A stretch of 64,000 bases of DNA from Pseudomonadota bacterium (lineage in GTDB: Bacteria; SZUA-182; DTGQ01): the NCBI GenBank assembly GCA_030625085.1, contig DAOURK010000003.1:20198-84197 (forward strand), in the 5' to 3' direction. Of this stretch, positions 1-64,000 are shown one piece after another (positions within the stretch are counted from its first letter, which is position 1; every line of letters begins with the position of its first letter). A program made the position numbers and the translations under genes. Under the pieces are notes generated by a model. That model saw only the letters and a program-made list of their open reading frames with translations, did no database searches and was not told the DNA's origin.

Positions 1-3000
1 CGATTGAAAATTGATTTTTTTATAATCACAGCCATGCCGACAATACGGTCATGGACAAAATTTTTTCCTTGATGTTCCTTGCTCCATCCGGCAGCAAATG
101 TCTGGTATGCCTCAAGGGTATCATATCCAGACTGCATAGCCTGGGGGCCGCTTACATTGTTTGAACGTGGCCCTACAATTCCTATGTCGGGAGCAGATTC
201 AATTTGAGTGATAAAATTTTTAAGCCAGCCATCATGCACCAGGACGTCATTGCAGACACCGACACAATATTTTCCTCGTGCAAGTGAGAAAACATAATTG
301 GCGTTTGCCTCTACGACCCGGTTCTGATAATATCTGATGACACGGGTATGGGGATGAAAAGCGCTAACAGATTCAAAATACTCAAACGTGCCGTCTGTTG
401 AGCCATTGTCCATAAGCAACAATTCATACGGGCCCTCGGTGTAATGCAGGATGCTCTCAACACACTTCCTCGTGTACTGTAGCTGGTTATATGCCCCAAC
501 AATAATACTGGCATTAATCTTTTCGCTGTCTTCCCGGCCAATCGATGGCAAAGCTGCATCATCAGCCGAAAGATCTCCCGCGGAACTTGATGAAGCTAAT
601 TGTACAAAAGGTGACGGTGTGACCTGCGGCAGAGGCGAGGCAACAGCGTTAAATCCGATGTGCTTAAATATATCAACAAGCCTGTGTGTCCACGTGTGCT
701 CGGCAAGTGTTCGCTCATATCCGCGCCGGGCAATTTCTTCCCGTTCACCTTCATGGGCAAGATAATACCTTGATTTGTCAATCAGTTCCTCTAATGAGGA
801 GGCAATTACCACCTCCTTGTCAGGTTCATAGTACTCTTCAAGGTTGTCCACAGGAGTTGTGACTAAAAATCCATGACATCCGGGCACTTCAAAATTTCGC
901 CTTCTTATTGGCTGCGTGGTGATGGCGGATGAATTACCGAGATTAAGATTGATCCTGGATTGATTAAAAATCCTCACCATATCATAAAAGGGGATATACG
1001 AGTCTTCATTCCAACCGGCCCCGAATACATCAACAGGTAAACCGCTTTGTCTTATCTTCTCAATAAGTTCTAAACGATTGCCCTTTCCCGCGCCGACAAA
1101 GCTTACGTCCCTTGCCCCGGGAGCCGGTGTCGGCTGGTAGGTGAACGGGTTGAAGGCCCACTGGCTCTTGATGATTTTTGGGCCGAAACCGGCTCCGTGA
1201 TATTTGCCGGCGGCTTTGTGTGAGGTCGTGATGATATGGTCGGCACAGGTCGCCCATAGTAGTGCGTAATCATCAAAGCGCAGATGGTCATCATTCATCC
1301 AGATGATTGTTTGTGTGTCAGTGTGATCAGTTATAGATTTTAAGCTTTCATGAAGAATATCAGCCTGCAGATCGGAAGGACTGTACAAGAGCAAATCAGG
1401 CTGTTCTTGGCGGACGATCTCCACCAGGCGGTCCGACATGCCCGCAACCCCACGCTGCTGAGCCTCCGTGGCATAATCAAAAAATTGCACCTCTACGTTC
1501 TCAAAGTGGTGCAGAGCATTAAATATATTCCACCACCCGTAGTCATATCCTCTTCGCGCATTGCCGGAGGAAAATTTGACGCCTGCAGCCAATACCTTTA
1601 TTGACGGTTTCTTTCCGATCAGGAAGGACTTATGGTCTCGCTCTGCAGCATCGACAGGCCTCCGTGCATTTGAGTCCAGTCGCTCATTGATGATTTTTCC
1701 GTTTCCCGGCACGGGCGGCTTTGCTTTCGATAAATGCTTCCAGGTCCACATCACTGGCACGCTTATGAACTTCCAGTTCCTTGCCGTAGGTGGAACGGCT
1801 TTCCCTTTGGTCCATGTCTTGTCGCCGGCAAATAACATCTCCGGCGATTTTGATGAAGCTGCGGCGCACAGTGCCGCCAGTGAATCATAGAAGGGGAATG
1901 ATGAATATTTTCGCAGATTTCCACCAGTGACCCATGCGTCAATGGCAGCAACATGCCGCTCGTAATCTTTATATGACATGCACCGAAGGTACTTGTCTAG
2001 TTCCCCGAGGTTGTCAAATTGCCGGAAATCAATAAAACAATTTTCAGGAATATACTTCTCGATGTTTGAGGCGCCGAGATAAATCGGGATTGTCCTGGTT
2101 TCAAAGCAATCGAGGATTTTTTCGGTAATATAGCCGGCAGAGAGGACCGGATGATTGGTGTTTTCAAAACAGAGGTTGTATCGATATTGCTTCTGCACAG
2201 ATAATTTTCGGCCTTCCGGGATCGCACCGCGGTAATTGGACAGGGGGAAAGGCGGTGTGCCGTATACATCGAAGGGGATGTCCGAGTTTTTGGAAAACCA
2301 CTCTGCAACCTCAATGCGCTTTGAATAGAGCTCGCCGGGAACATGGGACCGCTTGTTGCCGCTGATCATGCAGATGGCATTCTTGCGGCATGGCAGAGGA
2401 TAAAGCAATTCGCGCTGACTTTGCCGATCCGTTACCGGTTCCTCTTTTAATCCGGCGCGGGGGAAGAGTATTTTATGGAATTTATTGTCCCGCCCAATCA
2501 GCGCATCAAATAAACCAAATACATGGTCAAAGTGTTTCCAGATACCCTCATCAAATTCACCCGGCAGCACAACAGCCGGCTCCAGCATGAGCAAGATGTT
2601 TAAACCCGGGAGCCTGCCTCTGTAACTGAAGGCATTGTGATATACATAATGATCACACCCCTCTATTGGAAAACAAGACCAAATAATCGAGACATTCCCG
2701 CGATAAAAGGCCTTAATATCATTCTGAGGCAAATGTCCGTAAACAATATTTATGGTGAGCTTTTTTTCACCACCTGCATGCGGGAGTACAGTCCGCAAAT
2801 TATACTTCAGTTCAAGACTGGCAAGATCCTCTCGTATACGGCCATCAAGAGTAGAGCAGAATTCTTTGCTGACGAAAATACCATTTGTGCCATTATCAAA
2901 TACCAGGATATAATCATGCTGCTGTAAAAACTTTATGATATCGTCGCCCCCCACATTAATCTCCACAATTATCAATGCCGGTCGAAAGCGAGCCCAGTCA

Positions 3001-4148
3001 TTGCTTTCCAGTACGGCAAGATCATACCCTTCTGCATCAACGGACATAAAATCAATCGTTATCCCCCCAAGGTGCGATTCAAAGATGTCAACTAATCTTA
3101 CAACAGGAGTTGGTTCTTCTGAGACTAAGGTTGCGCCATAAAGTTTGCCCGCCTGAAGGGCGGCCTGCTTATTGAAGGAAGAGAGGGTATCTGCCGACAT
3201 CCGATAAAATGTCATGGTCCCCGGTGCGGGGCCAACGCCAACCTTCAGGTTGATATCACGATCTCTCTTTGCGCAGAGTCCGGCATGAAGGTTCGGTTCC
3301 GGTTCAACATTAATACCCCGCCAACCCCTGCCATAAAACAGCTTGGTGTTGCTGAAAATATCGGGGTCATTTGCTCCGACGTCCACATAAAAACCATCAC
3401 GCCTATGGGAGAACAAGGCATCAATAACTAAATCCTCCCTGTATTGACTATATGTTGCCAAAGATGAGTTTGGCCCTATTTTGGCAACCAACAGCTCATT
3501 TTCCAAAACGAATTCAATATCATCTAATGCGTGCCCCCCCTTCACCCGCCAGCGAACATCCATCTCCCAAGAATCCTCAGAAGGAGTTACCGGATCGATC
3601 CATAAGGCATCATATTTTTTCGATAAAAGCTGATTAAAATCTTTTAATTTACCTGGCGGTATCCCAAGATATCTTGTAGGTGTGTCATCGGGCTCGACTT
3701 CGCATTGAATTTCACGAATCTTCCCCTTTTGAATCAACTCAGTGAGTGTTTTTAGTACTGTCAGATCTATGCCCTGCAAGTCTGTTATCAACGTATCAAT
3801 TTCCTGAATATTGTTACTGATACAAAAATCATAAAGATTTATTGTAGGTACTTTTATCTTTTTTTGCGCAGTAAGCAAACCACTTTTCATATGGCCAAAC
3901 TCAGGATTTGGGCTCCCGAGAGAAGAAGCCGCAGTCCAATTCGTTGTAATAGTAAACTCAACTTCTTCCCCGCTCTTTTCCATCAATGCACCATAAATAA
4001 ATTTGACATTGAGGTCATTTTGATAAAATTTTTCGGCTTGTTCAATTTTATCAGGATTGGCATCAAAACCATAACACAGGTCATAATACGGCCTGATACG
4101 ATTAAAATTAACCAAATTATGAATTCCGCAATAAAATAATGTCTTCAT
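1..4148 (-). CDS. Giant FkbM methyltransferase / multi-glycosyltransferase fusion, runs off left edge
   Basis: Minus-strand reading frame from the ATG at 4148 to the window edge, at least 1382 codons with no stop. I checked the frame at several well-spaced points and it is the same throughout. Domains in order: an FkbM-like segment (about 1-200); a clearer FkbM SAM-dependent methyltransferase (about 230-400, glycine-rich FYVDVGAND near 253); a GT10/fucosyltransferase-like domain (about 450-750, motif NLCFENTNH near 658 followed by YITEKILDCF); a CgeB-like GT-B glycosyltransferase (about 840-1165); and the start of a GT-A family 2 glycosyltransferase (from about 1211, DNGSTDGT). Together these point to building and O-methylating a surface glycan, probably on flagellin given the neighbours. 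The target is inferred. The C-terminus is outside the window. Confidence 0.82.
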   Translation of the reverse strand, partial: MKTLFYCGIHNLVNFNRIRPYYDLCYGFDANPDKIEQAEKFYQNDLNVKFIYGALMEKSGEEVEFTITTNWTAASSLGSPNPEFGHMKSGLLTAQKKIKVPTINLYDFCISNNIQEIDTLITDLQGIDLTVLKTLTELIQKGKIREIQCEVEPDDTPTRYLGIPPGKLKDFNQLLSKKYDALWIDPVTPSEDSWEMDVRWRVKGGHALDDIEFVLENELLVAKIGPNSSLATYSQYREDLVIDALFSHRRDGFYVDVGANDPDIFSNTKLFYGRGWRGINVEPEPNLHAGLCAKRDRDINLKVGVGPAPGTMTFYRMSADTLSSFNKQAALQAGKLYGATLVSEEPTPVVRLVDIFESHLGGITIDFMSVDAEGYDLAVLESNDWARFRPALIIVEINVGGDDIIKFLQQHDYILVFDNGTNGIFVSKEFCSTLDGRIREDLASLELKYNLRTVLPHAGGEKKLTINIVYGHLPQNDIKAFYRGNVSIIWSCFPIEGCDHYVYHNAFSYRGRLPGLNILLMLEPAVVLPGEFDEGIWKHFDHVFGLFDALIGRDNKFHKILFPRAGLKEEPVTDRQSQRELLYPLPCRKNAICMISGNKRSHVPGELYSKRIEVAEWFSKNSDIPFDVYGTPPFPLSNYRGAIPEGRKLSVQKQYRYNLCFENTNHPVLSAGYITEKILDCFETRTIPIYLGASNIEKYIPENCFIDFRQFDNLGELDKYLRCMSYKDYERHVAAIDAWVTGGNLRKYSSFPFYDSLAALCAAASSKSPEMLFAGDKTWTKGKAVPPTARNWKFISVPVMWTWKHLSKAKPPVPGNGKIINERLDSNARRPVDAAERDHKSFLIGKKPSIKVLAAGVKFSSGNARRGYDYGWWNIFNALHHFENVEVQFFDYATEAQQRGVAGMSDRLVEIVRQEQPDLLLYSPSDLQADILHESLKSITDHTDTQTIIWMNDDHLRFDDYALLWATCADHIITTSHKAAGKYHGAGFGPKIIKSQWAFNPFTYQPTPAPGARDVSFVGAGKGNRLELIEKIRQSGLPVDVFGAGWNEDSYIPFYDMVRIFNQSRINLNLGNSSAITTQPIRRRNFEVPGCHGFLVTTPVDNLEEYYEPDKEVVIASSLEELIDKSRYYLAHEGEREEIARRGYERTLAEHTWTHRLVDIFKHIGFNAVASPLPQVTPSPFVQLASSSSAGDLSADDAALPSIGREDSEKINASIIVGAYNQLQYTRKCVESILHYTEGPYELLLMDNGSTDGTFEYFESVSAFHPHTRVIRYYQNRVVEANANYVFSLARGKYCVGVCNDVLVHDGWLKNFITQIESAPDIGIVGPRSNNVSGPQAMQSGYDTLEAYQTFAAGWSKEHQGKNFVHDRIVGMAVIIKKSIFN

Positions 4149-4262
4149 GGAATCTGATTATCTCTCCTTGCATATTAAAATTTACATCAAACACAATTAG
4201 ATCCATTTTTCTATTTTCTATGATTTTTAAAATATAGATTTTCGGATATTAAATTTTATCCT

Positions 4263-4286
4263 GTAGCGCAGGGCTAAAGCCCTGCG
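4263..4286. repeat. REP-like palindrome, copy 1
   Basis: Palindromic intergenic unit with core GCAGGGCTAAAGCCCTGC, preceded by GTAGC. It belongs to a family with near-identical copies near 25495, 44913, 52963, 55851 and 55930, all between genes. It sits between flaF and the giant glycosyltransferase gene and could form a stable hairpin in RNA from either strand. Confidence 0.75.
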
Positions 4287-4434
4287 TCCTTCTGTTTGAA
4301 TATGGATTGTGAAATTATTTTTTTGAAAATCTATAGCGGGGCTATTTATCTTTAACTCAGGGGTTGAATCAATTTCTGTATGATGCCGCCCTCCTCTATG
4401 CGGTATTATCCATCAGGGACTATATTACACTTTG

Positions 4435-4809
4435 TTATGCCGGGCCCCCCAGACCGGCGGCAAGGTTAAGATTAATGTTGATGATCGCTTGCAGTTTTTC
4501 AGGGGCCGGGTAAGTCATAGCTTCAAAAATACGCCCGTCAATAAATATGCTCAGGTTGAGTATGTCCTCTTTCAGTTTTTGAGGGAGTGGATTATCGGGC
4601 TTTATCAGCTCTGATTGAAAGAGACTCCATATCTTCTGGTTATATTTAAGCGCTTCATCCAATTTTGTATTTCGGTCTTCATCATCCCAGTTGTTTTGGC
4701 AATGCTTTAGTTTTAAAGCCGCCTTGGTGAGAACCGACGACTCTAATTCACGTCCGGTCATGGTAATCTTTTGAGTGGTTTTATATGCTTCTAATTGAGC
4801 TGAGTGCAT
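4435..4809 (-). CDS. flaF: FlaF, flagellar biosynthesis regulator
   Basis: A 124-residue protein that fits the FlaF family in length and pattern: an N-terminal helix with QKIT and a REL.SSVL segment, then an NNWDDE stretch, DEALKYNQKIWSLFQ, DNPLP, LSIFIDGR and the near-terminal PAPEKL..II.IN.NLAAGL motif. In Caulobacter, FlaF is needed for flagellin synthesis and works against FlbT, and flbT is also present in this module at 7861. The start is supported by a strong GGAGGAG box upstream of the ATG. It is encoded on the minus strand, between a flagellin-type gene and the giant glycosyltransferase. FlaF is best known from Alphaproteobacteria, so its presence here is notable. Confidence 0.88.
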   Translation of the reverse strand: MHSAQLEAYKTTQKITMTGRELESSVLTKAALKLKHCQNNWDDEDRNTKLDEALKYNQKIWSLFQSELIKPDNPLPQKLKEDILNLSIFIDGRIFEAMTYPAPEKLQAIININLNLAAGLGGPA

Positions 4810-5144
4810 TTTTAATCTCCTCCGATTAAAAATCTATTGAGAACTTACCCTAACCCGGACAAGCCGGAACCAAAAAGGTTTTAAAATTTTCTATCATAAA
4901 AAACACGAAACTCAGAACTAAGCGCTTAATGAATTATAGACATTCAGATAATTAATTACAAAAATATTCTCTCGAAATCCTCAACTTTAAAAGGATTGAC
5001 CACAATAAAAAATAGTAATTAATTATTTGAAAAACTATAGACTAATGCATTGCTGAATCGTTTAAACGGACCACCCTTCCCTACCCTCCCATCGAGGGAG
5101 GAGGACTGAATAAAAGCCGGTTGCACGGAATTTACAGTAATTGT
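4810..5144. other. Intergenic, flagellin-like gene to flaF
   Basis: AT-rich 335-base gap. Apart from the flaF ribosome-binding site at its left end I see no gene, no convincing terminator and no recognisable promoter. Confidence 0.5.
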
Positions 5145-5990
5145 TTATCTCAATAATGCTGTTAATTGTGACTGCTTTTCCGTTATGCCCCTGATTACTT
5201 CTATAGTCAGGGCCTGTCTCAGTTCCACGCTCTTGATCTGCGCGGCAACCTCGTTCATGTCGGCATTTTTAATCTTTTCCGCTCGATTTCTATGAAAATT
5301 AGCTGTCCTGGTATTATGTGCCTGCCAACGGGCAATGCCGAACGCGTCAAATGCCAGTCCGGCGCGTTTTTGTTCGAGAGTATCCTTTGCCGTCCGAAGA
5401 TTGGCGGCGGCATCGGCGATCTCGGCATCGGTTGGCTCCTCCGGCAGTTCCGGAATATCCAGGCCCTCGGGCCCCGTATGGACTTGTCGGCTATGGATGG
5501 TTTTCCTGACGCCGTTTTCGCCGACCATTACCTCCCAATCGCCTGCGCCGGGAACAACAGAAGGGTCCGCCATGATTTTTTTCGCATCTTCTTCCGGGGG
5601 GGGGATGGTCAACTGGTCGATTTGTTTCCGGAAGGCGCTAAAACCCTTCAATAATTCAGCCCTTTCCGGGCTGTCCGGAGGGAAGGGGGGATAATTTTTT
5701 ATAATCCTGTCCAATTGACTTTTCATCTTTTCAAGATAATCGTCGATTGTGCCCATTGTTGTATCCGCTATCCTGATATTCATGGCAACCATGTTAATAC
5801 CGGAGTTTATAGCCTGGAGACGGTTAAAAGCCGAATGACTGTTGCTCGCCGCTGCCCATGCGGAAGGATTGTCTTTGGATGAGTTGATTTTTTTCCCGGT
5901 GCTCAGCCTTTGGGTCAGTGAATCCATTGTCTTGTTGAGACCTTTAAGATTGAAGAGAGCCTGATTTATCCCAATCTTAATGCTTGGCAT
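5145..5990 (-). CDS. Flagellin-like protein, short form
   Basis: A 281-residue protein with the two conserved ends of bacterial flagellin. The N-terminal D0/D1 helix contains LTQRLSTGKKINSSKDNPSAW, and the C-terminal helix (about 235-281) ends in ELRQALTIEVI and QSQLTALL. The middle is short and proline/acid-rich (PPFPPDSPE, PPPEED, ELPEEPTDAE), unlike the larger flagellin encoded divergently at 6508. I chose the ATG at 5990 over the upstream ATG at 6020 because AAAGGAG lies 7 bases before it. It could be a minor filament subunit, a cap-proximal or junction subunit, or a modified paralogue. The sequence does not decide between these. Confidence 0.8.
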   Translation of the reverse strand: MPSIKIGINQALFNLKGLNKTMDSLTQRLSTGKKINSSKDNPSAWAAASNSHSAFNRLQAINSGINMVAMNIRIADTTMGTIDDYLEKMKSQLDRIIKNYPPFPPDSPERAELLKGFSAFRKQIDQLTIPPPEEDAKKIMADPSVVPGAGDWEVMVGENGVRKTIHSRQVHTGPEGLDIPELPEEPTDAEIADAAANLRTAKDTLEQKRAGLAFDAFGIARWQAHNTRTANFHRNRAEKIKNADMNEVAAQIKSVELRQALTIEVIRGITEKQSQLTALLR

Positions 5991-6337
5991 ATCTTCTCCT
6001 TTCATGAAGAGTATACACATGAAGACATAACATTATTATCTATCTTCACACCCTAATTTCATGCCAACCAAAGCAACACTTATATATATTATCGGAATAT
6101 TTAAAAATATCTTTAAGGTATTTTTAAAAATGCAGATATGCTGCAAGATTATCCATAATCTTTTGGGGTCGAAATAGGTATATATGCGGCTCCAGGTGGC
6201 TTGAGGCACAATTTTCGGGGCGCCCCGAATTTTTTTTTACGATTTAGTGAATTTTGACTGAAGTTTTAAAAGGATTGTCCGATAGAAAAAGCAGAGGCTG
6301 AAAAAATCAAGGTTAAAGGCTGAAAAATTAAAATCCG

Positions 6338-6478
6338 GAAGGAGGTGAAAAAAATAAGCACCTGATAAAAAAAAGTGATGAAAAAAGATTGAAAAAACCG
6401 CCGATGAAATCGGCCGAGCACAAAATCGGTAAAGTACAAAAACATTACCGGTAAGAATTACCGGTAAGAATTACCGAA
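6338..6478 (+). promoter_or_regulatory. Structured, repeat-bearing leader upstream of flagellin
   Basis: The region before the flagellin start holds several small structures. AGGTG at about 6343 can pair with CACCT at about 6360. CCGAT and ATCGG (6401-6413) can form a hairpin with a 3-base loop. A perfect 13-base tandem repeat, TTACCGGTAAGAA, lies at 6445-6457 and 6458-6470 and is followed by a third partial unit at 6471. Each unit contains the 10-base palindrome TTACCGGTAA. In Caulobacter, FlbT acts on the flagellin mRNA leader, so this is a candidate FlbT target. That link is inference, and I could not place a sigma-28 or sigma-54 promoter with confidence. Confidence 0.45.
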
Positions 6479-6507
6479 AACAAAATTCCTAGAAAAGGAG
6501 AATCAGC

Positions 6508-7617
6508 ATGGCTAACAACATCACATTATCCACCGGAATGCGCTCCAACTTAATGAGCCTTCAGTCGACATTAGATCTTCTTAACCAAACACAGAATCGC
6601 CTGTCAACAGGGTTAAAAGTCAATACCGCTCTTGATGATCCGACCGCCTACTTTACAGCCCTGACACTTACAACACGTGCCAGTAACATTAATTCACTCA
6701 AGGACGAAATGGGCCAGGCTATTCAAACAATAAAAGCCGCGGACATAGGCATCACAGCAATTAGCGACTTAGTCGATCAGGCAAAAGGTATTGCGAAGAA
6801 AGCGCAGGCAGTTGTGATCGTCAACGACAAACAGTACGTTACTTTAAACACCGTCGCGGCAGATGATGTAATTACCATCGGGGGCGCAATTCTTACGGCA
6901 GTTGCTGGGACTGCGACTGCCACCCAATTCAGCATCGACGGTACCGATGCGGAGGACGCGGCAGCCTTAGCGGCCGCAATAAACAGTGCAAGTATGTCAG
7001 TAGGGGGTGGGGCCGTAACCGCCGATAATGAGGGTGTCAAGGTATACATCGAGGCTGCGGGCGTCGATTTAACAACCGGCAGTATTGTAGCCGCTGGTAC
7101 AATGGTCGAATCAGATATAATATCTGTCGCCAATGAAATGGCCACCCTTCAAGGCTCTTACAACGAGATGTTGGACCAGATTGATCATATGGTAATAGAC
7201 GCGGGCTACAAGGGTAAAAACCTTCTCAACAGTGACAATCTTGAGGTAAACTTCGAAGGGGATCGTAAGATTACTATTGAGGGGTTCTCGGCAAGGGTTG
7301 CCGGTTTAGAGCTCACAGACGCTGACTGGACCTCGACCGCCGATCAAGACGGCAATCTCTCTGAGATCGAAGATGCTCTTACCACGCTGGGGGGCGAGGC
7401 ATCAAAGATGGCCTCGAATCTGGGTATCATCACCACACGTGAAAAATTTTCAACTAACATAGTAAACCTCCTTACCGAAGGCGCCGATAAACTTACACTC
7501 GCCGACATGAACGAAGAAGGAGCGAACATGTTGGCGCTCCAAACCAAACAGGCCCTTGCGGCAACAGCGCTGAGCATGTCTGCTCAGGCGGCCCAGTCGG
7601 TGTTGAGGTTGTTCTGA
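6508..7617 (+). CDS. Flagellin, main filament subunit
   Basis: A 369-residue flagellin. The N-terminal D0/D1 region carries QNRLSTGLKVNTALDDPTAY and runs to about residue 105. A variable central domain rich in Ala, Gly, Thr and Asp covers about 106-210. The C-terminal D1/D0 region (about 290-369) has TTREKFSTNIVNLLTEGADKL and ends in SMSAQAAQSVLRLF. There is no signal peptide, as expected for export by the flagellar type III system. The ATG is preceded by AAAAGGAG at good spacing. The gene is divergent from the short flagellin-like gene, followed by an intrinsic terminator, and flanked by flbT and flaF. The GC-rich codon choice differs from the AT-rich housekeeping genes elsewhere in the window. 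Confidence 0.93.
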   Translation: MANNITLSTGMRSNLMSLQSTLDLLNQTQNRLSTGLKVNTALDDPTAYFTALTLTTRASNINSLKDEMGQAIQTIKAADIGITAISDLVDQAKGIAKKAQAVVIVNDKQYVTLNTVAADDVITIGGAILTAVAGTATATQFSIDGTDAEDAAALAAAINSASMSVGGGAVTADNEGVKVYIEAAGVDLTTGSIVAAGTMVESDIISVANEMATLQGSYNEMLDQIDHMVIDAGYKGKNLLNSDNLEVNFEGDRKITIEGFSARVAGLELTDADWTSTADQDGNLSEIEDALTTLGGEASKMASNLGIITTREKFSTNIVNLLTEGADKLTLADMNEEGANMLALQTKQALAATALSMSAQAAQSVLRLF

Positions 7618-7640
7618 TAAACAAGATCAAGTAATGGATC

Positions 7641-7670
7641 AAAATGGGGGGGCTTGCCCCCCCATTTTTT
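7641..7670 (+). terminator. Intrinsic terminator after flagellin
   Basis: A long perfect stem: AAAATGGGGGGGC at 7641-7653 pairs with GCCCCCCCATTTT at 7656-7668, followed by a T run. It lies 24 bases after the flagellin stop and separates flagellin from flbT. Confidence 0.9.
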
Positions 7671-7860
7671 CCAACTATCCAACTAACAAGCACCGGCCCC
7701 ATGAATATAAATAACAGACGGATAAAACCCCCGATACAGCACATTTCAGACGATGGAGGCAAGCAAAAGCGACTCCTCTTATCCGCAATTCCAATTCTTC
7801 AAATAAAAGGTGTGTAAAGGTATGATTAATCAAAAGAAGACAAAAAGAGCATAAGAGAAA

Positions 7861-8280
7861 ATGTCATTGAAAATATCATTAAAACCGCACGAAAGATTAA
7901 TTATCGGCGGCGCTGTAATTGTAAATGCAAAGACCGGGTGTGATCTGATCGTTGAAAATAATGTCCCCATACTCCGCGAAAAAGATATCATGGCCGTAAA
8001 GGGGGCCGATTCACCATGCCGGAGGATTTATTTTGTCATACAGCTTATGTATGTGGATGGTAAAAATCTGACTGAACATCATAAAACCTACTGGGAATTG
8101 GTAAAGGACGTGATGGGTGCGGCCCCGAGCACCCGCGGATTAATTATTGAGATCAGCGAATATGTCCTGCACAACAAGTATTATCAGGCGCTGAAACTAA
8201 CCCGCGGATTGATCGATTACGAGCAGGAGGCCGTCAGTAAGGCCGGCAAGGCGGCGGCAAGATCGCCGGGCTCTGTTTAA
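7861..8280 (+). CDS. flbT: FlbT, flagellin mRNA regulator
   Basis: A 139-residue protein matching the FlbT family: SLKISLKPHERLIIGGAVI at the start, then LIVENNVPILREKDIM, a central RRIYFVIQLMY segment, and a C-terminal helical part with EISEYVLHNKYYQALKLTRGLI. FlbT in Caulobacter represses flagellin translation and destabilises the message through its 5' leader. It lies directly downstream of the terminated flagellin gene. The ribosome-binding site is weak, so low expression is likely. Its 3' end overlaps the opposite-strand glycosyltransferase gene by 47 bases. Confidence 0.88.
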   Translation: MSLKISLKPHERLIIGGAVIVNAKTGCDLIVENNVPILREKDIMAVKGADSPCRRIYFVIQLMYVDGKNLTEHHKTYWELVKDVMGAAPSTRGLIIEISEYVLHNKYYQALKLTRGLIDYEQEAVSKAGKAAARSPGSV

Positions 8281-11077
8281 GGCATTCATCCAGGAGCCTT
8301 CCGGTCTCATCATTTCCTTTCCCGCTTTCGATAAGAGCTTCAAGCGCCCGTACGGCAGGACCTGTTTTCCCGAGAGCAACCAACCTTTTGCAGAGTATGT
8401 GCAGGGTATCAGCAATGATGAAGCCTTTTTTGAAGAGCGCCTTATAGAATATAACCGCTTTGTCTTTTTGTCCAGCGATGCCGTATGCCGCGGCAAGGAG
8501 CAATGATGCGGGAGGATATTCGACGGCCCGCTCAAGCAGAGGCTCAAGTTCTGAAATGACTTTCTTATAATCTCCGACGAGAAGCTCGCTGTAGGTATAA
8601 TTCAGCAGGGCCTCCTTCATGGTCGGATCAATCTCCATCGCTCTTTTCGAGGCAAGCAGGGCCTTTTCGTATTGTTCAGTCTGCAGACAGCAATATCCCA
8701 GGTCGAAGAAAAATCTCGCGGCAGGTTTCTCTCCGGTAAGATCTATCGCCCTTTTCCATAACGCAATGGCCTCCTCAAACCTTTTAAGCTCCTGTGCCTG
8801 GATTGCAAGCTCAGAAAGTGACTTGACGTCATCCGGGCGCTCTTTGAGCTTCTTTCTGCCCAGAAGATAGTATCTTTCTCCCTTTGAAATGAGTTTGCCG
8901 GTGCTCATTTTGCCGTAGTGGTGGACAATAATCCGGCACTGTTTGATCTTGATGCCGGCCGTGATTATCGATGACTCAACAGTTTCATGCACATGCCCTT
9001 CAAACCGTATGCGGCCGTCATTGGGGAAAAGCCTTACCTTCACACTGGGGAACCAGCCCGTGCCGGTCTCCTCAAGCGGGTATTCGCCTTTATTGGGGAC
9101 CCATCCCAACGACTTGATACCGCGGACATAATTCCTCGTGGCGATGTTATAGGCGGCGGGGTTGGAACACTTTTTCAGGATAATGCTTTTCAGCAGAGGA
9201 TAGTCCCGGGAAGATATCACCTCATCAGCATCGAGGACGAATATCCAGTCCCCTGAAGCCTTGCTGAGAGAGAAGTTGCGGGCCCCGGAAAAATCATCCG
9301 TCCAGGGAAGCCCGAATACCCCGGCGCCGAAGGCCGCGGCAATATCTCTTGTTCTGTCCGCAGAGCCGGTATCAACCACTATCATCTCATCGGCCACGGG
9401 TTGAGCGCTCATGAGGCATTTTGCTATATGGTTTTCTTCATTCTTTACGATCATACAGACAGACAGGGTCCCGGACTTTTTTGATTTGTCTGTGCCCTCC
9501 CTGGCGCCTATTCTTTTCCTGATCTCAAGCGCGGCGGCCAGCATGCCGTCGTCTGTGCCGAAGGAAATCATGGCCCGTTCGATCTCCTGCATGGCGATTT
9601 CATTTTTGCCCTGCCGTATGAGGATATCTATCAAAAGAAAGGCGATTCTTTTATTCAAGGGATAAGATGCCTTTGCCTCTCGGAACCTTTGTTCGGCCCT
9701 TTCGAGGTCACCCACTGAGGTGATTGCGGAGTGATAGATGGATACAATGTCCGCGATCGTGGGGGACAGGATAAATCCTTTTTCCAGCAGGTTTACGGCA
9801 TCTTCCCTGTCCCCTTGATCCCATTTCAGGATGCCGAGATTTGTATATGGTTCTCCATAACCGGGATCGCATTTGACTGCCTTTCTAAAATGATCGTCTG
9901 CGCTGTTTTTGTCCCCCTTTTTATAGGCCAATATCCCTTTTAGATTGAGGGCCGATGCGCAACCCGCATTTAACGATAGAGCTTGATCGGCATGATCGCC
10001 CGCTTCAGCATAAAGCCCCATGCCTTCTTTGCCATAACCTGCCAACGCATGCCGCCTCGCCTCTTTCTTTCCCTCTTCGGGCATGGACTTCAGGGCATCC
10101 ATGGCATCATTGAAGCGTTTAGAGTCGATCAACATCTCGGCCAGACGATAGTAAATTGCCTTATCATCCGGGGAGTATTTTATGCCGTCGATAATCGTGG
10201 GAATAGCCTGATCAATCTGCTGCCGCTGGTAAAATTTCTCGGCCGACTCAAGTTTGTTTAAGACGGCAAGTTTTTTCCCGTGTGGACTTGAAACATCTAT
10301 GTTGCGCCATTTTTCATCAAAAATTTTCTTGTCCTTCCCTATAGATGAATTGCAATGTATTTTGTTTCCGATAAAACTTACGCTGCCGTAATGATGGATA
10401 AATACATCCCCGGCAATAAAGTTCCTGTATCCCTCCAAGGTCGCTCTGAGACAGAAATCATCGTCCTCGAAGTTGCCCGAGCCAAAACTCTCGTCAAGCA
10501 AGCCGATTTTTTCCGCCAGTTCACGCTTAAAAAGCATGCAAAATCCGGCTATTTTCCTGGAAGGTATACGACGGTATCGATTTATTTCTCTGAATGTGCG
10601 AGCATATTCATCCAGGAGGTTCATTGAGGCATAATTGGCGTTTGCTACTTTCTGTGGTCCGCTGATGTTATTAGTCATGGGGCCAACAATGCCGGCATCA
10701 GAAGTATTGCTCAAACATTCAAGCATTCCTGAGAGCCATCCCTCTGAAACAACCACGTTATTATTCAAAAGGAGGATGTACTCACCTGATGATTTAAGTA
10801 TCCCTTGGTTGCAACCCTTAGCAAAACCAAGGTTCTTCGTGTTCTCAATTAATCGGTAATTAGAATTTTCCTTGATAATCCGCCTCAACCACTTGACCGT
10901 TCCATCGGTAGACCCATTGTCTACAAACACAATTTGATGCGGTTCGGGGGTGTGCCTTCTAATGCTTTTAATGCATTCCTTCGTATATTTAAGCTGGTTG
11001 AAGGTGAGAATTGCCATGGAGACAAGCCCGTTGACAGGTCCCTTTTCCTCAAATAAAACTTCAGGCATTGCTCCCAT
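8234..11077 (-). CDS. GT2-TPR-GT2 glycosyltransferase
   Basis: A 947-residue protein. The N-terminal GT-A family 2 domain (about 20-290) has VFVDNGSTDGT, LLLNNNV and an EDDDFCLRA motif. TPR-type helical repeats cover about 300-520. A second family 2 domain (about 535-760) has CMIVKNEE, VVDTGSADRT and LDADE, and more TPR repeats run to the C-terminus. TPR-linked GT2 proteins commonly glycosylate proteins or build surface glycans. The first domain closely resembles the GT2 part of the giant protein at the left edge (GIVGP..NN.SGPQ in both), so they are paralogous. A TTG at 11119 would extend the frame, but GGAG sits 9 bases before the ATG at 11077, so I start there. A flagellin-modifying role is inferred from context. 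Confidence 0.85.
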   Translation of the reverse strand: MGAMPEVLFEEKGPVNGLVSMAILTFNQLKYTKECIKSIRRHTPEPHQIVFVDNGSTDGTVKWLRRIIKENSNYRLIENTKNLGFAKGCNQGILKSSGEYILLLNNNVVVSEGWLSGMLECLSNTSDAGIVGPMTNNISGPQKVANANYASMNLLDEYARTFREINRYRRIPSRKIAGFCMLFKRELAEKIGLLDESFGSGNFEDDDFCLRATLEGYRNFIAGDVFIHHYGSVSFIGNKIHCNSSIGKDKKIFDEKWRNIDVSSPHGKKLAVLNKLESAEKFYQRQQIDQAIPTIIDGIKYSPDDKAIYYRLAEMLIDSKRFNDAMDALKSMPEEGKKEARRHALAGYGKEGMGLYAEAGDHADQALSLNAGCASALNLKGILAYKKGDKNSADDHFRKAVKCDPGYGEPYTNLGILKWDQGDREDAVNLLEKGFILSPTIADIVSIYHSAITSVGDLERAEQRFREAKASYPLNKRIAFLLIDILIRQGKNEIAMQEIERAMISFGTDDGMLAAALEIRKRIGAREGTDKSKKSGTLSVCMIVKNEENHIAKCLMSAQPVADEMIVVDTGSADRTRDIAAAFGAGVFGLPWTDDFSGARNFSLSKASGDWIFVLDADEVISSRDYPLLKSIILKKCSNPAAYNIATRNYVRGIKSLGWVPNKGEYPLEETGTGWFPSVKVRLFPNDGRIRFEGHVHETVESSIITAGIKIKQCRIIVHHYGKMSTGKLISKGERYYLLGRKKLKERPDDVKSLSELAIQAQELKRFEEAIALWKRAIDLTGEKPAARFFFDLGYCCLQTEQYEKALLASKRAMEIDPTMKEALLNYTYSELLVGDYKKVISELEPLLERAVEYPPASLLLAAAYGIAGQKDKAVIFYKALFKKGFIIADTLHILCKRLVALGKTGPAVRALEALIESGKGNDETGRLLDECLKQSPAILPPPCRPY

Positions 11078-11730
11078 TATTTTTTTCTCCGTGGCGCCTC
11101 CGGCGCAGCCGATTTTCAATAGTGGTTTTGCCGGGGGCCCATTTTTTTCAATACAATATTATACGAACTCAGATGCATTAGTTATCTCCTTGTATAATAC
11201 TATTTCAGAGATAATGAACTATCATAGAAAAAAAATGCTTGAGGGAAATTCAAGTTGGATTACACTGGTTTTCTTATCGGTATTACAATGAAATACTTCG
11301 GTGTTTAGGTATTAAACACCTTCCCATTCTCTTCCTACTAAACGCTCATGAAAAGCTTTTTTTACCCCCGAGGATGAAAAATTTAACTTTTTCAGTAAAG
11401 TCTATTTTTCAAAATGCGTTTTCATGGTAAAAAAAAGGATAAAAATAAATAATGCTATTTATATTTTTCTTAATGTTGATTGATTTGTATAGTTCATAGG
11501 GAGAAAAATGAAGATAAAAGCAAAAAAAAGATTTTGCCAACAGCGCCGCCCAAATGGCGTTTTCCAGACAAAAACGAAGAAAGAACCAAATATTGCCGAA
11601 AAAGTGTATGAATCCTTTTTTTGTTTCTTTTCTGACTAAACTATCTTAATTTTAACCAAGGGCATTCATTTTCATATTTTAAAATAGGTAATAAAGACCC
11701 AAAATCATCCCCGAGAAGAGGTAAATTTAT
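11078..11730. other. Intergenic, GT2-TPR-GT2 to HD-GYP gene
   Basis: About 650 bases of AT-rich DNA at the boundary between the GC-richer flagellin module and the AT-rich chromosome. It holds a small inverted repeat (GTGTTTAGGTATTAAACAC at 11301-11319) and the first copy of a dispersed repeat (11338-11433). No gene is convincing. Confidence 0.5.
11338..11433. repeat. Dispersed repeat family D, copy 1
   Basis: About 95 bases with a second diverged copy at 21379-21478. Shared blocks in the same order: AAACGCTCAT, CCCCCGAGGATGAAAAA, TTTTTCAGTAAAGT and TTTTCATGGTAAAAA. Neither copy encodes a protein. Both lie next to the 5' end of a gene. Confidence 0.7.
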
Positions 11731-12753
11731 ATGATAAGAAAGGAAGTTGTCAAGGTTTTGCCAAATGAGACCTTTCAGGAATCGGAAATTTTCCCCCTTT
11801 TATATTCCATCATCAATTCCAAGATAGATACCATATATAATCTCGATAATTTTTTACAACTTATTGTAGATGCCGGGGCTAAAATTGTTTCGGCCCGAAA
11901 TTCTTCATTAGTAATTTTTAATGAAAACATAGATTCTTTTCTTTCCGAGTCAACAAAACAGAAAAAAGAAGAAGAATTTTCTCCTTTTCGTAATGTGCTT
12001 AGGTCGGAATCTCATATAACTATTCCTTTAAAACTTCGAGAAGTGAAAGATCCCTTTGGCTATCTGCGGGTTGAGGGCAAATTGGATCAGGAGGATCAAC
12101 AGAAGTTCGATTCCAAGGATTTATTTTTACTTCTTCTTTTAAGTCGCCAGGCTACTCTGAAAATCGAAAATGATTTTTTGTATAAAAGTGTGCATCGAAA
12201 CTTGACCAATACTTTGGGTATTATGGTTAATATGTTGGAATCCAGAAATAAGTATATACATTCTCACTCACAAAGGGTTACTGAGTTAGCTCTGGACATT
12301 GCTGAAAAACTTTCTCTTGATCAAAAAGAGAGGGATGCCTTGTCTTTAGCCGGCTTATTGCATGATATCGGAAAAATCGGGATTCCCGATTCCATTTTGG
12401 ATAAAAAGGATCCTTTGAGTATGGATGAGTTTGATGTGATTAAGAAACATCCCGTGGTTGGGGAAGATATGATTCGACCTTTGGAATTTTTAACCCTGGA
12501 AAAATCGATTATTCGTCACCACCATGAAAGGCTTGACGGAAGCGGATATCCCGATGGATTGCAAAGCGAAGAAATACCAATGTGCACCAAAATTATTGCC
12601 GTGGCTGACTGTTTTGATGCTATGACCTCTAATCGACCTTACCGAAAAGCTAAATCATCTTTGGACAGCATAAAAGAATTAGAGTCTTTGGCAGATGAAA
12701 AATATGACAAAGATGTTGTATATGTATTAAAAAAGAGTTTTCTTTCCCATTAG
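11731..12753 (+). CDS. HD-GYP domain cyclic-di-GMP phosphodiesterase
   Basis: A 340-residue protein. An N-terminal GAF-like segment (about 20-145) precedes a full HD-GYP domain (about 160-330). HD is at 211-212 in LLHDIGKIGIPD, and HHHERLDGSGYP spans 263-274, so the metal ligands and the GYP signature are intact. HD-GYP proteins hydrolyse cyclic-di-GMP. There is no transmembrane segment, so it is cytoplasmic. GAGG precedes the ATG. The next gene, 12 bases on, is a PilZ-type protein, so the two form a likely signalling pair controlling motility or surface attachment. Confidence 0.88.
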   Translation: MIRKEVVKVLPNETFQESEIFPLLYSIINSKIDTIYNLDNFLQLIVDAGAKIVSARNSSLVIFNENIDSFLSESTKQKKEEEFSPFRNVLRSESHITIPLKLREVKDPFGYLRVEGKLDQEDQQKFDSKDLFLLLLLSRQATLKIENDFLYKSVHRNLTNTLGIMVNMLESRNKYIHSHSQRVTELALDIAEKLSLDQKERDALSLAGLLHDIGKIGIPDSILDKKDPLSMDEFDVIKKHPVVGEDMIRPLEFLTLEKSIIRHHHERLDGSGYPDGLQSEEIPMCTKIIAVADCFDAMTSNRPYRKAKSSLDSIKELESLADEKYDKDVVYVLKKSFLSH

Positions 12754-12765
12754 GGGTAAAGATAG

Positions 12766-13398
12766 ATGCGCGAAGATAAAGAGAGGAGAAATTTTTTGCC
12801 GCCTAAGTCATCCTCCGAAAGAAGAAAATATTATAGAATCACAGACACCACGGCTATTGAGTATCAAATTATGTCCGCCAAAGAGTATGAAGCGGAAAGA
12901 AAGGTTTTTCGGGATCAGGTGAGCGGCATACGAAATCTTAAGAACAAATATGCCAATTTCGTGCCCAATGAGTTGGATGTGGAAAATTTTAAAGGTGGAG
13001 ACGTTGATACTCTTCGCGGATTGTTGAAACTTATCATTAATATTAATGAAAAAATAGATCTCATAATATCATATATAGAGAAAAAAGAGGATTCGAGTAT
13101 ATATCAAAAAAATCCGGAAAGAATTACCTTGAGTGCAGGGGGAATCAGTTTTTTTATTTCTAAACCTATTCCTGCCGGCACCTATCTAAAGCTGAGGATG
13201 CTTTTACCCCAAAGCCCAAAAATTTTGATGACAACTTTGGGCAAGGTTGTCCGGATAACACCTCAAGATGCAGAGGGAATAAAAATGTTTGAGGTGGGAG
13301 TTGACTTTTTGGATATTCATGAAGATGATCAGGAAGCAATCATAAAATATATCTTTATGCGACAGCGCGATATGTTGCGAAAGCAAGGTGAACGATAA
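12766..13398 (+). CDS. PilZ-domain cyclic-di-GMP receptor
   Basis: A 210-residue protein. RRKYYR at 19-24 fits the RxxxR arm of a PilZ domain, and the second motif LSAGGISF (S123 to G126) lies about 100 residues later, after an inserted helical stretch (about 40-110). The usual Asp/Asn before the Ser motif is Thr here, so binding should be tested. The C-terminal beta barrel (about 115-195) is typical. It is cotranscribed with the upstream HD-GYP gene (12-base gap). PilZ proteins bind cyclic-di-GMP and change partner activity, often in motility or exopolysaccharide secretion. Confidence 0.78.
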   Translation: MREDKERRNFLPPKSSSERRKYYRITDTTAIEYQIMSAKEYEAERKVFRDQVSGIRNLKNKYANFVPNELDVENFKGGDVDTLRGLLKLIININEKIDLIISYIEKKEDSSIYQKNPERITLSAGGISFFISKPIPAGTYLKLRMLLPQSPKILMTTLGKVVRITPQDAEGIKMFEVGVDFLDIHEDDQEAIIKYIFMRQRDMLRKQGER

Positions 13399-13442
13399 GC
13401 CGGCAGCACATAAAGATGAATAACTATATCTGCTGAGTTTTG

Positions 13443-13796
13443 TTATTTCTTGATAATCTGATTGTTTTTATCTACGTTTATTTTAATAGGGGAAAAATTT
13501 TGACATTCTTTATCCTCTATAAGAGCAAAGGCGGCAATGATAATTAAATCGCCGGGTTCGGCCAATCTTGCTGCAGCCCCATAAAGAACAATCTTTCCTG
13601 AGTTCGGGGCCTCTTGAATGGTATAGGTTTCAAATCGTTTTGCATTATTGATATTGTAAATTTGGACCTGTTCCCCCTCTAGAATATTAGCTTCTTTGAG
13701 AATAGTTATATCCACCCCAATACTTCCCTCATAGTGCAGGCAGGTATCTGTAACCGTGGCTCGGTGAATCTTTGATGTTAACATCATTCTTTGCAT
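13443..13796 (-). CDS. panD: Aspartate 1-decarboxylase
   Basis: A 117-residue protein. PanD makes beta-alanine from aspartate for pantothenate synthesis and self-cleaves at a Gly-Ser bond to form its pyruvoyl cofactor. That bond is visible in HYEGSIG near residue 24. Other family marks are MLTSKIHRATVT, NNAKRFETY and LYGAAARL. I start at the ATG at 13796 (MQRMM) because AAGGAG lies at the right spacing. The GTG three codons earlier is less likely. It follows panC on the minus strand by 24 bases, in a panB-panC-panD group. Confidence 0.95.
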   Translation of the reverse strand: MQRMMLTSKIHRATVTDTCLHYEGSIGVDITILKEANILEGEQVQIYNINNAKRFETYTIQEAPNSGKIVLYGAAARLAEPGDLIIIAAFALIEDKECQNFSPIKINVDKNNQIIKK

Positions 13797-13820
13797 AGTA
13801 TTCACTCCTTAGAGGCAAAT

Positions 13821-14660
13821 TTATAAAAAGCAATTGTCAATAAGTCTCGTTTTACCAATGTGTACAGCCATAGCCAACAGGGCCCTATCCTCGATATACT
13901 CAATGTCTTGAAGGGTTTCGGGGTGGCATATCCGGATGTATTCAGGGCGAGCCATAGGTTCGGCGGATATGATATCCCGAATGGCTGAGATGATTTTTGA
14001 ACATTGGGTTATCCCTTCTTCTTTCATTTGCTTGGCTCGGCATAGGGAATTATAAAGGCAATGGGCGGCCTTTCTTTCCCTTTCATTCAAATAGGCATTT
14101 CTGGAACTCATAGCCAGGCCATCTTTTTGTCTTACAATTGGTAACCCTTTGATTTGAACTTCCATATTGAGGTCTGCAACCATTTTATTGATAACTATCA
14201 ACTGCTGATAATCTTTTTGTCCAAAATAGGCAATATCAGGCTTGACAATATGAAAGAGTTTACATACGACAGTGGTAACGCCCTGAAAGTGCCCAATTCG
14301 AAATCGGCCGCATAAATTTTCAGACAATCCCGGCACAGCAACCTGCGTTTGGTAGCCTCCGGGATAAATGTGTTCGGCATCCGGAATAAAGAGGATATCT
14401 ACGCCGGATTTACCGGCTAATTGGCTATCATGTGTTAGATCACGCGGATAGGTATTAAAATCGTCATGGGCCCCAAATTGAAGAGGATTTACAAAAATAC
14501 TCACCACTAAGGTTTGGCACTCCCGGCGGGCAGCTTCAATGAGTGACAGATGCCCCGCGTGGAGAAAACCCATAGTCGGAACAAATCCAATACTTTTCCC
14601 CTCTTTTTTTAATGTATTGGCTGTTTTTTGCATCTGAGAAATATCTTTTATTATTTCCAT
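13821..14660 (-). CDS. panC: Pantothenate synthetase
   Basis: A 279-residue protein of standard family length. It joins pantoate and beta-alanine with ATP. The HIGH-type nucleotidyl-transfer motif appears as PTMGFLHAGHLSLI, followed by VSIFVNPLQFG, GQKDYQQ and the KMSKS-like GLAMSSRN. It lies between panB and panD on the minus strand. Together they supply pantothenate from aspartate and ketoisovalerate-derived pantoate. Confidence 0.96.
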   Translation of the reverse strand: MEIIKDISQMQKTANTLKKEGKSIGFVPTMGFLHAGHLSLIEAARRECQTLVVSIFVNPLQFGAHDDFNTYPRDLTHDSQLAGKSGVDILFIPDAEHIYPGGYQTQVAVPGLSENLCGRFRIGHFQGVTTVVCKLFHIVKPDIAYFGQKDYQQLIVINKMVADLNMEVQIKGLPIVRQKDGLAMSSRNAYLNERERKAAHCLYNSLCRAKQMKEEGITQCSKIISAIRDIISAEPMARPEYIRICHPETLQDIEYIEDRALLAMAVHIGKTRLIDNCFL

Positions 14661-14752
14661 ATCCTATCCTTAGTTCTCAACGAATCCTCAAAACTATCAG
14701 CAATTTGTATCATAGCCTCTATTCGAACGAACGTTGCAAAATGTTTTTTCGA

Positions 14753-14780
14753 ATAGCATAGAAATTTTCATTTTTTTAGC
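14753..14780. repeat. Dispersed repeat family B, partial copy 1
   Basis: Partial copy (ATAGCATAGAAATTTTCATTT) of a family with longer copies near 22008, 40448 and 55321. It lies upstream of panC and is followed by tandem CCTGTTAAT units at about 14808-14830. Confidence 0.55.
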
Positions 14781-14841
14781 ACAGGATAAAAAAAAGAATC
14801 TAATAAATCCTGTTAATCCTGTTAATCCTGTCTAATTTAAT

Positions 14842-15648
14842 TTAGTAAGTATATTCCTTTGATGGAAATTTCCCCTCAAGGACCTCTTGTTTGTAAGAAT
14901 TTATAGCCGACAGCATCAAGGGATATAATGAAGCATATTGTTTGACAAATTTAGGTTTCGGGAATTCCGAAAGTCCCAGTAAATCATGAGTAACCAATAC
15001 CTGTCCATCACAGTGGGGGCCGGCTCCGATCCCAAGTGTGGGAATGGATAATTGCCGGGTAATTTTTTGAGCCAAATTACCAGGGACCCCTTCCAGCACC
15101 AAGGCAAATATACCCATCTCCTCCAGTCGTTTGGCTCCTTCAATAAGAATATCTGCGCTTCCTGCATCTTTCCCTTGGACCTTGAACCCCCCCATTTGGT
15201 GCACCATTTGAGGAGTTAAGCCGATGTGCCCCATAACAGCAATACCTGCTTCCACAATAGATTGAATGGTTTTAAGGATGGGCTCTGTGGCCCCTTCCAG
15301 CTTAACTGCTTCGGCACCGCCATTTTTAATAAAACGTCCTGCATTCTTAATGGCATTTTTGCTATCCACATTGAATGATAAAAAGGGCATATCTCCCACA
15401 ATTAATCCTCGCCTGCAGCCTTTTTTAACTGCCCGCGTGTGATGAAGCATCTCTTTCATGGTCACAGGAAGAGTATTTTCATACCCGAGCATTACCATAC
15501 CCAGCGAATCCCCTACCAGCAAAATATCAATACCTGCTTTATCCAAAAGAAGCGCTGTTGGGTAATCATAAGCCGTTAACATGGTTATTTTACACCCTTC
15601 CTGCTTCATCTTTCTTAAAAAAGGAATGGTTATCTTATTAACAGACAT
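14842..15648 (-). CDS. panB: 3-methyl-2-oxobutanoate hydroxymethyltransferase
   Basis: A 268-residue protein of standard length. PanB transfers a one-carbon unit from methylene-tetrahydrofolate to ketoisovalerate to give ketopantoate. Family motifs: MLTAYDYPTA, LVGDSLGMV with the metal-binding Asp, GGAEAVKLEG, VMGHIGLTPQ, and IGIGAGP-type LGIGAGPHCDGQVLV. It overlaps the end of folK by 11 bases, suggesting translational coupling with a folate gene. It uses a folate cofactor, which fits that neighbour. Confidence 0.96.
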   Translation of the reverse strand: MSVNKITIPFLRKMKQEGCKITMLTAYDYPTALLLDKAGIDILLVGDSLGMVMLGYENTLPVTMKEMLHHTRAVKKGCRRGLIVGDMPFLSFNVDSKNAIKNAGRFIKNGGAEAVKLEGATEPILKTIQSIVEAGIAVMGHIGLTPQMVHQMGGFKVQGKDAGSADILIEGAKRLEEMGIFALVLEGVPGNLAQKITRQLSIPTLGIGAGPHCDGQVLVTHDLLGLSEFPKPKFVKQYASLYPLMLSAINSYKQEVLEGKFPSKEYTY

Positions 15649-16180
15649 ATTCTATATTTCTAACCCCCTTTCGGTCCCGGCAGGTGGAAAAAAGTTCTTT
15701 AATTGTCCTGGATAACCTTGGGTGTTGGAGATTTGGGGCAATTTGGGCTAAAGGACGAAGAACAAAGTTTCGTGCGTGTAAAAGGGGATGGGGAATGTGA
15801 AGATCAGCTTTAAGGACTTGCTCATTGTCGTAAAGGAGGATATCTATGTCAATGCTCCTGGGCCCCCGGGTAAATTTTTTATTTTTTCCAAGAGCTTTTT
15901 CTATTTGCTGAGTCTTGTGTAAAAGTTCTCTTGGAGTAAAGTTTGTCCGGATTTTTACAACCAGATTGATAAACCAGTTTTGTTTTTCATAACCGAAAGG
16001 TTCAGTTTCATAAAAAGAGGACCGCTCCATTACCATGATAGATGGTGATTGATGAAGCAGGTAAATGGCTTGATAGCATTTTAAAATTGGAGATTCTCGA
16101 TTGGCCCCTAACCCAAGATAAGCTTGCCGCCAAACTCTGCTTTCCTTGTTCCCCGTACTTTTTTCTCTCATAACGCTCAA
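15638..16180 (-). CDS. folK: HPPK, 6-hydroxymethyl-dihydropterin pyrophosphokinase
   Basis: About 180 residues. FolK transfers pyrophosphate from ATP to the pterin precursor of folate. Visible motifs: YLGLGANRE near the start, SSFYETEPFGY, FINLVVKI and the signature GPRSIDIDILLY with the Mg-binding Asp pair. The start is uncertain: TTG at 16180 has AGGGG very close by, while ATG at 16171 is further from it. Both give the complete domain. It follows the aminotransferase gene closely on the same strand. Confidence 0.92.
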   Translation of the reverse strand: MSVMREKSTGNKESRVWRQAYLGLGANRESPILKCYQAIYLLHQSPSIMVMERSSFYETEPFGYEKQNWFINLVVKIRTNFTPRELLHKTQQIEKALGKNKKFTRGPRSIDIDILLYDNEQVLKADLHIPHPLLHARNFVLRPLAQIAPNLQHPRLSRTIKELFSTCRDRKGVRNIEYVC

Positions 16181-16187
16181 ATTACCC

Positions 16188-17354
16188 CTACAGCACTTTT
16201 TTCATTCGCTCCACAACCTCTGAGATCCTTTCTTTGGGAATGGTCAAGGCCATGCGGATAAATCCCTTTCCATACTCGCCAAACCCTGTTCCAGGGGTGC
16301 AAATGATACCGGCTTCCTGTAATAATCGCCTTGTGAAGACTTCGGAGGTAAATCCTTCGGGAACCTGAATCCATAGATAAAAGGTTGCCAGAGGTTTTGT
16401 TATCTTCAGTCCAAGGGATTGCAGCCCTTGGCAGAGGAGATCTCTTCGCTCTTGATATATATTTTTCATTTGCCGCACACATTCTTGATCTGCGGTCAAA
16501 GCCTCAATACCGGCTATCTGTATGGCCTGAAAAATTCCGGAGTCAATATTGGTTTTAACCTTGCCCAGGCCGGCAATGATTTGAGGATTACCAACGGCAA
16601 AGCCGATACGCCAGCCGGTCATGTTATAGGTTTTCGAGAGAGAATGAAATTCAATGCCTATCTGCTTAGCCCCTTCTACTTGCAGCAGGCTTGGCGCTTG
16701 ATAGCCGTCGTAAGTCATCTCGGAATAGGCGGCATCATGGCAAACAATAATATTGTATTTTTGCGCAAAATCAACTACTTTCTGAAAAAATTTCAAGTCC
16801 GCTGTAGCCGCTGTTGGATTATTCGGATAATTAATAAACAGAAGTTTTGCCTTTTCCAAAACCTCAGGATCAGAAATTGTATCCAAATCCGGGAGAAATT
16901 GATTTTTTAAAAGCAAGGGCATATTATAGATGCGTCCCCCGGCCAGAGTGGTGCCGGCCTGATAAACAGGGTAGCCCGGATTGGGAACAAGGCAAATATC
17001 TCCCGGATTTAAAAAAGCAAGAGGTATATGGGCTATCCCCTCTTTTGATCCAATGAGGGAAAGAACTTCGCTTTCAGGATCAAGACTTACGTGAAATCTT
17101 GTTTTGTAATATCTGGCGACAGCTTCTCTGAAGGACTTCATTCCTTGATATGAAGGATAGCGATGATTTGCACTGTCTTTTAAGGCCTGTTTCATTTTTT
17201 CTTGGATGTGGCCGGGAGTTGGTAAATCCGGATCTCCAACTCCAAGATCAATGATGTCTATTCCTTTTTTTATAGCTTCTGTCTTTAAAGCATCAATTTC
17301 AGCAAATAAATAGGGGGGAAGTTGATTTAATCTTTCAGCAATAGAAATATTCAT
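16188..17354 (-). CDS. LL-diaminopimelate aminotransferase-like, class I/II PLP enzyme
   Basis: A 388-residue fold-type I aminotransferase. GVGDPDLPTP lies near the N-terminus, YPNNPTAA in the middle, and the PLP lysine is in HSLSKTYNMTGWRIGF. Overall pattern and length fit LL-diaminopimelate aminotransferases (DapL-like), which make lysine and peptidoglycan diaminopimelate in one step. Assignment to aspartate or alanine aminotransferase remains possible. I start at the ATG at 17354, which has AAGGA about 10 bases before it. The TTG at 17390 is not favoured. It leads a minus-strand run of aminotransferase, folK, panB, panC and panD. Confidence 0.82.
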   Translation of the reverse strand: MNISIAERLNQLPPYLFAEIDALKTEAIKKGIDIIDLGVGDPDLPTPGHIQEKMKQALKDSANHRYPSYQGMKSFREAVARYYKTRFHVSLDPESEVLSLIGSKEGIAHIPLAFLNPGDICLVPNPGYPVYQAGTTLAGGRIYNMPLLLKNQFLPDLDTISDPEVLEKAKLLFINYPNNPTAATADLKFFQKVVDFAQKYNIIVCHDAAYSEMTYDGYQAPSLLQVEGAKQIGIEFHSLSKTYNMTGWRIGFAVGNPQIIAGLGKVKTNIDSGIFQAIQIAGIEALTADQECVRQMKNIYQERRDLLCQGLQSLGLKITKPLATFYLWIQVPEGFTSEVFTRRLLQEAGIICTPGTGFGEYGKGFIRMALTIPKERISEVVERMKKVL

Positions 17355-17472
17355 ATGGTTAATGTCCTTTTTTTTTGACGGTATCTTCAATTAACTCATC
17401 AGTAGCTGATGAATGAGTTAACAATTATCAGGAACCGGAAAAGACCTATAATTCTGAGTGTTTTGGGAAAGA

Positions 17473-19410
17473 CTATATAAAAGGATTTGGTTTTCCTTCT
17501 GTTTTTATCGGCAGGGTAATAGTAAAGGTAGTTCCTTCATTCACTTTGCTTTGAACCTGAATTGACCCCTCATTTTCTTCAATAATGGCCTTGACAACAT
17601 ATAAACCCAGTCCATTCCCTTTTTCATTATTTCGGGTAGTGAAACAATATTCAAATATCTTGCTCAAATTCTTTTCAGGGATACCAACGCCAACATCACT
17701 AATAGCAATGAACACTTCGTTATGAGTATCTGTATTTTTTTTCATGCTGGTTTTCAGGGTTAGCGTCCCTTCGGTTGGCATAGCTTTGACGGCATTGGTG
17801 ATAAGATTTACAAAGGCCTGAACCAATTCTTTGCTTTTGCCTGTAATGTGGGGCAGGTTGGGGTCAAGATCTTTAAGAAGTTCCAGGTGATGCAAGGGAG
17901 TCTGAAAATGAGCAAACTCTATAGACTTCTCCAGTAATTCATTAATATTCATCAGGCTGACCTGTGAAGAAGGTCTGGAATACCATAATACTTTTTTGAC
18001 TAGGTTAGCGATTCGATCCACATCTTCTTCCACCTTAAAGAGATGTTCTGAAATTTCACTATAACCAATTTTTTCTGTTTTATTAACCATAAGCTCGGCA
18101 TAAGCTAATATGGATGATAATGGGTTATTAATATCATGAGCCATGCCCGCAGCCATAGTGCCTAAAGAAGCCATCTTTTGCATATGAATGATTTGGTCCT
18201 GAAGATCGCGCTTTTCAGATAAATCCCTGGCAATACATGATAAACCAAATACATTATTATCAGAATTATCAGAGTCCTTGATCCAGGATAAACTCATGGT
18301 CACCGGAATTTCTTTTCCCTCCCGATTAATCATGGACATTTCCAGATTTTTAACGGAACTGCTTTCTTTTACCCATTCGAATAAGTGAGCCATCTGATCA
18401 TGCAGAGACTGAGGTACGAGAATACCCCATTTTTTGCCTATGGCTTCTTCGGCAGAGTATCCGGAAATAATTTCCGCCCCCCTGTTATACGTAACAATAG
18501 TTCCGCTTAAGTCAAAGCTGATGATGGCATCAGGAGAATTTTCCACCAGATTGCTCAGATACCTTTGGGTTTTGCATAGTTCTTGTTGCAGGGTAAGCCT
18601 TTGGGTAATGTCATCTACGAGAATGACAGCGCCGCGTATTTGTCCATTTTTTCGAATGGGTGAAATCTTATAAGCGCAATAGATATTTTCACCTAATGGA
18701 TTAAGCCCTTGAATATGCCCAAGTTCTGTAGTTTCTCCGTTTTGAACCACCTGGCAGATACGCTGATACAGGTTATCCTCACGTAAAATGGGGATCAGAG
18801 AGAAAATATTTTGTCCGATAGCATCTTTCTCAACAATTCCAGTCAAATTTTGAATTTTTTTATTCCAACTGGTAATGCTAAACTGGGAATCAATAGTAAA
18901 AATTCCAACATTAATATCTTCAAGGATACTGTTATGAAAATCTACCAATTCTTGAAATTGTTGGGTTTTCAGAGATAAATTTTGGTTGGCGTCAACCAGT
19001 TCCTGACAAATCATTTTATTGCGAATCTTGATGTAACGAACTTTCAAGGCATTATCTATGGTAGTCAGAAATTTGCAGTCATCAAAGGGTTCAATGATAT
19101 AATCGTCTACATTATTATGGATAATATTACGAATACGAGCTTCATTTTCTTTATTGATAATACAGATAATAAAGGTATCTTCATAATCCCTATGAAGATT
19201 TTCCAGAAGGCTCGGGTCATCCATTTGAGGGATAGAATAGCTCAATAAAAGAAGTTCCGGCGGATCTTTTTTAATATGCTCGATTATCTCTTCTCGCTTG
19301 GAAGCGGTTATAACATGGTAATTATTTTGGGTTAAGATATTCGAAAGCTTATGTAACGATTGAGGATCATTTTCAGCAATGAGTATTTTTTCCCGCATAG
19401 TGTCAACCAC
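17473..19410 (-). CDS. PAS sensor histidine kinase with degenerate receiver
   Basis: A 645-residue protein. The N-terminal receiver-like domain (about 5-125) has Ser57 where the phosphoacceptor Asp should be, so it is probably a pseudo-receiver. A coiled coil (about 130-160) and two PAS domains (about 160-270 and 283-400) follow. The HisKA motif AGMAHDINNP puts the phosphorylated His at about 425. The HATPase domain (about 530-640) has NAVKAMP, DVGVGIP and GNGLGLY. There is no transmembrane segment, so it likely senses a cytoplasmic signal. The start may be the GTG at 19410 or the ATG at 19398. No partner regulator is adjacent. Confidence 0.85.
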   Translation of the reverse strand: MVDTMREKILIAENDPQSLHKLSNILTQNNYHVITASKREEIIEHIKKDPPELLLLSYSIPQMDDPSLLENLHRDYEDTFIICIINKENEARIRNIIHNNVDDYIIEPFDDCKFLTTIDNALKVRYIKIRNKMICQELVDANQNLSLKTQQFQELVDFHNSILEDINVGIFTIDSQFSITSWNKKIQNLTGIVEKDAIGQNIFSLIPILREDNLYQRICQVVQNGETTELGHIQGLNPLGENIYCAYKISPIRKNGQIRGAVILVDDITQRLTLQQELCKTQRYLSNLVENSPDAIISFDLSGTIVTYNRGAEIISGYSAEEAIGKKWGILVPQSLHDQMAHLFEWVKESSSVKNLEMSMINREGKEIPVTMSLSWIKDSDNSDNNVFGLSCIARDLSEKRDLQDQIIHMQKMASLGTMAAGMAHDINNPLSSILAYAELMVNKTEKIGYSEISEHLFKVEEDVDRIANLVKKVLWYSRPSSQVSLMNINELLEKSIEFAHFQTPLHHLELLKDLDPNLPHITGKSKELVQAFVNLITNAVKAMPTEGTLTLKTSMKKNTDTHNEVFIAISDVGVGIPEKNLSKIFEYCFTTRNNEKGNGLGLYVVKAIIEENEGSIQVQSKVNEGTTFTITLPIKTEGKPNPFI

Positions 19411-19491
19411 GTCTCTTCTCTATAAATTTTTTGCCCTTTAATGTATATTCAGCGAAGGCATAAGTTACTTTTTTTAGATCTTTAGCTTGTT

Positions 19492-20361
19492 TTAGGGGAT
19501 CACTTTGGATAAAGGATATTCTACTATCCCGGTAGCGCCGCCTTTTTTTAATTCCGGAATAATGTCACGCACAACCTTTTCATCAATGATAACTTCCAGG
19601 GCTACCCAATCTTTATCCGCCAGATTCGATATGGTGGGAGTGTGCATGGCCGGCAAGAGGGCTACGATACTTTCCAGGTCTTTTTGGGCAATATTCATTT
19701 TTAAACCGACTTTTTTTTCTGCCCGCAAAGATCCCTTTAATAAACAGGCCAAGTTCTCAATTTTTTCTCTTTTCCAATCATGTTGCCAAGCCTTTTTGTT
19801 GGCCACGAGTCGAGTGGTAGATTGCATTAATGTTTCAATAATGCGAAGGTTGTTTTTTTTCAGGGTGCTGCCGGTCTCAGTTAATTCAACAATAGCATCA
19901 GCTAAGGTGGGGGCTTTTATTTCTGTAGCTCCCCAGGAAAATAAAACCTCAACATTGATGCCGGCTTTTTTGAAATAGTTTTTGGTAAAATTAACGAGTT
20001 CCGTAGAAATTCTTTTTCCTTCCAGGTCTTTTATACTATGAAACTCAGAGTCATTAGGAACCGCTAACACCCATTTTACCGGGGCCAACCCCTCTTTCGC
20101 ATAAATTAATTCGGTAACTTCATGCACATCTGCGTTTTGCTCCATAATCCAATCTTTACCAGTCAAACCAATATCCAGCACACCATTTTCAACATAAATC
20201 GGCATTTCTTGAGCCCTGATAAGCATAGCTTCCATCTGGTAATCGTCAATTGTCGGGTAGTATGACCTGCGACTGACCGAGATGTGGTAACCGGCTTTTC
20301 GGAAAAGAGCAATGGTGGATTCTTGTAAACTTCCTTTGGGTATACCTATTCTTAATTTCAT
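19492..20361 (-). CDS. hisG: ATP phosphoribosyltransferase, long form
   Basis: A 289-residue protein. HisG catalyses the first step of histidine synthesis, joining ATP and PRPP. The start [19 protein letters not shown], and the PRPP-loop region [10 protein letters not shown] are visible. The extra C-terminal domain (about 215-289, KVGLKMN to [10 protein letters not shown]) marks the long, self-regulated form, which does not need HisZ and is normally inhibited by histidine. No other his genes are nearby. Its start lies 4 bases after the mltG stop, so the two are cotranscribed. Confidence 0.95.
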
Positions 20362-20365
20362 TCTC

Positions 20366-21373
20366 TCACCTTCGTTTTTGATATTTATATACAGCTTTAT
20401 TATGTTCTTTTAAAGTGCGGGAAAAATGGTGTGTTCCGTCATTTTTTGAGACAAAATAGCAATAATCTTTTTTGGCGGGATAGAGCGCCGCCCGGATGGA
20501 CTCTTCACCGGGATTAGCAATTGGTCCGGGAGGAAGACCATAGTTGCGATACGTATTATAGGGCGAATCGATCAAAAGGTGTTTTTTGGTTAGATTGCCA
20601 TTAAAATTTTTTAGGGAATAAATTATCGTTGGATCGCATTGTAAGCGAATACCCTGTTGCAGCCGATTGTGATAAACTGCGGAAACCACAAATTTTTCTT
20701 CCCTTTTAGAGGTCTCTTTTTCAATTAAAGAGGCCAGCGTGACTATCTGATGAAGGGTAAAATCCATATCCCGGCACCTTTTTTTCCACTCCGGCCGAAT
20801 AATACTCTTAAATCGCTGAACCATAGTGGTAATAATCGATTTTTCACTCAAACCCTTACTGAAATGATAGGTATCAGGATAAAGATAGCCTTCTAAGGTG
20901 TTCGCCTGAAGGCCAAATTCTTTTGTCATGTTTTGATCGCCGGCAAGTGCTATAAATTTTTCTCTATTCGCCAAACCCTGATCAGCTAAAAGCCCCGCAA
21001 TTTGCCAAATAATAAACCCTTCGGGAATGGTCACCTTATGACACAGAATTTTTCCCTGCTCAAGGGTATGGAGAAGTTGAAGCATATTTATAGATGAAGT
21101 CAGTTGGTATTCTCCGGCCTTGATGATCATTCCCCATCGAATTTTGGTCAATAGCTTGAATAACCAAATGTTTTTGATTATTTTTTCTTTTTTTAAAAGA
21201 GAAGAAATCTCGTTAATAGTCATTCCTTTCGGGATTTCAATAATTTTTTCTTCGGGGTTATTAAATATCGGTAAATTTAAAGTAATGTATATATGAGTAA
21301 CAAATAAAGCTAATATTGTCAAGAGAATAAAGGATACAACACCTCTACTTACTTGCCCTTTATCATATTTCAT
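20366..21373 (-). CDS. mltG: Endolytic murein transglycosylase
   Basis: A 335-residue inner-membrane protein of the MltG/YceG family, which cuts nascent glycan strands and limits peptidoglycan chain length. One N-terminal membrane segment lies at about 11-32. A LysM-like region (about 45-110) precedes the catalytic domain with EGYLYPDTY, the catalytic Glu218 in LASLIEKET, and [10 protein letters not shown] near the end. The ribosome-binding site is poor. The upstream DNA is a dispersed repeat. It is directly followed by hisG. Confidence 0.93.
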
Positions 21374-21378
21374 CGTCT

Positions 21379-21478
21379 AAGTAAACGCTCATAAACAAAT
21401 TGTTCACCCCCCGAGGATGAAAAACCCAATTTTTTCAGTAAAGTATATTTTTCCAAATGCATTTTCATGGTAAAAACA
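21379..21478. repeat. Dispersed repeat family D, copy 2
   Basis: Diverged partner of 11338-11433, sharing AAACGCTCAT, CCCCCGAGGATGAAAAA, TTTTTCAGTAAAGT and TTTTCATGGTAAAAA in the same order and spacing. Confidence 0.7.
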
Positions 21479-21796
21479 TAATTTATTGGAGAGTATTTAT
21501 ATTGTATTTATGTGGTTTCCTATGTGCTCAATACATCATCCCCTGCCCCTCCATTGAGAATGTGGGATAAACTCCAGCAGGGATCTAATGTAAGGTAAAT
21601 CTTGACGTTTATGGCTAAATTATATCTAAGTTTTATTATTAAATCAATAGATGTACAATTTTTCCGGCCCTGACGCACATCTTTATCCCTGAAATATTGG
21701 CTGTCAATGACCTATGATTAAAAAGTTTGCGAAATTTTTTTTACTGATTACCTGCCAACCCTTGATATAATAGCAGCTAAAATTCATGCGTCATAG

Positions 21797-21894
21797 CTGC
21801 AATTTTTCCAGCAATTTTTATCGCGTTTGCTTCGTTAAGAAGCTTTACAAAAAGTCTCCCTATATCGCTTCAGCGAACATTTTGCCAACTTTCA
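21797..21894. repeat. Dispersed repeat family E, copy 1
   Basis: Matches 42230-42314 over most of its length, including AGCTTTACAAAAAG, CTCCCTATATCGCTTCA and TTTGCCAACTT. Noncoding in both places. Confidence 0.7.
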
Positions 21895-21926
21895 TTTTAA
21901 TCGGGGCTATAATGAGAATTGCCGGG

Positions 21927-21955
21927 TTGACAAGCTTATATGTAGCCGATATGAT
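21927..21955 (+). promoter_or_regulatory. Sigma-70-type promoter upstream of hemL
   Basis: TTGACA at 21927-21932, a 17-base spacer and TATGAT at 21950-21955. It is about 160 bases upstream of the hemL start and points toward it. Confidence 0.6.
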
Positions 21956-22007
21956 ATCGTTACGTTATAAATTATTTTACAAAAACTTAGGGTGAAAGTT
22001 ATTTTAA

Positions 22008-22069
22008 AAGCATAGGAATTTTCATTTTATTTATGTGGTTTCCCAGCCGATCATTAATTCGTAATTAAA
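22008..22069. repeat. Dispersed repeat family B, copy 2
   Basis: AAAGCATAGGAATTTTCATT, then GGTTTCCCAGCCGATCATTAA and TTCGTAATT. Close match to 55321-55400 and partial matches at 14753 and 40448. Confidence 0.7.
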
Positions 22070-22113
22070 AATTATCTTAAAATAGCGAGATTATTGGTTC
22101 AAGGAGAATCTCT

Positions 22114-23409
22114 ATGGGAAGGAAAACAGAAAATTCGGGACAACTGTTTCAAGAGGCACAAAGGTATATCCCCGGGGGAGTTAATAGCCCTGTTCGAGCT
22201 TTCAACGCTGTGGGCGGCAAGCCTGCTTTTATTGACAGGGCCATTGGATCAAAGGTTTATGATCTTGATAATAATGAATATATTGACTACGTATGCTCCT
22301 GGGGTCCTCTGATTTTAGGACATGCTCGTCCTGAGATTGTCTCTGCGATTCAATCTGCGGCAGAGAAAGGTTTGAGTTTTGGCGCTTCCACCAAAGGGGA
22401 AGTGGAAATGGCCAAACAGATTTGCCGGATGCTGCCTTCCATGGATCAAGTTCGTTTAGTCAACTCAGGAACAGAAGCTACTATGAGCGCCATTCGATTG
22501 GCCAGGGGGTATAAGGGCCGCGATAAAATTATTAAATTTGAAGGGTGTTATCATGGACATGTAGACAGTTTACTCGTAAAGGCAGGTTCGGGAGCCACTA
22601 CGCTGGGTATCCCAACCAGCGGCGGTATCCCCAAAAGTTTGGCCCAACATACCATTGCCCTGCCCTTCAATGATATTAATCAGGTACGTCGAGTTCTTCA
22701 GGACCATAGCCGGGAAATTGCCTGTATCATCGTAGAGCCTATTCCTGCCAATATGGGAGTAATTCTCCCGCGAAAAAATTTTTTAGAAAATTTGCGGGAA
22801 TTGACGGAACGCCATGACATTGTTCTTATTTTTGATGAGGTTATTACCGGATTTCGCGTTGCTCAAGGCGGGGCTCAAGGGTTATATAATATCAAACCTG
22901 ATTTGACGTGCTTAGGGAAAATTATTGGTGGCGGTCTGCCGATAGGCGCCTTTGGAGGGAAAAAAGAAATTATGCAATATCTTTCTCCCCTGGGGCCGGT
23001 TTATCAAGCAGGTACCTTGTCCGGCAATCCTTTGGGGGTAAGCGCGGGCTTAAAGACCTTGCAGATCCTTTCGAACCAAAATATATATAAAGAACTAAAA
23101 TCAAAAGCCGACAAATTAACTGAAGGCCTTCTTGCAGTTGCAAAATCTGCAGGAATACGAGTTACCCTTAACCGGATAGAATCTATGTTTACCCTTTTCT
23201 TTACCGGGAAAAATGTGGTTGATTATACCTCTGCCCTTAATTCGGACCAAGAACTGTTTGCTCGCTATTTTCAAGGGATGTTGGAAGAGGGAATTTATTT
23301 GCCTCCATCTCAGTTTGAAGCAAATTTTGTTTCCACTGCTCATACAGATGAAGATATTGAACGAACTATTGTTGCCGCTCAAAAGGTGTTTAATAAATTA
23401 AGAGCATAG
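22114..23409 (+). CDS. hemL: Glutamate-1-semialdehyde 2,1-aminomutase
   Basis: A 431-residue PLP enzyme that makes 5-aminolevulinate for haem and other tetrapyrroles by the C5 route. Visible: IPGGVNSPVRAF near the start, VNSGTEATMSAIRLAR, FEGCYHGH, IFDEVITGFR, and the PLP lysine at about 269 in LGKIIGGGLPIGAFGG. Length is standard for the family. It has its own promoter-like sequence in the preceding repeat region. An ABC permease gene follows after 34 bases. Confidence 0.96.
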   Translation: MGRKTENSGQLFQEAQRYIPGGVNSPVRAFNAVGGKPAFIDRAIGSKVYDLDNNEYIDYVCSWGPLILGHARPEIVSAIQSAAEKGLSFGASTKGEVEMAKQICRMLPSMDQVRLVNSGTEATMSAIRLARGYKGRDKIIKFEGCYHGHVDSLLVKAGSGATTLGIPTSGGIPKSLAQHTIALPFNDINQVRRVLQDHSREIACIIVEPIPANMGVILPRKNFLENLRELTERHDIVLIFDEVITGFRVAQGGAQGLYNIKPDLTCLGKIIGGGLPIGAFGGKKEIMQYLSPLGPVYQAGTLSGNPLGVSAGLKTLQILSNQNIYKELKSKADKLTEGLLAVAKSAGIRVTLNRIESMFTLFFTGKNVVDYTSALNSDQELFARYFQGMLEEGIYLPPSQFEANFVSTAHTDEDIERTIVAAQKVFNKLRA

Positions 23410-23443
23410 ACACAAATTCCTGGATATTGAGAGCAGGAATACT

Positions 23444-24268
23444 GTGCTAAAGAAGTTACTGAAAAATAAATTGACCATTATGGGTCTCATAATTATTGGG
23501 ACATTGTTAGGCACAGCCCTACTCGCCCCGGTTATTGCCCCTTATCCTCCAACCCGGATAAATTTAGCCCATCGTTTGACCAAACCCAACAGGCAGCATA
23601 TTTTAGGGCGGGATAGTCTCGGCCGTGATATTTTAAGTCGAATTATTTATGGGAGCCGGATATCAATATACGTTGGTTTTGTCACCATCGGTGTCTCCGC
23701 CCTTCTAGGTTTTTTTTTTGGCGCTATTGCCGGATTATATGGGGGGTGGGTTGATGAATTGATTATGCGCATAGTGGACATTTTGCTGGCCTTCCCGGGC
23801 ATTTTACTGGCCATTGCCTTAATGGCCGTATTGGGCCCAAGTTTGAATAATGTAATTTTAACGCTTTGCCTCATTGGTTGGGTCGGATACGCTCGATTAG
23901 TTCGTGGGCAAATTCTTTTTTTACGAGAAACGGAATTTATTTTAGCTGCCAAAGCCCTTGGTATTAGTTCTTTTCGTATTATTTTTTGCCACCTTCTCCC
24001 CAATATTTTAGGCCCGCTTATTGTTCAGGCCACCTTTGGTGTGGCCGGCAGTATCGTGGCTGAGGCGGGTTTGAGTTTTTTGGGATTAGGAGTCCAACCT
24101 CCCACTCCCAGTTGGGGCGCTATGCTGAATGAGGGAAGATCAGTTATCTTACAGGCCCCGCATTTGACTACTTTTCCAGGGCTGGCTATTATGCTGGTCG
24201 TTTTAGGCTTTAATTTTGTTGGTGATGGTTTGCGAGATGCGGTAGATCCAAAATTAAAAATATTTTAG
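23444..24268 (+). CDS. DppC/OppC-type ABC transporter permease
   Basis: A 274-residue inner-membrane protein with about six hydrophobic segments. The N-terminal LAPVIAPYPP and LGRDSLGRDILSRIIYG motifs and the EAA loop EAGLSFLGLGVQPPTPSWG mark the DppC/OppC/NikC family of peptide or nickel importers. The GTG start has GAGCAGGA upstream. No binding protein, DppB-type partner permease or ATPase lies beside it. Either those partners are elsewhere or this is an orphan. The substrate cannot be read from the sequence. Confidence 0.88.
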   Translation: MLKKLLKNKLTIMGLIIIGTLLGTALLAPVIAPYPPTRINLAHRLTKPNRQHILGRDSLGRDILSRIIYGSRISIYVGFVTIGVSALLGFFFGAIAGLYGGWVDELIMRIVDILLAFPGILLAIALMAVLGPSLNNVILTLCLIGWVGYARLVRGQILFLRETEFILAAKALGISSFRIIFCHLLPNILGPLIVQATFGVAGSIVAEAGLSFLGLGVQPPTPSWGAMLNEGRSVILQAPHLTTFPGLAIMLVVLGFNFVGDGLRDAVDPKLKIF

Positions 24269-24348
24269 TATCTTAATCATAAATCCCGTGTTTTTTGTGG
24301 TAGAAAATTTTTAAAACCTTTTTGGTTCCGCTTTGGTCAGGTTAGGGA

Positions 24349-25374
24349 ATGAAAATACATAATTTAGCGCTCAGAAAAAAAATCGGTAGTATGTTAATGT
24401 TTGGGTTCTGCGGGACCGAATTGAATGATTCAATCTATGAGCTCATTGGGGAGCAGAAAATTGGCGGCGTTATTCTTTTTTCAGAAAATATCGTTGACCA
24501 AAAACAGCTTCGGCAATTGTGTCAGGACTTGCAGAGGGTACATAAAGAGCAGGGAGGTGATGACCCATTATTCATTTCTGTCGATCAGGAGGGCGGCGGC
24601 ATCTCACGCATTCCCTGGTTGAAGGATACGTATCCTGACCCTATTTTTCTGGCTGATGAAGGATCTCCCAAAAAAGCATTTGATTTTGGATATGGGTTAG
24701 GGAGGGAATTAGCAAGCTTGGGCATTAATGTAAATTTGGCTCCTGTGCTGGATGTTTTATCCAATCAGGAAAATACGTTATTGGCTCGTAGATGTTTGGG
24801 CGCTGATGCGCAAAAGGTGGCCGCCCTGGGCCAAGAGTTGATTCACGGGTTTCATCTTGGCGGGGTTTTAGCTGTAGGTAAACACTTTCCAGGCCATGGG
24901 GATGTGACGGCTGATTCACATTACAAACTTCCGGTTTCCCACTGTACCTTAGAATTACTTGAGAAACGAGAATTTATTCCCTTTATCCGGGCCATCCATT
25001 CAGGATTGGAGGTAATGATGACCGCCCATGTTAAATATACACAGCTTGATTTGGAGTATCCGGCTACGTTGTCAAAGAAAATCATCCGGAATATAATGCG
25101 CAATCAATTAGGGTTTAAGGGATTAATCATGACTGATGATCTGCTCATGAAGGCCATTACAAATAATTATTCATTAGAGGAAGCCGCACTTTTGGCTGTT
25201 AAGGCAGGGGTAGATATTTTGCTTGTCTGTCATAATCCGGATCAACAAAGAAGAGTCCGGCAAGCTCTTCTGGATAATTATCACGACCCTGAACTGAAAG
25301 TGAATATTGATTTAGCAAGCCAAAGAATTTGTAAATTCAAAGATAAATGGCAGAAAGGCCTTTTAGGGTGTTAA
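24349..25374 (+). CDS. nagZ: Beta-N-acetylhexosaminidase, GH3
   Basis: A 341-residue GH3 protein of NagZ type, which removes N-acetylglucosamine from muropeptides in cell-wall recycling. Family motifs: QEGGGISRIPW (usually QEGG.V.R), the KHFPGHGDVTADSH loop with the catalytic His-Asp pair, and the nucleophile Asp in IMTDDLLMKAI. There is no signal peptide, fitting a cytoplasmic recycling enzyme. It is about 80 bases after the ABC permease, in the same direction. If that permease imports peptides the two could share a recycling role, but this is speculation. Confidence 0.92.
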   Translation: MKIHNLALRKKIGSMLMFGFCGTELNDSIYELIGEQKIGGVILFSENIVDQKQLRQLCQDLQRVHKEQGGDDPLFISVDQEGGGISRIPWLKDTYPDPIFLADEGSPKKAFDFGYGLGRELASLGINVNLAPVLDVLSNQENTLLARRCLGADAQKVAALGQELIHGFHLGGVLAVGKHFPGHGDVTADSHYKLPVSHCTLELLEKREFIPFIRAIHSGLEVMMTAHVKYTQLDLEYPATLSKKIIRNIMRNQLGFKGLIMTDDLLMKAITNNYSLEEAALLAVKAGVDILLVCHNPDQQRRVRQALLDNYHDPELKVNIDLASQRICKFKDKWQKGLLGC

Positions 25375-25847
25375 CGCTTAAACTTCACTGAGAGGATTTA
25401 CATAAGGCCATAGAGTTATCCTATAGCTTTTAGCGAGCATTTTTATATATACAAGGGCTTCAGCCTTGCAAGAAATATTTTTTGTGGGGGATTCGGCAGG
25501 GCTAAAGCCCTGCGCTACAGTGAGCATTGTAAAGCCGGGGTCCGGGGCATTTGCTGGAAATCATTTGCTCTAAAGGGATTTTTGTGATATTTTGTCGGTT
25601 TATTAATTTTTATATTTTTCATCATTTTGGGTGATGAAAAGTTTTTTCGCTTGAATTGAAATTTTTGATGAGACTTTTTACAAATTCATCATGCTTGACA
25701 TGGCTAAAGGCAAAGCAGTTTTATACACCCACCCCGGAGGACATAAAACTTACAAAGAAAACAGATAAACTCTGTGGCCTTTGCGTTCTCTGCGGTGAAT
25801 CTTACTGTGTCGAGTATATTAAAAAGTTATAGCGGAGCTGATTTAAT
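25375..25847. other. Intergenic with repeats before the envelope operon
   Basis: A 473-base gap between nagZ and the DegT-family gene. It contains two REP-like palindromes (25452-25470 partial, 25495-25518 full) and a CTCTGTGGCCTTTGCGTTCT / CTCTGCGGTGAATCTTA-type repeat at about 25770-25805. No gene is seen. Confidence 0.55.
25452..25518. repeat. REP-like palindromes, copies 2a and 2b
   Basis: Partial unit CAAGGGCTTCAGCCTTG near 25452, then a full unit with core CAGGGCTAAAGCCCTG at 25497-25512 followed by CGCTAC. Same family as 4263. Confidence 0.75.
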
Positions 25848-26942
25848 ATGTTTGTACCAATGCTCGATCTGGTTGGAGAATATAACAGATTAAGCGAGCC
25901 GATTCAAAAAGCTATTCACAAGGTCCTGGAATCAGGAAAGTTCATTCTTGGGCCCAATGTAGAAGCCGTGGAATATGAAATAGCTGCTTATTGTAAAACA
26001 CGATATGCGGTTGGTGTTGCCTCAGGGACAGAAGCTTTGCATCTTGGCCTGATTGCTGCGGGTGTAGGAAAGGGAGATGAAGTCATTACCACTCCCTTTA
26101 CTTTTATTGCTACAGCCGAAGTTATTTCTCACATAGGGGCTCAGCCTGTTTTTGTAGATATCAATCCCAAGACCTATACTATTGATCCGGCTCAAATCCA
26201 AAAGAAAATTTCAAAGCGCACCAAGGCCATCCTTCCGGTCCACCTCTATGGGCACCCTGCAGATATGGACATCATTCTTACATTGGCCCAAGAAAATGAA
26301 TTGAAGGTTGTGGAAGATTGCGCTCAAGCTATAGGTGCAGAATATAAAGGGAAAAAGGTTGGTTCCCTGGGGAATGCAGGATGTTTGAGTTTTTCCCCCG
26401 GCCGGAATCTTGGGTGCTATGGAGATGGGGGCATGATAATAACCAATGATGAGGAAATTTATACGAAAGTGAAAAGGCTTCGCGTTCATGGCAGTGATCA
26501 AAAATATCAGCATTTGGTATTGGGATTTAATAGCCGGCTTGATGAATTGCAAGCAGCTATCTTACGAGTGAAATTCCGAGAAATTGATCAAGGCCGTAAA
26601 TTGCGGATTAAGAATGCCGGCAAATATAATCGTCGTCTTAAGGGAAAGCTTAGTACTCCCTATAAGGAAAAGAGTGCCCTCCATGTTTATAATCAGTATA
26701 CTATTCGCGTTAAAAATAGATCAAAAATTCAGAACGGCTTAAAAGCAATGGGCGTGGCCACGGCTGTTCACTATCCGATTCCTTTGCATCAACAGGAGGT
26801 ATATCAACATCTGAACTATGCAGATACAGAGTTGCCTGAAAGTTCAATTGCCGGTAAGGAGGTTTTATCTCTCCCTATTTTCCCTGCCATGACCTCAGAA
26901 CAAATTAATTACGTGTGTCAATGTTTGGAGGAGTTGTTATAG
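25848..26942 (+). CDS. DegT/DnrJ/EryC1-family protein lacking the PLP lysine
   Basis: A 364-residue protein with the full fold of sugar aminotransferases of the DegT family: VGVASGTEALHL, TTPFTFIATAE, PVHLYGHPADMD and VEDCAQAIGAEY. The usual active-site SF.P.KNLG.YGDGG reads SFSPGRNLGCYGDGG, with Arg186 (codon CGG at 26403-26405) in place of the lysine that forms the Schiff base with PLP. It overlaps lpxB and heads a lipid A operon. Its position resembles GnnB, which makes GlcNAc3N-type lipid A sugars, but no gnnA-like gene is adjacent. Without Lys it may be inactive as a transaminase, or may have a different activity. Confidence 0.85.
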   Translation: MFVPMLDLVGEYNRLSEPIQKAIHKVLESGKFILGPNVEAVEYEIAAYCKTRYAVGVASGTEALHLGLIAAGVGKGDEVITTPFTFIATAEVISHIGAQPVFVDINPKTYTIDPAQIQKKISKRTKAILPVHLYGHPADMDIILTLAQENELKVVEDCAQAIGAEYKGKKVGSLGNAGCLSFSPGRNLGCYGDGGMIITNDEEIYTKVKRLRVHGSDQKYQHLVLGFNSRLDELQAAILRVKFREIDQGRKLRIKNAGKYNRRLKGKLSTPYKEKSALHVYNQYTIRVKNRSKIQNGLKAMGVATAVHYPIPLHQQEVYQHLNYADTELPESSIAGKEVLSLPIFPAMTSEQINYVCQCLEELL

Positions 26943-28093
26943 CAGCTCTAGCTCCGACCACTATTCTTATCGTTGCAGGTGAGGCTTCCGGAGATTTACA
27001 CGGAGGTAATCTTGCCAGAGAGATCTTAGCTCTGCGTCATCACATTCGGATTTCCGGCGTCGGGGGATCTCAAATGAAAAAAGCAGGGGTATGCCTTCTC
27101 CAGAGCGTTGACGATATGGCTGTGGTTGGTATTTCTGAGGTTTTATTCCATTGGCACGTTATTCGGCAAACCTTCCGGACCCTTGCTCAATTCATCAAAA
27201 CAGAACATCCGGATCTGGTGATTCTTATTGATTATCCTGATTTTAATCTTCGTTTGGCGAAAATAGCCAAAAAAGAGGGAATTAAGGTTTTATATTACAT
27301 TAGCCCGCAAATATGGGCCTGGCGAAGCTGGCGAATAAAAACTATTGTCCGGAATGTAGATACTATGCTGGTGGTCCTTCCCTTTGAACGTGCTTTTTAT
27401 GAGAAATCGGGCCTCGATGTGCGATTTATTGGCCATCCCCTGGTAGACAGTGTTGAGCCTAAATTCAACAAGGATGATGCTTATAGTCAATTTAAAATTG
27501 ATCCGGGAAGGCCGGTTATAGGGATTTTACCGGGCAGCCGTCACGGCGAAATCCGCCATATCTTACCACAGATGATGGGGGCGGTAAAAAAAATTGTTCA
27601 AAACAGACCCGATACACAATTTGTTATGGCTTTAGCACCCACTATTCACTATGCTGAAATTGAGCCCTACCTCCTAGAATTAAAAGATTCGGCGCAGATT
27701 CATTGTCTTAAGGATTGTACTTATGATATTATCCATCTTTCCGATCTGGTTTTGGTCTGTTCCGGTACAGCGACTTTGGAGATAGCCTTATTAAATACCC
27801 CGATGATTCTTGTCTATAGAGTATCTCCATTGAGCTATATATTGGGGAAACTTTTGATTCGGGTCCCCTCTATTGGTTTGGTTAATTTAGTGGCGGGGAA
27901 AAAGATCGTCCCGGAATTAGTTCAATACCGGGCTAATCCCAAAGAAATTGCTTCATTAGCAGAAAAAATTTTGGAGAACTCGCAAAAGCAGAAAATTATG
28001 CGTGAAGAATTGGTAAAGGTCAGACAAAAGCTGGGATCTGCGGGGAGTTCAAAAAGGGCGGCAACTATCGCTTTGGAGATGCTGGACAGGTGA
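26921..28093 (+). CDS. lpxB: Lipid-A-disaccharide synthase
   Basis: About 390 residues. LpxB, a GT19 enzyme, joins UDP-diacylglucosamine and lipid X to form the lipid A disaccharide. Clear motifs: VAGEASGDLHG at the N-terminus, YYISPQIWAWR, FERAFYE, GHPLVD and ILPGSRHGEI, with SGTATLE near the C-terminal sugar-nucleotide site. The start is unclear. ATG 26921 and GTG 26915 have no upstream ribosome-binding site, whereas GGAGGAG at 26927 is well placed only for an ATA codon at 26939. The frame overlaps the DegT-family gene by 22 bases. Confidence 0.94.
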   Translation: MFGGVVIAALAPTTILIVAGEASGDLHGGNLAREILALRHHIRISGVGGSQMKKAGVCLLQSVDDMAVVGISEVLFHWHVIRQTFRTLAQFIKTEHPDLVILIDYPDFNLRLAKIAKKEGIKVLYYISPQIWAWRSWRIKTIVRNVDTMLVVLPFERAFYEKSGLDVRFIGHPLVDSVEPKFNKDDAYSQFKIDPGRPVIGILPGSRHGEIRHILPQMMGAVKKIVQNRPDTQFVMALAPTIHYAEIEPYLLELKDSAQIHCLKDCTYDIIHLSDLVLVCSGTATLEIALLNTPMILVYRVSPLSYILGKLLIRVPSIGLVNLVAGKKIVPELVQYRANPKEIASLAEKILENSQKQKIMREELVKVRQKLGSAGSSKRAATIALEMLDR

Positions 28094-28800
28094 TCCGGAA
28101 AAAAGAGAATTATTGGAAACAAAAGAGCAAAAAATGGAAGCGAAAATTATTTAATCTGGAGTTGTTTCCTTTTTTAGGTTTTTTGTTTATTCGGATTTTG
28201 GGCCTGACTATACGAAAAAAATGGATCGGTTTGGAAAGGCTTCAAAATTTTCGCCAAAAGGGCCAATTTGTAATTTTTGTTTTCTGGCATGGCCGTTTGT
28301 TAATGATGCCCTTTGTTAACCAGGGCCGAAGGACTGGAATCTTGAGTGGTCATCACGTGGATGCTGAAATTAGCGTCAGGATTTATCGATATTTTGGTTA
28401 TTATTCAATTCGGGGCTCTACCTCTCGTGGTGGAATGGCTGCTTTGCGTAAATTGAGCAAAGAGATTAACAAGGGGTCCGATGCGGGCCTTGCTCCTGAT
28501 GGGCCTCGCGGCCCACGATACCGAGCACAAGGAGGAGCAGTTCTTCTTTCTCGCCTGACCGGCTGTCCTCTGATTCCAATAACATTTGGTACTTCAAAGG
28601 GAAAATTTTTTCGAAGCTGGGATCGATTTTTAATTCCCTATCCTTTTTCCCAAGTTGTTTATATCATCGGTGATCCGATTTGGGTTGGTAAAGAAGAAAG
28701 CCGGGAGGATCTGAGGGAAAAACAGCAGTTGTTGGAAGAGGAGTTAAATAAAATCACCAGAAGAGCGGATGAACATTTTTTAACAAAAGGAACAGGTTGA
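28090..28800 (+). CDS. DUF374 lysophospholipid acyltransferase-family protein
   Basis: A 236-residue protein of the DUF374 family, related to glycerolipid and lipid A acyltransferases. Visible: FWHGRLLMMPF near residue 66, LSGHHVDAE, the RGSTSRGG block and LAPDGPRGPRY. One hydrophobic N-terminal segment (about 24-42) suggests membrane association. The GTG start overlaps the lpxB stop, so the two are coupled. Members of this family are often encoded beside lpx and kdo genes, and a lipid A acyl-transfer role is likely, but the exact substrate is unknown. Confidence 0.85.
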   Translation: MIRKKENYWKQKSKKWKRKLFNLELFPFLGFLFIRILGLTIRKKWIGLERLQNFRQKGQFVIFVFWHGRLLMMPFVNQGRRTGILSGHHVDAEISVRIYRYFGYYSIRGSTSRGGMAALRKLSKEINKGSDAGLAPDGPRGPRYRAQGGAVLLSRLTGCPLIPITFGTSKGKFFRSWDRFLIPYPFSQVVYIIGDPIWVGKEESREDLREKQQLLEEELNKITRRADEHFLTKGTG

Positions 28801-30140
28801 TGAATCAGCAAAGGGGGGGATCAAATAATGAGGCTATTTATTGGCTTTATGATCCCTTATTATTTGGATTTTGTCTTGCTCAATTACCACTTTTTTTAAG
28901 CGAATATTTTACTACCAATAAGTACCGGGAAGATTTTAGGCAGCGATTTGGTTGTTATTCCCCTGAGGTGAGACACCAATTTTGTCCGGGCAAAACAGCT
29001 TGGGTTCATGCGGTTTCTGTTGGTGAAGTGGTAGCTGCCACCCCGGTAATTAAGGAACTAATGGCACTGCATCCTGAACTTTTATTTAACATTTCTACGG
29101 TTACCAGGACCGGCCGGGAAATGGTGGGAAAATCTTTTCATTCACTGAATAAGAGTCTTTTTCTCCCTTTTGATTTCCATTTTATTACCGAACGGGTTAT
29201 GGAGCAAATGTATCCCCGTTTTCTTTTATTAACGGAAACAGAGATTTGGCCGAATTTAATTCGATCCGCATCCAGACGTAATATCCCGGTTATGATTATG
29301 AACGGTCGTATTTCTTCACGCTCCTATAAACACTATTTTCTGGTAAAGGGATTGCTTCGTTCGGTTTTATCCCGGTTCAGCGTTTTTGCCATGCAGTCAG
29401 GCCGGGATGCAGACCGCATTATCAGCCTTGGCGCAGACCCAAGGCGAGTTTTTGTTACTGGAAATTGTAAATTTGATCAGGCAAAGACAATAATTTCGAA
29501 AAGCGAACAGGATCAACTCGCCGTAAGGCTCGGTCTTTCCCCGAAAACTTTGGTTTTGATGGCCGGTAGTACCCACAAAGGAGAAGAGAAGCTGATTATT
29601 GAGACATATAAGAGGTTGCTTAAGCATTTTCAAAACCTGGTGCTGTTCATTGCTCCTCGCTATTTACCTGAAATTCCGGATATTGTAGTCAAATGCAATC
29701 AAGAGGGGCTTTTTTCAGAAAGAAAAAGCCGACTTTGGGAGGGTAAATCTCAAAAAGCTTCGGCCAACCAAGCTGGACGGGTGATTATTTTGGATACTAT
29801 AGGGGAATTGTCTAAAATGTACAGCTTGGCTACTCTTGTTTTTGTTGGTGGGAGCCTGGTGCCGGTCGGAGGACATAACCTGCTGGAGCCTGCTATGTAT
29901 GGAAAACCCGTTGTATTCGGGTCTCATCTAGATAATTTTCGGGAAATTTCTCGATTGTTGAAAGAGCATGGTGGGGGCTTTGAGGTGAAAGATAAGAAGG
30001 AATTAGAGCATAGATTTAAAAGCCTTTTGCAGGACAGGGATTTGAGGAGAATATCCGGAGAGGCGGCTTTTCGGGCAGTAGAAGAAAACCGTGGCGCCAC
30101 TTGCAAAACTCTGGAACTTATTGAAACTCACTTATTATGA
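28800..30140 (+). CDS. waaA: Kdo transferase
   Basis: About 446 residues. WaaA (KdtA) adds Kdo to lipid IVA on the inner-membrane face. Visible: an N-terminal hydrophobic stretch, WVHAVSVGEVVAATP with the catalytic Glu, ISTVTRTGREM, LLTETEIWPNLI, MNGRISSRS and the C-terminal GGSLVPVGGHNLLEPA nucleotide-sugar site. The ATG at 28800 overlaps the end of the upstream gene; a TTG lies 3 bases earlier. The number of Kdo residues added cannot be told from the sequence. Confidence 0.95.
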   Translation: MNQQRGGSNNEAIYWLYDPLLFGFCLAQLPLFLSEYFTTNKYREDFRQRFGCYSPEVRHQFCPGKTAWVHAVSVGEVVAATPVIKELMALHPELLFNISTVTRTGREMVGKSFHSLNKSLFLPFDFHFITERVMEQMYPRFLLLTETEIWPNLIRSASRRNIPVMIMNGRISSRSYKHYFLVKGLLRSVLSRFSVFAMQSGRDADRIISLGADPRRVFVTGNCKFDQAKTIISKSEQDQLAVRLGLSPKTLVLMAGSTHKGEEKLIIETYKRLLKHFQNLVLFIAPRYLPEIPDIVVKCNQEGLFSERKSRLWEGKSQKASANQAGRVIILDTIGELSKMYSLATLVFVGGSLVPVGGHNLLEPAMYGKPVVFGSHLDNFREISRLLKEHGGGFEVKDKKELEHRFKSLLQDRDLRRISGEAAFRAVEENRGATCKTLELIETHLL

Positions 30141-30200
30141 AACTCACATATCCGCTATGACCACATTCATAGGCTGATGTAAAATGAGATAATTATTTTT

Positions 30201-30250
30201 TCATCACACAAAGACACAAAGAGCACAAAGAATACAAGAATACAAAAAAA
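30201..30250. repeat. Dispersed repeat family C copy
   Basis: ACACAAAGACACAAAGAGCACAAAGAATAC, a member of a loose family of CACAAAG / CTCTGCGGTGA-type sequences also found near 25770, 36541, 36851, 37029 and 42366, always intergenic. Confidence 0.55.
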
Positions 30251-30315
30251 GGTTTTCTCGGACAGTCTCCTAGCGAAAGGATAAGTAAAAGAGGTGAGGC
30301 GGGGGTAATTTTTAC

Positions 30316-31434
30316 GTGAATGCGAGCCTTAGGCCACGAGGTAATACATTGAGAAAATGGCTTCAGGAGCTTATTGAAACAAAAAAGTATTCATGGCTGC
30401 ATAAGATATTTCTATCGCCTCTTTTTGGCCTTTCCCTGATATATCTACTCATTGGGCGATGCCGTGAGATGGCGTATGAATATGGTCTATTAGGGAAAGC
30501 TGTGCTCCCTTGCCGGGTTATATGTGTAGGTAACATTACTGTAGGCGGAACCGGGAAAACTCCAACAGTGGAATTAGTGTGCCGAACTTTGCTGCAGAAG
30601 GGAGTGAGGGTCGGTATTATCAGTCGGGGATATGGAAGACGAACATCGACGAAATCAGGTGGGGATACCTTCGTTGTTTCTGATGGGGGGAAAATTTTTG
30701 CATCTGCGCAAGTGGCTGGAGATGAGCCGGTTATGTTAGCTAAAAGGTTGGCCCATGTTCCGGTTATTATAGGGAAAAATCGGTATCAGGCAGGCCTTAA
30801 GGCTTTTAAAAAATTTAATGTACAAGCGGTCATTATGGATGATGGGTTTCAGCATTTGCAATTAGCGAGGGACCTTAATATAGTGGTGTTAGATGGACAA
30901 AGTCCTTTTGGCAACGGGTATGCTTTGCCTGTGGGCAGATTGCGTGAATCACCCCGGGCGCTGAAACGAGCGGATATAATTTTATTGACCAAGATTACCG
31001 ATAATGAACAAAAAAATCGGGTAGTACAAAAGATTAGAAAATACAATCAAACAGCTCCAGTGGTGATCGGCCGGCATAAACCAAGAGATGTTATCTCACT
31101 TAAAGGAGATAGACTTTTGGCGCTAGAGGCCTTGCGGGGAAAAACCATTATAGCTCTCTCCGGGATCGGTGACCCATCATATTTTTTAACTACCCTGATG
31201 GAATTGGGAGCCAAGGTCACAGCACATATGGCCTTTCCCGATCATCATTGGTATTCGATGGAGGAAATCCGACATGTTGAGCACAAGGTTTCTTCCGGGA
31301 AAAGCTGGGGTATTGTAACCACGGAAAAGGATGCGGCCCGTATTTCTCATGTGCCTCGGTGTCCGGTCTGGATTCTCCGTATTGATATGGTGTTGATGGA
31401 GGGAGAGCAGTTATGGGAAAAAGCCTTGGGATAG
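30316..31434 (+). CDS. lpxK: Tetraacyldisaccharide 4'-kinase
   Basis: A 372-residue protein. LpxK phosphorylates the 4' position of the lipid A disaccharide. The P-loop VGNITVGGTGKTP begins at about 71. SRGYGRR, GDEPVMLA, MDDGFQHL, FGNGYALPVGRLRE and a C-terminal TTEKDAAR motif follow. A hydrophobic segment at about 30-47 fits the family's membrane anchor. GTG start with GGGGGT upstream. About 175 bases of repeat-bearing DNA separate it from waaA, so it may have its own promoter. It overlaps the next acyltransferase gene by 22 bases. Confidence 0.94.
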   Translation: MNASLRPRGNTLRKWLQELIETKKYSWLHKIFLSPLFGLSLIYLLIGRCREMAYEYGLLGKAVLPCRVICVGNITVGGTGKTPTVELVCRTLLQKGVRVGIISRGYGRRTSTKSGGDTFVVSDGGKIFASAQVAGDEPVMLAKRLAHVPVIIGKNRYQAGLKAFKKFNVQAVIMDDGFQHLQLARDLNIVVLDGQSPFGNGYALPVGRLRESPRALKRADIILLTKITDNEQKNRVVQKIRKYNQTAPVVIGRHKPRDVISLKGDRLLALEALRGKTIIALSGIGDPSYFLTTLMELGAKVTAHMAFPDHHWYSMEEIRHVEHKVSSGKSWGIVTTEKDAARISHVPRCPVWILRIDMVLMEGEQLWEKALG

Positions 31435-32390
31435 GGGAAAAGTACTTAGACCTTTGCTTATACTCGATAGCCATTAGCCTGATAAAATTCTTTTATTTAT
31501 TTCCCTTTTCTTTTGCTTGTAGAGTGGGTGAACTTTTAGGGATGGCTTGGTTTTATCTTTATCGACGGCATCGAGTAATTACCCTGGAAAATTTGGAAAA
31601 GGCCTTTGGTCAAAAATTTTCAAGAACCCAACGAGTTTCTTTGGCCAAAAAAACCTATCAGAATTTTGGCCGGATCTTTATGGAATGTATTTTTCTTCCC
31701 CGGTTTACTGCTGAAAACATTAGGAAATTCGTCTCGATCACAGGCATTGAGAATCTTCATGAGGCGGATAAGCAGGGAAAGGGGCTATTTTTTATAACCG
31801 CTCATTTTGGTAACTGGGAATTACTGGCTGTTGCTTTAGCGTATTATGGATTTTTTTTGTCAGAGGTGGCCAGGCCCTTACCTTTCCCTTCGCTTGATAA
31901 GTTATTAGAAGGTCACCGGACCCAATGCGGTAATCGTGTTATTGCGAGAAAGGGCGCGGTGAAAGGAATTTTAAAATGTTTGCATAAAAGGGAAAGGGTT
32001 GGTATTCTTCTGGATCAGAATGCTTACGGCAGGGGAGCGGTATTTGTTGATTTTTTTGGTCTTCCGGCCTCTACCCTTCCGATTGTAGCAGCTCTCAGTC
32101 AAAAAACCGGTGCTCCGGTTGTGCCTGTTTTTATGGTGCCCAGAAAAAAGAGCAAGGGATATATTATTGAAGTTGGAAAAATGATAGATTTGATTAAGAG
32201 CGGTGATAAGGAAAAAGACATTATTTTTAATACTGCTCGGTATACTCATGTCATTGAGGAATATATTCGAAAATACCCCCATTACTGGTTTTGGATGCTG
32301 CGAAGATGGAAAACTCGTCCTAACACACAATTACAGCAATGGGGGAAAATCCGACAAATGCGGGAACCCTCTTCCTTCAATATATCATAG
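31413..32390 (+). CDS. Lipid A lauroyl/myristoyl acyltransferase, LpxL family
   Basis: A 325-residue membrane protein of the LpxL/HtrB family, which adds secondary acyl chains to Kdo-lipid A using acyl-ACP. An N-terminal hydrophobic segment (about 21-45), the catalytic HFGNWELLA motif near residue 129, and the LLDQNAYGRGAVFVDFFG block followed by GAPVVPVFM are typical. PHYWFWMLRRWKTRP near the end is another family hallmark. The ATG lies inside the last codons of lpxK, so translation is probably coupled. Which acyl chain and position it uses is not visible. Confidence 0.92.
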   Translation: MGKSLGIGEKYLDLCLYSIAISLIKFFYLFPFSFACRVGELLGMAWFYLYRRHRVITLENLEKAFGQKFSRTQRVSLAKKTYQNFGRIFMECIFLPRFTAENIRKFVSITGIENLHEADKQGKGLFFITAHFGNWELLAVALAYYGFFLSEVARPLPFPSLDKLLEGHRTQCGNRVIARKGAVKGILKCLHKRERVGILLDQNAYGRGAVFVDFFGLPASTLPIVAALSQKTGAPVVPVFMVPRKKSKGYIIEVGKMIDLIKSGDKEKDIIFNTARYTHVIEEYIRKYPHYWFWMLRRWKTRPNTQLQQWGKIRQMREPSSFNIS

Positions 32391-32530
32391 TGCTTTTTTT
32401 AGACAGGATTAACAGGATAAAATGAAAAATTCAGATCCCTCTCTTTGAAATGACAACAAGAGACTTTTCGGACAAATTTTTGGGGAAAAAGGAATTCATT
32501 GAAGGATATTAATTATTTTGGAGAAAAAAA

Positions 32531-34075
32531 ATGAAAGTGGTTACCGCCAAGCAAATGCAAGCCCTGGACAAATTTGCGATTGAGGAAATCGGCATTCCCG
32601 GGGTAGTTTTAATGGAGAACGCCGGTCGCCAGGTTGTGGCTAAAATGCTTCACTCCTTTCCAAATTTAAGGAATCAAAGAGTGAATATCATATGCGGCAA
32701 AGGGAATAATGGGGGCGACGGGTTTGTGGTGGCCAGATGTCTATCAGCCATGGAGGTTGATGTACGGCTTTTTTTATTGGCTAAAACCGAGTCATTGTCT
32801 GGTGATGCCAAAACTAATTGCCAGATTTGTCAAAAACTAAACCTTCCGGTAGCAGAAATTCTCTCCTCAGAAGAACTAAAAAAGTATATAAGTCTTATAT
32901 TGGAAGCGGATATTTTTGTTGACGCCATTTTTGGCACGGGTCTTACTCCGCCGGTGCGAGGAATGGCTTCTGAAGTAATAGAATTGCTCAATAAGGCGAA
33001 AAAAGCCATTGTCTCAATCGACATCCCCTCCGGCTTAAGCGCTGACTCTGCTCACCCCCATGGGCCGCACATCACTGCCTCCCTGACGGTCACTTTTGCT
33101 TTGCCCAAGGTGGCTCATGTGCTTCCGCCGGCCTGTCTGGAAGTGGGGCAGTTAGAAATTGTGGATATCGGCATTCCAAAAGAGGTTATTGAACAGGGGG
33201 ATATTAAGGTCGAAATGATTGAGCAGGCTTTTATTCGGGAATGTTTGCCTGCCCGCTCCCCTGACACGCACAAGGGGACTTATGGCCATTTATTTATCTT
33301 AGCCGGCTCCCCCGGGAAAACCGGGGCTGCCTATCTGACTGCTCAGGCAGCAGCTCGTGTTGGGGCGGGTTTGATCACTCTGGGTATTCCGGAAAGCCTC
33401 AACAGTATTATGGAGGGTAAGCTTACTGAAGGCATGACCATCCCTTTACCCGAAACAGATGTTCATACCTTCTCGATTAAAGCAAAAAAAACCATTGCCC
33501 AACTGTTACCTCGTTTTTCTGCCTTGGCTGTGGGGCCGGGTATTTCCACACACCCGGAGGTAAAGGAGCTTATTTTATGGATTATTCAGCAGGCTGAAAT
33601 CCCCATAATATTAGATGCTGACGGGATCAATGCCTTGGCCGGTCAAGCTCATGTCCTAAAAGAGGCTAAGCAGCCTATTATCTTAACGCCACATCCCAAA
33701 GAACTTTCCGGATTGCTGGAAATCGATATGTCCTCAATTCTCCAGAATCGGTTGGCAGTGGCCCGGAAGAGTGCCATAGATTTACATTGTCATCTTTTAC
33801 TCAAAGGATATCGATCCCTGGCGGCTGATCCCGCAGGAAGGGTTTTTATTAATCCCACGGGTAACGCCGGCATGGCTGCTGGTGGGACAGGGGATGTTTT
33901 AACAGGGATAATCGGGGGGCTTTTAGCCCAAGGCTTTTCACAAGAAAAAGCCTTACAGGCAGGCGCATATATACATGGGTTGGTTGGTGATAAGGTTCGT
34001 CAACAAAAAGGAGAATATGGACTTTTGGCCACAGATCTTATTGATAACCTGCCGGTAACCATTAAACAGTTGTGA
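32531..34075 (+). CDS. nnrD: Bifunctional NAD(P)HX epimerase / ADP-dependent dehydratase
   Basis: A 514-residue metabolite-repair protein. The N-terminal YjeF-N epimerase domain (about 1-215) has MENAGR, CGKGNNGGDGFV and IFGTGL, and IDIPSGLSAD. The C-terminal ribokinase-like dehydratase (about 230-514) has GTYGHLFILAGSPGKTGAAYL, DADGINAL, LTPHPKE and the nucleotide motif NAGMAAGGTGDVLTGIIGG. Together they convert hydrated, damaged NADH and NADPH back to active cofactor. It is 140 bases after the LpxL-type gene. Its last 14 bases overlap the opposite-strand histidine kinase. Confidence 0.95.
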   Translation: MKVVTAKQMQALDKFAIEEIGIPGVVLMENAGRQVVAKMLHSFPNLRNQRVNIICGKGNNGGDGFVVARCLSAMEVDVRLFLLAKTESLSGDAKTNCQICQKLNLPVAEILSSEELKKYISLILEADIFVDAIFGTGLTPPVRGMASEVIELLNKAKKAIVSIDIPSGLSADSAHPHGPHITASLTVTFALPKVAHVLPPACLEVGQLEIVDIGIPKEVIEQGDIKVEMIEQAFIRECLPARSPDTHKGTYGHLFILAGSPGKTGAAYLTAQAAARVGAGLITLGIPESLNSIMEGKLTEGMTIPLPETDVHTFSIKAKKTIAQLLPRFSALAVGPGISTHPEVKELILWIIQQAEIPIILDADGINALAGQAHVLKEAKQPIILTPHPKELSGLLEIDMSSILQNRLAVARKSAIDLHCHLLLKGYRSLAADPAGRVFINPTGNAGMAAGGTGDVLTGIIGGLLAQGFSQEKALQAGAYIHGLVGDKVRQQKGEYGLLATDLIDNLPVTIKQL

Positions 34076-36437
34076 TGGCTTTATGTAATGCCTGGCTGAG
34101 GTTTTCTATTTTGTATGGTTTGCAGATAACATCTTTAAATCCGTATTGTCTGAATTCGGACATAAGGGGATCATGAGAGTAGCCACTTGAAACAATTGCT
34201 TTAACCTCGGGATCTATCTCTAATAATTTTTTCATGGTCTTTTTCCCTCCCATCCCTCCCGGCACGGTTAAATCCATAATCACCGCTCTATAAGGGAGCT
34301 GCATTTTTTTGGCGTTTTTATAAAGGTCAATCATTTCGTCGCCATCCTTGGCTAATTTTACTTCATATCCGAGGTGATTAAGCATCTGCCGGGCCATGTC
34401 TCTAACGCTTTTTTCATCATCCATAAATAAAATTTTTCCTTGACCGAAATAGAGTTGGTTTTTTTCATCTGATATGGTCTGGATTTTTTCTTGAGAGGCG
34501 GGAAGATAGATAAAGAAAGTTGTTCCAACTCCCAGCTTGGATTCTACAGTAATATGTCCACCATGTTTTTTAATAATCGAATAGGTGGTTGCCAATCCCA
34601 AACCGCTCCCTTTCTGTTTGGTAGTGAAATAGGGATCAAAAATTTTCCGAAGATGATTTTTCCGAATGCCTGTCCCCTGATCTTTAATGCTTATTTTGAT
34701 GTATTTTTTTTCTTTTATGAGAGGCAAGGTATCTTCCGGATCAAGACTTACTTCTTCAGCGATTACCTTAATTATCCCCCCTTCAGGCATGGATTGATTG
34801 GCATTGATTATCAAATTATTGACAACCTGGCTTATCTGCCCTTCATCTATTTCGACCGGACAAAGATCATGGGGCACAGAAAATTCGCATCTGACATTGG
34901 AGCCCCTTAAGGCAAACCTGGCTGTGTCTTTCAGCAATTCTGAGATGGGAAGAATTTTGGTGATTGGCGCACACCCTTTGGAAAAGGTGAGTAATTGCTG
35001 GGTCAAATCCCTGGCCTGATGAGTTGATTTTTCCGTTTCACTTAATAATCCAAAAGCCTTTTCTTCTGGTTTCATATAGAGCTTGGCTAAGGAAAGATTG
35101 CCTATAATGGCCGTTAAAATATTATTAAAATCATGGGCAATACCGCCGGCCAAGATTCCGATTGATTCAATTTTTTCGATTTTTTGCATTTCATCTTCAA
35201 CCTTTTTCCGTTCTGTGACATCCCGTACAATGGCCATTATAGCAGGGTTCTTTTGATATCGGATCATCCCAACAGATAATTCCACATCTCTAGTAGCTTC
35301 ATTTTTATTTTTTATTTTTATTTCATAAGCAGAAGGGGCATTTTTTTTGCCCCTCAAGCCCACGGCATATCTTTGGCTGATTAGCTCCTTGTATTCAGGG
35401 GCCACTATATCCAAAAGGGGTTTGCCCACTATTTCTTCCTTGGTATAACCACAAATTTCGGACGCTGTCTGGTTAATAAAGGTAAAAACTCCATCCTGCA
35501 CAATAACTACGCCATCCTTGGCTTGCTCTACCAGTGTTGAGTATTTTACTTCTGATTCCTTTAGGGCTGCTTCAGTGCCCTTATGTTCGTTGATTTCCTT
35601 CTGCAACTGTTCATTGGCAAATAAAAGATCATTTGTTCTCTCATCCACCAATGCCTCAAGATGATTGCGGTATTGCTGCAATTCTTCTATGATTTGTTTG
35701 TTTTTGGTGATGTCAACCATAACCTGGACAGCACCCTGGAAATTGCCGGTCTCATTCAGGACAGGATATGAGCATAAGCGGAACCAATGATCATTCATTG
35801 GCAGATCAAAAGTCTCACTTCGGCCGGTTTCCTTGAGACGGCCAAAGCAGGACCCCTCCGGATCAGTAGTATGGCCGACAAGTTCGCCCGGAGTTCGACC
35901 AATAATTTCATTGAATGGTTTGTTGAGAAGGTTCATCATGGCCCGGTTGCATTGAAGGATTTTTCCTTGCCGGTCCAACAGGCAAACACCCTCAATGATG
36001 GCATCGAAGGTGGTCTGCCATTGCCGGGATGAAGCTAAGGCCTTCATTTCTGCCTGGTACATACGGAGCAAGGTTTTTACCGTGCCGATTAATACAACCG
36101 GTTCTACCGGATGCGTCAGGTAGCTGTCCGCCTCACTTTCCAGTTCCTTCATCTCGGATTGGCCGTCAATATAAGACGCTGATAAATAAAGAACTGGAAT
36201 GTTTGTAGTAACAGGATTAGACTTAATACACCGACAGACCTCAAATCCACTGATATCCGGGAGATGGAGGTCGAGGATTACCAGGGCGGGATTTTTGGCA
36301 GCCATTTTTAAAGCTTCTTGGCCGCTGTCCGTCTCTTTGACTTCAAAACCCGCCTGTCGAAGTATCCGGCTGATAGTGCCCCGATGGTCATTATTATTAT
36401 TTACATTTAAAATGGGAGCCTTAAGTACGTTAAACAT
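34062..36437 (-). CDS. Hybrid histidine kinase (REC-PAS-PAS-HK-REC)
   Basis: A 791-residue cytoplasmic protein. The N-terminal receiver (about 8-125) keeps the phosphoacceptor Asp56 (VILDLHLPD), but its acidic pocket is NNNN and the conserved Lys reads LTHP, so phosphorylation there is doubtful. PAS domains lie at about 140-250 and 305-415, separated by a coiled coil. HisKA GGIAHDFNNILTA is near residue 435. The HATPase has NANQSMP, DQGTGI and GSGLGLAT. A C-terminal receiver (about 675-790) is complete: FMDDE, VIMDLTVPG, SSGYS and CKPY. This resembles NtrB-like hybrid kinases. The output partner is not adjacent. Confidence 0.88.
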   Translation of the reverse strand: MFNVLKAPILNVNNNNDHRGTISRILRQAGFEVKETDSGQEALKMAAKNPALVILDLHLPDISGFEVCRCIKSNPVTTNIPVLYLSASYIDGQSEMKELESEADSYLTHPVEPVVLIGTVKTLLRMYQAEMKALASSRQWQTTFDAIIEGVCLLDRQGKILQCNRAMMNLLNKPFNEIIGRTPGELVGHTTDPEGSCFGRLKETGRSETFDLPMNDHWFRLCSYPVLNETGNFQGAVQVMVDITKNKQIIEELQQYRNHLEALVDERTNDLLFANEQLQKEINEHKGTEAALKESEVKYSTLVEQAKDGVVIVQDGVFTFINQTASEICGYTKEEIVGKPLLDIVAPEYKELISQRYAVGLRGKKNAPSAYEIKIKNKNEATRDVELSVGMIRYQKNPAIMAIVRDVTERKKVEDEMQKIEKIESIGILAGGIAHDFNNILTAIIGNLSLAKLYMKPEEKAFGLLSETEKSTHQARDLTQQLLTFSKGCAPITKILPISELLKDTARFALRGSNVRCEFSVPHDLCPVEIDEGQISQVVNNLIINANQSMPEGGIIKVIAEEVSLDPEDTLPLIKEKKYIKISIKDQGTGIRKNHLRKIFDPYFTTKQKGSGLGLATTYSIIKKHGGHITVESKLGVGTTFFIYLPASQEKIQTISDEKNQLYFGQGKILFMDDEKSVRDMARQMLNHLGYEVKLAKDGDEMIDLYKNAKKMQLPYRAVIMDLTVPGGMGGKKTMKKLLEIDPEVKAIVSSGYSHDPLMSEFRQYGFKDVICKPYKIENLSQALHKAITTV

Positions 36438-37245
36438 TTGTCTTACGTCCCACCCCCCTTACGTCATTTAACTAATTTTATCTATCAGCACTTTTATGCT
36501 TGGCAAGGCCATAAATTGTGATTATGAAAAAATGCTAATTAAACCACAGAGCACGCAGAGTTCAGTAATAAGATTTAAAAGTCTGTGCTCTCTGCGGTGA
36601 GATTTAAAAGCCTAATTTGTATTCTTGCAGAGTATAATTTTGACCTAAGGTGGTGGTTACTATGATGGTTAATATAATAAATCTAAAATTTTACCCGCCG
36701 CTGATTTATTATATACTTTTTAATGTATTTAATTCAAGAAAAAAAATAATATTTTAATTATTTATATTTAACTAAAAATATCTAGAAGTATTTTTAGTAC
36801 TTTAGTACTAATGGAGTTTTTTAAGATTTTTTTTCGGGTTTTACTTTTTTTATCCTCACACAGAGCCACAAAGATCACAAAGATCACAAAGAATTATGCT
36901 TTATATTAAGGATAATGAATTCGTAAAAAGTTATTTTTTCAAAATTTGGATTACATAAATTCAATAAGTTATGTTGTGCGAAGTCCCCAATTTTGGACTT
37001 TTTACAAGACCAAAAGGATGATGCCGTTTACCCTTTCTTTGTGGCTCTATGTTTTTGTGTGAAAAGTACTTAGCGAAGCGAATTTTTGTCAACGTTTCTC
37101 TCCTTTTTATAATGTGAATTGCGGGTTAGTATAGATTGCTTATTGACAGGTGAAAGAAAATTTTTATAGAATGGCCTGTTTATGATAGTAAACTGATAAT
37201 AGCGATTTTTGTGATGGTACACTAATCTTTAAAAGAGGGGAAATT
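36438..37245. other. Intergenic with repeats, divergent between kinase and hflK
   Basis: An 808-base AT-rich divergent spacer. It has family C repeats (CCACAGAGCACGCAGAG at about 36544, TCTGTGCTCTCTGCGGTGAG at about 36583, CACAAAGATCACAAAGATCA at about 36868, and an inverse version at about 37029) and an hflK-facing promoter at 37143-37170. No gene is credible. Confidence 0.6.
37143..37170 (+). promoter_or_regulatory. Sigma-70-type promoter upstream of hflK
   Basis: TTGACA at 37143-37148, a 16-base spacer and TATAGA at 37165-37170, about 75 bases before the hflK start. Confidence 0.6.
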
Positions 37246-38283
37246 ATGGAATGGCCGGATTTAAATATCAAAAGAGGGGAAAAAAAACGCTCTGACCAGG
37301 GAGCAGGGGGCCCTCCTGAATTTCGATTGCCATCTTTGGAGAACCTCCCTTCACACTTAATCTTTTTTGTGTTGGCCGGGATTTTTTTAATTTGGCTGGC
37401 TACAGGCTTTTTCACTGTCGGACCGGATGAAGTGGGGGTGATTCAAAGGTTTGGTAAAGTAACTGAAATTAAGTCCCCCGGCTTACATTACCATTTTCCA
37501 ATACCCATCGAAAAGGTAGAACGTCCCAAAATTAAGGAAATCAAACGATTGGAGATTGGCTTCAGGACTATAGACCCCGGACCACCGGCTCGATACAGAG
37601 AAATTCCTCTCGAAGCCTTAATGCTGACCGGTGATGAGAATATCGTTAATATGAAATTTATTGTGCAATATCAAATTCAAGACCCCCGGTTTTATTTATT
37701 TAATATTCGAAATCAGGAGAAGACTATCCGGGATGCAGCAGAATCCGCCCTACGCGAAGTAATCGGTAAAAATAAAATAGAAGATATTTTGACTGTTGGA
37801 AAGTATCAGGTTCAGCAGGAAACTCAAAAGCTGTTACAGTCAATACTGGACCTTTATGAAAGCGGTTTAAAAGTTGCCACCGTGGAATTGCAGGATGTTC
37901 ATCCCCCGGATGAGGTGATGGATGCTTTTAAAGATGTAGCCAGCGCTAAAGAAGATAAAAATAAATTGATTAATCAGGCCTATGGTTATCGCAATGACGA
38001 GCTGCCGAAAGCTCGAGGCGAAGCGGCCGGCATAAAGGCGGATGCCGAGGCCTCGCGTGATGAAATTGTACGATATGCTGAAGGGGATACCAGCCGTTTT
38101 CTTCAAAACTATGCAGAATATAAAAAGGCCAAAGAAATTACTCGGAGGCGGTTGTATATTGAAACCATGGAAGAAGTATTACCCAAGGTTCAAAAGTATA
38201 TTCTGGAAAAGTCCGGGGATCGATTAATTGAGGTCCTGCCCCTTGGACAAGGTATTCTTGGCGGTTTAGGGGAAACTAGATAA
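37246..38283 (+). CDS. hflK: HflK, membrane protease modulator
   Basis: A 345-residue protein with one N-terminal membrane helix (about 35-60) and a band-7/SPFH domain (about 65-265), starting GPDEVGVIQRFGKV and running through EALMLTGDENIVNM and IQYQI-type repeats. The C-terminal coiled coil includes ARGEAAGIKADAEASRDE. HflK and HflC form a large membrane cage that modulates FtsH proteolysis. The Gly- and Pro-rich N-terminus (about 15-30) is typical of HflK. A promoter-like sequence lies just upstream, and hflC follows after 36 bases. Confidence 0.94.
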   Translation: MEWPDLNIKRGEKKRSDQGAGGPPEFRLPSLENLPSHLIFFVLAGIFLIWLATGFFTVGPDEVGVIQRFGKVTEIKSPGLHYHFPIPIEKVERPKIKEIKRLEIGFRTIDPGPPARYREIPLEALMLTGDENIVNMKFIVQYQIQDPRFYLFNIRNQEKTIRDAAESALREVIGKNKIEDILTVGKYQVQQETQKLLQSILDLYESGLKVATVELQDVHPPDEVMDAFKDVASAKEDKNKLINQAYGYRNDELPKARGEAAGIKADAEASRDEIVRYAEGDTSRFLQNYAEYKKAKEITRRRLYIETMEEVLPKVQKYILEKSGDRLIEVLPLGQGILGGLGETR

Positions 38284-38319
38284 AAACATTTCCGAAATAG
38301 TACAGGAGGCAGTATTCTT

Positions 38320-39207
38320 ATGGAGAAACAAAAAATTGTGGTTATTGGCATTATCATCTTGCTGGTAATCATTATAGGGTTACCGCAAGTTTTTTTTATT
38401 TTGGATGAAACGGAGCAGGCGGTAGTGGTCCAAATGGGGGAACCTGTAAAGGTAATTACTATGCCTGGATTAAACGTAAAAAAACCTTTTATTCAAAATG
38501 TGCTAAAATTCGAAAAGCGATTACTTGAATATGACTCTGCACCTGCAGAAATTTTGACCAAAGATAAGAAAAATTTAGTTTTGGATAATTATTGTCGATG
38601 GAGAATTGCCGACGTGCTTAAATTTCTCGAATCCGTGGGCACGGAAATAAAAGCACAGGCTCGATTAGACGATATTGTCTATGCAGAATTGCGAGTTCAA
38701 CTGGGGCTTAACAATCTGGTGGAGGTTATTTCAAGTGTTCGTGAAACCATGATGAAGAAAGTCACTGAAGCCTCAAATCAAAAAGCGCAAAGGTATGGTA
38801 TTGAAATCCTGGATGTTCGTATCAAAAGGGCTGATCTTCCACCGGAAAATGAAAAACATGTTTTCGGGAGAATGATAGCGGAAAGGGAAAGAGAAGCCAA
38901 AAAGTATCGCTCAGAGGGAGAGGAAGAAGCCCTTAAAATTAGAGCCGGTACAGACAAGGAAATAAAGATTATTCTCGCTGAGGTTTATAAAGAAGCCCAG
39001 CAGATACGAGGTGAGGGAGATGCCAAGGCTGTAAAAATTTATGCTGATGCCTATAACCTTGATCCGGATTTTTATTATTTCACCAGAACATTAGAAGCCT
39101 ATAAAAAATCCTTGCCGCAAAATACGAGCTTTGTTTCTTCAGCAGATAATGAATTTTTTGAATACTTGAAAGGCAGCTATGGAAACCGAGAGCAAAAACA
39201 AGAATAA
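38320..39207 (+). CDS. hflC: HflC, membrane protease modulator
   Basis: A 295-residue partner of HflK. N-terminal membrane helix (about 5-27) followed by LDETEQAVVVQMGEPVKVI, the start of the SPFH domain, then LDNYCRWRIAD and the coiled coil with ERERE.KKYRSEGEEEA. The C-terminal FFEYLKG block is seen in HflC. AGGAGG precedes the ATG. Its last 29 bases overlap the purM frame, so translation is likely coupled. Confidence 0.94.
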   Translation: MEKQKIVVIGIIILLVIIIGLPQVFFILDETEQAVVVQMGEPVKVITMPGLNVKKPFIQNVLKFEKRLLEYDSAPAEILTKDKKNLVLDNYCRWRIADVLKFLESVGTEIKAQARLDDIVYAELRVQLGLNNLVEVISSVRETMMKKVTEASNQKAQRYGIEILDVRIKRADLPPENEKHVFGRMIAEREREAKKYRSEGEEEALKIRAGTDKEIKIILAEVYKEAQQIRGEGDAKAVKIYADAYNLDPDFYYFTRTLEAYKKSLPQNTSFVSSADNEFFEYLKGSYGNREQKQE

Positions 39208-40312
39208 TCAAAACCGTGCTTTTTCTCAAGATTTTTCCTATCAGGAGGCAGGCGTTAATATTACCAAGGAAGAAAAATCACTCAAAATTTTTTTGAACTA
39301 TATTACCAAGACCTTCCCCTTTATCTCCCAGGGGCCTGGACAAGTCTTGAGTTCAATGGGCTATTTCGCCAACATCATCAAAATTACCGAGGCTTTATTT
39401 TTAGCTGTATCTGCGGATGGGGTAGGAACTAAGGTCCTTATTGCTCAGATGATGAATAAGTATGATACTGTAGGTATTGATTGTATAGCCATGAATGTCA
39501 ATGACATTATCTGTGTTGGGGCAAAACCTATTTCTTTTTTAAATTACCTTGCTCTTCAGGACCCAAAGGAAGATTTACTCGAGCAATTGGGACAAGGATT
39601 CCTGGAGGGGGCCAGGCAAGCCGGTGTTGCCATCCCCGGTGGGGAAACTGCACAGGTAAGAGACTTGATACAGGGGGTTCGGCCTGGGTATGGATTCGAT
39701 GTGGCCGGCGTGGGAATCGGTATTGTAGAGCAAAATCGGATAATCGAGGGCCAAGATTTGGCAGATGGGGATATCATTGTTGGTCTGGCCAGCAGCGGCC
39801 TTCATAGTAACGGGTATTCCTTGGTCAGGCGTGTTTTCTTTGACCAGGGAATTTTTCAGGTAGACAGTTTTGTTCCTGAATTAGATAAAGTTTTAGGCGA
39901 AGAATTACTTACACCGACTACTATTTATGTGCCGGTTATTAATGAGTTATTATCAAAAAATTTACGAATTAAAGCGCTTATTAATATTACCGGAGATGGA
40001 TTACTTAATCTTTTGCGCACAAAAACAAGCGCTATTTTTACTATTACTTCTTTGTTCGACCCTCCGCCAATTTTTCCCTTAATTCAGGAGAAGGGGAAGA
40101 TAAGCGATGAGGAGATGTTTAGAGTGTTTAATATGGGAATCGGTTTTTGTCTTATTGTTCATCCTGATGATGTTGTATCAGTTAAGAATGTCTGTAACCA
40201 ATTTGGCGTCTTAAGCGCGCAGATTGGGCATGTTACACCCTCGTCTGAAAAAATGGTACATGTTATCCCTAAACAACTTAAGGGGATCGGCAGAGCCTTT
40301 TATAAGGCCTAG
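39179..40312 (+). CDS. purM: Phosphoribosylformylglycinamidine cyclo-ligase
   Basis: A 377-residue protein. PurM forms 5-aminoimidazole ribotide in purine synthesis using ATP. Visible: SYQEAGVNI near residue 20, SADGVGTK, DCIAMNVNDIICVGAKP, PGGETAQV, GLASSGLHSNGYSLVRR and FNMGIG. The segment that normally reads HITGGG reads NITGDG here, so the family assignment is firm but this loop is atypical. An extra N-terminal tail (about 15-20 residues) comes from overlap with hflC. No other purine genes are nearby. Confidence 0.88.
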   Translation: METESKNKNNQNRAFSQDFSYQEAGVNITKEEKSLKIFLNYITKTFPFISQGPGQVLSSMGYFANIIKITEALFLAVSADGVGTKVLIAQMMNKYDTVGIDCIAMNVNDIICVGAKPISFLNYLALQDPKEDLLEQLGQGFLEGARQAGVAIPGGETAQVRDLIQGVRPGYGFDVAGVGIGIVEQNRIIEGQDLADGDIIVGLASSGLHSNGYSLVRRVFFDQGIFQVDSFVPELDKVLGEELLTPTTIYVPVINELLSKNLRIKALINITGDGLLNLLRTKTSAIFTITSLFDPPPIFPLIQEKGKISDEEMFRVFNMGIGFCLIVHPDDVVSVKNVCNQFGVLSAQIGHVTPSSEKMVHVIPKQLKGIGRAFYKA

Positions 40313-40332
40313 GAGTTTGTCCGAAAAAATCT

Positions 40333-40420
40333 CTTTTTGTCATTTCGAGGAGTGAAACGACGAGAAATCTTATAACCAAACGTTAAAAGATTTCTCACAT
40401 TCGTTCGAAATGACAAAAAG
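40333..40420. repeat. Long inverted repeat, GTCATTTCGA type
   Basis: CTTTTTGTCATTTCGA at 40333-40348 pairs with TCGAAATGACAAAAAG at 40405-40420. Inside, CGAGAAATCTT and AAGATTTCTC also pair. Similar GTCATTTCGA...GAAATCTT elements recur in many environmental bacterial genomes. It sits 21 bases after the purM stop and could act as a terminator-like hairpin. Confidence 0.75.
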
Positions 40421-40447
40421 TGTAAACTGGAAAATGAAGGATGCCTA

Positions 40448-40507
40448 ATAGCATAGGAATTTTTATTTTTTTATACGGCTTGTCGAATTCGTAATTCGTA
40501 ATTTAAA
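40448..40507. repeat. Dispersed repeat family B, copy 3
   Basis: AATAGCATAGGAATTTTTATT followed by CGGCTTGTCGAATTCG and TAATTCGTAATTTAAA. Same family as 22008 and 55321. Confidence 0.65.
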
Positions 40508-40876
40508 CTCAATCTTCACCTGATCATACCAATCTTTTCATTTCCTATTATCCCAAATTTCATCCAATAATAATTTATCATCAGTGCGAGTATAGCAAGC
40601 AATCTCTGATTATAAATGCCAAGGCGCTTTGTTCTCCGCAATGACATTTTTCATCGTTTGAACGTAGCTTGGTATTACCTCATTTTAATTACAGATTAAT
40701 TACAGAAATATCTGAGCGCAATCAATTTAAAAATCCCGATAGAAATTTAAAGGTAACCAAATCCTTTTTATTTTGAATCAGTCCCTTTTTTTCACACAAG
40801 GAGAAAAAGGCAGGGGTAAAAATGAATTGGAAATGGTAAAAATAGAATAAAATAATGAATGTTAAAGGAGTAAATA

Positions 40877-41617
40877 ATGAAAACAAAAATTCGGCCGTGG
40901 GTGAAAGGTTTTTTTATCCTGGTCTTAATTTTATTATCATATGTGATGCTTATAGCCAAAACCTGTCAGGCAAGAGAAGACTATGATTTAATTGGTTTTA
41001 TGAATGAATGTCAAAAGATGTCTACCGACCCGGGTATAATAGCGATAGTTCAATGGATCCCTGACGAATGGTGGCAACTGACTTTGGAAAGGGCTGAGGT
41101 ACCTGAGGAGCGGATCAAAGAAGTTCTGGAACTTTTTGAACCCTATACCGCCTTTATTGTGATCCATGGCAAAATATCTTCATTGGGACTTCCCTCTTTT
41201 AGTTCAGAAGTAAATATTAGGCAGCATCTTTTACTTATAGATGAAGCCGATGAGTTTTACAGGCCTATTGAGGATGAAAATATTTCGTCTGGTGTTCGGA
41301 ATGCGATTATCATGATCAAACCAATATTTTCAAATATGCTTGGACGTATGGGCGAAAATATGAATTTTTTCTTTTTTACCAGTAAAACTAAAAAAGGTGA
41401 GAAAATATGTCAAGCCAAGAAAAAAGGTTCGTTTTCCATTTGTTTTAAAGATATGCTCGAGGTAGAGGACCAAGTTTTTAAATGGACACTGCCGCTGAAT
41501 TCATTAGTTCCCTTTACATTGTGCTCTAAATGTACAAAAGAGTTGAAGGGGGTATGGAGCTATTGCCCATGGTGTGGGACTCCCCTCGGTTCAACAGAAA
41601 GGCAGGTAAAAAAATAA
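40877..41617 (+). CDS. Unknown secreted or anchored protein with C-terminal zinc-ribbon motif
   Basis: A 246-residue protein I do not recognise. An N-terminal signal peptide or anchor is clear: KTKIRPWVKG, then a hydrophobic run at about 12-28, then a possible cleavage after QA at about 35. The mature part starts REDYDLIGFMNECQKM. Near the C-terminus two CxxC pairs (CSKC and CPWC, about 214-233) look like a zinc ribbon. A zinc ribbon beyond a signal peptide is unusual. AAAGGAG precedes the ATG. The neighbours (a DUF4404 gene on the other strand, and purM) give no functional hint. Confidence 0.75.
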   Translation: MKTKIRPWVKGFFILVLILLSYVMLIAKTCQAREDYDLIGFMNECQKMSTDPGIIAIVQWIPDEWWQLTLERAEVPEERIKEVLELFEPYTAFIVIHGKISSLGLPSFSSEVNIRQHLLLIDEADEFYRPIEDENISSGVRNAIIMIKPIFSNMLGRMGENMNFFFFTSKTKKGEKICQAKKKGSFSICFKDMLEVEDQVFKWTLPLNSLVPFTLCSKCTKELKGVWSYCPWCGTPLGSTERQVKK

Positions 41618-41631
41618 AGATCAATACACGA

Positions 41632-41904
41632 TTAAATGCCCATATTACTCAAGATATCGATTACTTGTTTTAAAGCTAAGGCAAGCTTGGGATGTGATTT
41701 TTCAAAGTAATGAATAGCGGCTGTTAATTGGTTGATAAGCGTATGGTGCTGCTCCGCTCCATATCCATCGGATTTATTGAGAAGCTGTTGAATATCATTT
41801 TTAACTGTATAAAGGAGTTCACTGGTACTTTTATTTACCGAATGACTCTTTTCAAGCTCTTTATGCAATTGTTCCAGCATTTGGTGAAACTTTTTTTCTT
41901 CCAT
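41632..41904 (-). CDS. DUF4404 family protein
   Basis: A 90-residue helical protein. The pattern fits DUF4404: a start rich in KFHQMLEQLHKELEKS, a central DIQQLLN segment, a YFEKSHPKLALALKQVID helix and the characteristic ending LSNMGI. Its function is unknown. I start at the internal ATG at 41904, which has TGAGGA 8 bases before it. The ATG at 41919 has no ribosome-binding site. It is convergent with the unknown secreted protein gene, 14 bases from its stop. Confidence 0.75.
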   Translation of the reverse strand: MEEKKFHQMLEQLHKELEKSHSVNKSTSELLYTVKNDIQQLLNKSDGYGAEQHHTLINQLTAAIHYFEKSHPKLALALKQVIDILSNMGI

Positions 41905-42405
41905 AAGCAAAATCCTCATTTATGACTCTGTTGATTTAGTCCAAAATTGTGTGTTTTTTGCGAAAAGAGCACTCATAACATTTTGTTTTTATTAAAGTAC
42001 AATTTCGGCAATTTTATAAAATCATAGTAAATCAGCGGAGTCATTTATTAATATTATAATAATATTATTTAGCCATAAATTCAAGATGCTTCCAAATATT
42101 TACCGCAATTCCCCTTACTTAGGCCCTTTAGGTGAATAAACGTTGGCAAAAATTCGCTTCGCTAGACGGCCGTCTTTTTTAAGCTTCTAAGCTTGCCAAA
42201 GCTAAATTGCCGAACTCGCTTCGCACAGACAGCGGCAATTTTTTCATTTTTGTTTCGCTAAGCAGCTTTACAAAAAGCCTCCCTATATCGCTTCAACGAA
42301 TATTTGCCAACTTCACTATATAGATTATAGAAAGAGTAAATGGAATCATCTTTAACAATAAAGCATAATCCTTTGTGACCTTTGCCCTCTGTGTGAGGAT
42401 AAAGA
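41905..42405. other. Intergenic with repeats
   Basis: About 500 AT-rich bases between the DUF4404 gene and the RNase Z-like gene. Copy 2 of repeat family E lies at 42230-42314, a related CGTTGGCAAAAATTCGCTTCGC sequence at about 42140, and a family C-type CTTTGTGACCTTTGCCCTCTGTG at about 42372. No gene is seen. Confidence 0.55.
42230..42314. repeat. Dispersed repeat family E, copy 2
   Basis: Matches 21797-21894: AGCTTTACAAAAAG, CTCCCTATATCGCTTCA and TTTGCCAACTTC in the same order. Confidence 0.7.
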
Positions 42406-43386
42406 CTATGATCCCTTAAAGCTCTTTAAGGCCTCTTCAACAATCAAGTGATAGAAGCCGTGATAGCGAGGAGAAAAATGAAAGGCAATCAATTTTTTGG
42501 CCCCAGCATCTCGAGCCAGCATACCTGCTTGATAAGCTGTCAAATGATAACGCTGAGCTGCGAGCTGGCAATCTTTTTCCAGAAAGGCCGCTTCACAGAA
42601 AAAATAATCCGCTCCTTGGGCTAAAGCTAAAATTTTTTCTCGGTTGCCTGCATTATATACACTGTCAACTACATATACTATTTTTTGCCCATTGGAGACA
42701 GTGAGGATGGATTTAAGTTGAGATAAAGGCATAGGACCTGAGGGAATAATAATACACGTATCTTCAGTCTTTTCGGCTCGGACAGCTTCTTTCAGGTCTT
42801 TGAGCCAAGGCCCTACAGGCAGCCCCATTTTTTCCAGTTTTACCTTGTTTATATTAATGTGTTTTTTTTCCTTGAGGCAAAAAGCCAGGCAAGGGGTACC
42901 ATGATCCAAACAAACAGATTTTATTTGAAAGGATAAGGTGTCTAGCAAAAACTCTTCTTTGGGTAAACTCTCGGGAGGTCGAGAGGCCCTGAAACCTTCT
43001 TTGCAAGGGAAAATACTTCGCACGAGATGATCAGCATGTACCTCTGTTACCTCAAAGCTGAGTTCAGTTTTATAATTGCCAACCAGGTTCCAGGTATATC
43101 CCTGTAGTTTACCGGAAATATTCTTTATAATTCCTGGTGGGCCAAAGACACGAATATATTTTTCTCTTCCCAGTAAAATTCGTAAAAGATAATCAAAACC
43201 GTAGAAGTGGTCCATATGAGTATGAGAGATAAAAATATCCGTCAAGCGAAGGAGGTTTTTAGGTGATATGGTAGAGATATTTCCCAAATCAAAAAGAATT
43301 GCTCTGCGGTCAAAAAGAAAATCGATATATAAAGCCGGGTCTCCGCTGACCTTATTAACCAAATGGGGATGAAAGATTGGTTTCAT
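42406..43386 (-). CDS. Metallo-beta-lactamase-fold hydrolase, RNase Z-like
   Basis: A 326-residue MBL-fold protein. Metal-binding motif SHTHMDHFYGFDYL near residue 55, a later DSVYN (metal Asp) near 240, and the C-terminal AGAKKLIAFHFSPRY. This arrangement matches the RNase Z / tRNA 3'-processing branch, although the flexible arm is hard to see. It could process tRNA ends or be a related phosphodiesterase. The start ATG at 43386 is close to the window's divergent metK promoter region. Confidence 0.78.
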   Translation of the reverse strand: MKPIFHPHLVNKVSGDPALYIDFLFDRRAILFDLGNISTISPKNLLRLTDIFISHTHMDHFYGFDYLLRILLGREKYIRVFGPPGIIKNISGKLQGYTWNLVGNYKTELSFEVTEVHADHLVRSIFPCKEGFRASRPPESLPKEEFLLDTLSFQIKSVCLDHGTPCLAFCLKEKKHININKVKLEKMGLPVGPWLKDLKEAVRAEKTEDTCIIIPSGPMPLSQLKSILTVSNGQKIVYVVDSVYNAGNREKILALAQGADYFFCEAAFLEKDCQLAAQRYHLTAYQAGMLARDAGAKKLIAFHFSPRYHGFYHLIVEEALKSFKGS

Positions 43387-43551
43387 GATGCACTAATTTC
43401 CTTACCAAAGTTGGTTTGAAAGGTAATGTGAAAGGCTTAATAAAACCGATATATATGAAGATCGAATATTAAATTAATTATCAGAATACATTAATTGATC
43501 GATTTTGTCATCTAAAAATAGCCATTTAGAGTTGGCCAATCCGAGAAAATC

Positions 43552-43580
43552 TTGACAAAGAGCAAAGAAATTGATATATA
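43552..43580 (+). promoter_or_regulatory. Strong sigma-70-type promoter upstream of metK
   Basis: TTGACA at 43552-43557, a 17-base spacer and TATATA at 43575-43580, 47 bases before the metK ATG. The short leader leaves no room for a SAM riboswitch downstream of it. Confidence 0.7.
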
Positions 43581-43626
43581 TAAGTCCATGTTTTTTTTCT
43601 CATAATTCATCTCAGGGAGAAAGTCG

Positions 43627-44775
43627 ATGCATAAAAAAGATTATCTATTTACTTCCGAATCTGTCACTGAGGGACATCCTGATAAGATAGCGGATCAGAT
43701 ATCTGATGCGGTCCTTGATTTTATCTTATCCAAGGACCCGAGAGGGAGAGTAGCCTGCGAAACAATGGTGACTACCGGATTGGCGTTTGTGGCCGGGGAA
43801 ATCACCACCACTTGTTACGTTGATATACCCAAGATAGTTCGTAATACTATCCGGGAAATTGGATATACGGATGCAAGTTATGGATTTGATTGTGAAACCT
43901 GTGCAGTGGTTACTTCTATTGATGAGCAATCCCCTGATATCTCCCAAGGGGTGGATATTGGAGGCGCCGGTGATCAAGGGCTGATGTTTGGCTATGCATG
44001 TAATGAAACCGAAGTCTTGATGCCTATGCCCATTTTTTTGGCCCACCAATTAGTCCAAAGGCTGACCGAAGTTCGGAAAAAGGGTATTCTTCCATATCTG
44101 CGGCCAGATGGGAAAAGTCAGGTTACTATGGAATATGTAGATAATAAACCGGTCAGAGCGGATACAATAGTTATCTCGGCCCAACATAGTCCTGATATTG
44201 ATAACGACACCCTCAAAGAGGATATCATTAATAAGGTTATCAAAGAAGTCATAGATCCGTCACTTATTGATTCGGAAACAGTTTTTCATGTTAATCCTAC
44301 CGGGCGCTTTGTTGTGGGTGGCCCCCAAGGTGATGCCGGCTTGACGGGCAGAAAAATTATAGTTGATACCTATGGCGGACTGGGCAGTCATGGGGGTGGG
44401 GCCTTTTCGGGGAAAGACCCCAGTAAGGTAGATCGTTCAGCTTCTTATATGGCTCGCTACATAGCGAAAAATATTGTGGCCGCCGGTATTTCCGATCGAT
44501 GTGAGGTCCAACTGGCCTATGCTATCGGTGTTGAAAAACCCATCTCAATTATGGTAGATACCTTTGGAACAGGCAAAATTACCTTAGCGAAAATCAGGGA
44601 CCTGATTTGGGCCAATTTTGATTTGACCCCCAGGGGAATTATTAATCATCTTGACCTTCGACGCCCCATCTATAAAAAGACGGCTGCTTATGGCCATTTT
44701 GGAAGAAATGACCCTGAATTCACCTGGGAAAAAACCGATAGGGCGGAGCAATTACGAAAGGATGCAGGGTTGTAA
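43627..44775 (+). CDS. metK: S-adenosylmethionine synthetase
   Basis: A 382-residue protein of standard length. MetK makes SAM from methionine and ATP. Visible: [24 protein letters not shown] at the start, [44 protein letters not shown], the [16 protein letters not shown] loop and the C-terminal [10 protein letters not shown]. It has its own strong promoter. ahcY lies downstream, so SAM formation and removal of its methyl-transfer by-product are linked. Methyltransferases elsewhere in the window (FkbM) depend on this supply. Confidence 0.97.
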
Positions 44776-44912
44776 GTCAGTAATTACGAATTACTGATTA
44801 TGAATTACAGGTTGCGGGTTGCGGTAGATTTTCAATCCCGGCCCATTGATAGGAAGGGGTGATAGTTTATATTTTTTAAAAAAATAATTACATAATCGTT
44901 ATTCAGATAAAA

Positions 44913-44967
44913 GTAGTGCAGGGTTTTAGCCCTGCTCTTTTGGCAGGCTTTAGCCCTTGCGCTGCAC
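44913..44967. repeat. REP-like palindromes, copies 3a and 3b
   Basis: GTAGTGCAGGGTTTTAGCCC at 44913 and GGCAGGCTTTAGCCCTTGCG at about 44942, imperfect units of the family seen at 4263. They lie in the metK-ahcY gap. Confidence 0.7.
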
Positions 44968-45044
44968 TATAAAACTAATCTCCTCTTTTTACTCGTGGGA
45001 TGGAGGGGGAGGGGAGATGTAAAAATGGAGAGAAATGAGGTTAA

Positions 45045-46304
<1,260 letters not shown>

Positions 46305-46327
46305 AAATTTTTAAAGATGATGAAGAA

Positions 46328-46870
46328 ATGTCCTTTAAAAAGGGAGTATTTATCGGCTTATCAGTAATCTCGGCATCCATCTTTTTTATTTTTTGGCTGC
46401 AAATGAAGCAACAAGTAATTAAACCGCCCGTCCCGAAGCCGGATATTGGGAAGGCTGATGTTACCTTAAAGAATATGGAATTATCGGAAACCAGTGAAGG
46501 GGATCTAGCTTGGAGACTCAAAGCCGAAGAAGCTGAACTCTATGAAAAACAAGGGATTGCTTATTTAACAAAGGTTGTTTTATCCTATTCAGGGGAAGAA
46601 GGCCAAGAAATTGTACTTACCGGAAATCGGGGAAAAATTGATTTATCGGAAAAAAATGTATTTTTGGAAGGAAATGTAAAAGCTTTTTCCAACCAACTTT
46701 ATCTTAAGACAAACACCCTTTCCTGGTTGCCGAAAAAAAGGATAGTATTGACTGAGGACCCGGTCTGGTTAAAGCAGAATAATATACAAATTACCGGTCG
46801 AGGAATGTCGGCTGATATTAATTTGAGAAAAATTAAAGTTAATAAGGACGTAAGAACAGGTATTTATTAA
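46328..46870 (+). CDS. lptC: LptC, lipopolysaccharide export bridge component
   Basis: A 180-residue protein with one N-terminal membrane helix (about 5-23) and a periplasmic beta-jellyroll (about 45-175). The pattern ELSETSEGDLAWRLKAEEAE, the LTGNRGKID and FLEGNVKA strands are typical of LptC. It sits ahead of lptA and lptB, forming the usual transport operon for lipopolysaccharide from inner to outer membrane. It follows ahcY by 23 bases. Confidence 0.88.
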   Translation: MSFKKGVFIGLSVISASIFFIFWLQMKQQVIKPPVPKPDIGKADVTLKNMELSETSEGDLAWRLKAEEAELYEKQGIAYLTKVVLSYSGEEGQEIVLTGNRGKIDLSEKNVFLEGNVKAFSNQLYLKTNTLSWLPKKRIVLTEDPVWLKQNNIQITGRGMSADINLRKIKVNKDVRTGIY

Positions 46871-46898
46871 CCTTACACCATGGGAAAGGGCTGAAGGG

Positions 46899-47450
46899 TT
46901 GGATAAGAGATTTTTCGGGATGAAAAAATACGCCCTTTTTTTATTTCAACTTATACTAACAGGAGGGGTTTTTTTTTTAGCAGGAGTATCTAGTACAAGA
47001 TCTCAAGAGGTATCCCAAGAAAATTTTGGTGAAGAAATTAAAATTTTGATTACAGCCGATCAGGTAGAATTTGATCCTCAAAATAATATGGCCACCTATA
47101 AAGGCGGGGTGACGGTAAAACAAGATAATACTTTTCTTTATGCTGATCGTATTGAGGTATATTGGGCGGAGGGAGAAGGAAAGATTGAGTTGATTAAGGC
47201 TTACGACAACATTAGAATAGTTAAGGAGGATAAAATTATAACTGCCGAAGAGGGTATTTATTATCATCAAGAGCGTAAGGTAATTCTCACAGGGAATCCA
47301 ATGACCAGGCAGGGAAAAAATTGTATATCAGGGGATACAATAACCTATTTCTGGGATCAGGGTAAGGTCCTCATAGAGGGAAACGCGAAGGCAACAATTG
47401 CCGTAGAGGAAGAAAAAAAGAGCAATTCGGAGCGAGAAAAGATTGATTGA
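46899..47450 (+). CDS. lptA: LptA, periplasmic LPS-binding protein
   Basis: About 183 residues. An N-terminal signal peptide (KKYALFLFQLILTGGVFFLAG) is followed by the LptA/OstA beta fold: ILITADQVEFDPQNNMATYKGGV, KQDNTFLYADRIEVY, ITAEEGIYY and LIEGNAKATI. It bridges LptC and LptD in the periplasm. The start may be the TTG at 46899 or the ATG at 46920, and the latter gives the cleaner signal peptide. It overlaps lptB by 8 bases. Confidence 0.88.
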   Translation: MDKRFFGMKKYALFLFQLILTGGVFFLAGVSSTRSQEVSQENFGEEIKILITADQVEFDPQNNMATYKGGVTVKQDNTFLYADRIEVYWAEGEGKIELIKAYDNIRIVKEDKIITAEEGIYYHQERKVILTGNPMTRQGKNCISGDTITYFWDQGKVLIEGNAKATIAVEEEKKSNSEREKID

Positions 47451-48159
47451 AGCTAAGGGCCTCCTGAAAAAGTATAAGGGTCTTGTTACCGTAAATGATG
47501 TGAGCTTTTCCCTCAAAAGGGGAGAGGTGGTTGGTTTACTGGGGCCTAATGGAGCGGGGAAGACGACGACTTTTAGAATTATGATAGGTTTAATTAAACC
47601 GGAAAAGGGGCAGATATTTTTAAATGGTCATGAAATCACCCACTTAGCCATGTATAAGCGGGCCAATTTGGGCATCAGCTATCTTCCTCAAGAATCTTCG
47701 GTATTTAAAAGATTAACTGTCGAGCAAAATATTATGGCTATTCTGGAAGCTCTTGATCCGGATACTGAAGAAAGGAAGCGTCGACTAAGTTCATTACTGG
47801 ATGAACTTGGGTTAACTAATTTAGCCCACCACAAGGCAGATACTCTTTCCGGCGGCGAGCGGCGCAGGGTAGAACTTGGCCGAGCGTTAATTACTTCACC
47901 GTCTTTTATGTTGTTAGATGAGCCGTTTGTTGGGATCGATCCCAAGGCAGTGTTGCGTATCCAAAAAATCATCAACACCTTTAAAAAAAAAGGTATCGGC
48001 ATATTAATTACCGATCATAATGTTCGCGAAACCCTCACTATCACGGATCGGGCTTATATCATGTATAATGGTGAAATTTTACTCTCCGGTACCACGGCAG
48101 ATTTGATTAGCGATGATCAGGTTAAGGATTTATATTTAGGCGAGACTTTTCGTATGTGA
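47443..48159 (+). CDS. lptB: LptB, LPS export ATPase
   Basis: A 238-residue ABC ATPase. Walker A LLGPNGAGKTTTF (about 32-44), Q-loop YLPQESSVFKRLTVEQN characteristic of LptB, signature LSGGERRRVELGRAL, Walker B FMLLDEPFVGIDP, and the switch His in ITDHNVRETL. It powers LPS extraction by the LptFG permease, not present here. The TTG start overlaps lptA. Confidence 0.95.
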   Translation: MIEAKGLLKKYKGLVTVNDVSFSLKRGEVVGLLGPNGAGKTTTFRIMIGLIKPEKGQIFLNGHEITHLAMYKRANLGISYLPQESSVFKRLTVEQNIMAILEALDPDTEERKRRLSSLLDELGLTNLAHHKADTLSGGERRRVELGRALITSPSFMLLDEPFVGIDPKAVLRIQKIINTFKKKGIGILITDHNVRETLTITDRAYIMYNGEILLSGTTADLISDDQVKDLYLGETFRM

Positions 48160-48162
48160 CCC

Positions 48163-48191
48163 TTGACAGATTTGATTTATTATGTTATTGA
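48163..48191 (+). promoter_or_regulatory. Sigma-70-type promoter before the IHF/HU gene
   Basis: TTGACA at 48163-48168, a 17-base spacer and TATTGA at 48186-48191, 51 bases before the IHF/HU ATG. Confidence 0.5.
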
Positions 48192-48242
48192 TTAATTGAG
48201 AATATTAACTTATCTTATAAGACGAGAGGAGGATCTTGATCA

Positions 48243-48521
48243 ATGACTAAAGCCGATTTAGTGGTGGAAATTTCAAAGTTAACGGATTTAACGAAGAAAG
48301 AAACCGAAACAGTAATTAAGACTATTTTTGGAAGTATTACTACTGCTTTAAGCGAAGGGGACAAAGTGGAGTTGAGGGGTTTTGGAAGTTTCCGTATTCG
48401 AGACAGGAAAGCCCGACAGGGGAGGAACCCTAAAACCGGTGAAACGGTAAAAGTCCCCGCAAAAAAAGTCCCTTTTTTCAAAGCCGGCAAAGAATTACGG
48501 GCTTTGGTTGATTTTAACTGA
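48243..48521 (+). CDS. IHF/HU-family DNA-bending protein
   Basis: A 92-residue histone-like protein. MTKADLVVEIS, DKVELRGFGSFRIRDRKARQGRNPKTGE and the VPAKKVPFFKAGKELR arm region fit the IHF alpha/HU family. The beta-arm Pro in the RNPKTGE motif is present. Such proteins bend DNA and often assist sigma-54 promoters, which suits the rpoN neighbour. It has its own promoter and a GAGGAGG-like ribosome-binding site. Confidence 0.9.
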   Translation: MTKADLVVEISKLTDLTKKETETVIKTIFGSITTALSEGDKVELRGFGSFRIRDRKARQGRNPKTGETVKVPAKKVPFFKAGKELRALVDFN

Positions 48522-48620
48522 TTTTGATCAGGTAAAGAGCAGGGTTTTTTGTTGGATGTCAGATAAAATGAAAAGTTGTTTTCTTACAAGACACTTCACA
48601 ATTCGCAGAGAGGTGCGGCT

Positions 48621-50087
48621 ATGGCGCTAGAGTTAAAACACAGTCTAAATATGAAGTTGACCCACCGGCTGATGATGGTCCCGATGTTGCAGCAGTCTAT
48701 AAAATTATTACAACTGTCCAAACTTGAGTTAACCAATCTCATTCATCAAGAATTACAAGAAAATCCAATGCTGGAAGAATTACAAACGGACTCTTCGGAT
48801 CATGATACTGAAGAAATAAAGCAAAAAGAGGTAAAAACTGAGGATGTGCGCTTAAGTAATGAAGAGGATAGTTTTAAGAATTCGGAAGGTGAAATGGATT
48901 GGCAGAATTTTATTGATGATGATATTGGAGACACGAGTTATAATCGTTCTTTCGCCCAAGGGGATGAGCGGGAACTTCCCCCCTTGGAGAATATTCTGAC
49001 CAAGCCGCAGTCACTTCAAAATTATCTGCTCTGGCAACTGAGGATGACATCATCTCTTGAGGATGACGAATTTCGTATAGGAGAGATGATTATTGGCAAT
49101 ATTGATGAAAATGGTTACCTTTGTGCAACAGTTGAGGAAATTACCGAAGTCCTTGGGTTAGATGATATAGCCAAAACGGAAGAAGTATTGGATCTGATCC
49201 AAAAATTTGATCCGGCCGGGGTCGGGGCCAGAACACCTCAAGAATGTTTGCTGTTGCAAGTAAAAGAGAATGAACCTACAGCTTCGTTAGTTAAGAAAAT
49301 AATCCAGGATCATATAGCTCAAATGGAGGCCAAGCAATATCATACAATTGCCAAAAATATGGGCCTTAGTCTGCTTAAAGTAAAAGAGCTGACCAAAATT
49401 ATCTTAAGCTATGATCCCAAACCGGGGCGCAGATTCAATCCCGAAATCTCTCACTATATTGTGCCGGATGTATTTGTTTATAAAGTTGTAGATGATTATA
49501 TTATTACTTTGAATGATGAGGGTCTACCACAACTTCGCGTGAGTAATGTATACCGGAAAATTTTACGAAAAGGGAAAATGGTCCCTGAGAATACGCGAAA
49601 ATATGTAGAGGATAAATTGCGATCTGCTGTCTGGTTAATTAAAAGCATTCAGCAGCGGCAAAGAACTTTATATAATGTATCCAAGAGCATTGTTACTTTT
49701 CAGCAAGATTTTCTGGAGAAAGGGTTGGCTCATTTAAAACCCTTGACCTTAATGGATGTGGCTAACGACATCTCAATGCACGAATCAACCATTAGCCGTG
49801 TTACCACCAATAAATATATGTATACTCCCCAGGGAATTTTTGAGCTGAAGTTTTTCTTTAATTCGGGATTAAAGAAAAATAATGGCGATTATATATCTTC
49901 GGTAAGAGTAAAAGAGATACTCCGTGAACTGATTAAAAATGAAAATTCCCGGAAGCCTTACAGCGACACACAAATTTTGGGATTATTAAAAAAACAAGGA
50001 GTAGTTATTGCCAGACGCACTATAGCCAAATATCGTGATGAATTACACATTTTACCTTCTCAGAAACGAAAAATGGATATTATTTGA
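48621..50087 (+). CDS. rpoN: RNA polymerase sigma-54 factor
   Basis: A 488-residue protein. Region I (about 1-50) is glutamine- and leucine-rich ([16 protein letters not shown]) and contacts activators. An acidic linker follows (about 55-110), then the core-binding domain (about 115-310), the HTH region with [18 protein letters not shown], and the RpoN box [14 protein letters not shown] near the end. The ATG at 48621 has AGAGG at good spacing, and the upstream TTG-type extension is not needed. It directs transcription with enhancer-binding activators, none of which is in this window. Confidence 0.95.
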
Positions 50088-50267
50088 CCTATAAATGGTC
50101 AACAGACAAAACAGGCTCATTATCATTATTAATCATAAGAAGCTGCGCCTTCCTTTTACTTTTCTCTTTATGAATGGTAGTGTATTCCTTCCGAGGGAAC
50201 AAAGGTCAAAATAAGTAAGCACAGGTTATTTATTTAATCATATATGCTGTGAAGGAGGCTATTATAG

Positions 50268-50816
50268 ATGCAAGTACTAATTACGGGCAGACATATGGAA
50301 ATGACTAAAGCTTTGCAAGATTACGTGAAGAATAAAGTAGGACGTGTTAATAAATATCTTGAAAATATTAAAGAGGCAGATGTTATTTTAAGTGTTGAAA
50401 AATATCGTCATTCAGCCGAAGTAACCATTAAGGCTAATGGGATTACTATTAATGGAGAAGAAGAAACTGATGATATGTACTGCTCAGTTGATCGGGTAAT
50501 GGATAAAATTGAGCGGCAGGTTAAAAAATATAAGGAAAAAACCCGGCAACACAAAGCACGACAAGTATTAAAAGAAAAAAATACGATCATGGATGTATTT
50601 ACGGCAGAAGATAAGGAAGAGGCGCCATCAAATTTGCGGATAATTAAACCAAAAAAACTGATTGTTCAGCACATGAGCCTGGATGAAGCAATTAAGCAAA
50701 TGGATTTATTAGGGGAAGATTGCTTTATATTTGCCAATATAGCCTCAGATTCTTTAAGTGTGATTTATCGACGCAAAGATGACAAATTGGTGCTTATTGA
50801 GCCGGAATTCCAATAA
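50268..50816 (+). CDS. hpf: Ribosome hibernation-promoting factor, long form
   Basis: A 182-residue protein. N-terminal ribosome-binding domain (about 1-100, ITGRHMEMTKALQDYV, VILSVEKYRHSAEVTI) plus a C-terminal dimerisation domain (about 120-182, KPMS-like MSLDEAIKQMDLLGEDCFIFAN and VIYRRKD). This long form pairs 70S ribosomes into 100S dimers in starved cells. GGAGG precedes the ATG. It follows rpoN in the usual order with ptsN downstream. Confidence 0.95.
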   Translation: MQVLITGRHMEMTKALQDYVKNKVGRVNKYLENIKEADVILSVEKYRHSAEVTIKANGITINGEEETDDMYCSVDRVMDKIERQVKKYKEKTRQHKARQVLKEKNTIMDVFTAEDKEEAPSNLRIIKPKKLIVQHMSLDEAIKQMDLLGEDCFIFANIASDSLSVIYRRKDDKLVLIEPEFQ

Positions 50817-50844
50817 AAAGTTCGCGATTGATGGAGGAAATTTT

Positions 50845-51309
50845 ATGAGGATTTTGGATTATTTGCCCAAGGAGTGTATCGAAGCAGATTTAAAAGCCGA
50901 AACCAAGGTGGAGCTTTTAAAGGAGTTAGTTCAGGTTTTAGTAAAAAGTAATCAGATAAAAAATGCTGATAAGGCATTAGGGGCTTTATTGGCAAGAGAA
51001 AAAATGGGGAGCACCGGAGTGGGGGATGGGGTGGCTATTCCCCATGCCAAATTTAACGAGGCAAATCTTGTAGCGGCTTTTGGACGAAGTCAAAAGGGGG
51101 TTGATTTTGAGTCCCTCGATAATAAACCCGCTCATTTATTTTTTTTATTTTTGGCTCCTGAAAATTCAGCAGCCTTGCATTTAAAGATTTTGGCGAGAAT
51201 TTCCCGGCTTCTTAAAAAACCGGATTTCCGACAGTCTTTGATGCAAGTCAAAGACCGGGAGGATATTTATCGGGTTATTGCTAAAGAAGAAAAAGAAATC
51301 ACAGGGTAA
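50845..51309 (+). CDS. ptsN: PtsN, nitrogen-type EIIA
   Basis: A 154-residue EIIA(Ntr) protein. The phosphorylated His67 lies in DGVAIPHAKF, with STGVGDGVA ahead of it and LFFLFLAPENSAALHLKILARISRLL after it. Start at the ATG at 50845, preceded by GGAGGAAATTTT; the longer frame has no ribosome-binding site. PtsN relays phosphate signals to potassium, nitrogen or stress regulation. It is 9 bases before hprK. Confidence 0.94.
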   Translation: MRILDYLPKECIEADLKAETKVELLKELVQVLVKSNQIKNADKALGALLAREKMGSTGVGDGVAIPHAKFNEANLVAAFGRSQKGVDFESLDNKPAHLFFLFLAPENSAALHLKILARISRLLKKPDFRQSLMQVKDREDIYRVIAKEEKEITG

Positions 51310-51318
51310 AAGCTAAGA

Positions 51319-52293
51319 ATGCTTACCCGAAGATATTTAACTGTTCAAGAGTTATTCGATGAACAAGCCGAGCGATTGAAATTAGTAATAATAGCTGGGA
51401 AAGACGGTCTCAACCGGAAGATTAAATCTCCCCGCATTCAAAAGCCTGGCTTGGCTATGGCAGGATATTTCGCTCAGATACGCGCTGAACGAATTCAGGT
51501 ACTAGGTAATACCGAGATATCTTTTTTACAAACACTTTCCCATGCACGCTGTCAGGAGGTTTTAGATGCTATCTGCCGAGCATCTATTTCCTGCTTTATT
51601 TTAACTAAAAAATTATCCCCTCCTCCGGAACTAACTCGACAATGCAATAAACATAAAATCGCTGTTTTGCAATCCGCCTTACAAAGTTCAGTATTTATTC
51701 GGCAAATTTCAACCTACATGGAAGAAAAATTAGCCGCCCAAACAAGTATCCACGGCGTTCTAATGGATATTTACGGCCGCGGTGTTCTTGTGCTGGGCAA
51801 AAGTAGTATCGGGAAGAGCGAATGCGCCCTGGATCTTATTGTTCGAGGGCATCGTTTAGTCTCGGATGATATGGTCAACATCAAATTGGTCCCACCTGAT
51901 GTATTGATTGGCAGCGGCCCTGATTTAATCCGCTATCATATGGAATTGCGAGGATTGGGAATAATCAATATTAAAGATCTTTTTGGGGTGGCTGCTGTAC
52001 GGTATCGAAAAAAAATTGAACTGGTAGTCATGATGGAGGAATGGAAAACAAGTATTGAATATGAGCGTTTGGGACTAGATGAGAGAACAACAAGGATTTT
52101 GGGAATTGATCTGCCCTTGATTAAAATGCCTGTAGCTCCCGGTCGAAATATGGCCATTATTATAGAAGTTGCCGCCCGAAATCAATTATTAAAAGAAAGC
52201 GGCTATTATTCAGCTCGAGATTTTGATCGAAAGGTTGGTGATCAGTTAACAAAAAAAGCTCTCACTGGTTATGAAGGAGATATTCGAGAATAA
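51319..52293 (+). CDS. hprK: HPr kinase/phosphorylase
   Basis: A 324-residue protein. The C-terminal kinase domain (about 135-310) has the P-loop GKSSIGKS (160-167), SDDMVNIKL, and the HprK signature ELRGLGIINIKDLFG, followed by ITVPVRPGR-like MPVAPGRNMAIIIEVAA. It phosphorylates and dephosphorylates Ser46 of HPr. The HPr encoded at 55527 has that Ser, so substrate and enzyme are both present. The N-terminal domain is complete. Confidence 0.95.
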   Translation: MLTRRYLTVQELFDEQAERLKLVIIAGKDGLNRKIKSPRIQKPGLAMAGYFAQIRAERIQVLGNTEISFLQTLSHARCQEVLDAICRASISCFILTKKLSPPPELTRQCNKHKIAVLQSALQSSVFIRQISTYMEEKLAAQTSIHGVLMDIYGRGVLVLGKSSIGKSECALDLIVRGHRLVSDDMVNIKLVPPDVLIGSGPDLIRYHMELRGLGIINIKDLFGVAAVRYRKKIELVVMMEEWKTSIEYERLGLDERTTRILGIDLPLIKMPVAPGRNMAIIIEVAARNQLLKESGYYSARDFDRKVGDQLTKKALTGYEGDIRE

Positions 52294-52406
52294 GCGTCTC
52301 TAACCAGGCATCCCTTATTTTCAAGGGACCAGGGGATAGAAAGTCAACGAGTGAATTTAGCTGATTTTTTTAACAGGTGTTAATTTGGATAAGAGAATAA
52401 AAAAAA

Positions 52407-52859
52407 ATGACTAATAAAAACAGTGAGTCCCAAAAAAATGATAAAGATAGTATAGTCGGGGTGGTTATTATTACTCATGGAAATGTAGCCAAAGCTTTAC
52501 TTGCGAGCGCAGAACTTATTGCCGGCCCATTAAAAAAAGCGATTGCCGTTTCAGTAGACTCCAAAGAAGGGGTTGATAGAGCGCTCAAAGATATTCGACA
52601 GGCCATTGAGCGTGTAGATTCCGGCTCCGGTGTGTTGATTTTAACGGATATGTTTGGAGGAAGTTCATCTAATTTGAGTTTGTCTTTTTTGTCTGAAAAA
52701 CGAATAGCCGTCGTCACAGGGGTGAATCTTCCAATGTTAATAAAGCTTTCCTCTTATCGTCAAGGGCATAGCTTGGAAGAAATTAAGGAAACCAGTTGTA
52801 CCTGTGGCCGAGAAAAGATTATTATAGCCAGCGATTTGCTTAATAAAAATCATCTGTAA
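52407..52859 (+). CDS. PTS EIIA, mannose/fructose family
   Basis: A 150-residue EIIA(Man)-type protein. The phosphorylated His24 is in VIITHGNVAKAL, and LILTDMFGGSSSNLSL and VTGVNLPMLIKLSSYR follow. No EIIB, EIIC or EIID is adjacent, so it likely acts in regulation, not sugar uptake. It lies between hprK and the GH57 gene. The usual rapZ that often sits here is missing. Confidence 0.88.
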   Translation: MTNKNSESQKNDKDSIVGVVIITHGNVAKALLASAELIAGPLKKAIAVSVDSKEGVDRALKDIRQAIERVDSGSGVLILTDMFGGSSSNLSLSFLSEKRIAVVTGVNLPMLIKLSSYRQGHSLEEIKETSCTCGREKIIIASDLLNKNHL

Positions 52860-52962
52860 CAATATGTGCCCGATATAGTTATTGCCACAAAATTGATGAC
52901 TCGTTACTGCATGGATAAGTACTTGTAATAATATTAAATTTTATGCATTAATTTCTTATAAG

Positions 52963-52990
52963 GTAGCGAAGGGCTAAAGCCCTGCGCTAC
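52963..52990. repeat. REP-like palindrome, copy 4
   Basis: 28-base near-perfect palindrome: GTAGCGAAGGG, centre CTAAAG, CCCTGCGCTAC, with one mismatch in the arms. It is the cleanest complete unit of this family in the window. Confidence 0.8.
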
Positions 52991-53074
52991 TTCAAACCCC
53001 CTAGTCTGATGTATACATAAGGGGATCAGGACATTCTGTAAGGTGTCGGGGGTTATTTTTAGTGGGGACAAATA

Positions 53075-55252
53075 TTGGAAAAACAATATCTTATTTTAGG
53101 GATCCATAATCATCAGCCAGTAGGGAATTTTGATTTTGTTTTTGAAGAATGCACCAAAAAGGCCTATTTGCCTTTTTTAAAAGTACTCAAGGCACACCCC
53201 CGCATTAAGATAAGTCTTCATTATTCCGGGAATATGTGGAACTGGTTTTTGGAAAACTCCTCTCCCGTTTTAGATCTTTTGCATGATATGGTGGCCAGGG
53301 GGCAGGTTGAACTTTTAAGTGGAGGATATTATGAACCTATTTTAGCTATCCTCCCTGATGAAGATAAAGTGGGGCAAATAAAAAAATTGAACCGGTTTCT
53401 GTCCGAGCATTTTCAGGTAGGTTCTCGAGGCATGTGGTTGGCTGAAAGGGTTTGGGAGCCTCATCTGGTAAAATATATTTGTGAGGCCGGCATTGAATAT
53501 CTGGCTGTAGATGATCTACATTTTAGGGCAGCCGGACTTCAAGAAGAAGATTTAAAGGGGTATTACCTTACCGAAGAACAGGGTAAAATTTTAAAAGTCT
53601 TTCCCGGCAGTAAATTTTTGCGCTACAGCATTCCCTTCCGAAAGCCTCAGGAAACAATTGATTACATCCTGAGGGAAAATAGGGGAAAGGGGAATTTAAC
53701 CCTCATGGCTGACGACGGGGAAAAATTTGGTGTTTGGCCGGGTACCTTTAAATTGACCTATCAGCAAAAATGGCTGGATAAATTTTTTACCTTGATTGAG
53801 AAAAATTATGATTCCTTAGAAATTCTTACCTTTTCCGAATATTTAGATAGATTTTCTCCCTTGGGTAAGATTTATTTACCTACCGCCTCATACTCAGAAA
53901 TGGAAGAATGGGCACTCCTTCCCCAGGCTGCGGAAGAATTGAATACAATAAAAAAGGTGATTAATACCTCGCAGGAATTTACGGACAAGGAAAAACCTGT
54001 TATCAGGGGAGGCTTTTGGCGTAATTTTTTAACGAAATATTCGGAAAGTAACCATATATATCAAAAGATGTTATGGGTGAGTAATCAAATCGAAAAATGC
54101 TTCAAGAATCAATCCGACTCCTCACTGCCCCAAAAATGGATGGAAGAAGCCAGAGATGAATTATGGAAGGGACAATGTAACGATGCTTACTGGCATGGTC
54201 TTTTTGGTGGTCTGTACCTTCCTCATTTACGGCATGGAGTATATACGCATTTGATTCAGGCAGAAAATATTTTAGATAAAAATCTGCGCCCACCCGGCCA
54301 TTGGATTGAGTGTTCACAGAATGGTTTAGACGACGATAAGGAACAAAAACTTATTATAAAAACACCTGTTTTGAATTGTTGCCTGGATGCTGATTCGGGA
54401 GGAACGATTACAGAATTAGACTATCGACCAAAATCATTTAATGTAATTAATTCCTTAATGCGCAGACAAGAAAGCCATCACCAAAAACTACGGCAGGAAG
54501 AGACAATCCAAAACCCGGCAGATGGTTCAGATGATTCAGAGGTGAAAAGTATCCATGATATTTCAGTCAGCAAGGAGGAAAATCTGTCCGGATTGCTGTA
54601 TTATGATTGGTATGCACGAAATTGTTTAATTGATCATTTTCTTGCTCCCGGCACAACCTTACAGGAATTTAGCCGATTGCAGTGTCTTGAATATGGGGAT
54701 TTTGTTACAGGAAGGTATCAAAAGCAGATTCAATCAACAAAACAGATGACCCAGGTTACTTTTTCTAGGGACGGACGTTTGCAGATTAAAGGAAAAAGTA
54801 TTCCCTTTCGAGTAGAAAAACAAGTGAAAATTGAAGCGGATAAGTCAGAATTAACTTTTCAGTATCAGCTTATTAATTGTGGGGGTGATGTGGTCCGCTG
54901 CACCTTTGGGATAGAATTTAATATTAATCTGTTAGGCGGACGGTGTGAGGACAGATATTATCGGATTTCTAATGTTGTCCTGGAGGATCGACAATTGGCC
55001 GGCCAAGGCATTGTAGCGGATGTGAAAGGGCTTCAATTGGTAGATGAAGCTGTGGGCTTAATGATATCTTTTGATTTTACTAACCATCCCACTTTATGGA
55101 GATTTCCCATTGAGACAGCCTCGAATTCTGAAAGCGGATTTGAAAGGGTCTATCAAAGTTCAGTAATTTTTCCCAATTGGGATATAAAGCTGAAGCCAAG
55201 AAGTTCGTGGGCTTGTGATTTTCGATTAAAGATCAGCGATATAACAGGATAG
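53075..55252 (+). CDS. GH57 4-alpha-glucanotransferase / alpha-amylase
   Basis: A 725-residue GH57 enzyme acting on starch or glycogen. Motif 1 HNHQPVGNF is at 11-19. The catalytic nucleophile Glu124 is in WLAERVWEP, and the acid/base Asp214 is in MADDGEKFGVWP. These positions match those of Thermococcus litoralis 4-alpha-glucanotransferase. C-terminal beta-domains (about 420-725) follow. TTG start. There is no signal peptide, so it is cytoplasmic, fitting glycogen turnover. It separates the hprK/EIIA genes from HPr and ptsI. Confidence 0.9.
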   Translation: MEKQYLILGIHNHQPVGNFDFVFEECTKKAYLPFLKVLKAHPRIKISLHYSGNMWNWFLENSSPVLDLLHDMVARGQVELLSGGYYEPILAILPDEDKVGQIKKLNRFLSEHFQVGSRGMWLAERVWEPHLVKYICEAGIEYLAVDDLHFRAAGLQEEDLKGYYLTEEQGKILKVFPGSKFLRYSIPFRKPQETIDYILRENRGKGNLTLMADDGEKFGVWPGTFKLTYQQKWLDKFFTLIEKNYDSLEILTFSEYLDRFSPLGKIYLPTASYSEMEEWALLPQAAEELNTIKKVINTSQEFTDKEKPVIRGGFWRNFLTKYSESNHIYQKMLWVSNQIEKCFKNQSDSSLPQKWMEEARDELWKGQCNDAYWHGLFGGLYLPHLRHGVYTHLIQAENILDKNLRPPGHWIECSQNGLDDDKEQKLIIKTPVLNCCLDADSGGTITELDYRPKSFNVINSLMRRQESHHQKLRQEETIQNPADGSDDSEVKSIHDISVSKEENLSGLLYYDWYARNCLIDHFLAPGTTLQEFSRLQCLEYGDFVTGRYQKQIQSTKQMTQVTFSRDGRLQIKGKSIPFRVEKQVKIEADKSELTFQYQLINCGGDVVRCTFGIEFNINLLGGRCEDRYYRISNVVLEDRQLAGQGIVADVKGLQLVDEAVGLMISFDFTNHPTLWRFPIETASNSESGFERVYQSSVIFPNWDIKLKPRSSWACDFRLKISDITG

Positions 55253-55320
55253 ATTTTTTTGTTTATTCAGGCGGTCTTTTAGCCGACCATTTTGTTGGAG
55301 CCGCCGCCCCTCCTTAATTA

Positions 55321-55400
55321 AATAGCATAGGAATTTTCATTTTATTGATGCGGCTTCCCAGCCGATCATTAATTTGTAATTTGTAATTCGTAATTTAAAT
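55321..55400. repeat. Dispersed repeat family B, copy 4
   Basis: AATAGCATAGGAATTTTCAT, CGGCTTCCCAGCCGATCATT, and a run of TTTGTAAT/TTCGTAAT units. Longest copy of the family. Confidence 0.7.
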
Positions 55401-55526
55401 CTTTTATGCTGATTATTCCTGGAGCAATGATCCCGATTGTGATAAAATGTCCAAAGAGTATATCAGGAAAAAATATCATTTAACATTTTTTTTGTTTTTA
55501 TAATCGATGCGTTTTTTGAGGAAAAG

Positions 55527-55802
55527 ATGCCGAAAAAAGTTGTGACAATTAAAAACAAGTTAGGATTACATGCACGAGCTGCCAGTCAGATTGTTCAATT
55601 GGCCAATAAATATGCATCTGAAGTGATGATTCATAGTAATAATATGAGCGCAAACGGAAAAAGCGTACTTGGAATACTGACTTTAACCGCCTCATTAGGA
55701 ACGGAATTAATCTTTGACGTGAATGGCGACGATGCCCTAGAGCTTTTGGATAAATTGGCAGAGTTAATTGATAATAAATTCGGAGAAGATATTGAGGATT
55801 GA
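55527..55802 (+). CDS. ptsH: HPr, phosphocarrier protein
   Basis: A 91-residue HPr. The EI phosphorylation site His15 is in GLHARAAS, and Ser46, the HprK site, is in NGKSVLGILTL. Both control sites are therefore present. It transfers phosphate from EI to the EIIA proteins nearby. Confidence 0.95.
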   Translation: MPKKVVTIKNKLGLHARAASQIVQLANKYASEVMIHSNNMSANGKSVLGILTLTASLGTELIFDVNGDDALELLDKLAELIDNKFGEDIED

Positions 55803-55850
55803 ACCCTTTTTATTATTTTTATGCAGCCCCGGGCATTTTAATATATTTAT

Positions 55851-55953
55851 GTAGTGCAGGGCTTTAGCCTTGCAAAAAAGAAGAAAAGATAGCATAAAAG
55901 GTTAAAGAAAACGCCTTTTAATATTTTATGTAGCGCAGGGCTTTAGCCCTGCC
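55851..55953. repeat. REP-like palindromes, copies 5 and 6
   Basis: Two units in tandem: GTAGTGCAGGGCTTTAGCC at 55851 and GTAGCGCAGGGCTTTAGCCC at 55930, between ptsH and ptsI. The spacer between units also repeats partly (CCTTTTAATATTTTATGTAG versus CATTTTAATATATTTATGTA). Confidence 0.75.
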
Positions 55954-56001
55954 AAAAGAAATTGGTGCCGCAAATCCCAGGATAGGGGAGGTTGATTTTA
56001 G

Positions 56002-57738
56002 ATGCTTAAAGGAGCAGGGGTTTCACCGGGCATTAGCATTGGCAAAGTTTTTTTACTCGATAGAAGGAAAATAAAGGTAGAAAAGTTTACCCTTAGTGCC
56101 CAAATGGTAGAGAAGGAAATTTCTCGATTTAGGGAAGCCCTGGATAAATCCCGTAAACAATTAATGCAAGTAAAAAAGAAACTTGTTCATGATCTTGGAG
56201 ATAAGGGACATGCCCGTATTGTAGACGTTCATATTCTCATTCTTGAAGATGAAGCCTTGATAAATGAAGCCATAAAGATTGTTAGAGAAGAAAGAGTCAA
56301 TGCCGAGTGGGCGCTCAGAAAGGTATTATCCCGTTTTGCCAAAATTTTTGATGAGATCGAAGATCCTTACATGAAAGAGCGCAGAAGCGATATTGAACAT
56401 GTAGGCCAGCTCATTTTACGAAATCTGGTAGGCGAGAAAATGAAGAGGTTTGATAAATTTGAAGAGGATGTCATTATTATCGCCCATGATCTGTCACCTG
56501 CGGACACCGCTCAAATGCATAAAGAAAGAGTTATAGGTTTTGCCACGGACTTAGGTGCCCGTACTTCCCATACAGCCATTACCGCCCGAGCATTAGAAAT
56601 CCCGGCAGTGGTTGGTCTTGAAAATATCTGCAGTTTTGTTAAAACCGGAGATCCGATCATCATTGATGGGACTGATGGAGTAGTAGTTGTTAAACCAACC
56701 CCCGAGGAATTCCGGGAATATCTGGAAAAACAGAGAAGATTTAAATATGTTATCCAGGAACTGCTGAAACATAGCGATCAACCTGCAGAAACCTTGGACG
56801 GATATAAAATCGAAATTACGGCCAATATAGAATTTATCGATGAAATTCCCCATGTGCTGAGCAGGGGAGCCGAGGGTATTGGCCTTTATCGAACCGAATT
56901 TTTCTATATGGATACGCCAAATTTACCTACGGAAGAAGACCACTTCCGCATTTATAAACGATTAGCCGGACAGGTGAGCCCCCACCCGGCCACCATTCGT
57001 ACTCTGGATCTGGGGGGAGATAAAATTCAATCAAAGCTTCATGTAGCAGACGAACCCAATCCGGTTTTAGGACTGCGGGCGATTCGATTTTCTTTAAAAC
57101 ATACTGACTTGTTTCGTCTCCAACTGCGAGCCATATTGAGGGCTAGCGCCTATGGAAAATTACGCATCATGTATCCCATGATTTCCGGCATCGAGGAATT
57201 GCAGCAAGCCAATCTCATTTTGGCTGAGGTAAAGGATGATATGGCTTCAGAGGGAGTATATTATGATGAGGATATTCCTGTTGGCGTAATGATTGAAATT
57301 CCCTCTGCCTCCCTTACTGCTGATCTTTTGGCTAAAGAGGCGGATTTTTTTAGTATTGGCACCAACGATCTTATTCAGTATTCCATTGCCATTGACCGGG
57401 GGAATGAGCATGTAGCCTATTTGTATGAACCATTACACCCGGCCCTTCTTCGACTCATTAAATTTACCATAGAGGCAGGGCATAATGAAGGTATCCCCGT
57501 AGGCATGTGTGGAGAAATGGCAGGAGATCCTCTTTCAAGCTTAATTTTGCTTGGATTGGGGTTGGATGAATTTAGTATGAACCCTGCCGGGATTCCGGCG
57601 ATTAAACAGATTATTCGTTCAGTTCGTTTGGAACAGGCAACGGAATTGGCGTATAAAGCCATGAGCTTTTCTACTGCCAAAGACGTTGAGGCATTTGCCT
57701 ATAAGGAAATGAGCGCCAAATTCCCTGAATTTTTCTAA
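56002..57738 (+). CDS. ptsI: PTS enzyme I
   Basis: A 578-residue protein. The N-terminal domain binds HPr. The phosphorylated His190 lies in DLGARTSHTAITAR. The C-terminal PEP-binding barrel has GIGLYRTEFFYMD, LDLGGDK, LRAIRFSL, YPMISGIEEL, SIGTNDLIQYS and GMCGEMAGDP. It takes phosphate from PEP and passes it to HPr. With HPr, PtsN, HprK and EIIA(Man) in the same region and no permease, the chain looks regulatory. Confidence 0.96.
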   Translation: MLKGAGVSPGISIGKVFLLDRRKIKVEKFTLSAQMVEKEISRFREALDKSRKQLMQVKKKLVHDLGDKGHARIVDVHILILEDEALINEAIKIVREERVNAEWALRKVLSRFAKIFDEIEDPYMKERRSDIEHVGQLILRNLVGEKMKRFDKFEEDVIIIAHDLSPADTAQMHKERVIGFATDLGARTSHTAITARALEIPAVVGLENICSFVKTGDPIIIDGTDGVVVVKPTPEEFREYLEKQRRFKYVIQELLKHSDQPAETLDGYKIEITANIEFIDEIPHVLSRGAEGIGLYRTEFFYMDTPNLPTEEDHFRIYKRLAGQVSPHPATIRTLDLGGDKIQSKLHVADEPNPVLGLRAIRFSLKHTDLFRLQLRAILRASAYGKLRIMYPMISGIEELQQANLILAEVKDDMASEGVYYDEDIPVGVMIEIPSASLTADLLAKEADFFSIGTNDLIQYSIAIDRGNEHVAYLYEPLHPALLRLIKFTIEAGHNEGIPVGMCGEMAGDPLSSLILLGLGLDEFSMNPAGIPAIKQIIRSVRLEQATELAYKAMSFSTAKDVEAFAYKEMSAKFPEFF

Positions 57739-57770
57739 CCTGAATACTTCTAAATGGAATGGGATAAAAA

Positions 57771-58355
57771 ATGGAATCAATTATACAAGAAATGAAGGAA
57801 CTGCTCCTTGATCTTGTTGTGGAGAGAGCATTTCAGTACAATGAGGAAACTCCTTTTAGACTATCCTCCGGCAAAACGAGTAATTATTATCTTGATTGCC
57901 GGAAAATAACCCTTATCCCTGAGGGGATGGAATGTATTGGACGTCTCATTTTCGAGAAAATAAAAAATCTTCACATCCAGGGTATCGGCGGATTAACCCT
58001 GGGCGCTGATCCCATTGCCTATGCTGTTATGGGCGCAGCTTATCAAGAGCGCCAATATATCAAAATATTTATTGTTAGAAAATCAGAAAAAGATCATGGC
58101 TTAAAGCGAAAAATTGAAGGAGATCTGCACGCCGGAGACAGGGTAGTGGTAGTGGATGATGTACTTACCACCGGCCAGTCAACTATTACGGCTATTGAAA
58201 AAGCAAAAGCCAATGGTTTTTTGGTGGAAAGGTCAATTGTGCTGGTTGATCGGCAGGAAGAACAGGGGTTGCAAAAGGTTCAATCTACAGGTATTCCTGT
58301 GGAGGCATTGCTCAGCAGGGATGAAATTATGGCCCGCTATCACCAAACACGATAA
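57771..58355 (+). CDS. pyrE: Orotate phosphoribosyltransferase
   Basis: A 194-residue protein. PyrE makes orotidine monophosphate in pyrimidine synthesis. FRLSSGKTSNYYLDCRKITL near the N-terminus and the PRPP loop VVVVDDVLTTGQST are clear. It begins 32 bases after ptsI. The tRNA-Thr gene begins 18 bases after its stop, and may be cotranscribed. Confidence 0.94.
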   Translation: MESIIQEMKELLLDLVVERAFQYNEETPFRLSSGKTSNYYLDCRKITLIPEGMECIGRLIFEKIKNLHIQGIGGLTLGADPIAYAVMGAAYQERQYIKIFIVRKSEKDHGLKRKIEGDLHAGDRVVVVDDVLTTGQSTITAIEKAKANGFLVERSIVLVDRQEEQGLQKVQSTGIPVEALLSRDEIMARYHQTR

Positions 58356-58373
58356 CTATAGTATTTGTCAAGC

Positions 58374-58445
58374 GCCGGCGTAGCTCAGGGGTAGAGCAGC
58401 TGATTCGTAATCAGCAGGTCGCGGGTTCAAATCCCATCGCCGGCT
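58374..58445 (+). tRNA. tRNA-Thr (anticodon CGU)
   Basis: Cloverleaf of 72 bases without CCA. The acceptor arm GCCGGCG pairs with CGCCGGC, discriminator T at 58445. The anticodon arm CTGAT/ATCAG encloses TTCGTAA, giving CGT, which reads ACG (Thr). The T arm has GTTCAAAT, with one mismatched pair. A tyrosine integrase lies just downstream, so this tRNA's 3' end is the likely attachment site. Confidence 0.92.
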
Positions 58446-58458
58446 CTTTTAATTTCAG

Positions 58459-58490
58459 AGGGTTACAGATGATGCTGTGACCCTTTCGGT
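58459..58490 (+). terminator. Hairpin after tRNA-Thr
   Basis: AGGGTTACAG at 58459-58468 pairs, with one wobble, with CTGTGACCCT at 58475-58484; loop ATGATG; followed by TTCGGTTTTT. It covers the integrase stop codon and may end tRNA transcription. Confidence 0.5.
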
Positions 58491-59176
58491 TTTTCTGTGA
58501 GTGAATCTGTGAGTGGATTTTTCTTTTCTTCACCCTCAAATTCAGCTTCAAAAATTTCCATGGCCTCTCGTTCTGCTTCACCAATACTATGCAGATAAAT
58601 TTCAGTAGTGGTCCTTTTTTCATGCCCGAGAATGCGCTGGATAGATCCAATGGGAACATTTCTTCTTTCCATGATAGAAGCCCCGGCATGACGAAGCGCA
58701 TGAAACCGGAAATATTTGACACCTGCTTTATGGCATAAGCCCCGCATAACCTTTTTTCGGTCCTGGTATGGCCCCTCATGTTTTTCCCCTGACTTACTGC
58801 TCGTATAAGTATGCCAGAATACCCAGGGCTTAGTTGTATTCCGCTGTGAATATCTATAAAAAAGCACGCTATAGAGTCTTCTGGTCATGGGAATTTTTCT
58901 TGGGGTCAAATGTCCGCCCTTTTTCTTTCGCGTAAAAAGCACCACATACCGTTCATCAAAATTCACATCATCCCAGATAAGCCGGTTTATTTCACTCATC
59001 CTGCCCATACTTTCTTTGATTGTCCATAGATAATCCTGAGTATCAGGAACTGCCGCCACAATCACCTTAAGAACATCTTCTTTTGAAGGAATATATTTTA
59101 TTTTTTTCCCCTCCATCCCTTCCCTTCGCGGGCAAGACGGTCCTTGTCTTCCACATCGCCGAGAATGTTCGGTCAC
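58463..59176 (-). pseudogene. Tyrosine site-specific recombinase, 5'-truncated
   Basis: The catalytic domain of a phage or island integrase. Catalytic residues all appear to be present: Arg in GRMSEINRL, Lys in TRKKKGG, HALRH (His, Arg, His), LGH, and Tyr in TTTEIYLH. The N-terminal arm-binding and SAM-like domains are missing: recognisable sequence begins around GKKIKYIPSKEDV (about 59110), where it collides head to head with the AlbA_2-type gene. The first 20 or so residues of the frame derive from the other gene's antisense strand. It points at tRNA-Thr and stops 18 bases from it. Probably inactive without its DNA-arm domain. Confidence 0.8.
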
Positions 59177-60369
59177 GCAAACCGGTTTACCTTGACGGCG
59201 ATATTCGCCGCACCTTTTTACGCAAAGGCGGTGGTGACTACAGAGCCCAAATGCAAGACATAGAGCGGATGCTCCGGGACGCTACCGCTGATCGTTGGGA
59301 TGGCCAGGTATTTGAGAGAGTTTCTCTTGATGAGGCGTTTAACAAGAGTAGCCTTACCTGGTATCGTAACCGATTTCACCAGTATAACAGCGGTTTTAAT
59401 CCTGAACAAGCTCATCACGATTTCCTGTATCAATGGGGCTATTTGGTGAAGGATGGCCAACAATTTAAACCCACGCATGCAGCCATCATGTTCTTTGGTT
59501 CATCTCTTGCCATACACCAGTTGATTCCTCGTCCGACCCTCGATGTGCAGTTTTTGCCTTACGGATCAAAAGATGATCTGCCGGAAGTGCGATGGATAGA
59601 CCGGTATGTGTCGGAAGATAATATCATCACTACCTGGCAACAACTTGTGGCTAAGTACCTTTTTTTCATGCCCAAACCCTTCAGCGGCATTGATCCCCAT
59701 ACTCTGGCCAGGCAAGATACGCCACCCGGCTATCGCGTCTTCAGTGAAGCTGCTGTCAACCTGCTTATTCATCAGGATTATGGTGATCATTCCCGCAAAG
59801 CAGTCATCAAGTTTTATCAGGACGGTATACAGCTCTGGAATCCGGGAGATGTTTTTGGCGATGATAGCCGCCTTCTAGAGCCGGGGGAAAAGGAGGTACG
59901 TAATCCTGCCATTGTCGCAGCTATGCGCCGTATCATCCTTTGCGAGCAAGCGGGAACCGGTTTCAGAATGATGCTTAACCAATGGAAAAAATTGGGACAT
60001 CCCGAACCGAAATATACCAATGACCGGGGCTGGAAAGCCTTTGAGTTTTTTCTTCCCGGACTGGAAGCTGACATGGACGGCACTTCCAGTCTGATGCAAG
60101 CTATGTTTGCGAAGGAAGCATCAATTGAACGACCAGGGGTAGAGTCAGGGGTAGAGTCGGAAATGGCACAGAAGATTCTTCGTTTGCTTGAGAAAGAAGA
60201 TCTTGGGAAAAAGGAACTCGCCCAAAAAATTGGAAAAAACAAGCAAAGTCGCTACCTGAATGATCTTGTGCGGCGGTTGTTGGATAAAGGCCTAATCGAA
60301 TATACCATCCCGGAAAAACCACAAAGTCGTCTTCAGAAGTACCGCTTAGCGGAAAAAGGCCATGGCTGA
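59083..60369 (+). pseudogene. AlbA_2-domain transcriptional regulator-like gene, 5'-truncated
   Basis: Recognisable from about 59122 (GKTVLVFHI). It matches the tail of the N-terminal AlbA_2 nucleic-acid-binding domain (GDIRRTFLRKGGGD, IERMLRDA), then the RecG-related ATP-binding C-terminal region with NLLIHQDYGDHS, IQLWNPGD, RNPAIVAAMRRI and EQAGTGFRMM, and a winged-helix end (LLEKEDLGKKELAQKIG, LLDKGLIEY). The normal N-terminal part (roughly 100 residues) is missing. The ATG at 59083 lies within integrase sequence. Often found in mobile islands. It may still make a shortened protein. Confidence 0.75.
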
Positions 60370-60439
60370 GAATGAAGACATCCAGCTAAACTGACATTTG
60401 ATAAGATGAATAGAATTGTTATAAAAATTTAAAAATTAC

Positions 60440-62542
60440 TCAACTCATTTCCATATTTGAATGAGTAACCTTCATTTTCAGTAGATCTTTAACCTGTGTA
60501 TCAACTATATATCTATTTTTTTCCATTTGAAGAATTACCTCATCCGGCAAACATTCATGGAATTTATAATGCTTAATCTCTTTTTCAAAAATGAGATGTA
60601 TAATTTCTGTAGAAATATCATGAACTTTCGTGCGAATCAGTTTTTTGATATCACTGTTTGATAAAGACTTATCCAACTTTATGGATAAATTATCACCAAA
60701 AGCTCTTATGCCTAAGATCTTATAAATTAATGCAGAGAGATTAATATTGATGAGTTTCCCTGCGAAAGTCCACCACGTATAGTTGTTTTTACTATGGCAA
60801 ATGGTCGTCGAGTCACCCCCAACCCAATTAAATATCAAGCGAAGATTGGTTATTTTTTCAGTGGCTCTCCTTGACCATTCATTCATGGCTTCCTGCCCAA
60901 CTAATAGTAATTTAACAGATTGACAAAGTTCTGTTGACCAAAAAGGCCCGGCTCCGAGCCAACGCGATTTCCCATGAAGTGTCGTAGGTTCTACATGGGC
61001 CATCTTTTTATCTCTATCGATATGTCTTACTTTCCATGCACGTCCGCCAAGAAGAAGCACTTGTTCTACATTACCAGCGAAAGTGATTTCATCCACATAG
61101 CCGATTACATTTTTGCCATATCTAACCATGAATAATGGAGGGCTTGTAAAGATTGAGCATAGATTCATAAAATTTCGAAAACCATAAAGCTTTTCACCTA
61201 AGGGACCGAACCAAATAATACCCTGGTCTTCTGTGATGATCCCCGCAGCAAGCATGTAATTGAAAATGCGCCTAACTGTTTCATCCGGCATTTTTTCAAA
61301 AGCCGGCACTCGGCCGACCCATTTTTGCCAGGTTTTTAAGCCAATGCCTTTTTCCTGTAATAAAAGGCTTAAAATTTGTTGCACAAAAACATGGTAAGGC
61401 GCCGGTGGAGGGGTGACAGGTTCCACATAACCGCTAGACCATAAGTGAATGAGTCCAGCCGCCTGCAGCAATGCCTGTTCTGAAGTTGCGAGAAATATAC
61501 AGTTTTTTTTAATCCCTTCTCGCCTGCCGGTTCGGCCGAGCCGCTGGAGAAAAGAAGAGACTGTTGCCGGTGCATCGATTTGAATTACCCTGTCCAGATC
61601 ACCAACATCAATACCTAATTCTAAAGCGCTAGTGGCTACAATGACACAGTCTCTTTCATTACTAAAAGCATGTTCAGCTTGCCTGCGCTCATTGACGCTC
61701 AATGAGCTGTGAGATACATAGGTTTTTATTCCATACCCTCGCAGCTTATGTGCTAATTGTTCTACACGGCTTCTGCTGTCACAGAAAACCAACCGCTTCT
61801 CTCCACGATGAAGGCGTGCAATGACAATGGCTGCATTTTCCAAGTTTCCGACAAAATCTAGTTTGACATCAACATCAGCACATTTTTCCGGGGCTGGCAA
61901 TAAGATAGCCCTCTCGCCTATGCAATGTTTGGAGAGCCAATCTACAATAGAGTCGGGATTTCCCACAGTTGCTGATAGACCTATTCGCTGAATTTCTCGG
62001 TTGGCAATTTTTGTGAGCCTTTCAAGAATTGCAAGCAAATGCCAACCGCGGTCATCACCGGCAAGGGCATGGATTTCATCAACAACAACCGCATGAAGAT
62101 TTTCAAAGAACACCATATGGTCGCTTCTAGTTGATATTAATATGGCCTCTACAGATTCGGGTGTAGTCAGCAGACAATCCGGCGGATCAGCCAATATGGC
62201 CTTTCGATCAGCATCTTTAGTATCGCCATGCCATACTTCTGACCTTCGCCCTAATAACGTGGCGTATCCTCTTACGCGGACATTTAGGTTATTCAATAAG
62301 GCTTTGAGCGGACATATATAGAGAAGGCTCAAACCAGACCAATTTTCAAAAAGCATGCGGGAAAATAAGGGGAATAATGCAGCTTCGGTTTTTCCGCCGG
62401 CAGTTGGCGCCAACATGACCATATGTTTGCCGGAAAGGATGGCCTTGATACTTTGTTCTTGCAAAGGCTTCAAGTTGCGCCAGTTTAATGAATTTACAAT
62501 ATGGTGCTGGAGTGCGGGGTGAAGTAAATCAAAGGCCTTCAT
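60440..62542 (-). CDS. brxHI: BREX Lhr-like helicase BrxHI
   Basis: A 700-residue SF2 helicase. Walker A LAPTAGGKT (44-52), DEIH box (155-158), GLSATVGNP (188-196), SALELGIDVGDLD and QRLGRTGRR cover the conserved motifs. The long C-terminal part (about 370-700) fits the Lhr-like family used in BREX. It is translationally coupled to brxD (4-base overlap). In type 2 BREX, brxD and brxHI end the operon, which matches their place here on the minus strand. It is closest to the island's left side. Confidence 0.87.
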   Translation of the reverse strand: MKAFDLLHPALQHHIVNSLNWRNLKPLQEQSIKAILSGKHMVMLAPTAGGKTEAALFPLFSRMLFENWSGLSLLYICPLKALLNNLNVRVRGYATLLGRRSEVWHGDTKDADRKAILADPPDCLLTTPESVEAILISTRSDHMVFFENLHAVVVDEIHALAGDDRGWHLLAILERLTKIANREIQRIGLSATVGNPDSIVDWLSKHCIGERAILLPAPEKCADVDVKLDFVGNLENAAIVIARLHRGEKRLVFCDSRSRVEQLAHKLRGYGIKTYVSHSSLSVNERRQAEHAFSNERDCVIVATSALELGIDVGDLDRVIQIDAPATVSSFLQRLGRTGRREGIKKNCIFLATSEQALLQAAGLIHLWSSGYVEPVTPPPAPYHVFVQQILSLLLQEKGIGLKTWQKWVGRVPAFEKMPDETVRRIFNYMLAAGIITEDQGIIWFGPLGEKLYGFRNFMNLCSIFTSPPLFMVRYGKNVIGYVDEITFAGNVEQVLLLGGRAWKVRHIDRDKKMAHVEPTTLHGKSRWLGAGPFWSTELCQSVKLLLVGQEAMNEWSRRATEKITNLRLIFNWVGGDSTTICHSKNNYTWWTFAGKLININLSALIYKILGIRAFGDNLSIKLDKSLSNSDIKKLIRTKVHDISTEIIHLIFEKEIKHYKFHECLPDEVILQMEKNRYIVDTQVKDLLKMKVTHSNMEMS

Positions 62543-63861
62543 AAATCAAGCTCAATTGTGTCTACATCTTTGGCGGCATTTGCATTACGTTCAATTTTGG
62601 ACATTTCCGAATCAACCAATGTTAAGGCATAATCTATTCGAGGATCAAAATCCGGGAATTGATCAATCCGGTCAAGCACGTCACCCACTAATTTTTTTAA
62701 AAAAAGGCGGGGAGTAATGCCGATTTTCCCACCTAGATTGCCGGTGATTGCCTTGGCCAATGATGCGATATATCTGTCATCAGCCTTCATTTTAATTTCT
62801 TCGGCATTGTTTGAATAGGCTGCATAAATGTCACGAATTCTGATCCCTAACTGCACCAATGTTTTGAGGTCAAAGCCTTTCATTCGGATTTGGATCGCCC
62901 TCGGATTGTCAAACCGTATGTCTGTTGAAAAATCCGTATAGAGGCGTTGAGATAGGGGCGCTAATCTTTGTACCCCCTGAGGGCCGTCAAAAAACATGGA
63001 GGTGCCGGTAATCAAAAGATACAACCCGGGGAATCGGCCCGCATCAATTTCGTCTATTAACTGTCTGAGGGAATTAAGGCCCTTATCACGGACATCGCTG
63101 CGCACGCGCTGCAAAGTTTCGACTTCATCCATTACCAAAACTAAACCCGGATGACCGGAATCCTTTAAGATCAATAATAATCCTTGCAGAAAATTTAAGG
63201 CTGTAAAGTGGTCCACTTCTCCTTTAATGCCTGCCTGTCTTTTGATTTCTGCTGTTACGTGAGGTTGGCCGCTTAACCAGGCCATGAGACCTTCGGCTAA
63301 AACAAAATCATTTTCAAGCGTTGCCTTCCGATATCTACGCAAGACCCCGGCAAAAGCTGGTGCATGTCTTGTAATCGATGCCAATCTTTGCTCCATCAAA
63401 TGATTTGTCTTCTCTGCCAGTTGAATTTCATCATGCCCTTCAACAGCGTTTCCGGCCAGAATGTCTTCCTCTAAAGTAAAAAACCATGAATCGACAATGT
63501 TGCGGAAGGCACCGGCTGAAACACCGCTGATCGCTAAACGTTCCATTGATCTTCTGTATATTGTTTCAAGTTTGTGTAATGGCGTATCCGTTTCAGAGAT
63601 CTGGACCTCAGATGTCGAAAACCCTTGCTTTTTGGCACGTTCCTGGAGCCAACGTGAAAAAAAAGTCTTGCCACTTCCATATTCACCCCTAACAGCCTTA
63701 AAGACACTTCCCCCTTTGGCAACTAAATCTAGTTCACTGTCAATCGCATCGATGAAAGGTCCCATCCCCATAGCGAATGCATCTAATCCCTTTTGGGGCA
63801 CAGTTCCTCTCCTCAAGGCGTCAATTATCTCTCGTTGTTTTTGCTGACTGATTTTATCCAT
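62539..63861 (-). CDS. brxD: BREX ATP-binding protein BrxD (DUF2791)
   Basis: A 440-residue P-loop ATPase. Walker A GEYGSGKT is at 59-66 and Walker B VLVMDEVE at 241-248, with the family start QKQREIIDALRRGTVPQKGL and GSVFKAVRGEYG. It matches the DUF2791/BrxD family of BREX phage-defence systems. It starts at the ATG at 63861 and overlaps brxHI. The other core BREX genes (pglZ, pglX methyltransferase, pglW/pglY) would be expected upstream, beyond the right edge. Pairs of brxD and brxHI also occur in other defence contexts, so the full type is undecided. Confidence 0.87.
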   Translation of the reverse strand: MDKISQQKQREIIDALRRGTVPQKGLDAFAMGMGPFIDAIDSELDLVAKGGSVFKAVRGEYGSGKTFFSRWLQERAKKQGFSTSEVQISETDTPLHKLETIYRRSMERLAISGVSAGAFRNIVDSWFFTLEEDILAGNAVEGHDEIQLAEKTNHLMEQRLASITRHAPAFAGVLRRYRKATLENDFVLAEGLMAWLSGQPHVTAEIKRQAGIKGEVDHFTALNFLQGLLLILKDSGHPGLVLVMDEVETLQRVRSDVRDKGLNSLRQLIDEIDAGRFPGLYLLITGTSMFFDGPQGVQRLAPLSQRLYTDFSTDIRFDNPRAIQIRMKGFDLKTLVQLGIRIRDIYAAYSNNAEEIKMKADDRYIASLAKAITGNLGGKIGITPRLFLKKLVGDVLDRIDQFPDFDPRIDYALTLVDSEMSKIERNANAAKDVDTIELDL

Positions 63862-64000
63862 TAAACACCGATTTTCACACCTTTGTTAATCGTCATAATT
63901 ATACCCAATCGTCAAAAGCATGGACTGTATTATTATAAATAAACTGGAAAGCCCAGCTCAAAACCTTCTAAAATAGGTAATCTTATATGCACGTTTATTT
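63862..64000. other. Right-edge intergenic sequence
   Basis: 139 AT-rich bases upstream of brxD. Short minus-strand frames enter from the edge and stop at about 63933 or 63958, so another gene may end just outside, but nothing can be named. No att-site copy of the tRNA-Thr 3' end is seen here. Confidence 0.4.

Follow-up and report, generated by a model that had tools for sequence, protein, structure and literature searches.

A FlbT/FlaF flagellin-filament module with a candidate RNA switch in a non-alphaproteobacterial genome

Introduction

In the CsrA–FliW system, flagellin translation is coupled to export by partner switching, an arrangement that the FlbT system resembles. In Caulobacter crescentus, FlbT binds the flagellin 5′UTR and acts together with the regulatory flagellin FljJ, and this control is relieved by FlaF-dependent secretion (PMC7591256; PMC3930126); FlaF binds flagellins and is required for their secretion (PMC7591256). 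A review gave the range of FlbT as Rhizobiales and Caulobacter and listed its recognition of flagellin mRNA as unresolved (PMC4347634). In addition, the Rfam family flg-Rhizobiales (RF01736), whose name points to flagella, is a structured RNA of Rhizobiales and a candidate cis-regulator (PMC2864571).

Here, we analysed a 64,000-nucleotide stretch of DNA (the window) from a MAG that is 95.6% complete and belongs to a small non-alphaproteobacterial GTDB phylum, of which nine genomes were sampled. A preliminary description had proposed that FlaF and FlbT bracket two divergent flagellin genes in this genome, and that this indicates either wider use of FlaF/FlbT control or the transfer of a whole flagellin cassette.

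Results

The flagellin-filament module in the window is complete and belongs to a non-alphaproteobacterial FlbT/FlaF type; it comprises a structural flagellin, a flagellin relative (FlaN, named here), FlbT, FlaF and GT2-TPR glycosyltransferases. All five cassette ORFs are intact, and flaF and flbT each occur once in the host genome. The features are as follows.

4435–4809, minus strand: flaF, flagellin secretion chaperone/regulator, 124 aa (PF07309, E = 2.5e-32, 111.7 bits against a cut-off of 23.6)
5145–5990, minus strand: flaN, degenerate flagellin of about 281 aa with a YPPF middle domain, candidate regulatory flagellin
6090–6115, minus strand: sigma-28-like promoter of flaN, TAAA-N16-CCGATA (10/10)
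6259–6284, plus strand: sigma-28-like promoter of the structural flagellin (9/10)
6448–6507, plus strand: twin-hairpin 5′UTR element, candidate FlbT target (covariance model R1, covariation and folding)
6508–7617, plus strand: structural flagellin, 369 aa (Pfam Flagellin_N, E = 2.3e-9; Flagellin_C, E = 5.7e-5)
7644–7665, plus strand: terminator-like hairpin GGGGGGG/CCCCCCC followed by a T run, directly 3′ of the flagellin stop (read from the sequence)
7861–8280, plus strand: flbT, flagellin translation regulator, 139 aa (PF07378, E = 1.2e-40, 138.8 bits against a cut-off of 27)
8234–11119, minus strand: GT2-TPR-GT2 glycosyltransferase (Pfam GT2 and TPR), convergent with flbT and overlapping it by about 47 bp
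11731–13805, strand unspecified: HD-GYP, PilZ and panD, backbone genes beyond the cassette junction (55–67% identity, collinear with G001/G002)

The Pfam matches lie far above chance, in agreement with the proposed bracketing of two flagellin-family genes by FlaF and FlbT. FlaF also exceeded the cut-off of NCBIfam NF009435 (126.4 bits against 91). FlbT scored below both NCBIfam equivalog cut-offs (123.9 against 153 and 102.9 against 125), so that we claim Pfam-family membership and a protein that works like FlbT, not an equivalog. Its AlphaFold model (pLDDT 90) predicts N-terminal strands and four helices; a fold search of the PDB gave no match, and no RNA-binding fold can therefore be named. 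The GT2-TPR-GT2 protein is a probable flagellin glycosyltransferase: it is 61% identical over 926 aa to a protein adjoining a Nitrospirota FlbT cassette (L024), and a GT/TPR cluster was present in 32 loci. Sigma-28-like promoters scoring at least 9/10 preceded 21 of 32 cassette flagellins, compared with approximately 4.5% of shuffles; sigma-54 promoters, also considered, showed no excess over shuffles.

The gene at 6508–7617 is a structural flagellin whose nearest solved structures are the Caulobacter flagellins FljM and FljK. The second gene, although described previously as a flagellin, is not an ordinary one. FlaN matched Flagellin_N (E = 4e-11) and had no Flagellin_C match in Pfam; the longest ORF reaches 6020, and the true start is probably 5990. 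Family alignments (A2 and A3) placed its middle in a domain family of its own, YPPF, which is unannotated and was found in most non-alphaproteobacterial FlbT cassettes. FlaN is 65% identical to a protein on contig C286 of G003, a genome of the same GTDB family, which likewise adjoins flaF. Flagellin_N matches in the window and in L017 proteins, intermediate forms in A3 and a predicted fold whose best match was the Caulobacter FljK filament (E = 1.5e-6) identify YPPF/FlaN as a flagellin relative. YPPF was absent from alphaproteobacterial plasmids by tblastn, and its HMM gave nothing more than weak flagellin cross-matches over 12 alphaproteobacterial loci. FlgL was the best NCBIfam match of FlaN, but at 38.8 bits against a cut-off of 127.2, and this identity was rejected because G003 has a distinct FlgL-like protein in addition to its FlaN.

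The 5′UTR of the structural flagellin contains two hairpins. Hairpin 1 has an AGAA loop (CCGGUAAGAAUUACCGG, 6448–6464) and an overlapping second copy; hairpin 2 is a mini-hairpin (UUCCUAGAAAAGGAG, 6486–6500) that includes and masks the Shine–Dalgarno sequence. The element matched R1 with 54 bits (E = 4.6e-12), the window being one of the training rows of this model, and its folding z was −2.5. Upstream of 32 cassette flagellins, an AGAA-loop hairpin was present in 94%, against 3.3% of shuffles and 1.6% of 248 other ORFs. Covariation was evident from 31 double-change cells, compared with 10.4 in shuffles, none of 500 of which scored as high. A scan of 938 kb with R1 returned 33 matches at E < 1e-4, all at cassette flagellins, including three that had not been used for training, and no match was found in 315 kb of FliW-locus DNA. 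No AGAA hairpin accompanied any of the 22 flagellin-family genes near FliW or the FlbT-less flagellins of the sister genus (G001/G002).

R1 missed most alphaproteobacterial elements; the common part is the AGAA hairpin, which was scored directly. It was present at all 11 sampled alphaproteobacterial flagellins beside flaF–flbT, all from plasmid records, whereas none of 27 control genes had one with a stem of at least 4 bp. Five alphaproteobacterial flbT loci with no adjacent flaF seen (L088, L090, L092, L093 and L097) likewise had no AGAA hairpin of 4 bp or longer, and the element is thus not universal to all FlbT. At the gathering threshold, Rfam gave no match in the window or in 12 loci; RF01736, compared as a model with the sequence of the window element, gave none at E values up to 1.

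We found 35 FlbT loci labelled as Desulfobacterota/delta, Nitrospirota or other proteobacteria. FlbT cassettes occurred in Desulfobacterota, in Nitrospirota and in a small number of further Pseudomonadota, including at least one labelled Betaproteobacteria, and across phyla their usual order was flagellin–YPPF–flbT–flaF. The suggestion of wider FlaF/FlbT use was thus borne out; within the host phylum itself, FlbT is present but not common, having been found in two of nine genomes. In Desulfobacterota, the FlbT cassette and FliW were mutually exclusive: none of the 19 FlbT genomes encoded FliW, compared with 139 of all 297 genomes (p = 3.6e-6, uncorrected for relatedness). FliW was likewise absent from all of 26 genomes searched, namely 22 reached through FlbT loci in other phyla and the host (G000) with its relatives G001–G003.

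RpoB, encoded on contig C208 of the host MAG, placed the host in a clade of its own, whose neighbour among the rows sampled was Nitrospirota. As these rows include no alphaproteobacterial RpoB, the host is considered non-alphaproteobacterial because of its separate GTDB phylum. The genes adjoining the cassette matched their counterparts in sister genera from the host's GTDB family and were collinear with them (HD-GYP and PilZ in both G001 and G002; panD in G001). The earlier impression that the other genes are not alphaproteobacterial therefore stands, and marker genes did not place the organism in Alphaproteobacteria.

Discussion

The genes, promoters and RNA element described above can be joined in one scheme. 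Transcription from the sigma-28 promoter would yield the flagellin mRNA, and FlbT would bind the twin AGAA hairpins that closely precede the start codon; the stabilised hairpin over the Shine–Dalgarno sequence would then block translation. Cytoplasmic FlaN may act as co-repressor or export reporter; it lacks the element and would thus not itself be repressed by it. Once the hook–basal body opens the export gate, FlaF, as the putative chaperone, would escort FlaN and flagellin out of the cell, leaving FlbT without its partner so that translation begins. In this manner, the module would stand in for the FliW (CsrA) system. We favour this reading as a whole, i.e., a mobile filament module with an RNA-switch brake replacing FliW (CsrA), with reasonable confidence. 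The broader proposal that the FlbT–AGAA two-hairpin pair and a YPPF export sensor form an ancient, horizontally mobile alternative to FliW–CsrA across phyla, with the Caulobacter FlbT–FljJ–FlaF system as one branch, is one towards which we lean only slightly. The report of FlbT as an activator in Brucella (PMC4347634) counts against a brake.

The twin-hairpin element is a strong candidate for the RNA target of FlbT. It could instead act constitutively on the translation or stability of strongly expressed flagellin mRNAs, unrelated to FlbT, as its position over the Shine–Dalgarno sequence would allow, FlbT binding being a prediction. This seems unlikely given the absence of the element at FliW-near genes and FlbT-less sister-genus flagellins and the presence of an AGAA hairpin at every sampled alphaproteobacterial flaF–flbT flagellin. 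The AGAA hairpin could also be read by a factor other than FlbT. A related doubt is whether the module functions at all in this host. The MAG contained no FlhA, rod/hook (Flg_bb_rod) or separate FlgL match, whereas three relatives from the host's GTDB family each had one FlhA and five rod/hook matches; thus, a working flagellum in the host organism is only putative, and the cassette might be a decaying leftover of a lost flagellum. However, the hook–basal-body genes of the relatives lie in one or two clusters with non-conserved flanks (in G003, flgK follows flgI/flgJ), so that one or two regions missing from the MAG would account for the absence, which may possibly reflect either loss or an assembly gap. 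Together with the intact ORFs and well-preserved promoters and RNA element, this makes a functionless relic doubtful.

The origin of the cassette allows further explanations. The window flagellin, FlbT and glycosyltransferase matched Nitrospirota and 'Deltaproteobacteria' loci across phyla, which supports movement of the module between phyla as a unit. Window FlbT was 71% identical to Nitrospirota FlbT and 61% to that of G003, and in the cassette tree the window clustered with L024 (Nitrospirota) and L025 ('delta') (99/92), with G003 elsewhere. On the other hand, the host and G003 are sisters by RpoB and both carry FlbT cassettes, and the cassette sisterhood of the two was not rejected (log-likelihood difference 15.6, AU p = 0.134). 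Vertical descent of a cassette ancestral to the family, later replaced in G001/G002 by a flagellin–FliS cassette, is accordingly a real possibility, if the less probable one. The AU result leaves transfer into the host lineage in particular short of proof, and we regard such transfer as likely. The earlier suggestion of whole-cassette transfer thus holds for exchange between phyla and not for a recent alphaproteobacterial source. For the latter, the best solved relatives of the window flagellin are Caulobacter flagellins, and in the literature found, FlbT and FlaF were described from Alphaproteobacteria only. Such a source is nevertheless highly improbable: the identity of window FlbT to the sampled, plasmid-borne alphaproteobacterial FlbT does not exceed 39%, the window protein nests among non-alphaproteobacterial rows in the tree, and alphaproteobacterial loci lack YPPF and have the order flaF–flbT, in many cases with a DUF1217 gene next in line. 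By FlbT identity and the opposite flaF/flbT order, the donor would not be a close relative of the sampled alphaproteobacteria.

In the sister genus, a conventional flagellin–FliS–Maf cassette occupies this position, next to HD-GYP and PilZ and, in G001, also to panD and panC. It differs in flagellin type, chaperone and glycosyltransferase and lacks FlbT, FlaF and the AGAA element. One syntenic site hence holds two different flagellin cassettes, suggesting that a filament module of flagellin, chaperone, translational brake and glycosyltransferase can be exchanged at a single chromosomal site. Bacteria would couple flagellin translation to export in at least two ways that exclude each other, and for one of these the comparative evidence names a co-repressor candidate as well as a short candidate RNA target, defined to its loop.

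The module shares with C. crescentus FlbT, FlaF, structural flagellins and, as candidates here, a divergent regulatory flagellin and 5′UTR control, as well as a TPR-containing glycosyltransferase (FlmG in Caulobacter) (PMC7591256). Like FljJ, FlaN is homologous to flagellin, differs from the structural flagellin and is encoded with flbT and flaF; however, it is not full-length with both terminal domains. Since it lacks Flagellin_C and most YPPF relatives lack both flagellin ends, FlaN is at most an analogue of FljJ, plausibly so, and not a member or orthologue. In most window-type relatives, flbT precedes flaF, and no DUF1217 gene was seen. The promoters are sigma-28-like here, whereas Caulobacter uses RpoN and no FliA (PMC3930126), and the glycosyltransferase is of the GT2 type, compared with GT-B in Caulobacter.

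Gene Content and Arrangement of the Cassette

Pfam searches upheld the positions and identities in the preliminary description, in which FlaF and FlbT bracket two divergent flagellin genes. The claim of a second flagellin required refinement: its gene, on the minus strand (here termed flaN), contains Flagellin_N but has no Flagellin_C match.

Features of the window (the four cassette genes by Pfam, above curated cut-offs)
4435–4809, minus strand: FlaF
5145–6020, minus strand: flaN, Flagellin_N only
6508–7617, plus strand: structural flagellin, Flagellin_N and Flagellin_C
7861–8280, plus strand: FlbT
60440–62542: BrxHI, a BREX gene
62539–63861: BrxD, a BREX gene, at the contig end

FlaF and FlbT are single-copy in the host MAG (G000, 4.94 Mb). 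The flaN start probably lies at approximately 5990, given a good ribosome site and a start common to the relative in G003, a related genome. The usual cassette order in other genomes is flagellin, YPPF protein (named after the family of the FlaN middle domain), flbT and flaF, whereas the window holds the same parts rearranged, with flaN and flaF on one strand, the flagellin and flbT on the opposite strand, and a glycosyltransferase convergent with flbT. Large GT2/TPR glycosyltransferases often flank cassettes elsewhere. G003 has two FlaF genes, one in a standard cassette and another that accompanies a full-length flaN resembling the window gene (contigs C180 and C286; loci L016 and L017).

The YPPF family comprised 29 members, with PP and two arginines invariant in the core set, and was not represented by a dedicated family in Pfam or PHROG. 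In the window and C286 proteins, the YPPF region is embedded between a recognisable flagellin N-terminal region and the remains of a C-terminal one, the L030 protein keeps the N-terminal part, and only the core is left in Geobacter types. An AlphaFold model of FlaN (pLDDT 69.6) best matched flagellin in the PDB, Caulobacter FljK first. Based on this graded loss of flagellin ends and the fold match, YPPF proteins are read as degenerate flagellins.

A Two-Hairpin RNA Element Upstream of Cassette Flagellins

Sigma-28-like promoters matching the consensus at 9 or more of its 10 positions preceded 21 of 32 cassette flagellins (ca. 4.5% of shuffles), scoring 9/10 for the window flagellin and 10/10 for flaN; no excess of sigma-54 sites over shuffles was found. 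A terminator-like hairpin lies directly 3′ of the window flagellin.

Two hairpins lie in the final 60 nt upstream of the flagellin start codon. In hairpin 1, the loop is AGAA, ca. 35–55 nt upstream of the start, and the stem varies in sequence with pairing kept; hairpin 2 (CCU-AGAAA-AGG and variants) includes the Shine-Dalgarno sequence. Of the 32 cassette flagellins, 94% were preceded by an AGAA-loop hairpin with a stem of 4 bp or more, compared with 3.3% of shuffled sequences and 1.6% of the upstream regions of 248 other ORFs. Across 30 sequences, 88.5% of cells paired (76% when shuffled), with double changes at seven of nine pairs (31 cells versus 10.4 shuffled; 0 of 500 shuffles as high). 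Because kinship of the sequences can inflate such counts, more weight is given to the slide control, in which shifting the partners abolished the covariation signal, and to a specificity test. In the latter, a covariance model of the element yielded 33 matches at E < 1e-4 over 938 kb, all at cassette flagellin starts, including three outside the training set (L027, L132 and L133). At L027 (2845–3051), the match puts the true flagellin start near 3049 and shows the longest-ORF start to be mis-called.

The model had no matches in 315 kb of FliW-locus Desulfobacterota, and the AGAA hairpin was absent from all 22 flagellin-family genes of FliW loci (most FlgL-like, few true flagellins) and from the flagellins of G001 and G002, members of a sister genus that lack FlbT. 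In Alphaproteobacteria, it occurred at 11 of 11 flagellins adjoining flaF-flbT (10 with at least 4 bp; 3% of shuffles, 0 of 27 control genes), and two examples folded in the same two-hairpin layout. No matching Rfam entry was found; RF01736 (flg-Rhizobiales) may be a relative. In five alphaproteobacterial plasmid loci (L088, L090, L092, L093 and L097), FlbT was seen without adjacent FlaF and the flagellins lacked an AGAA hairpin of at least 4 bp; in L088 and L092 a CCACAAGG hairpin replaces it, possibly reflecting a second FlbT/RNA specificity.

What the data establish is the RNA element and the co-occurrence of the cassette genes. In Caulobacter, FlbT works at the flagellin 5′ UTR (PMC3930126, PMC4347634), its partner is the regulatory flagellin FljJ rather than the structural flagellins, and FlaF-driven FljJ secretion relieves repression (PMC7591256). 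The window has a counterpart of each part of this system and, in addition, a structured RNA where one would be expected. By analogy, FlbT may bind the element and regulate through it: FlbT-FlaN would repress flagellin via the two hairpins, and FlaF-dependent FlaN export would lift repression. The element was found upstream of none of the YPPF/flaN genes, which would be in keeping with a sensor role and not with a target role.

Distribution and Origin of the Cassette

When 84,980 genomes were scanned with the FlbT sequences of G000 and G003 and two peptide patterns, 35 FlbT loci were identified, labelled Desulfobacterota or 'Deltaproteobacteria', Nitrospirota, 'Betaproteobacteria' (one) or only Proteobacteria/Pseudomonadota (two, including G003 itself). 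None had an alphaproteobacterial label, in a scan reaching G000/G003-like FlbT; since both patterns had been taken from the query, distant FlbT would have been overlooked. In an even sample of 297 Desulfobacterota, FlbT (19) and FliW (139) showed zero overlap (hypergeometric p = 3.6e-6, uncorrected for relatedness), and a direct check of 26 genomes, of which 24 carry FlbT, found FliW in none. A YPPF profile gave three strong matches in 399 Pseudomonadota, each within a full cassette. The Geobacteraceae-labelled MAG G017 (L061, L085) had two rpoB matches, of which one grouped with Nitrospirota and the other fell on an extreme branch, possibly through a reading-frame artefact; given these matches, the label of L034 is uncertain.

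In the RpoB tree, G000, G003, G001 and a further genome (G004) grouped with full support, then joined other members of the host phylum, which adjoined Nitrospirota within the sample used. Among the nine genomes representing this phylum, four (all from one family) have flagellin-family genes, and only G000 and G003 have FlbT and FlaF. No FlhA or Flg_bb_rod (rod/hook) proteins were found in G000, compared with one and five, respectively, in each of three same-family genomes, yet its flagellins, FlaF and FlbT are intact. Since these genes are grouped in one or two clusters in the relatives, a missing MAG region and true loss are indistinguishable by absence; the intact ORFs, promoters and RNA element lead us to favour an unassembled region.

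The window FlbT was nested among non-alphaproteobacterial sequences, and monophyly of alphaproteobacterial FlbT was not rejected. In a concatenated cassette tree, the window grouped with L024 of Nitrospirota and the 'delta' locus L025 (99/92), apart from its RpoB sister G003, although the AU test did not reject sisterhood of the G000 and G003 cassettes (p = 0.134). HD-GYP and PilZ genes are collinear with those of G001 and G002 (55%–65% identical), and panD and panC are 67%–69% identical to those of G001. In G001 and G002, the genes directly beside HD-GYP/PilZ encode a long flagellin of the conventional kind, a FliS-like protein (called from sequence reading and gene place) and a Maf-type glycosyltransferase. 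In G000, by contrast, the FlbT cassette lies there, and its glycosyltransferase shares 61% identity over 926 aa with the L024 enzyme. These different cassettes on shared backbone genes indicate that the filament module was swapped at this site, in either direction. Ca. 11–19 kb left of the window start, a nucleotide-sugar island (L015, 1519–8686, on contig C95 of G000) contains NeuB-cupin and acetolactate-synthase-like genes, and a similar nucleotide-sugar/NeuB island adjoins the FlbT cassette in betaproteobacterial L054, which suggests that nonulosonic-acid flagellin glycosylation travels with the cassette. At the other end of the window (58374–63861), a tRNA, an integrase-like gene and BREX genes, in this order and extending to the contig end, form a tRNA-adjacent defence island.
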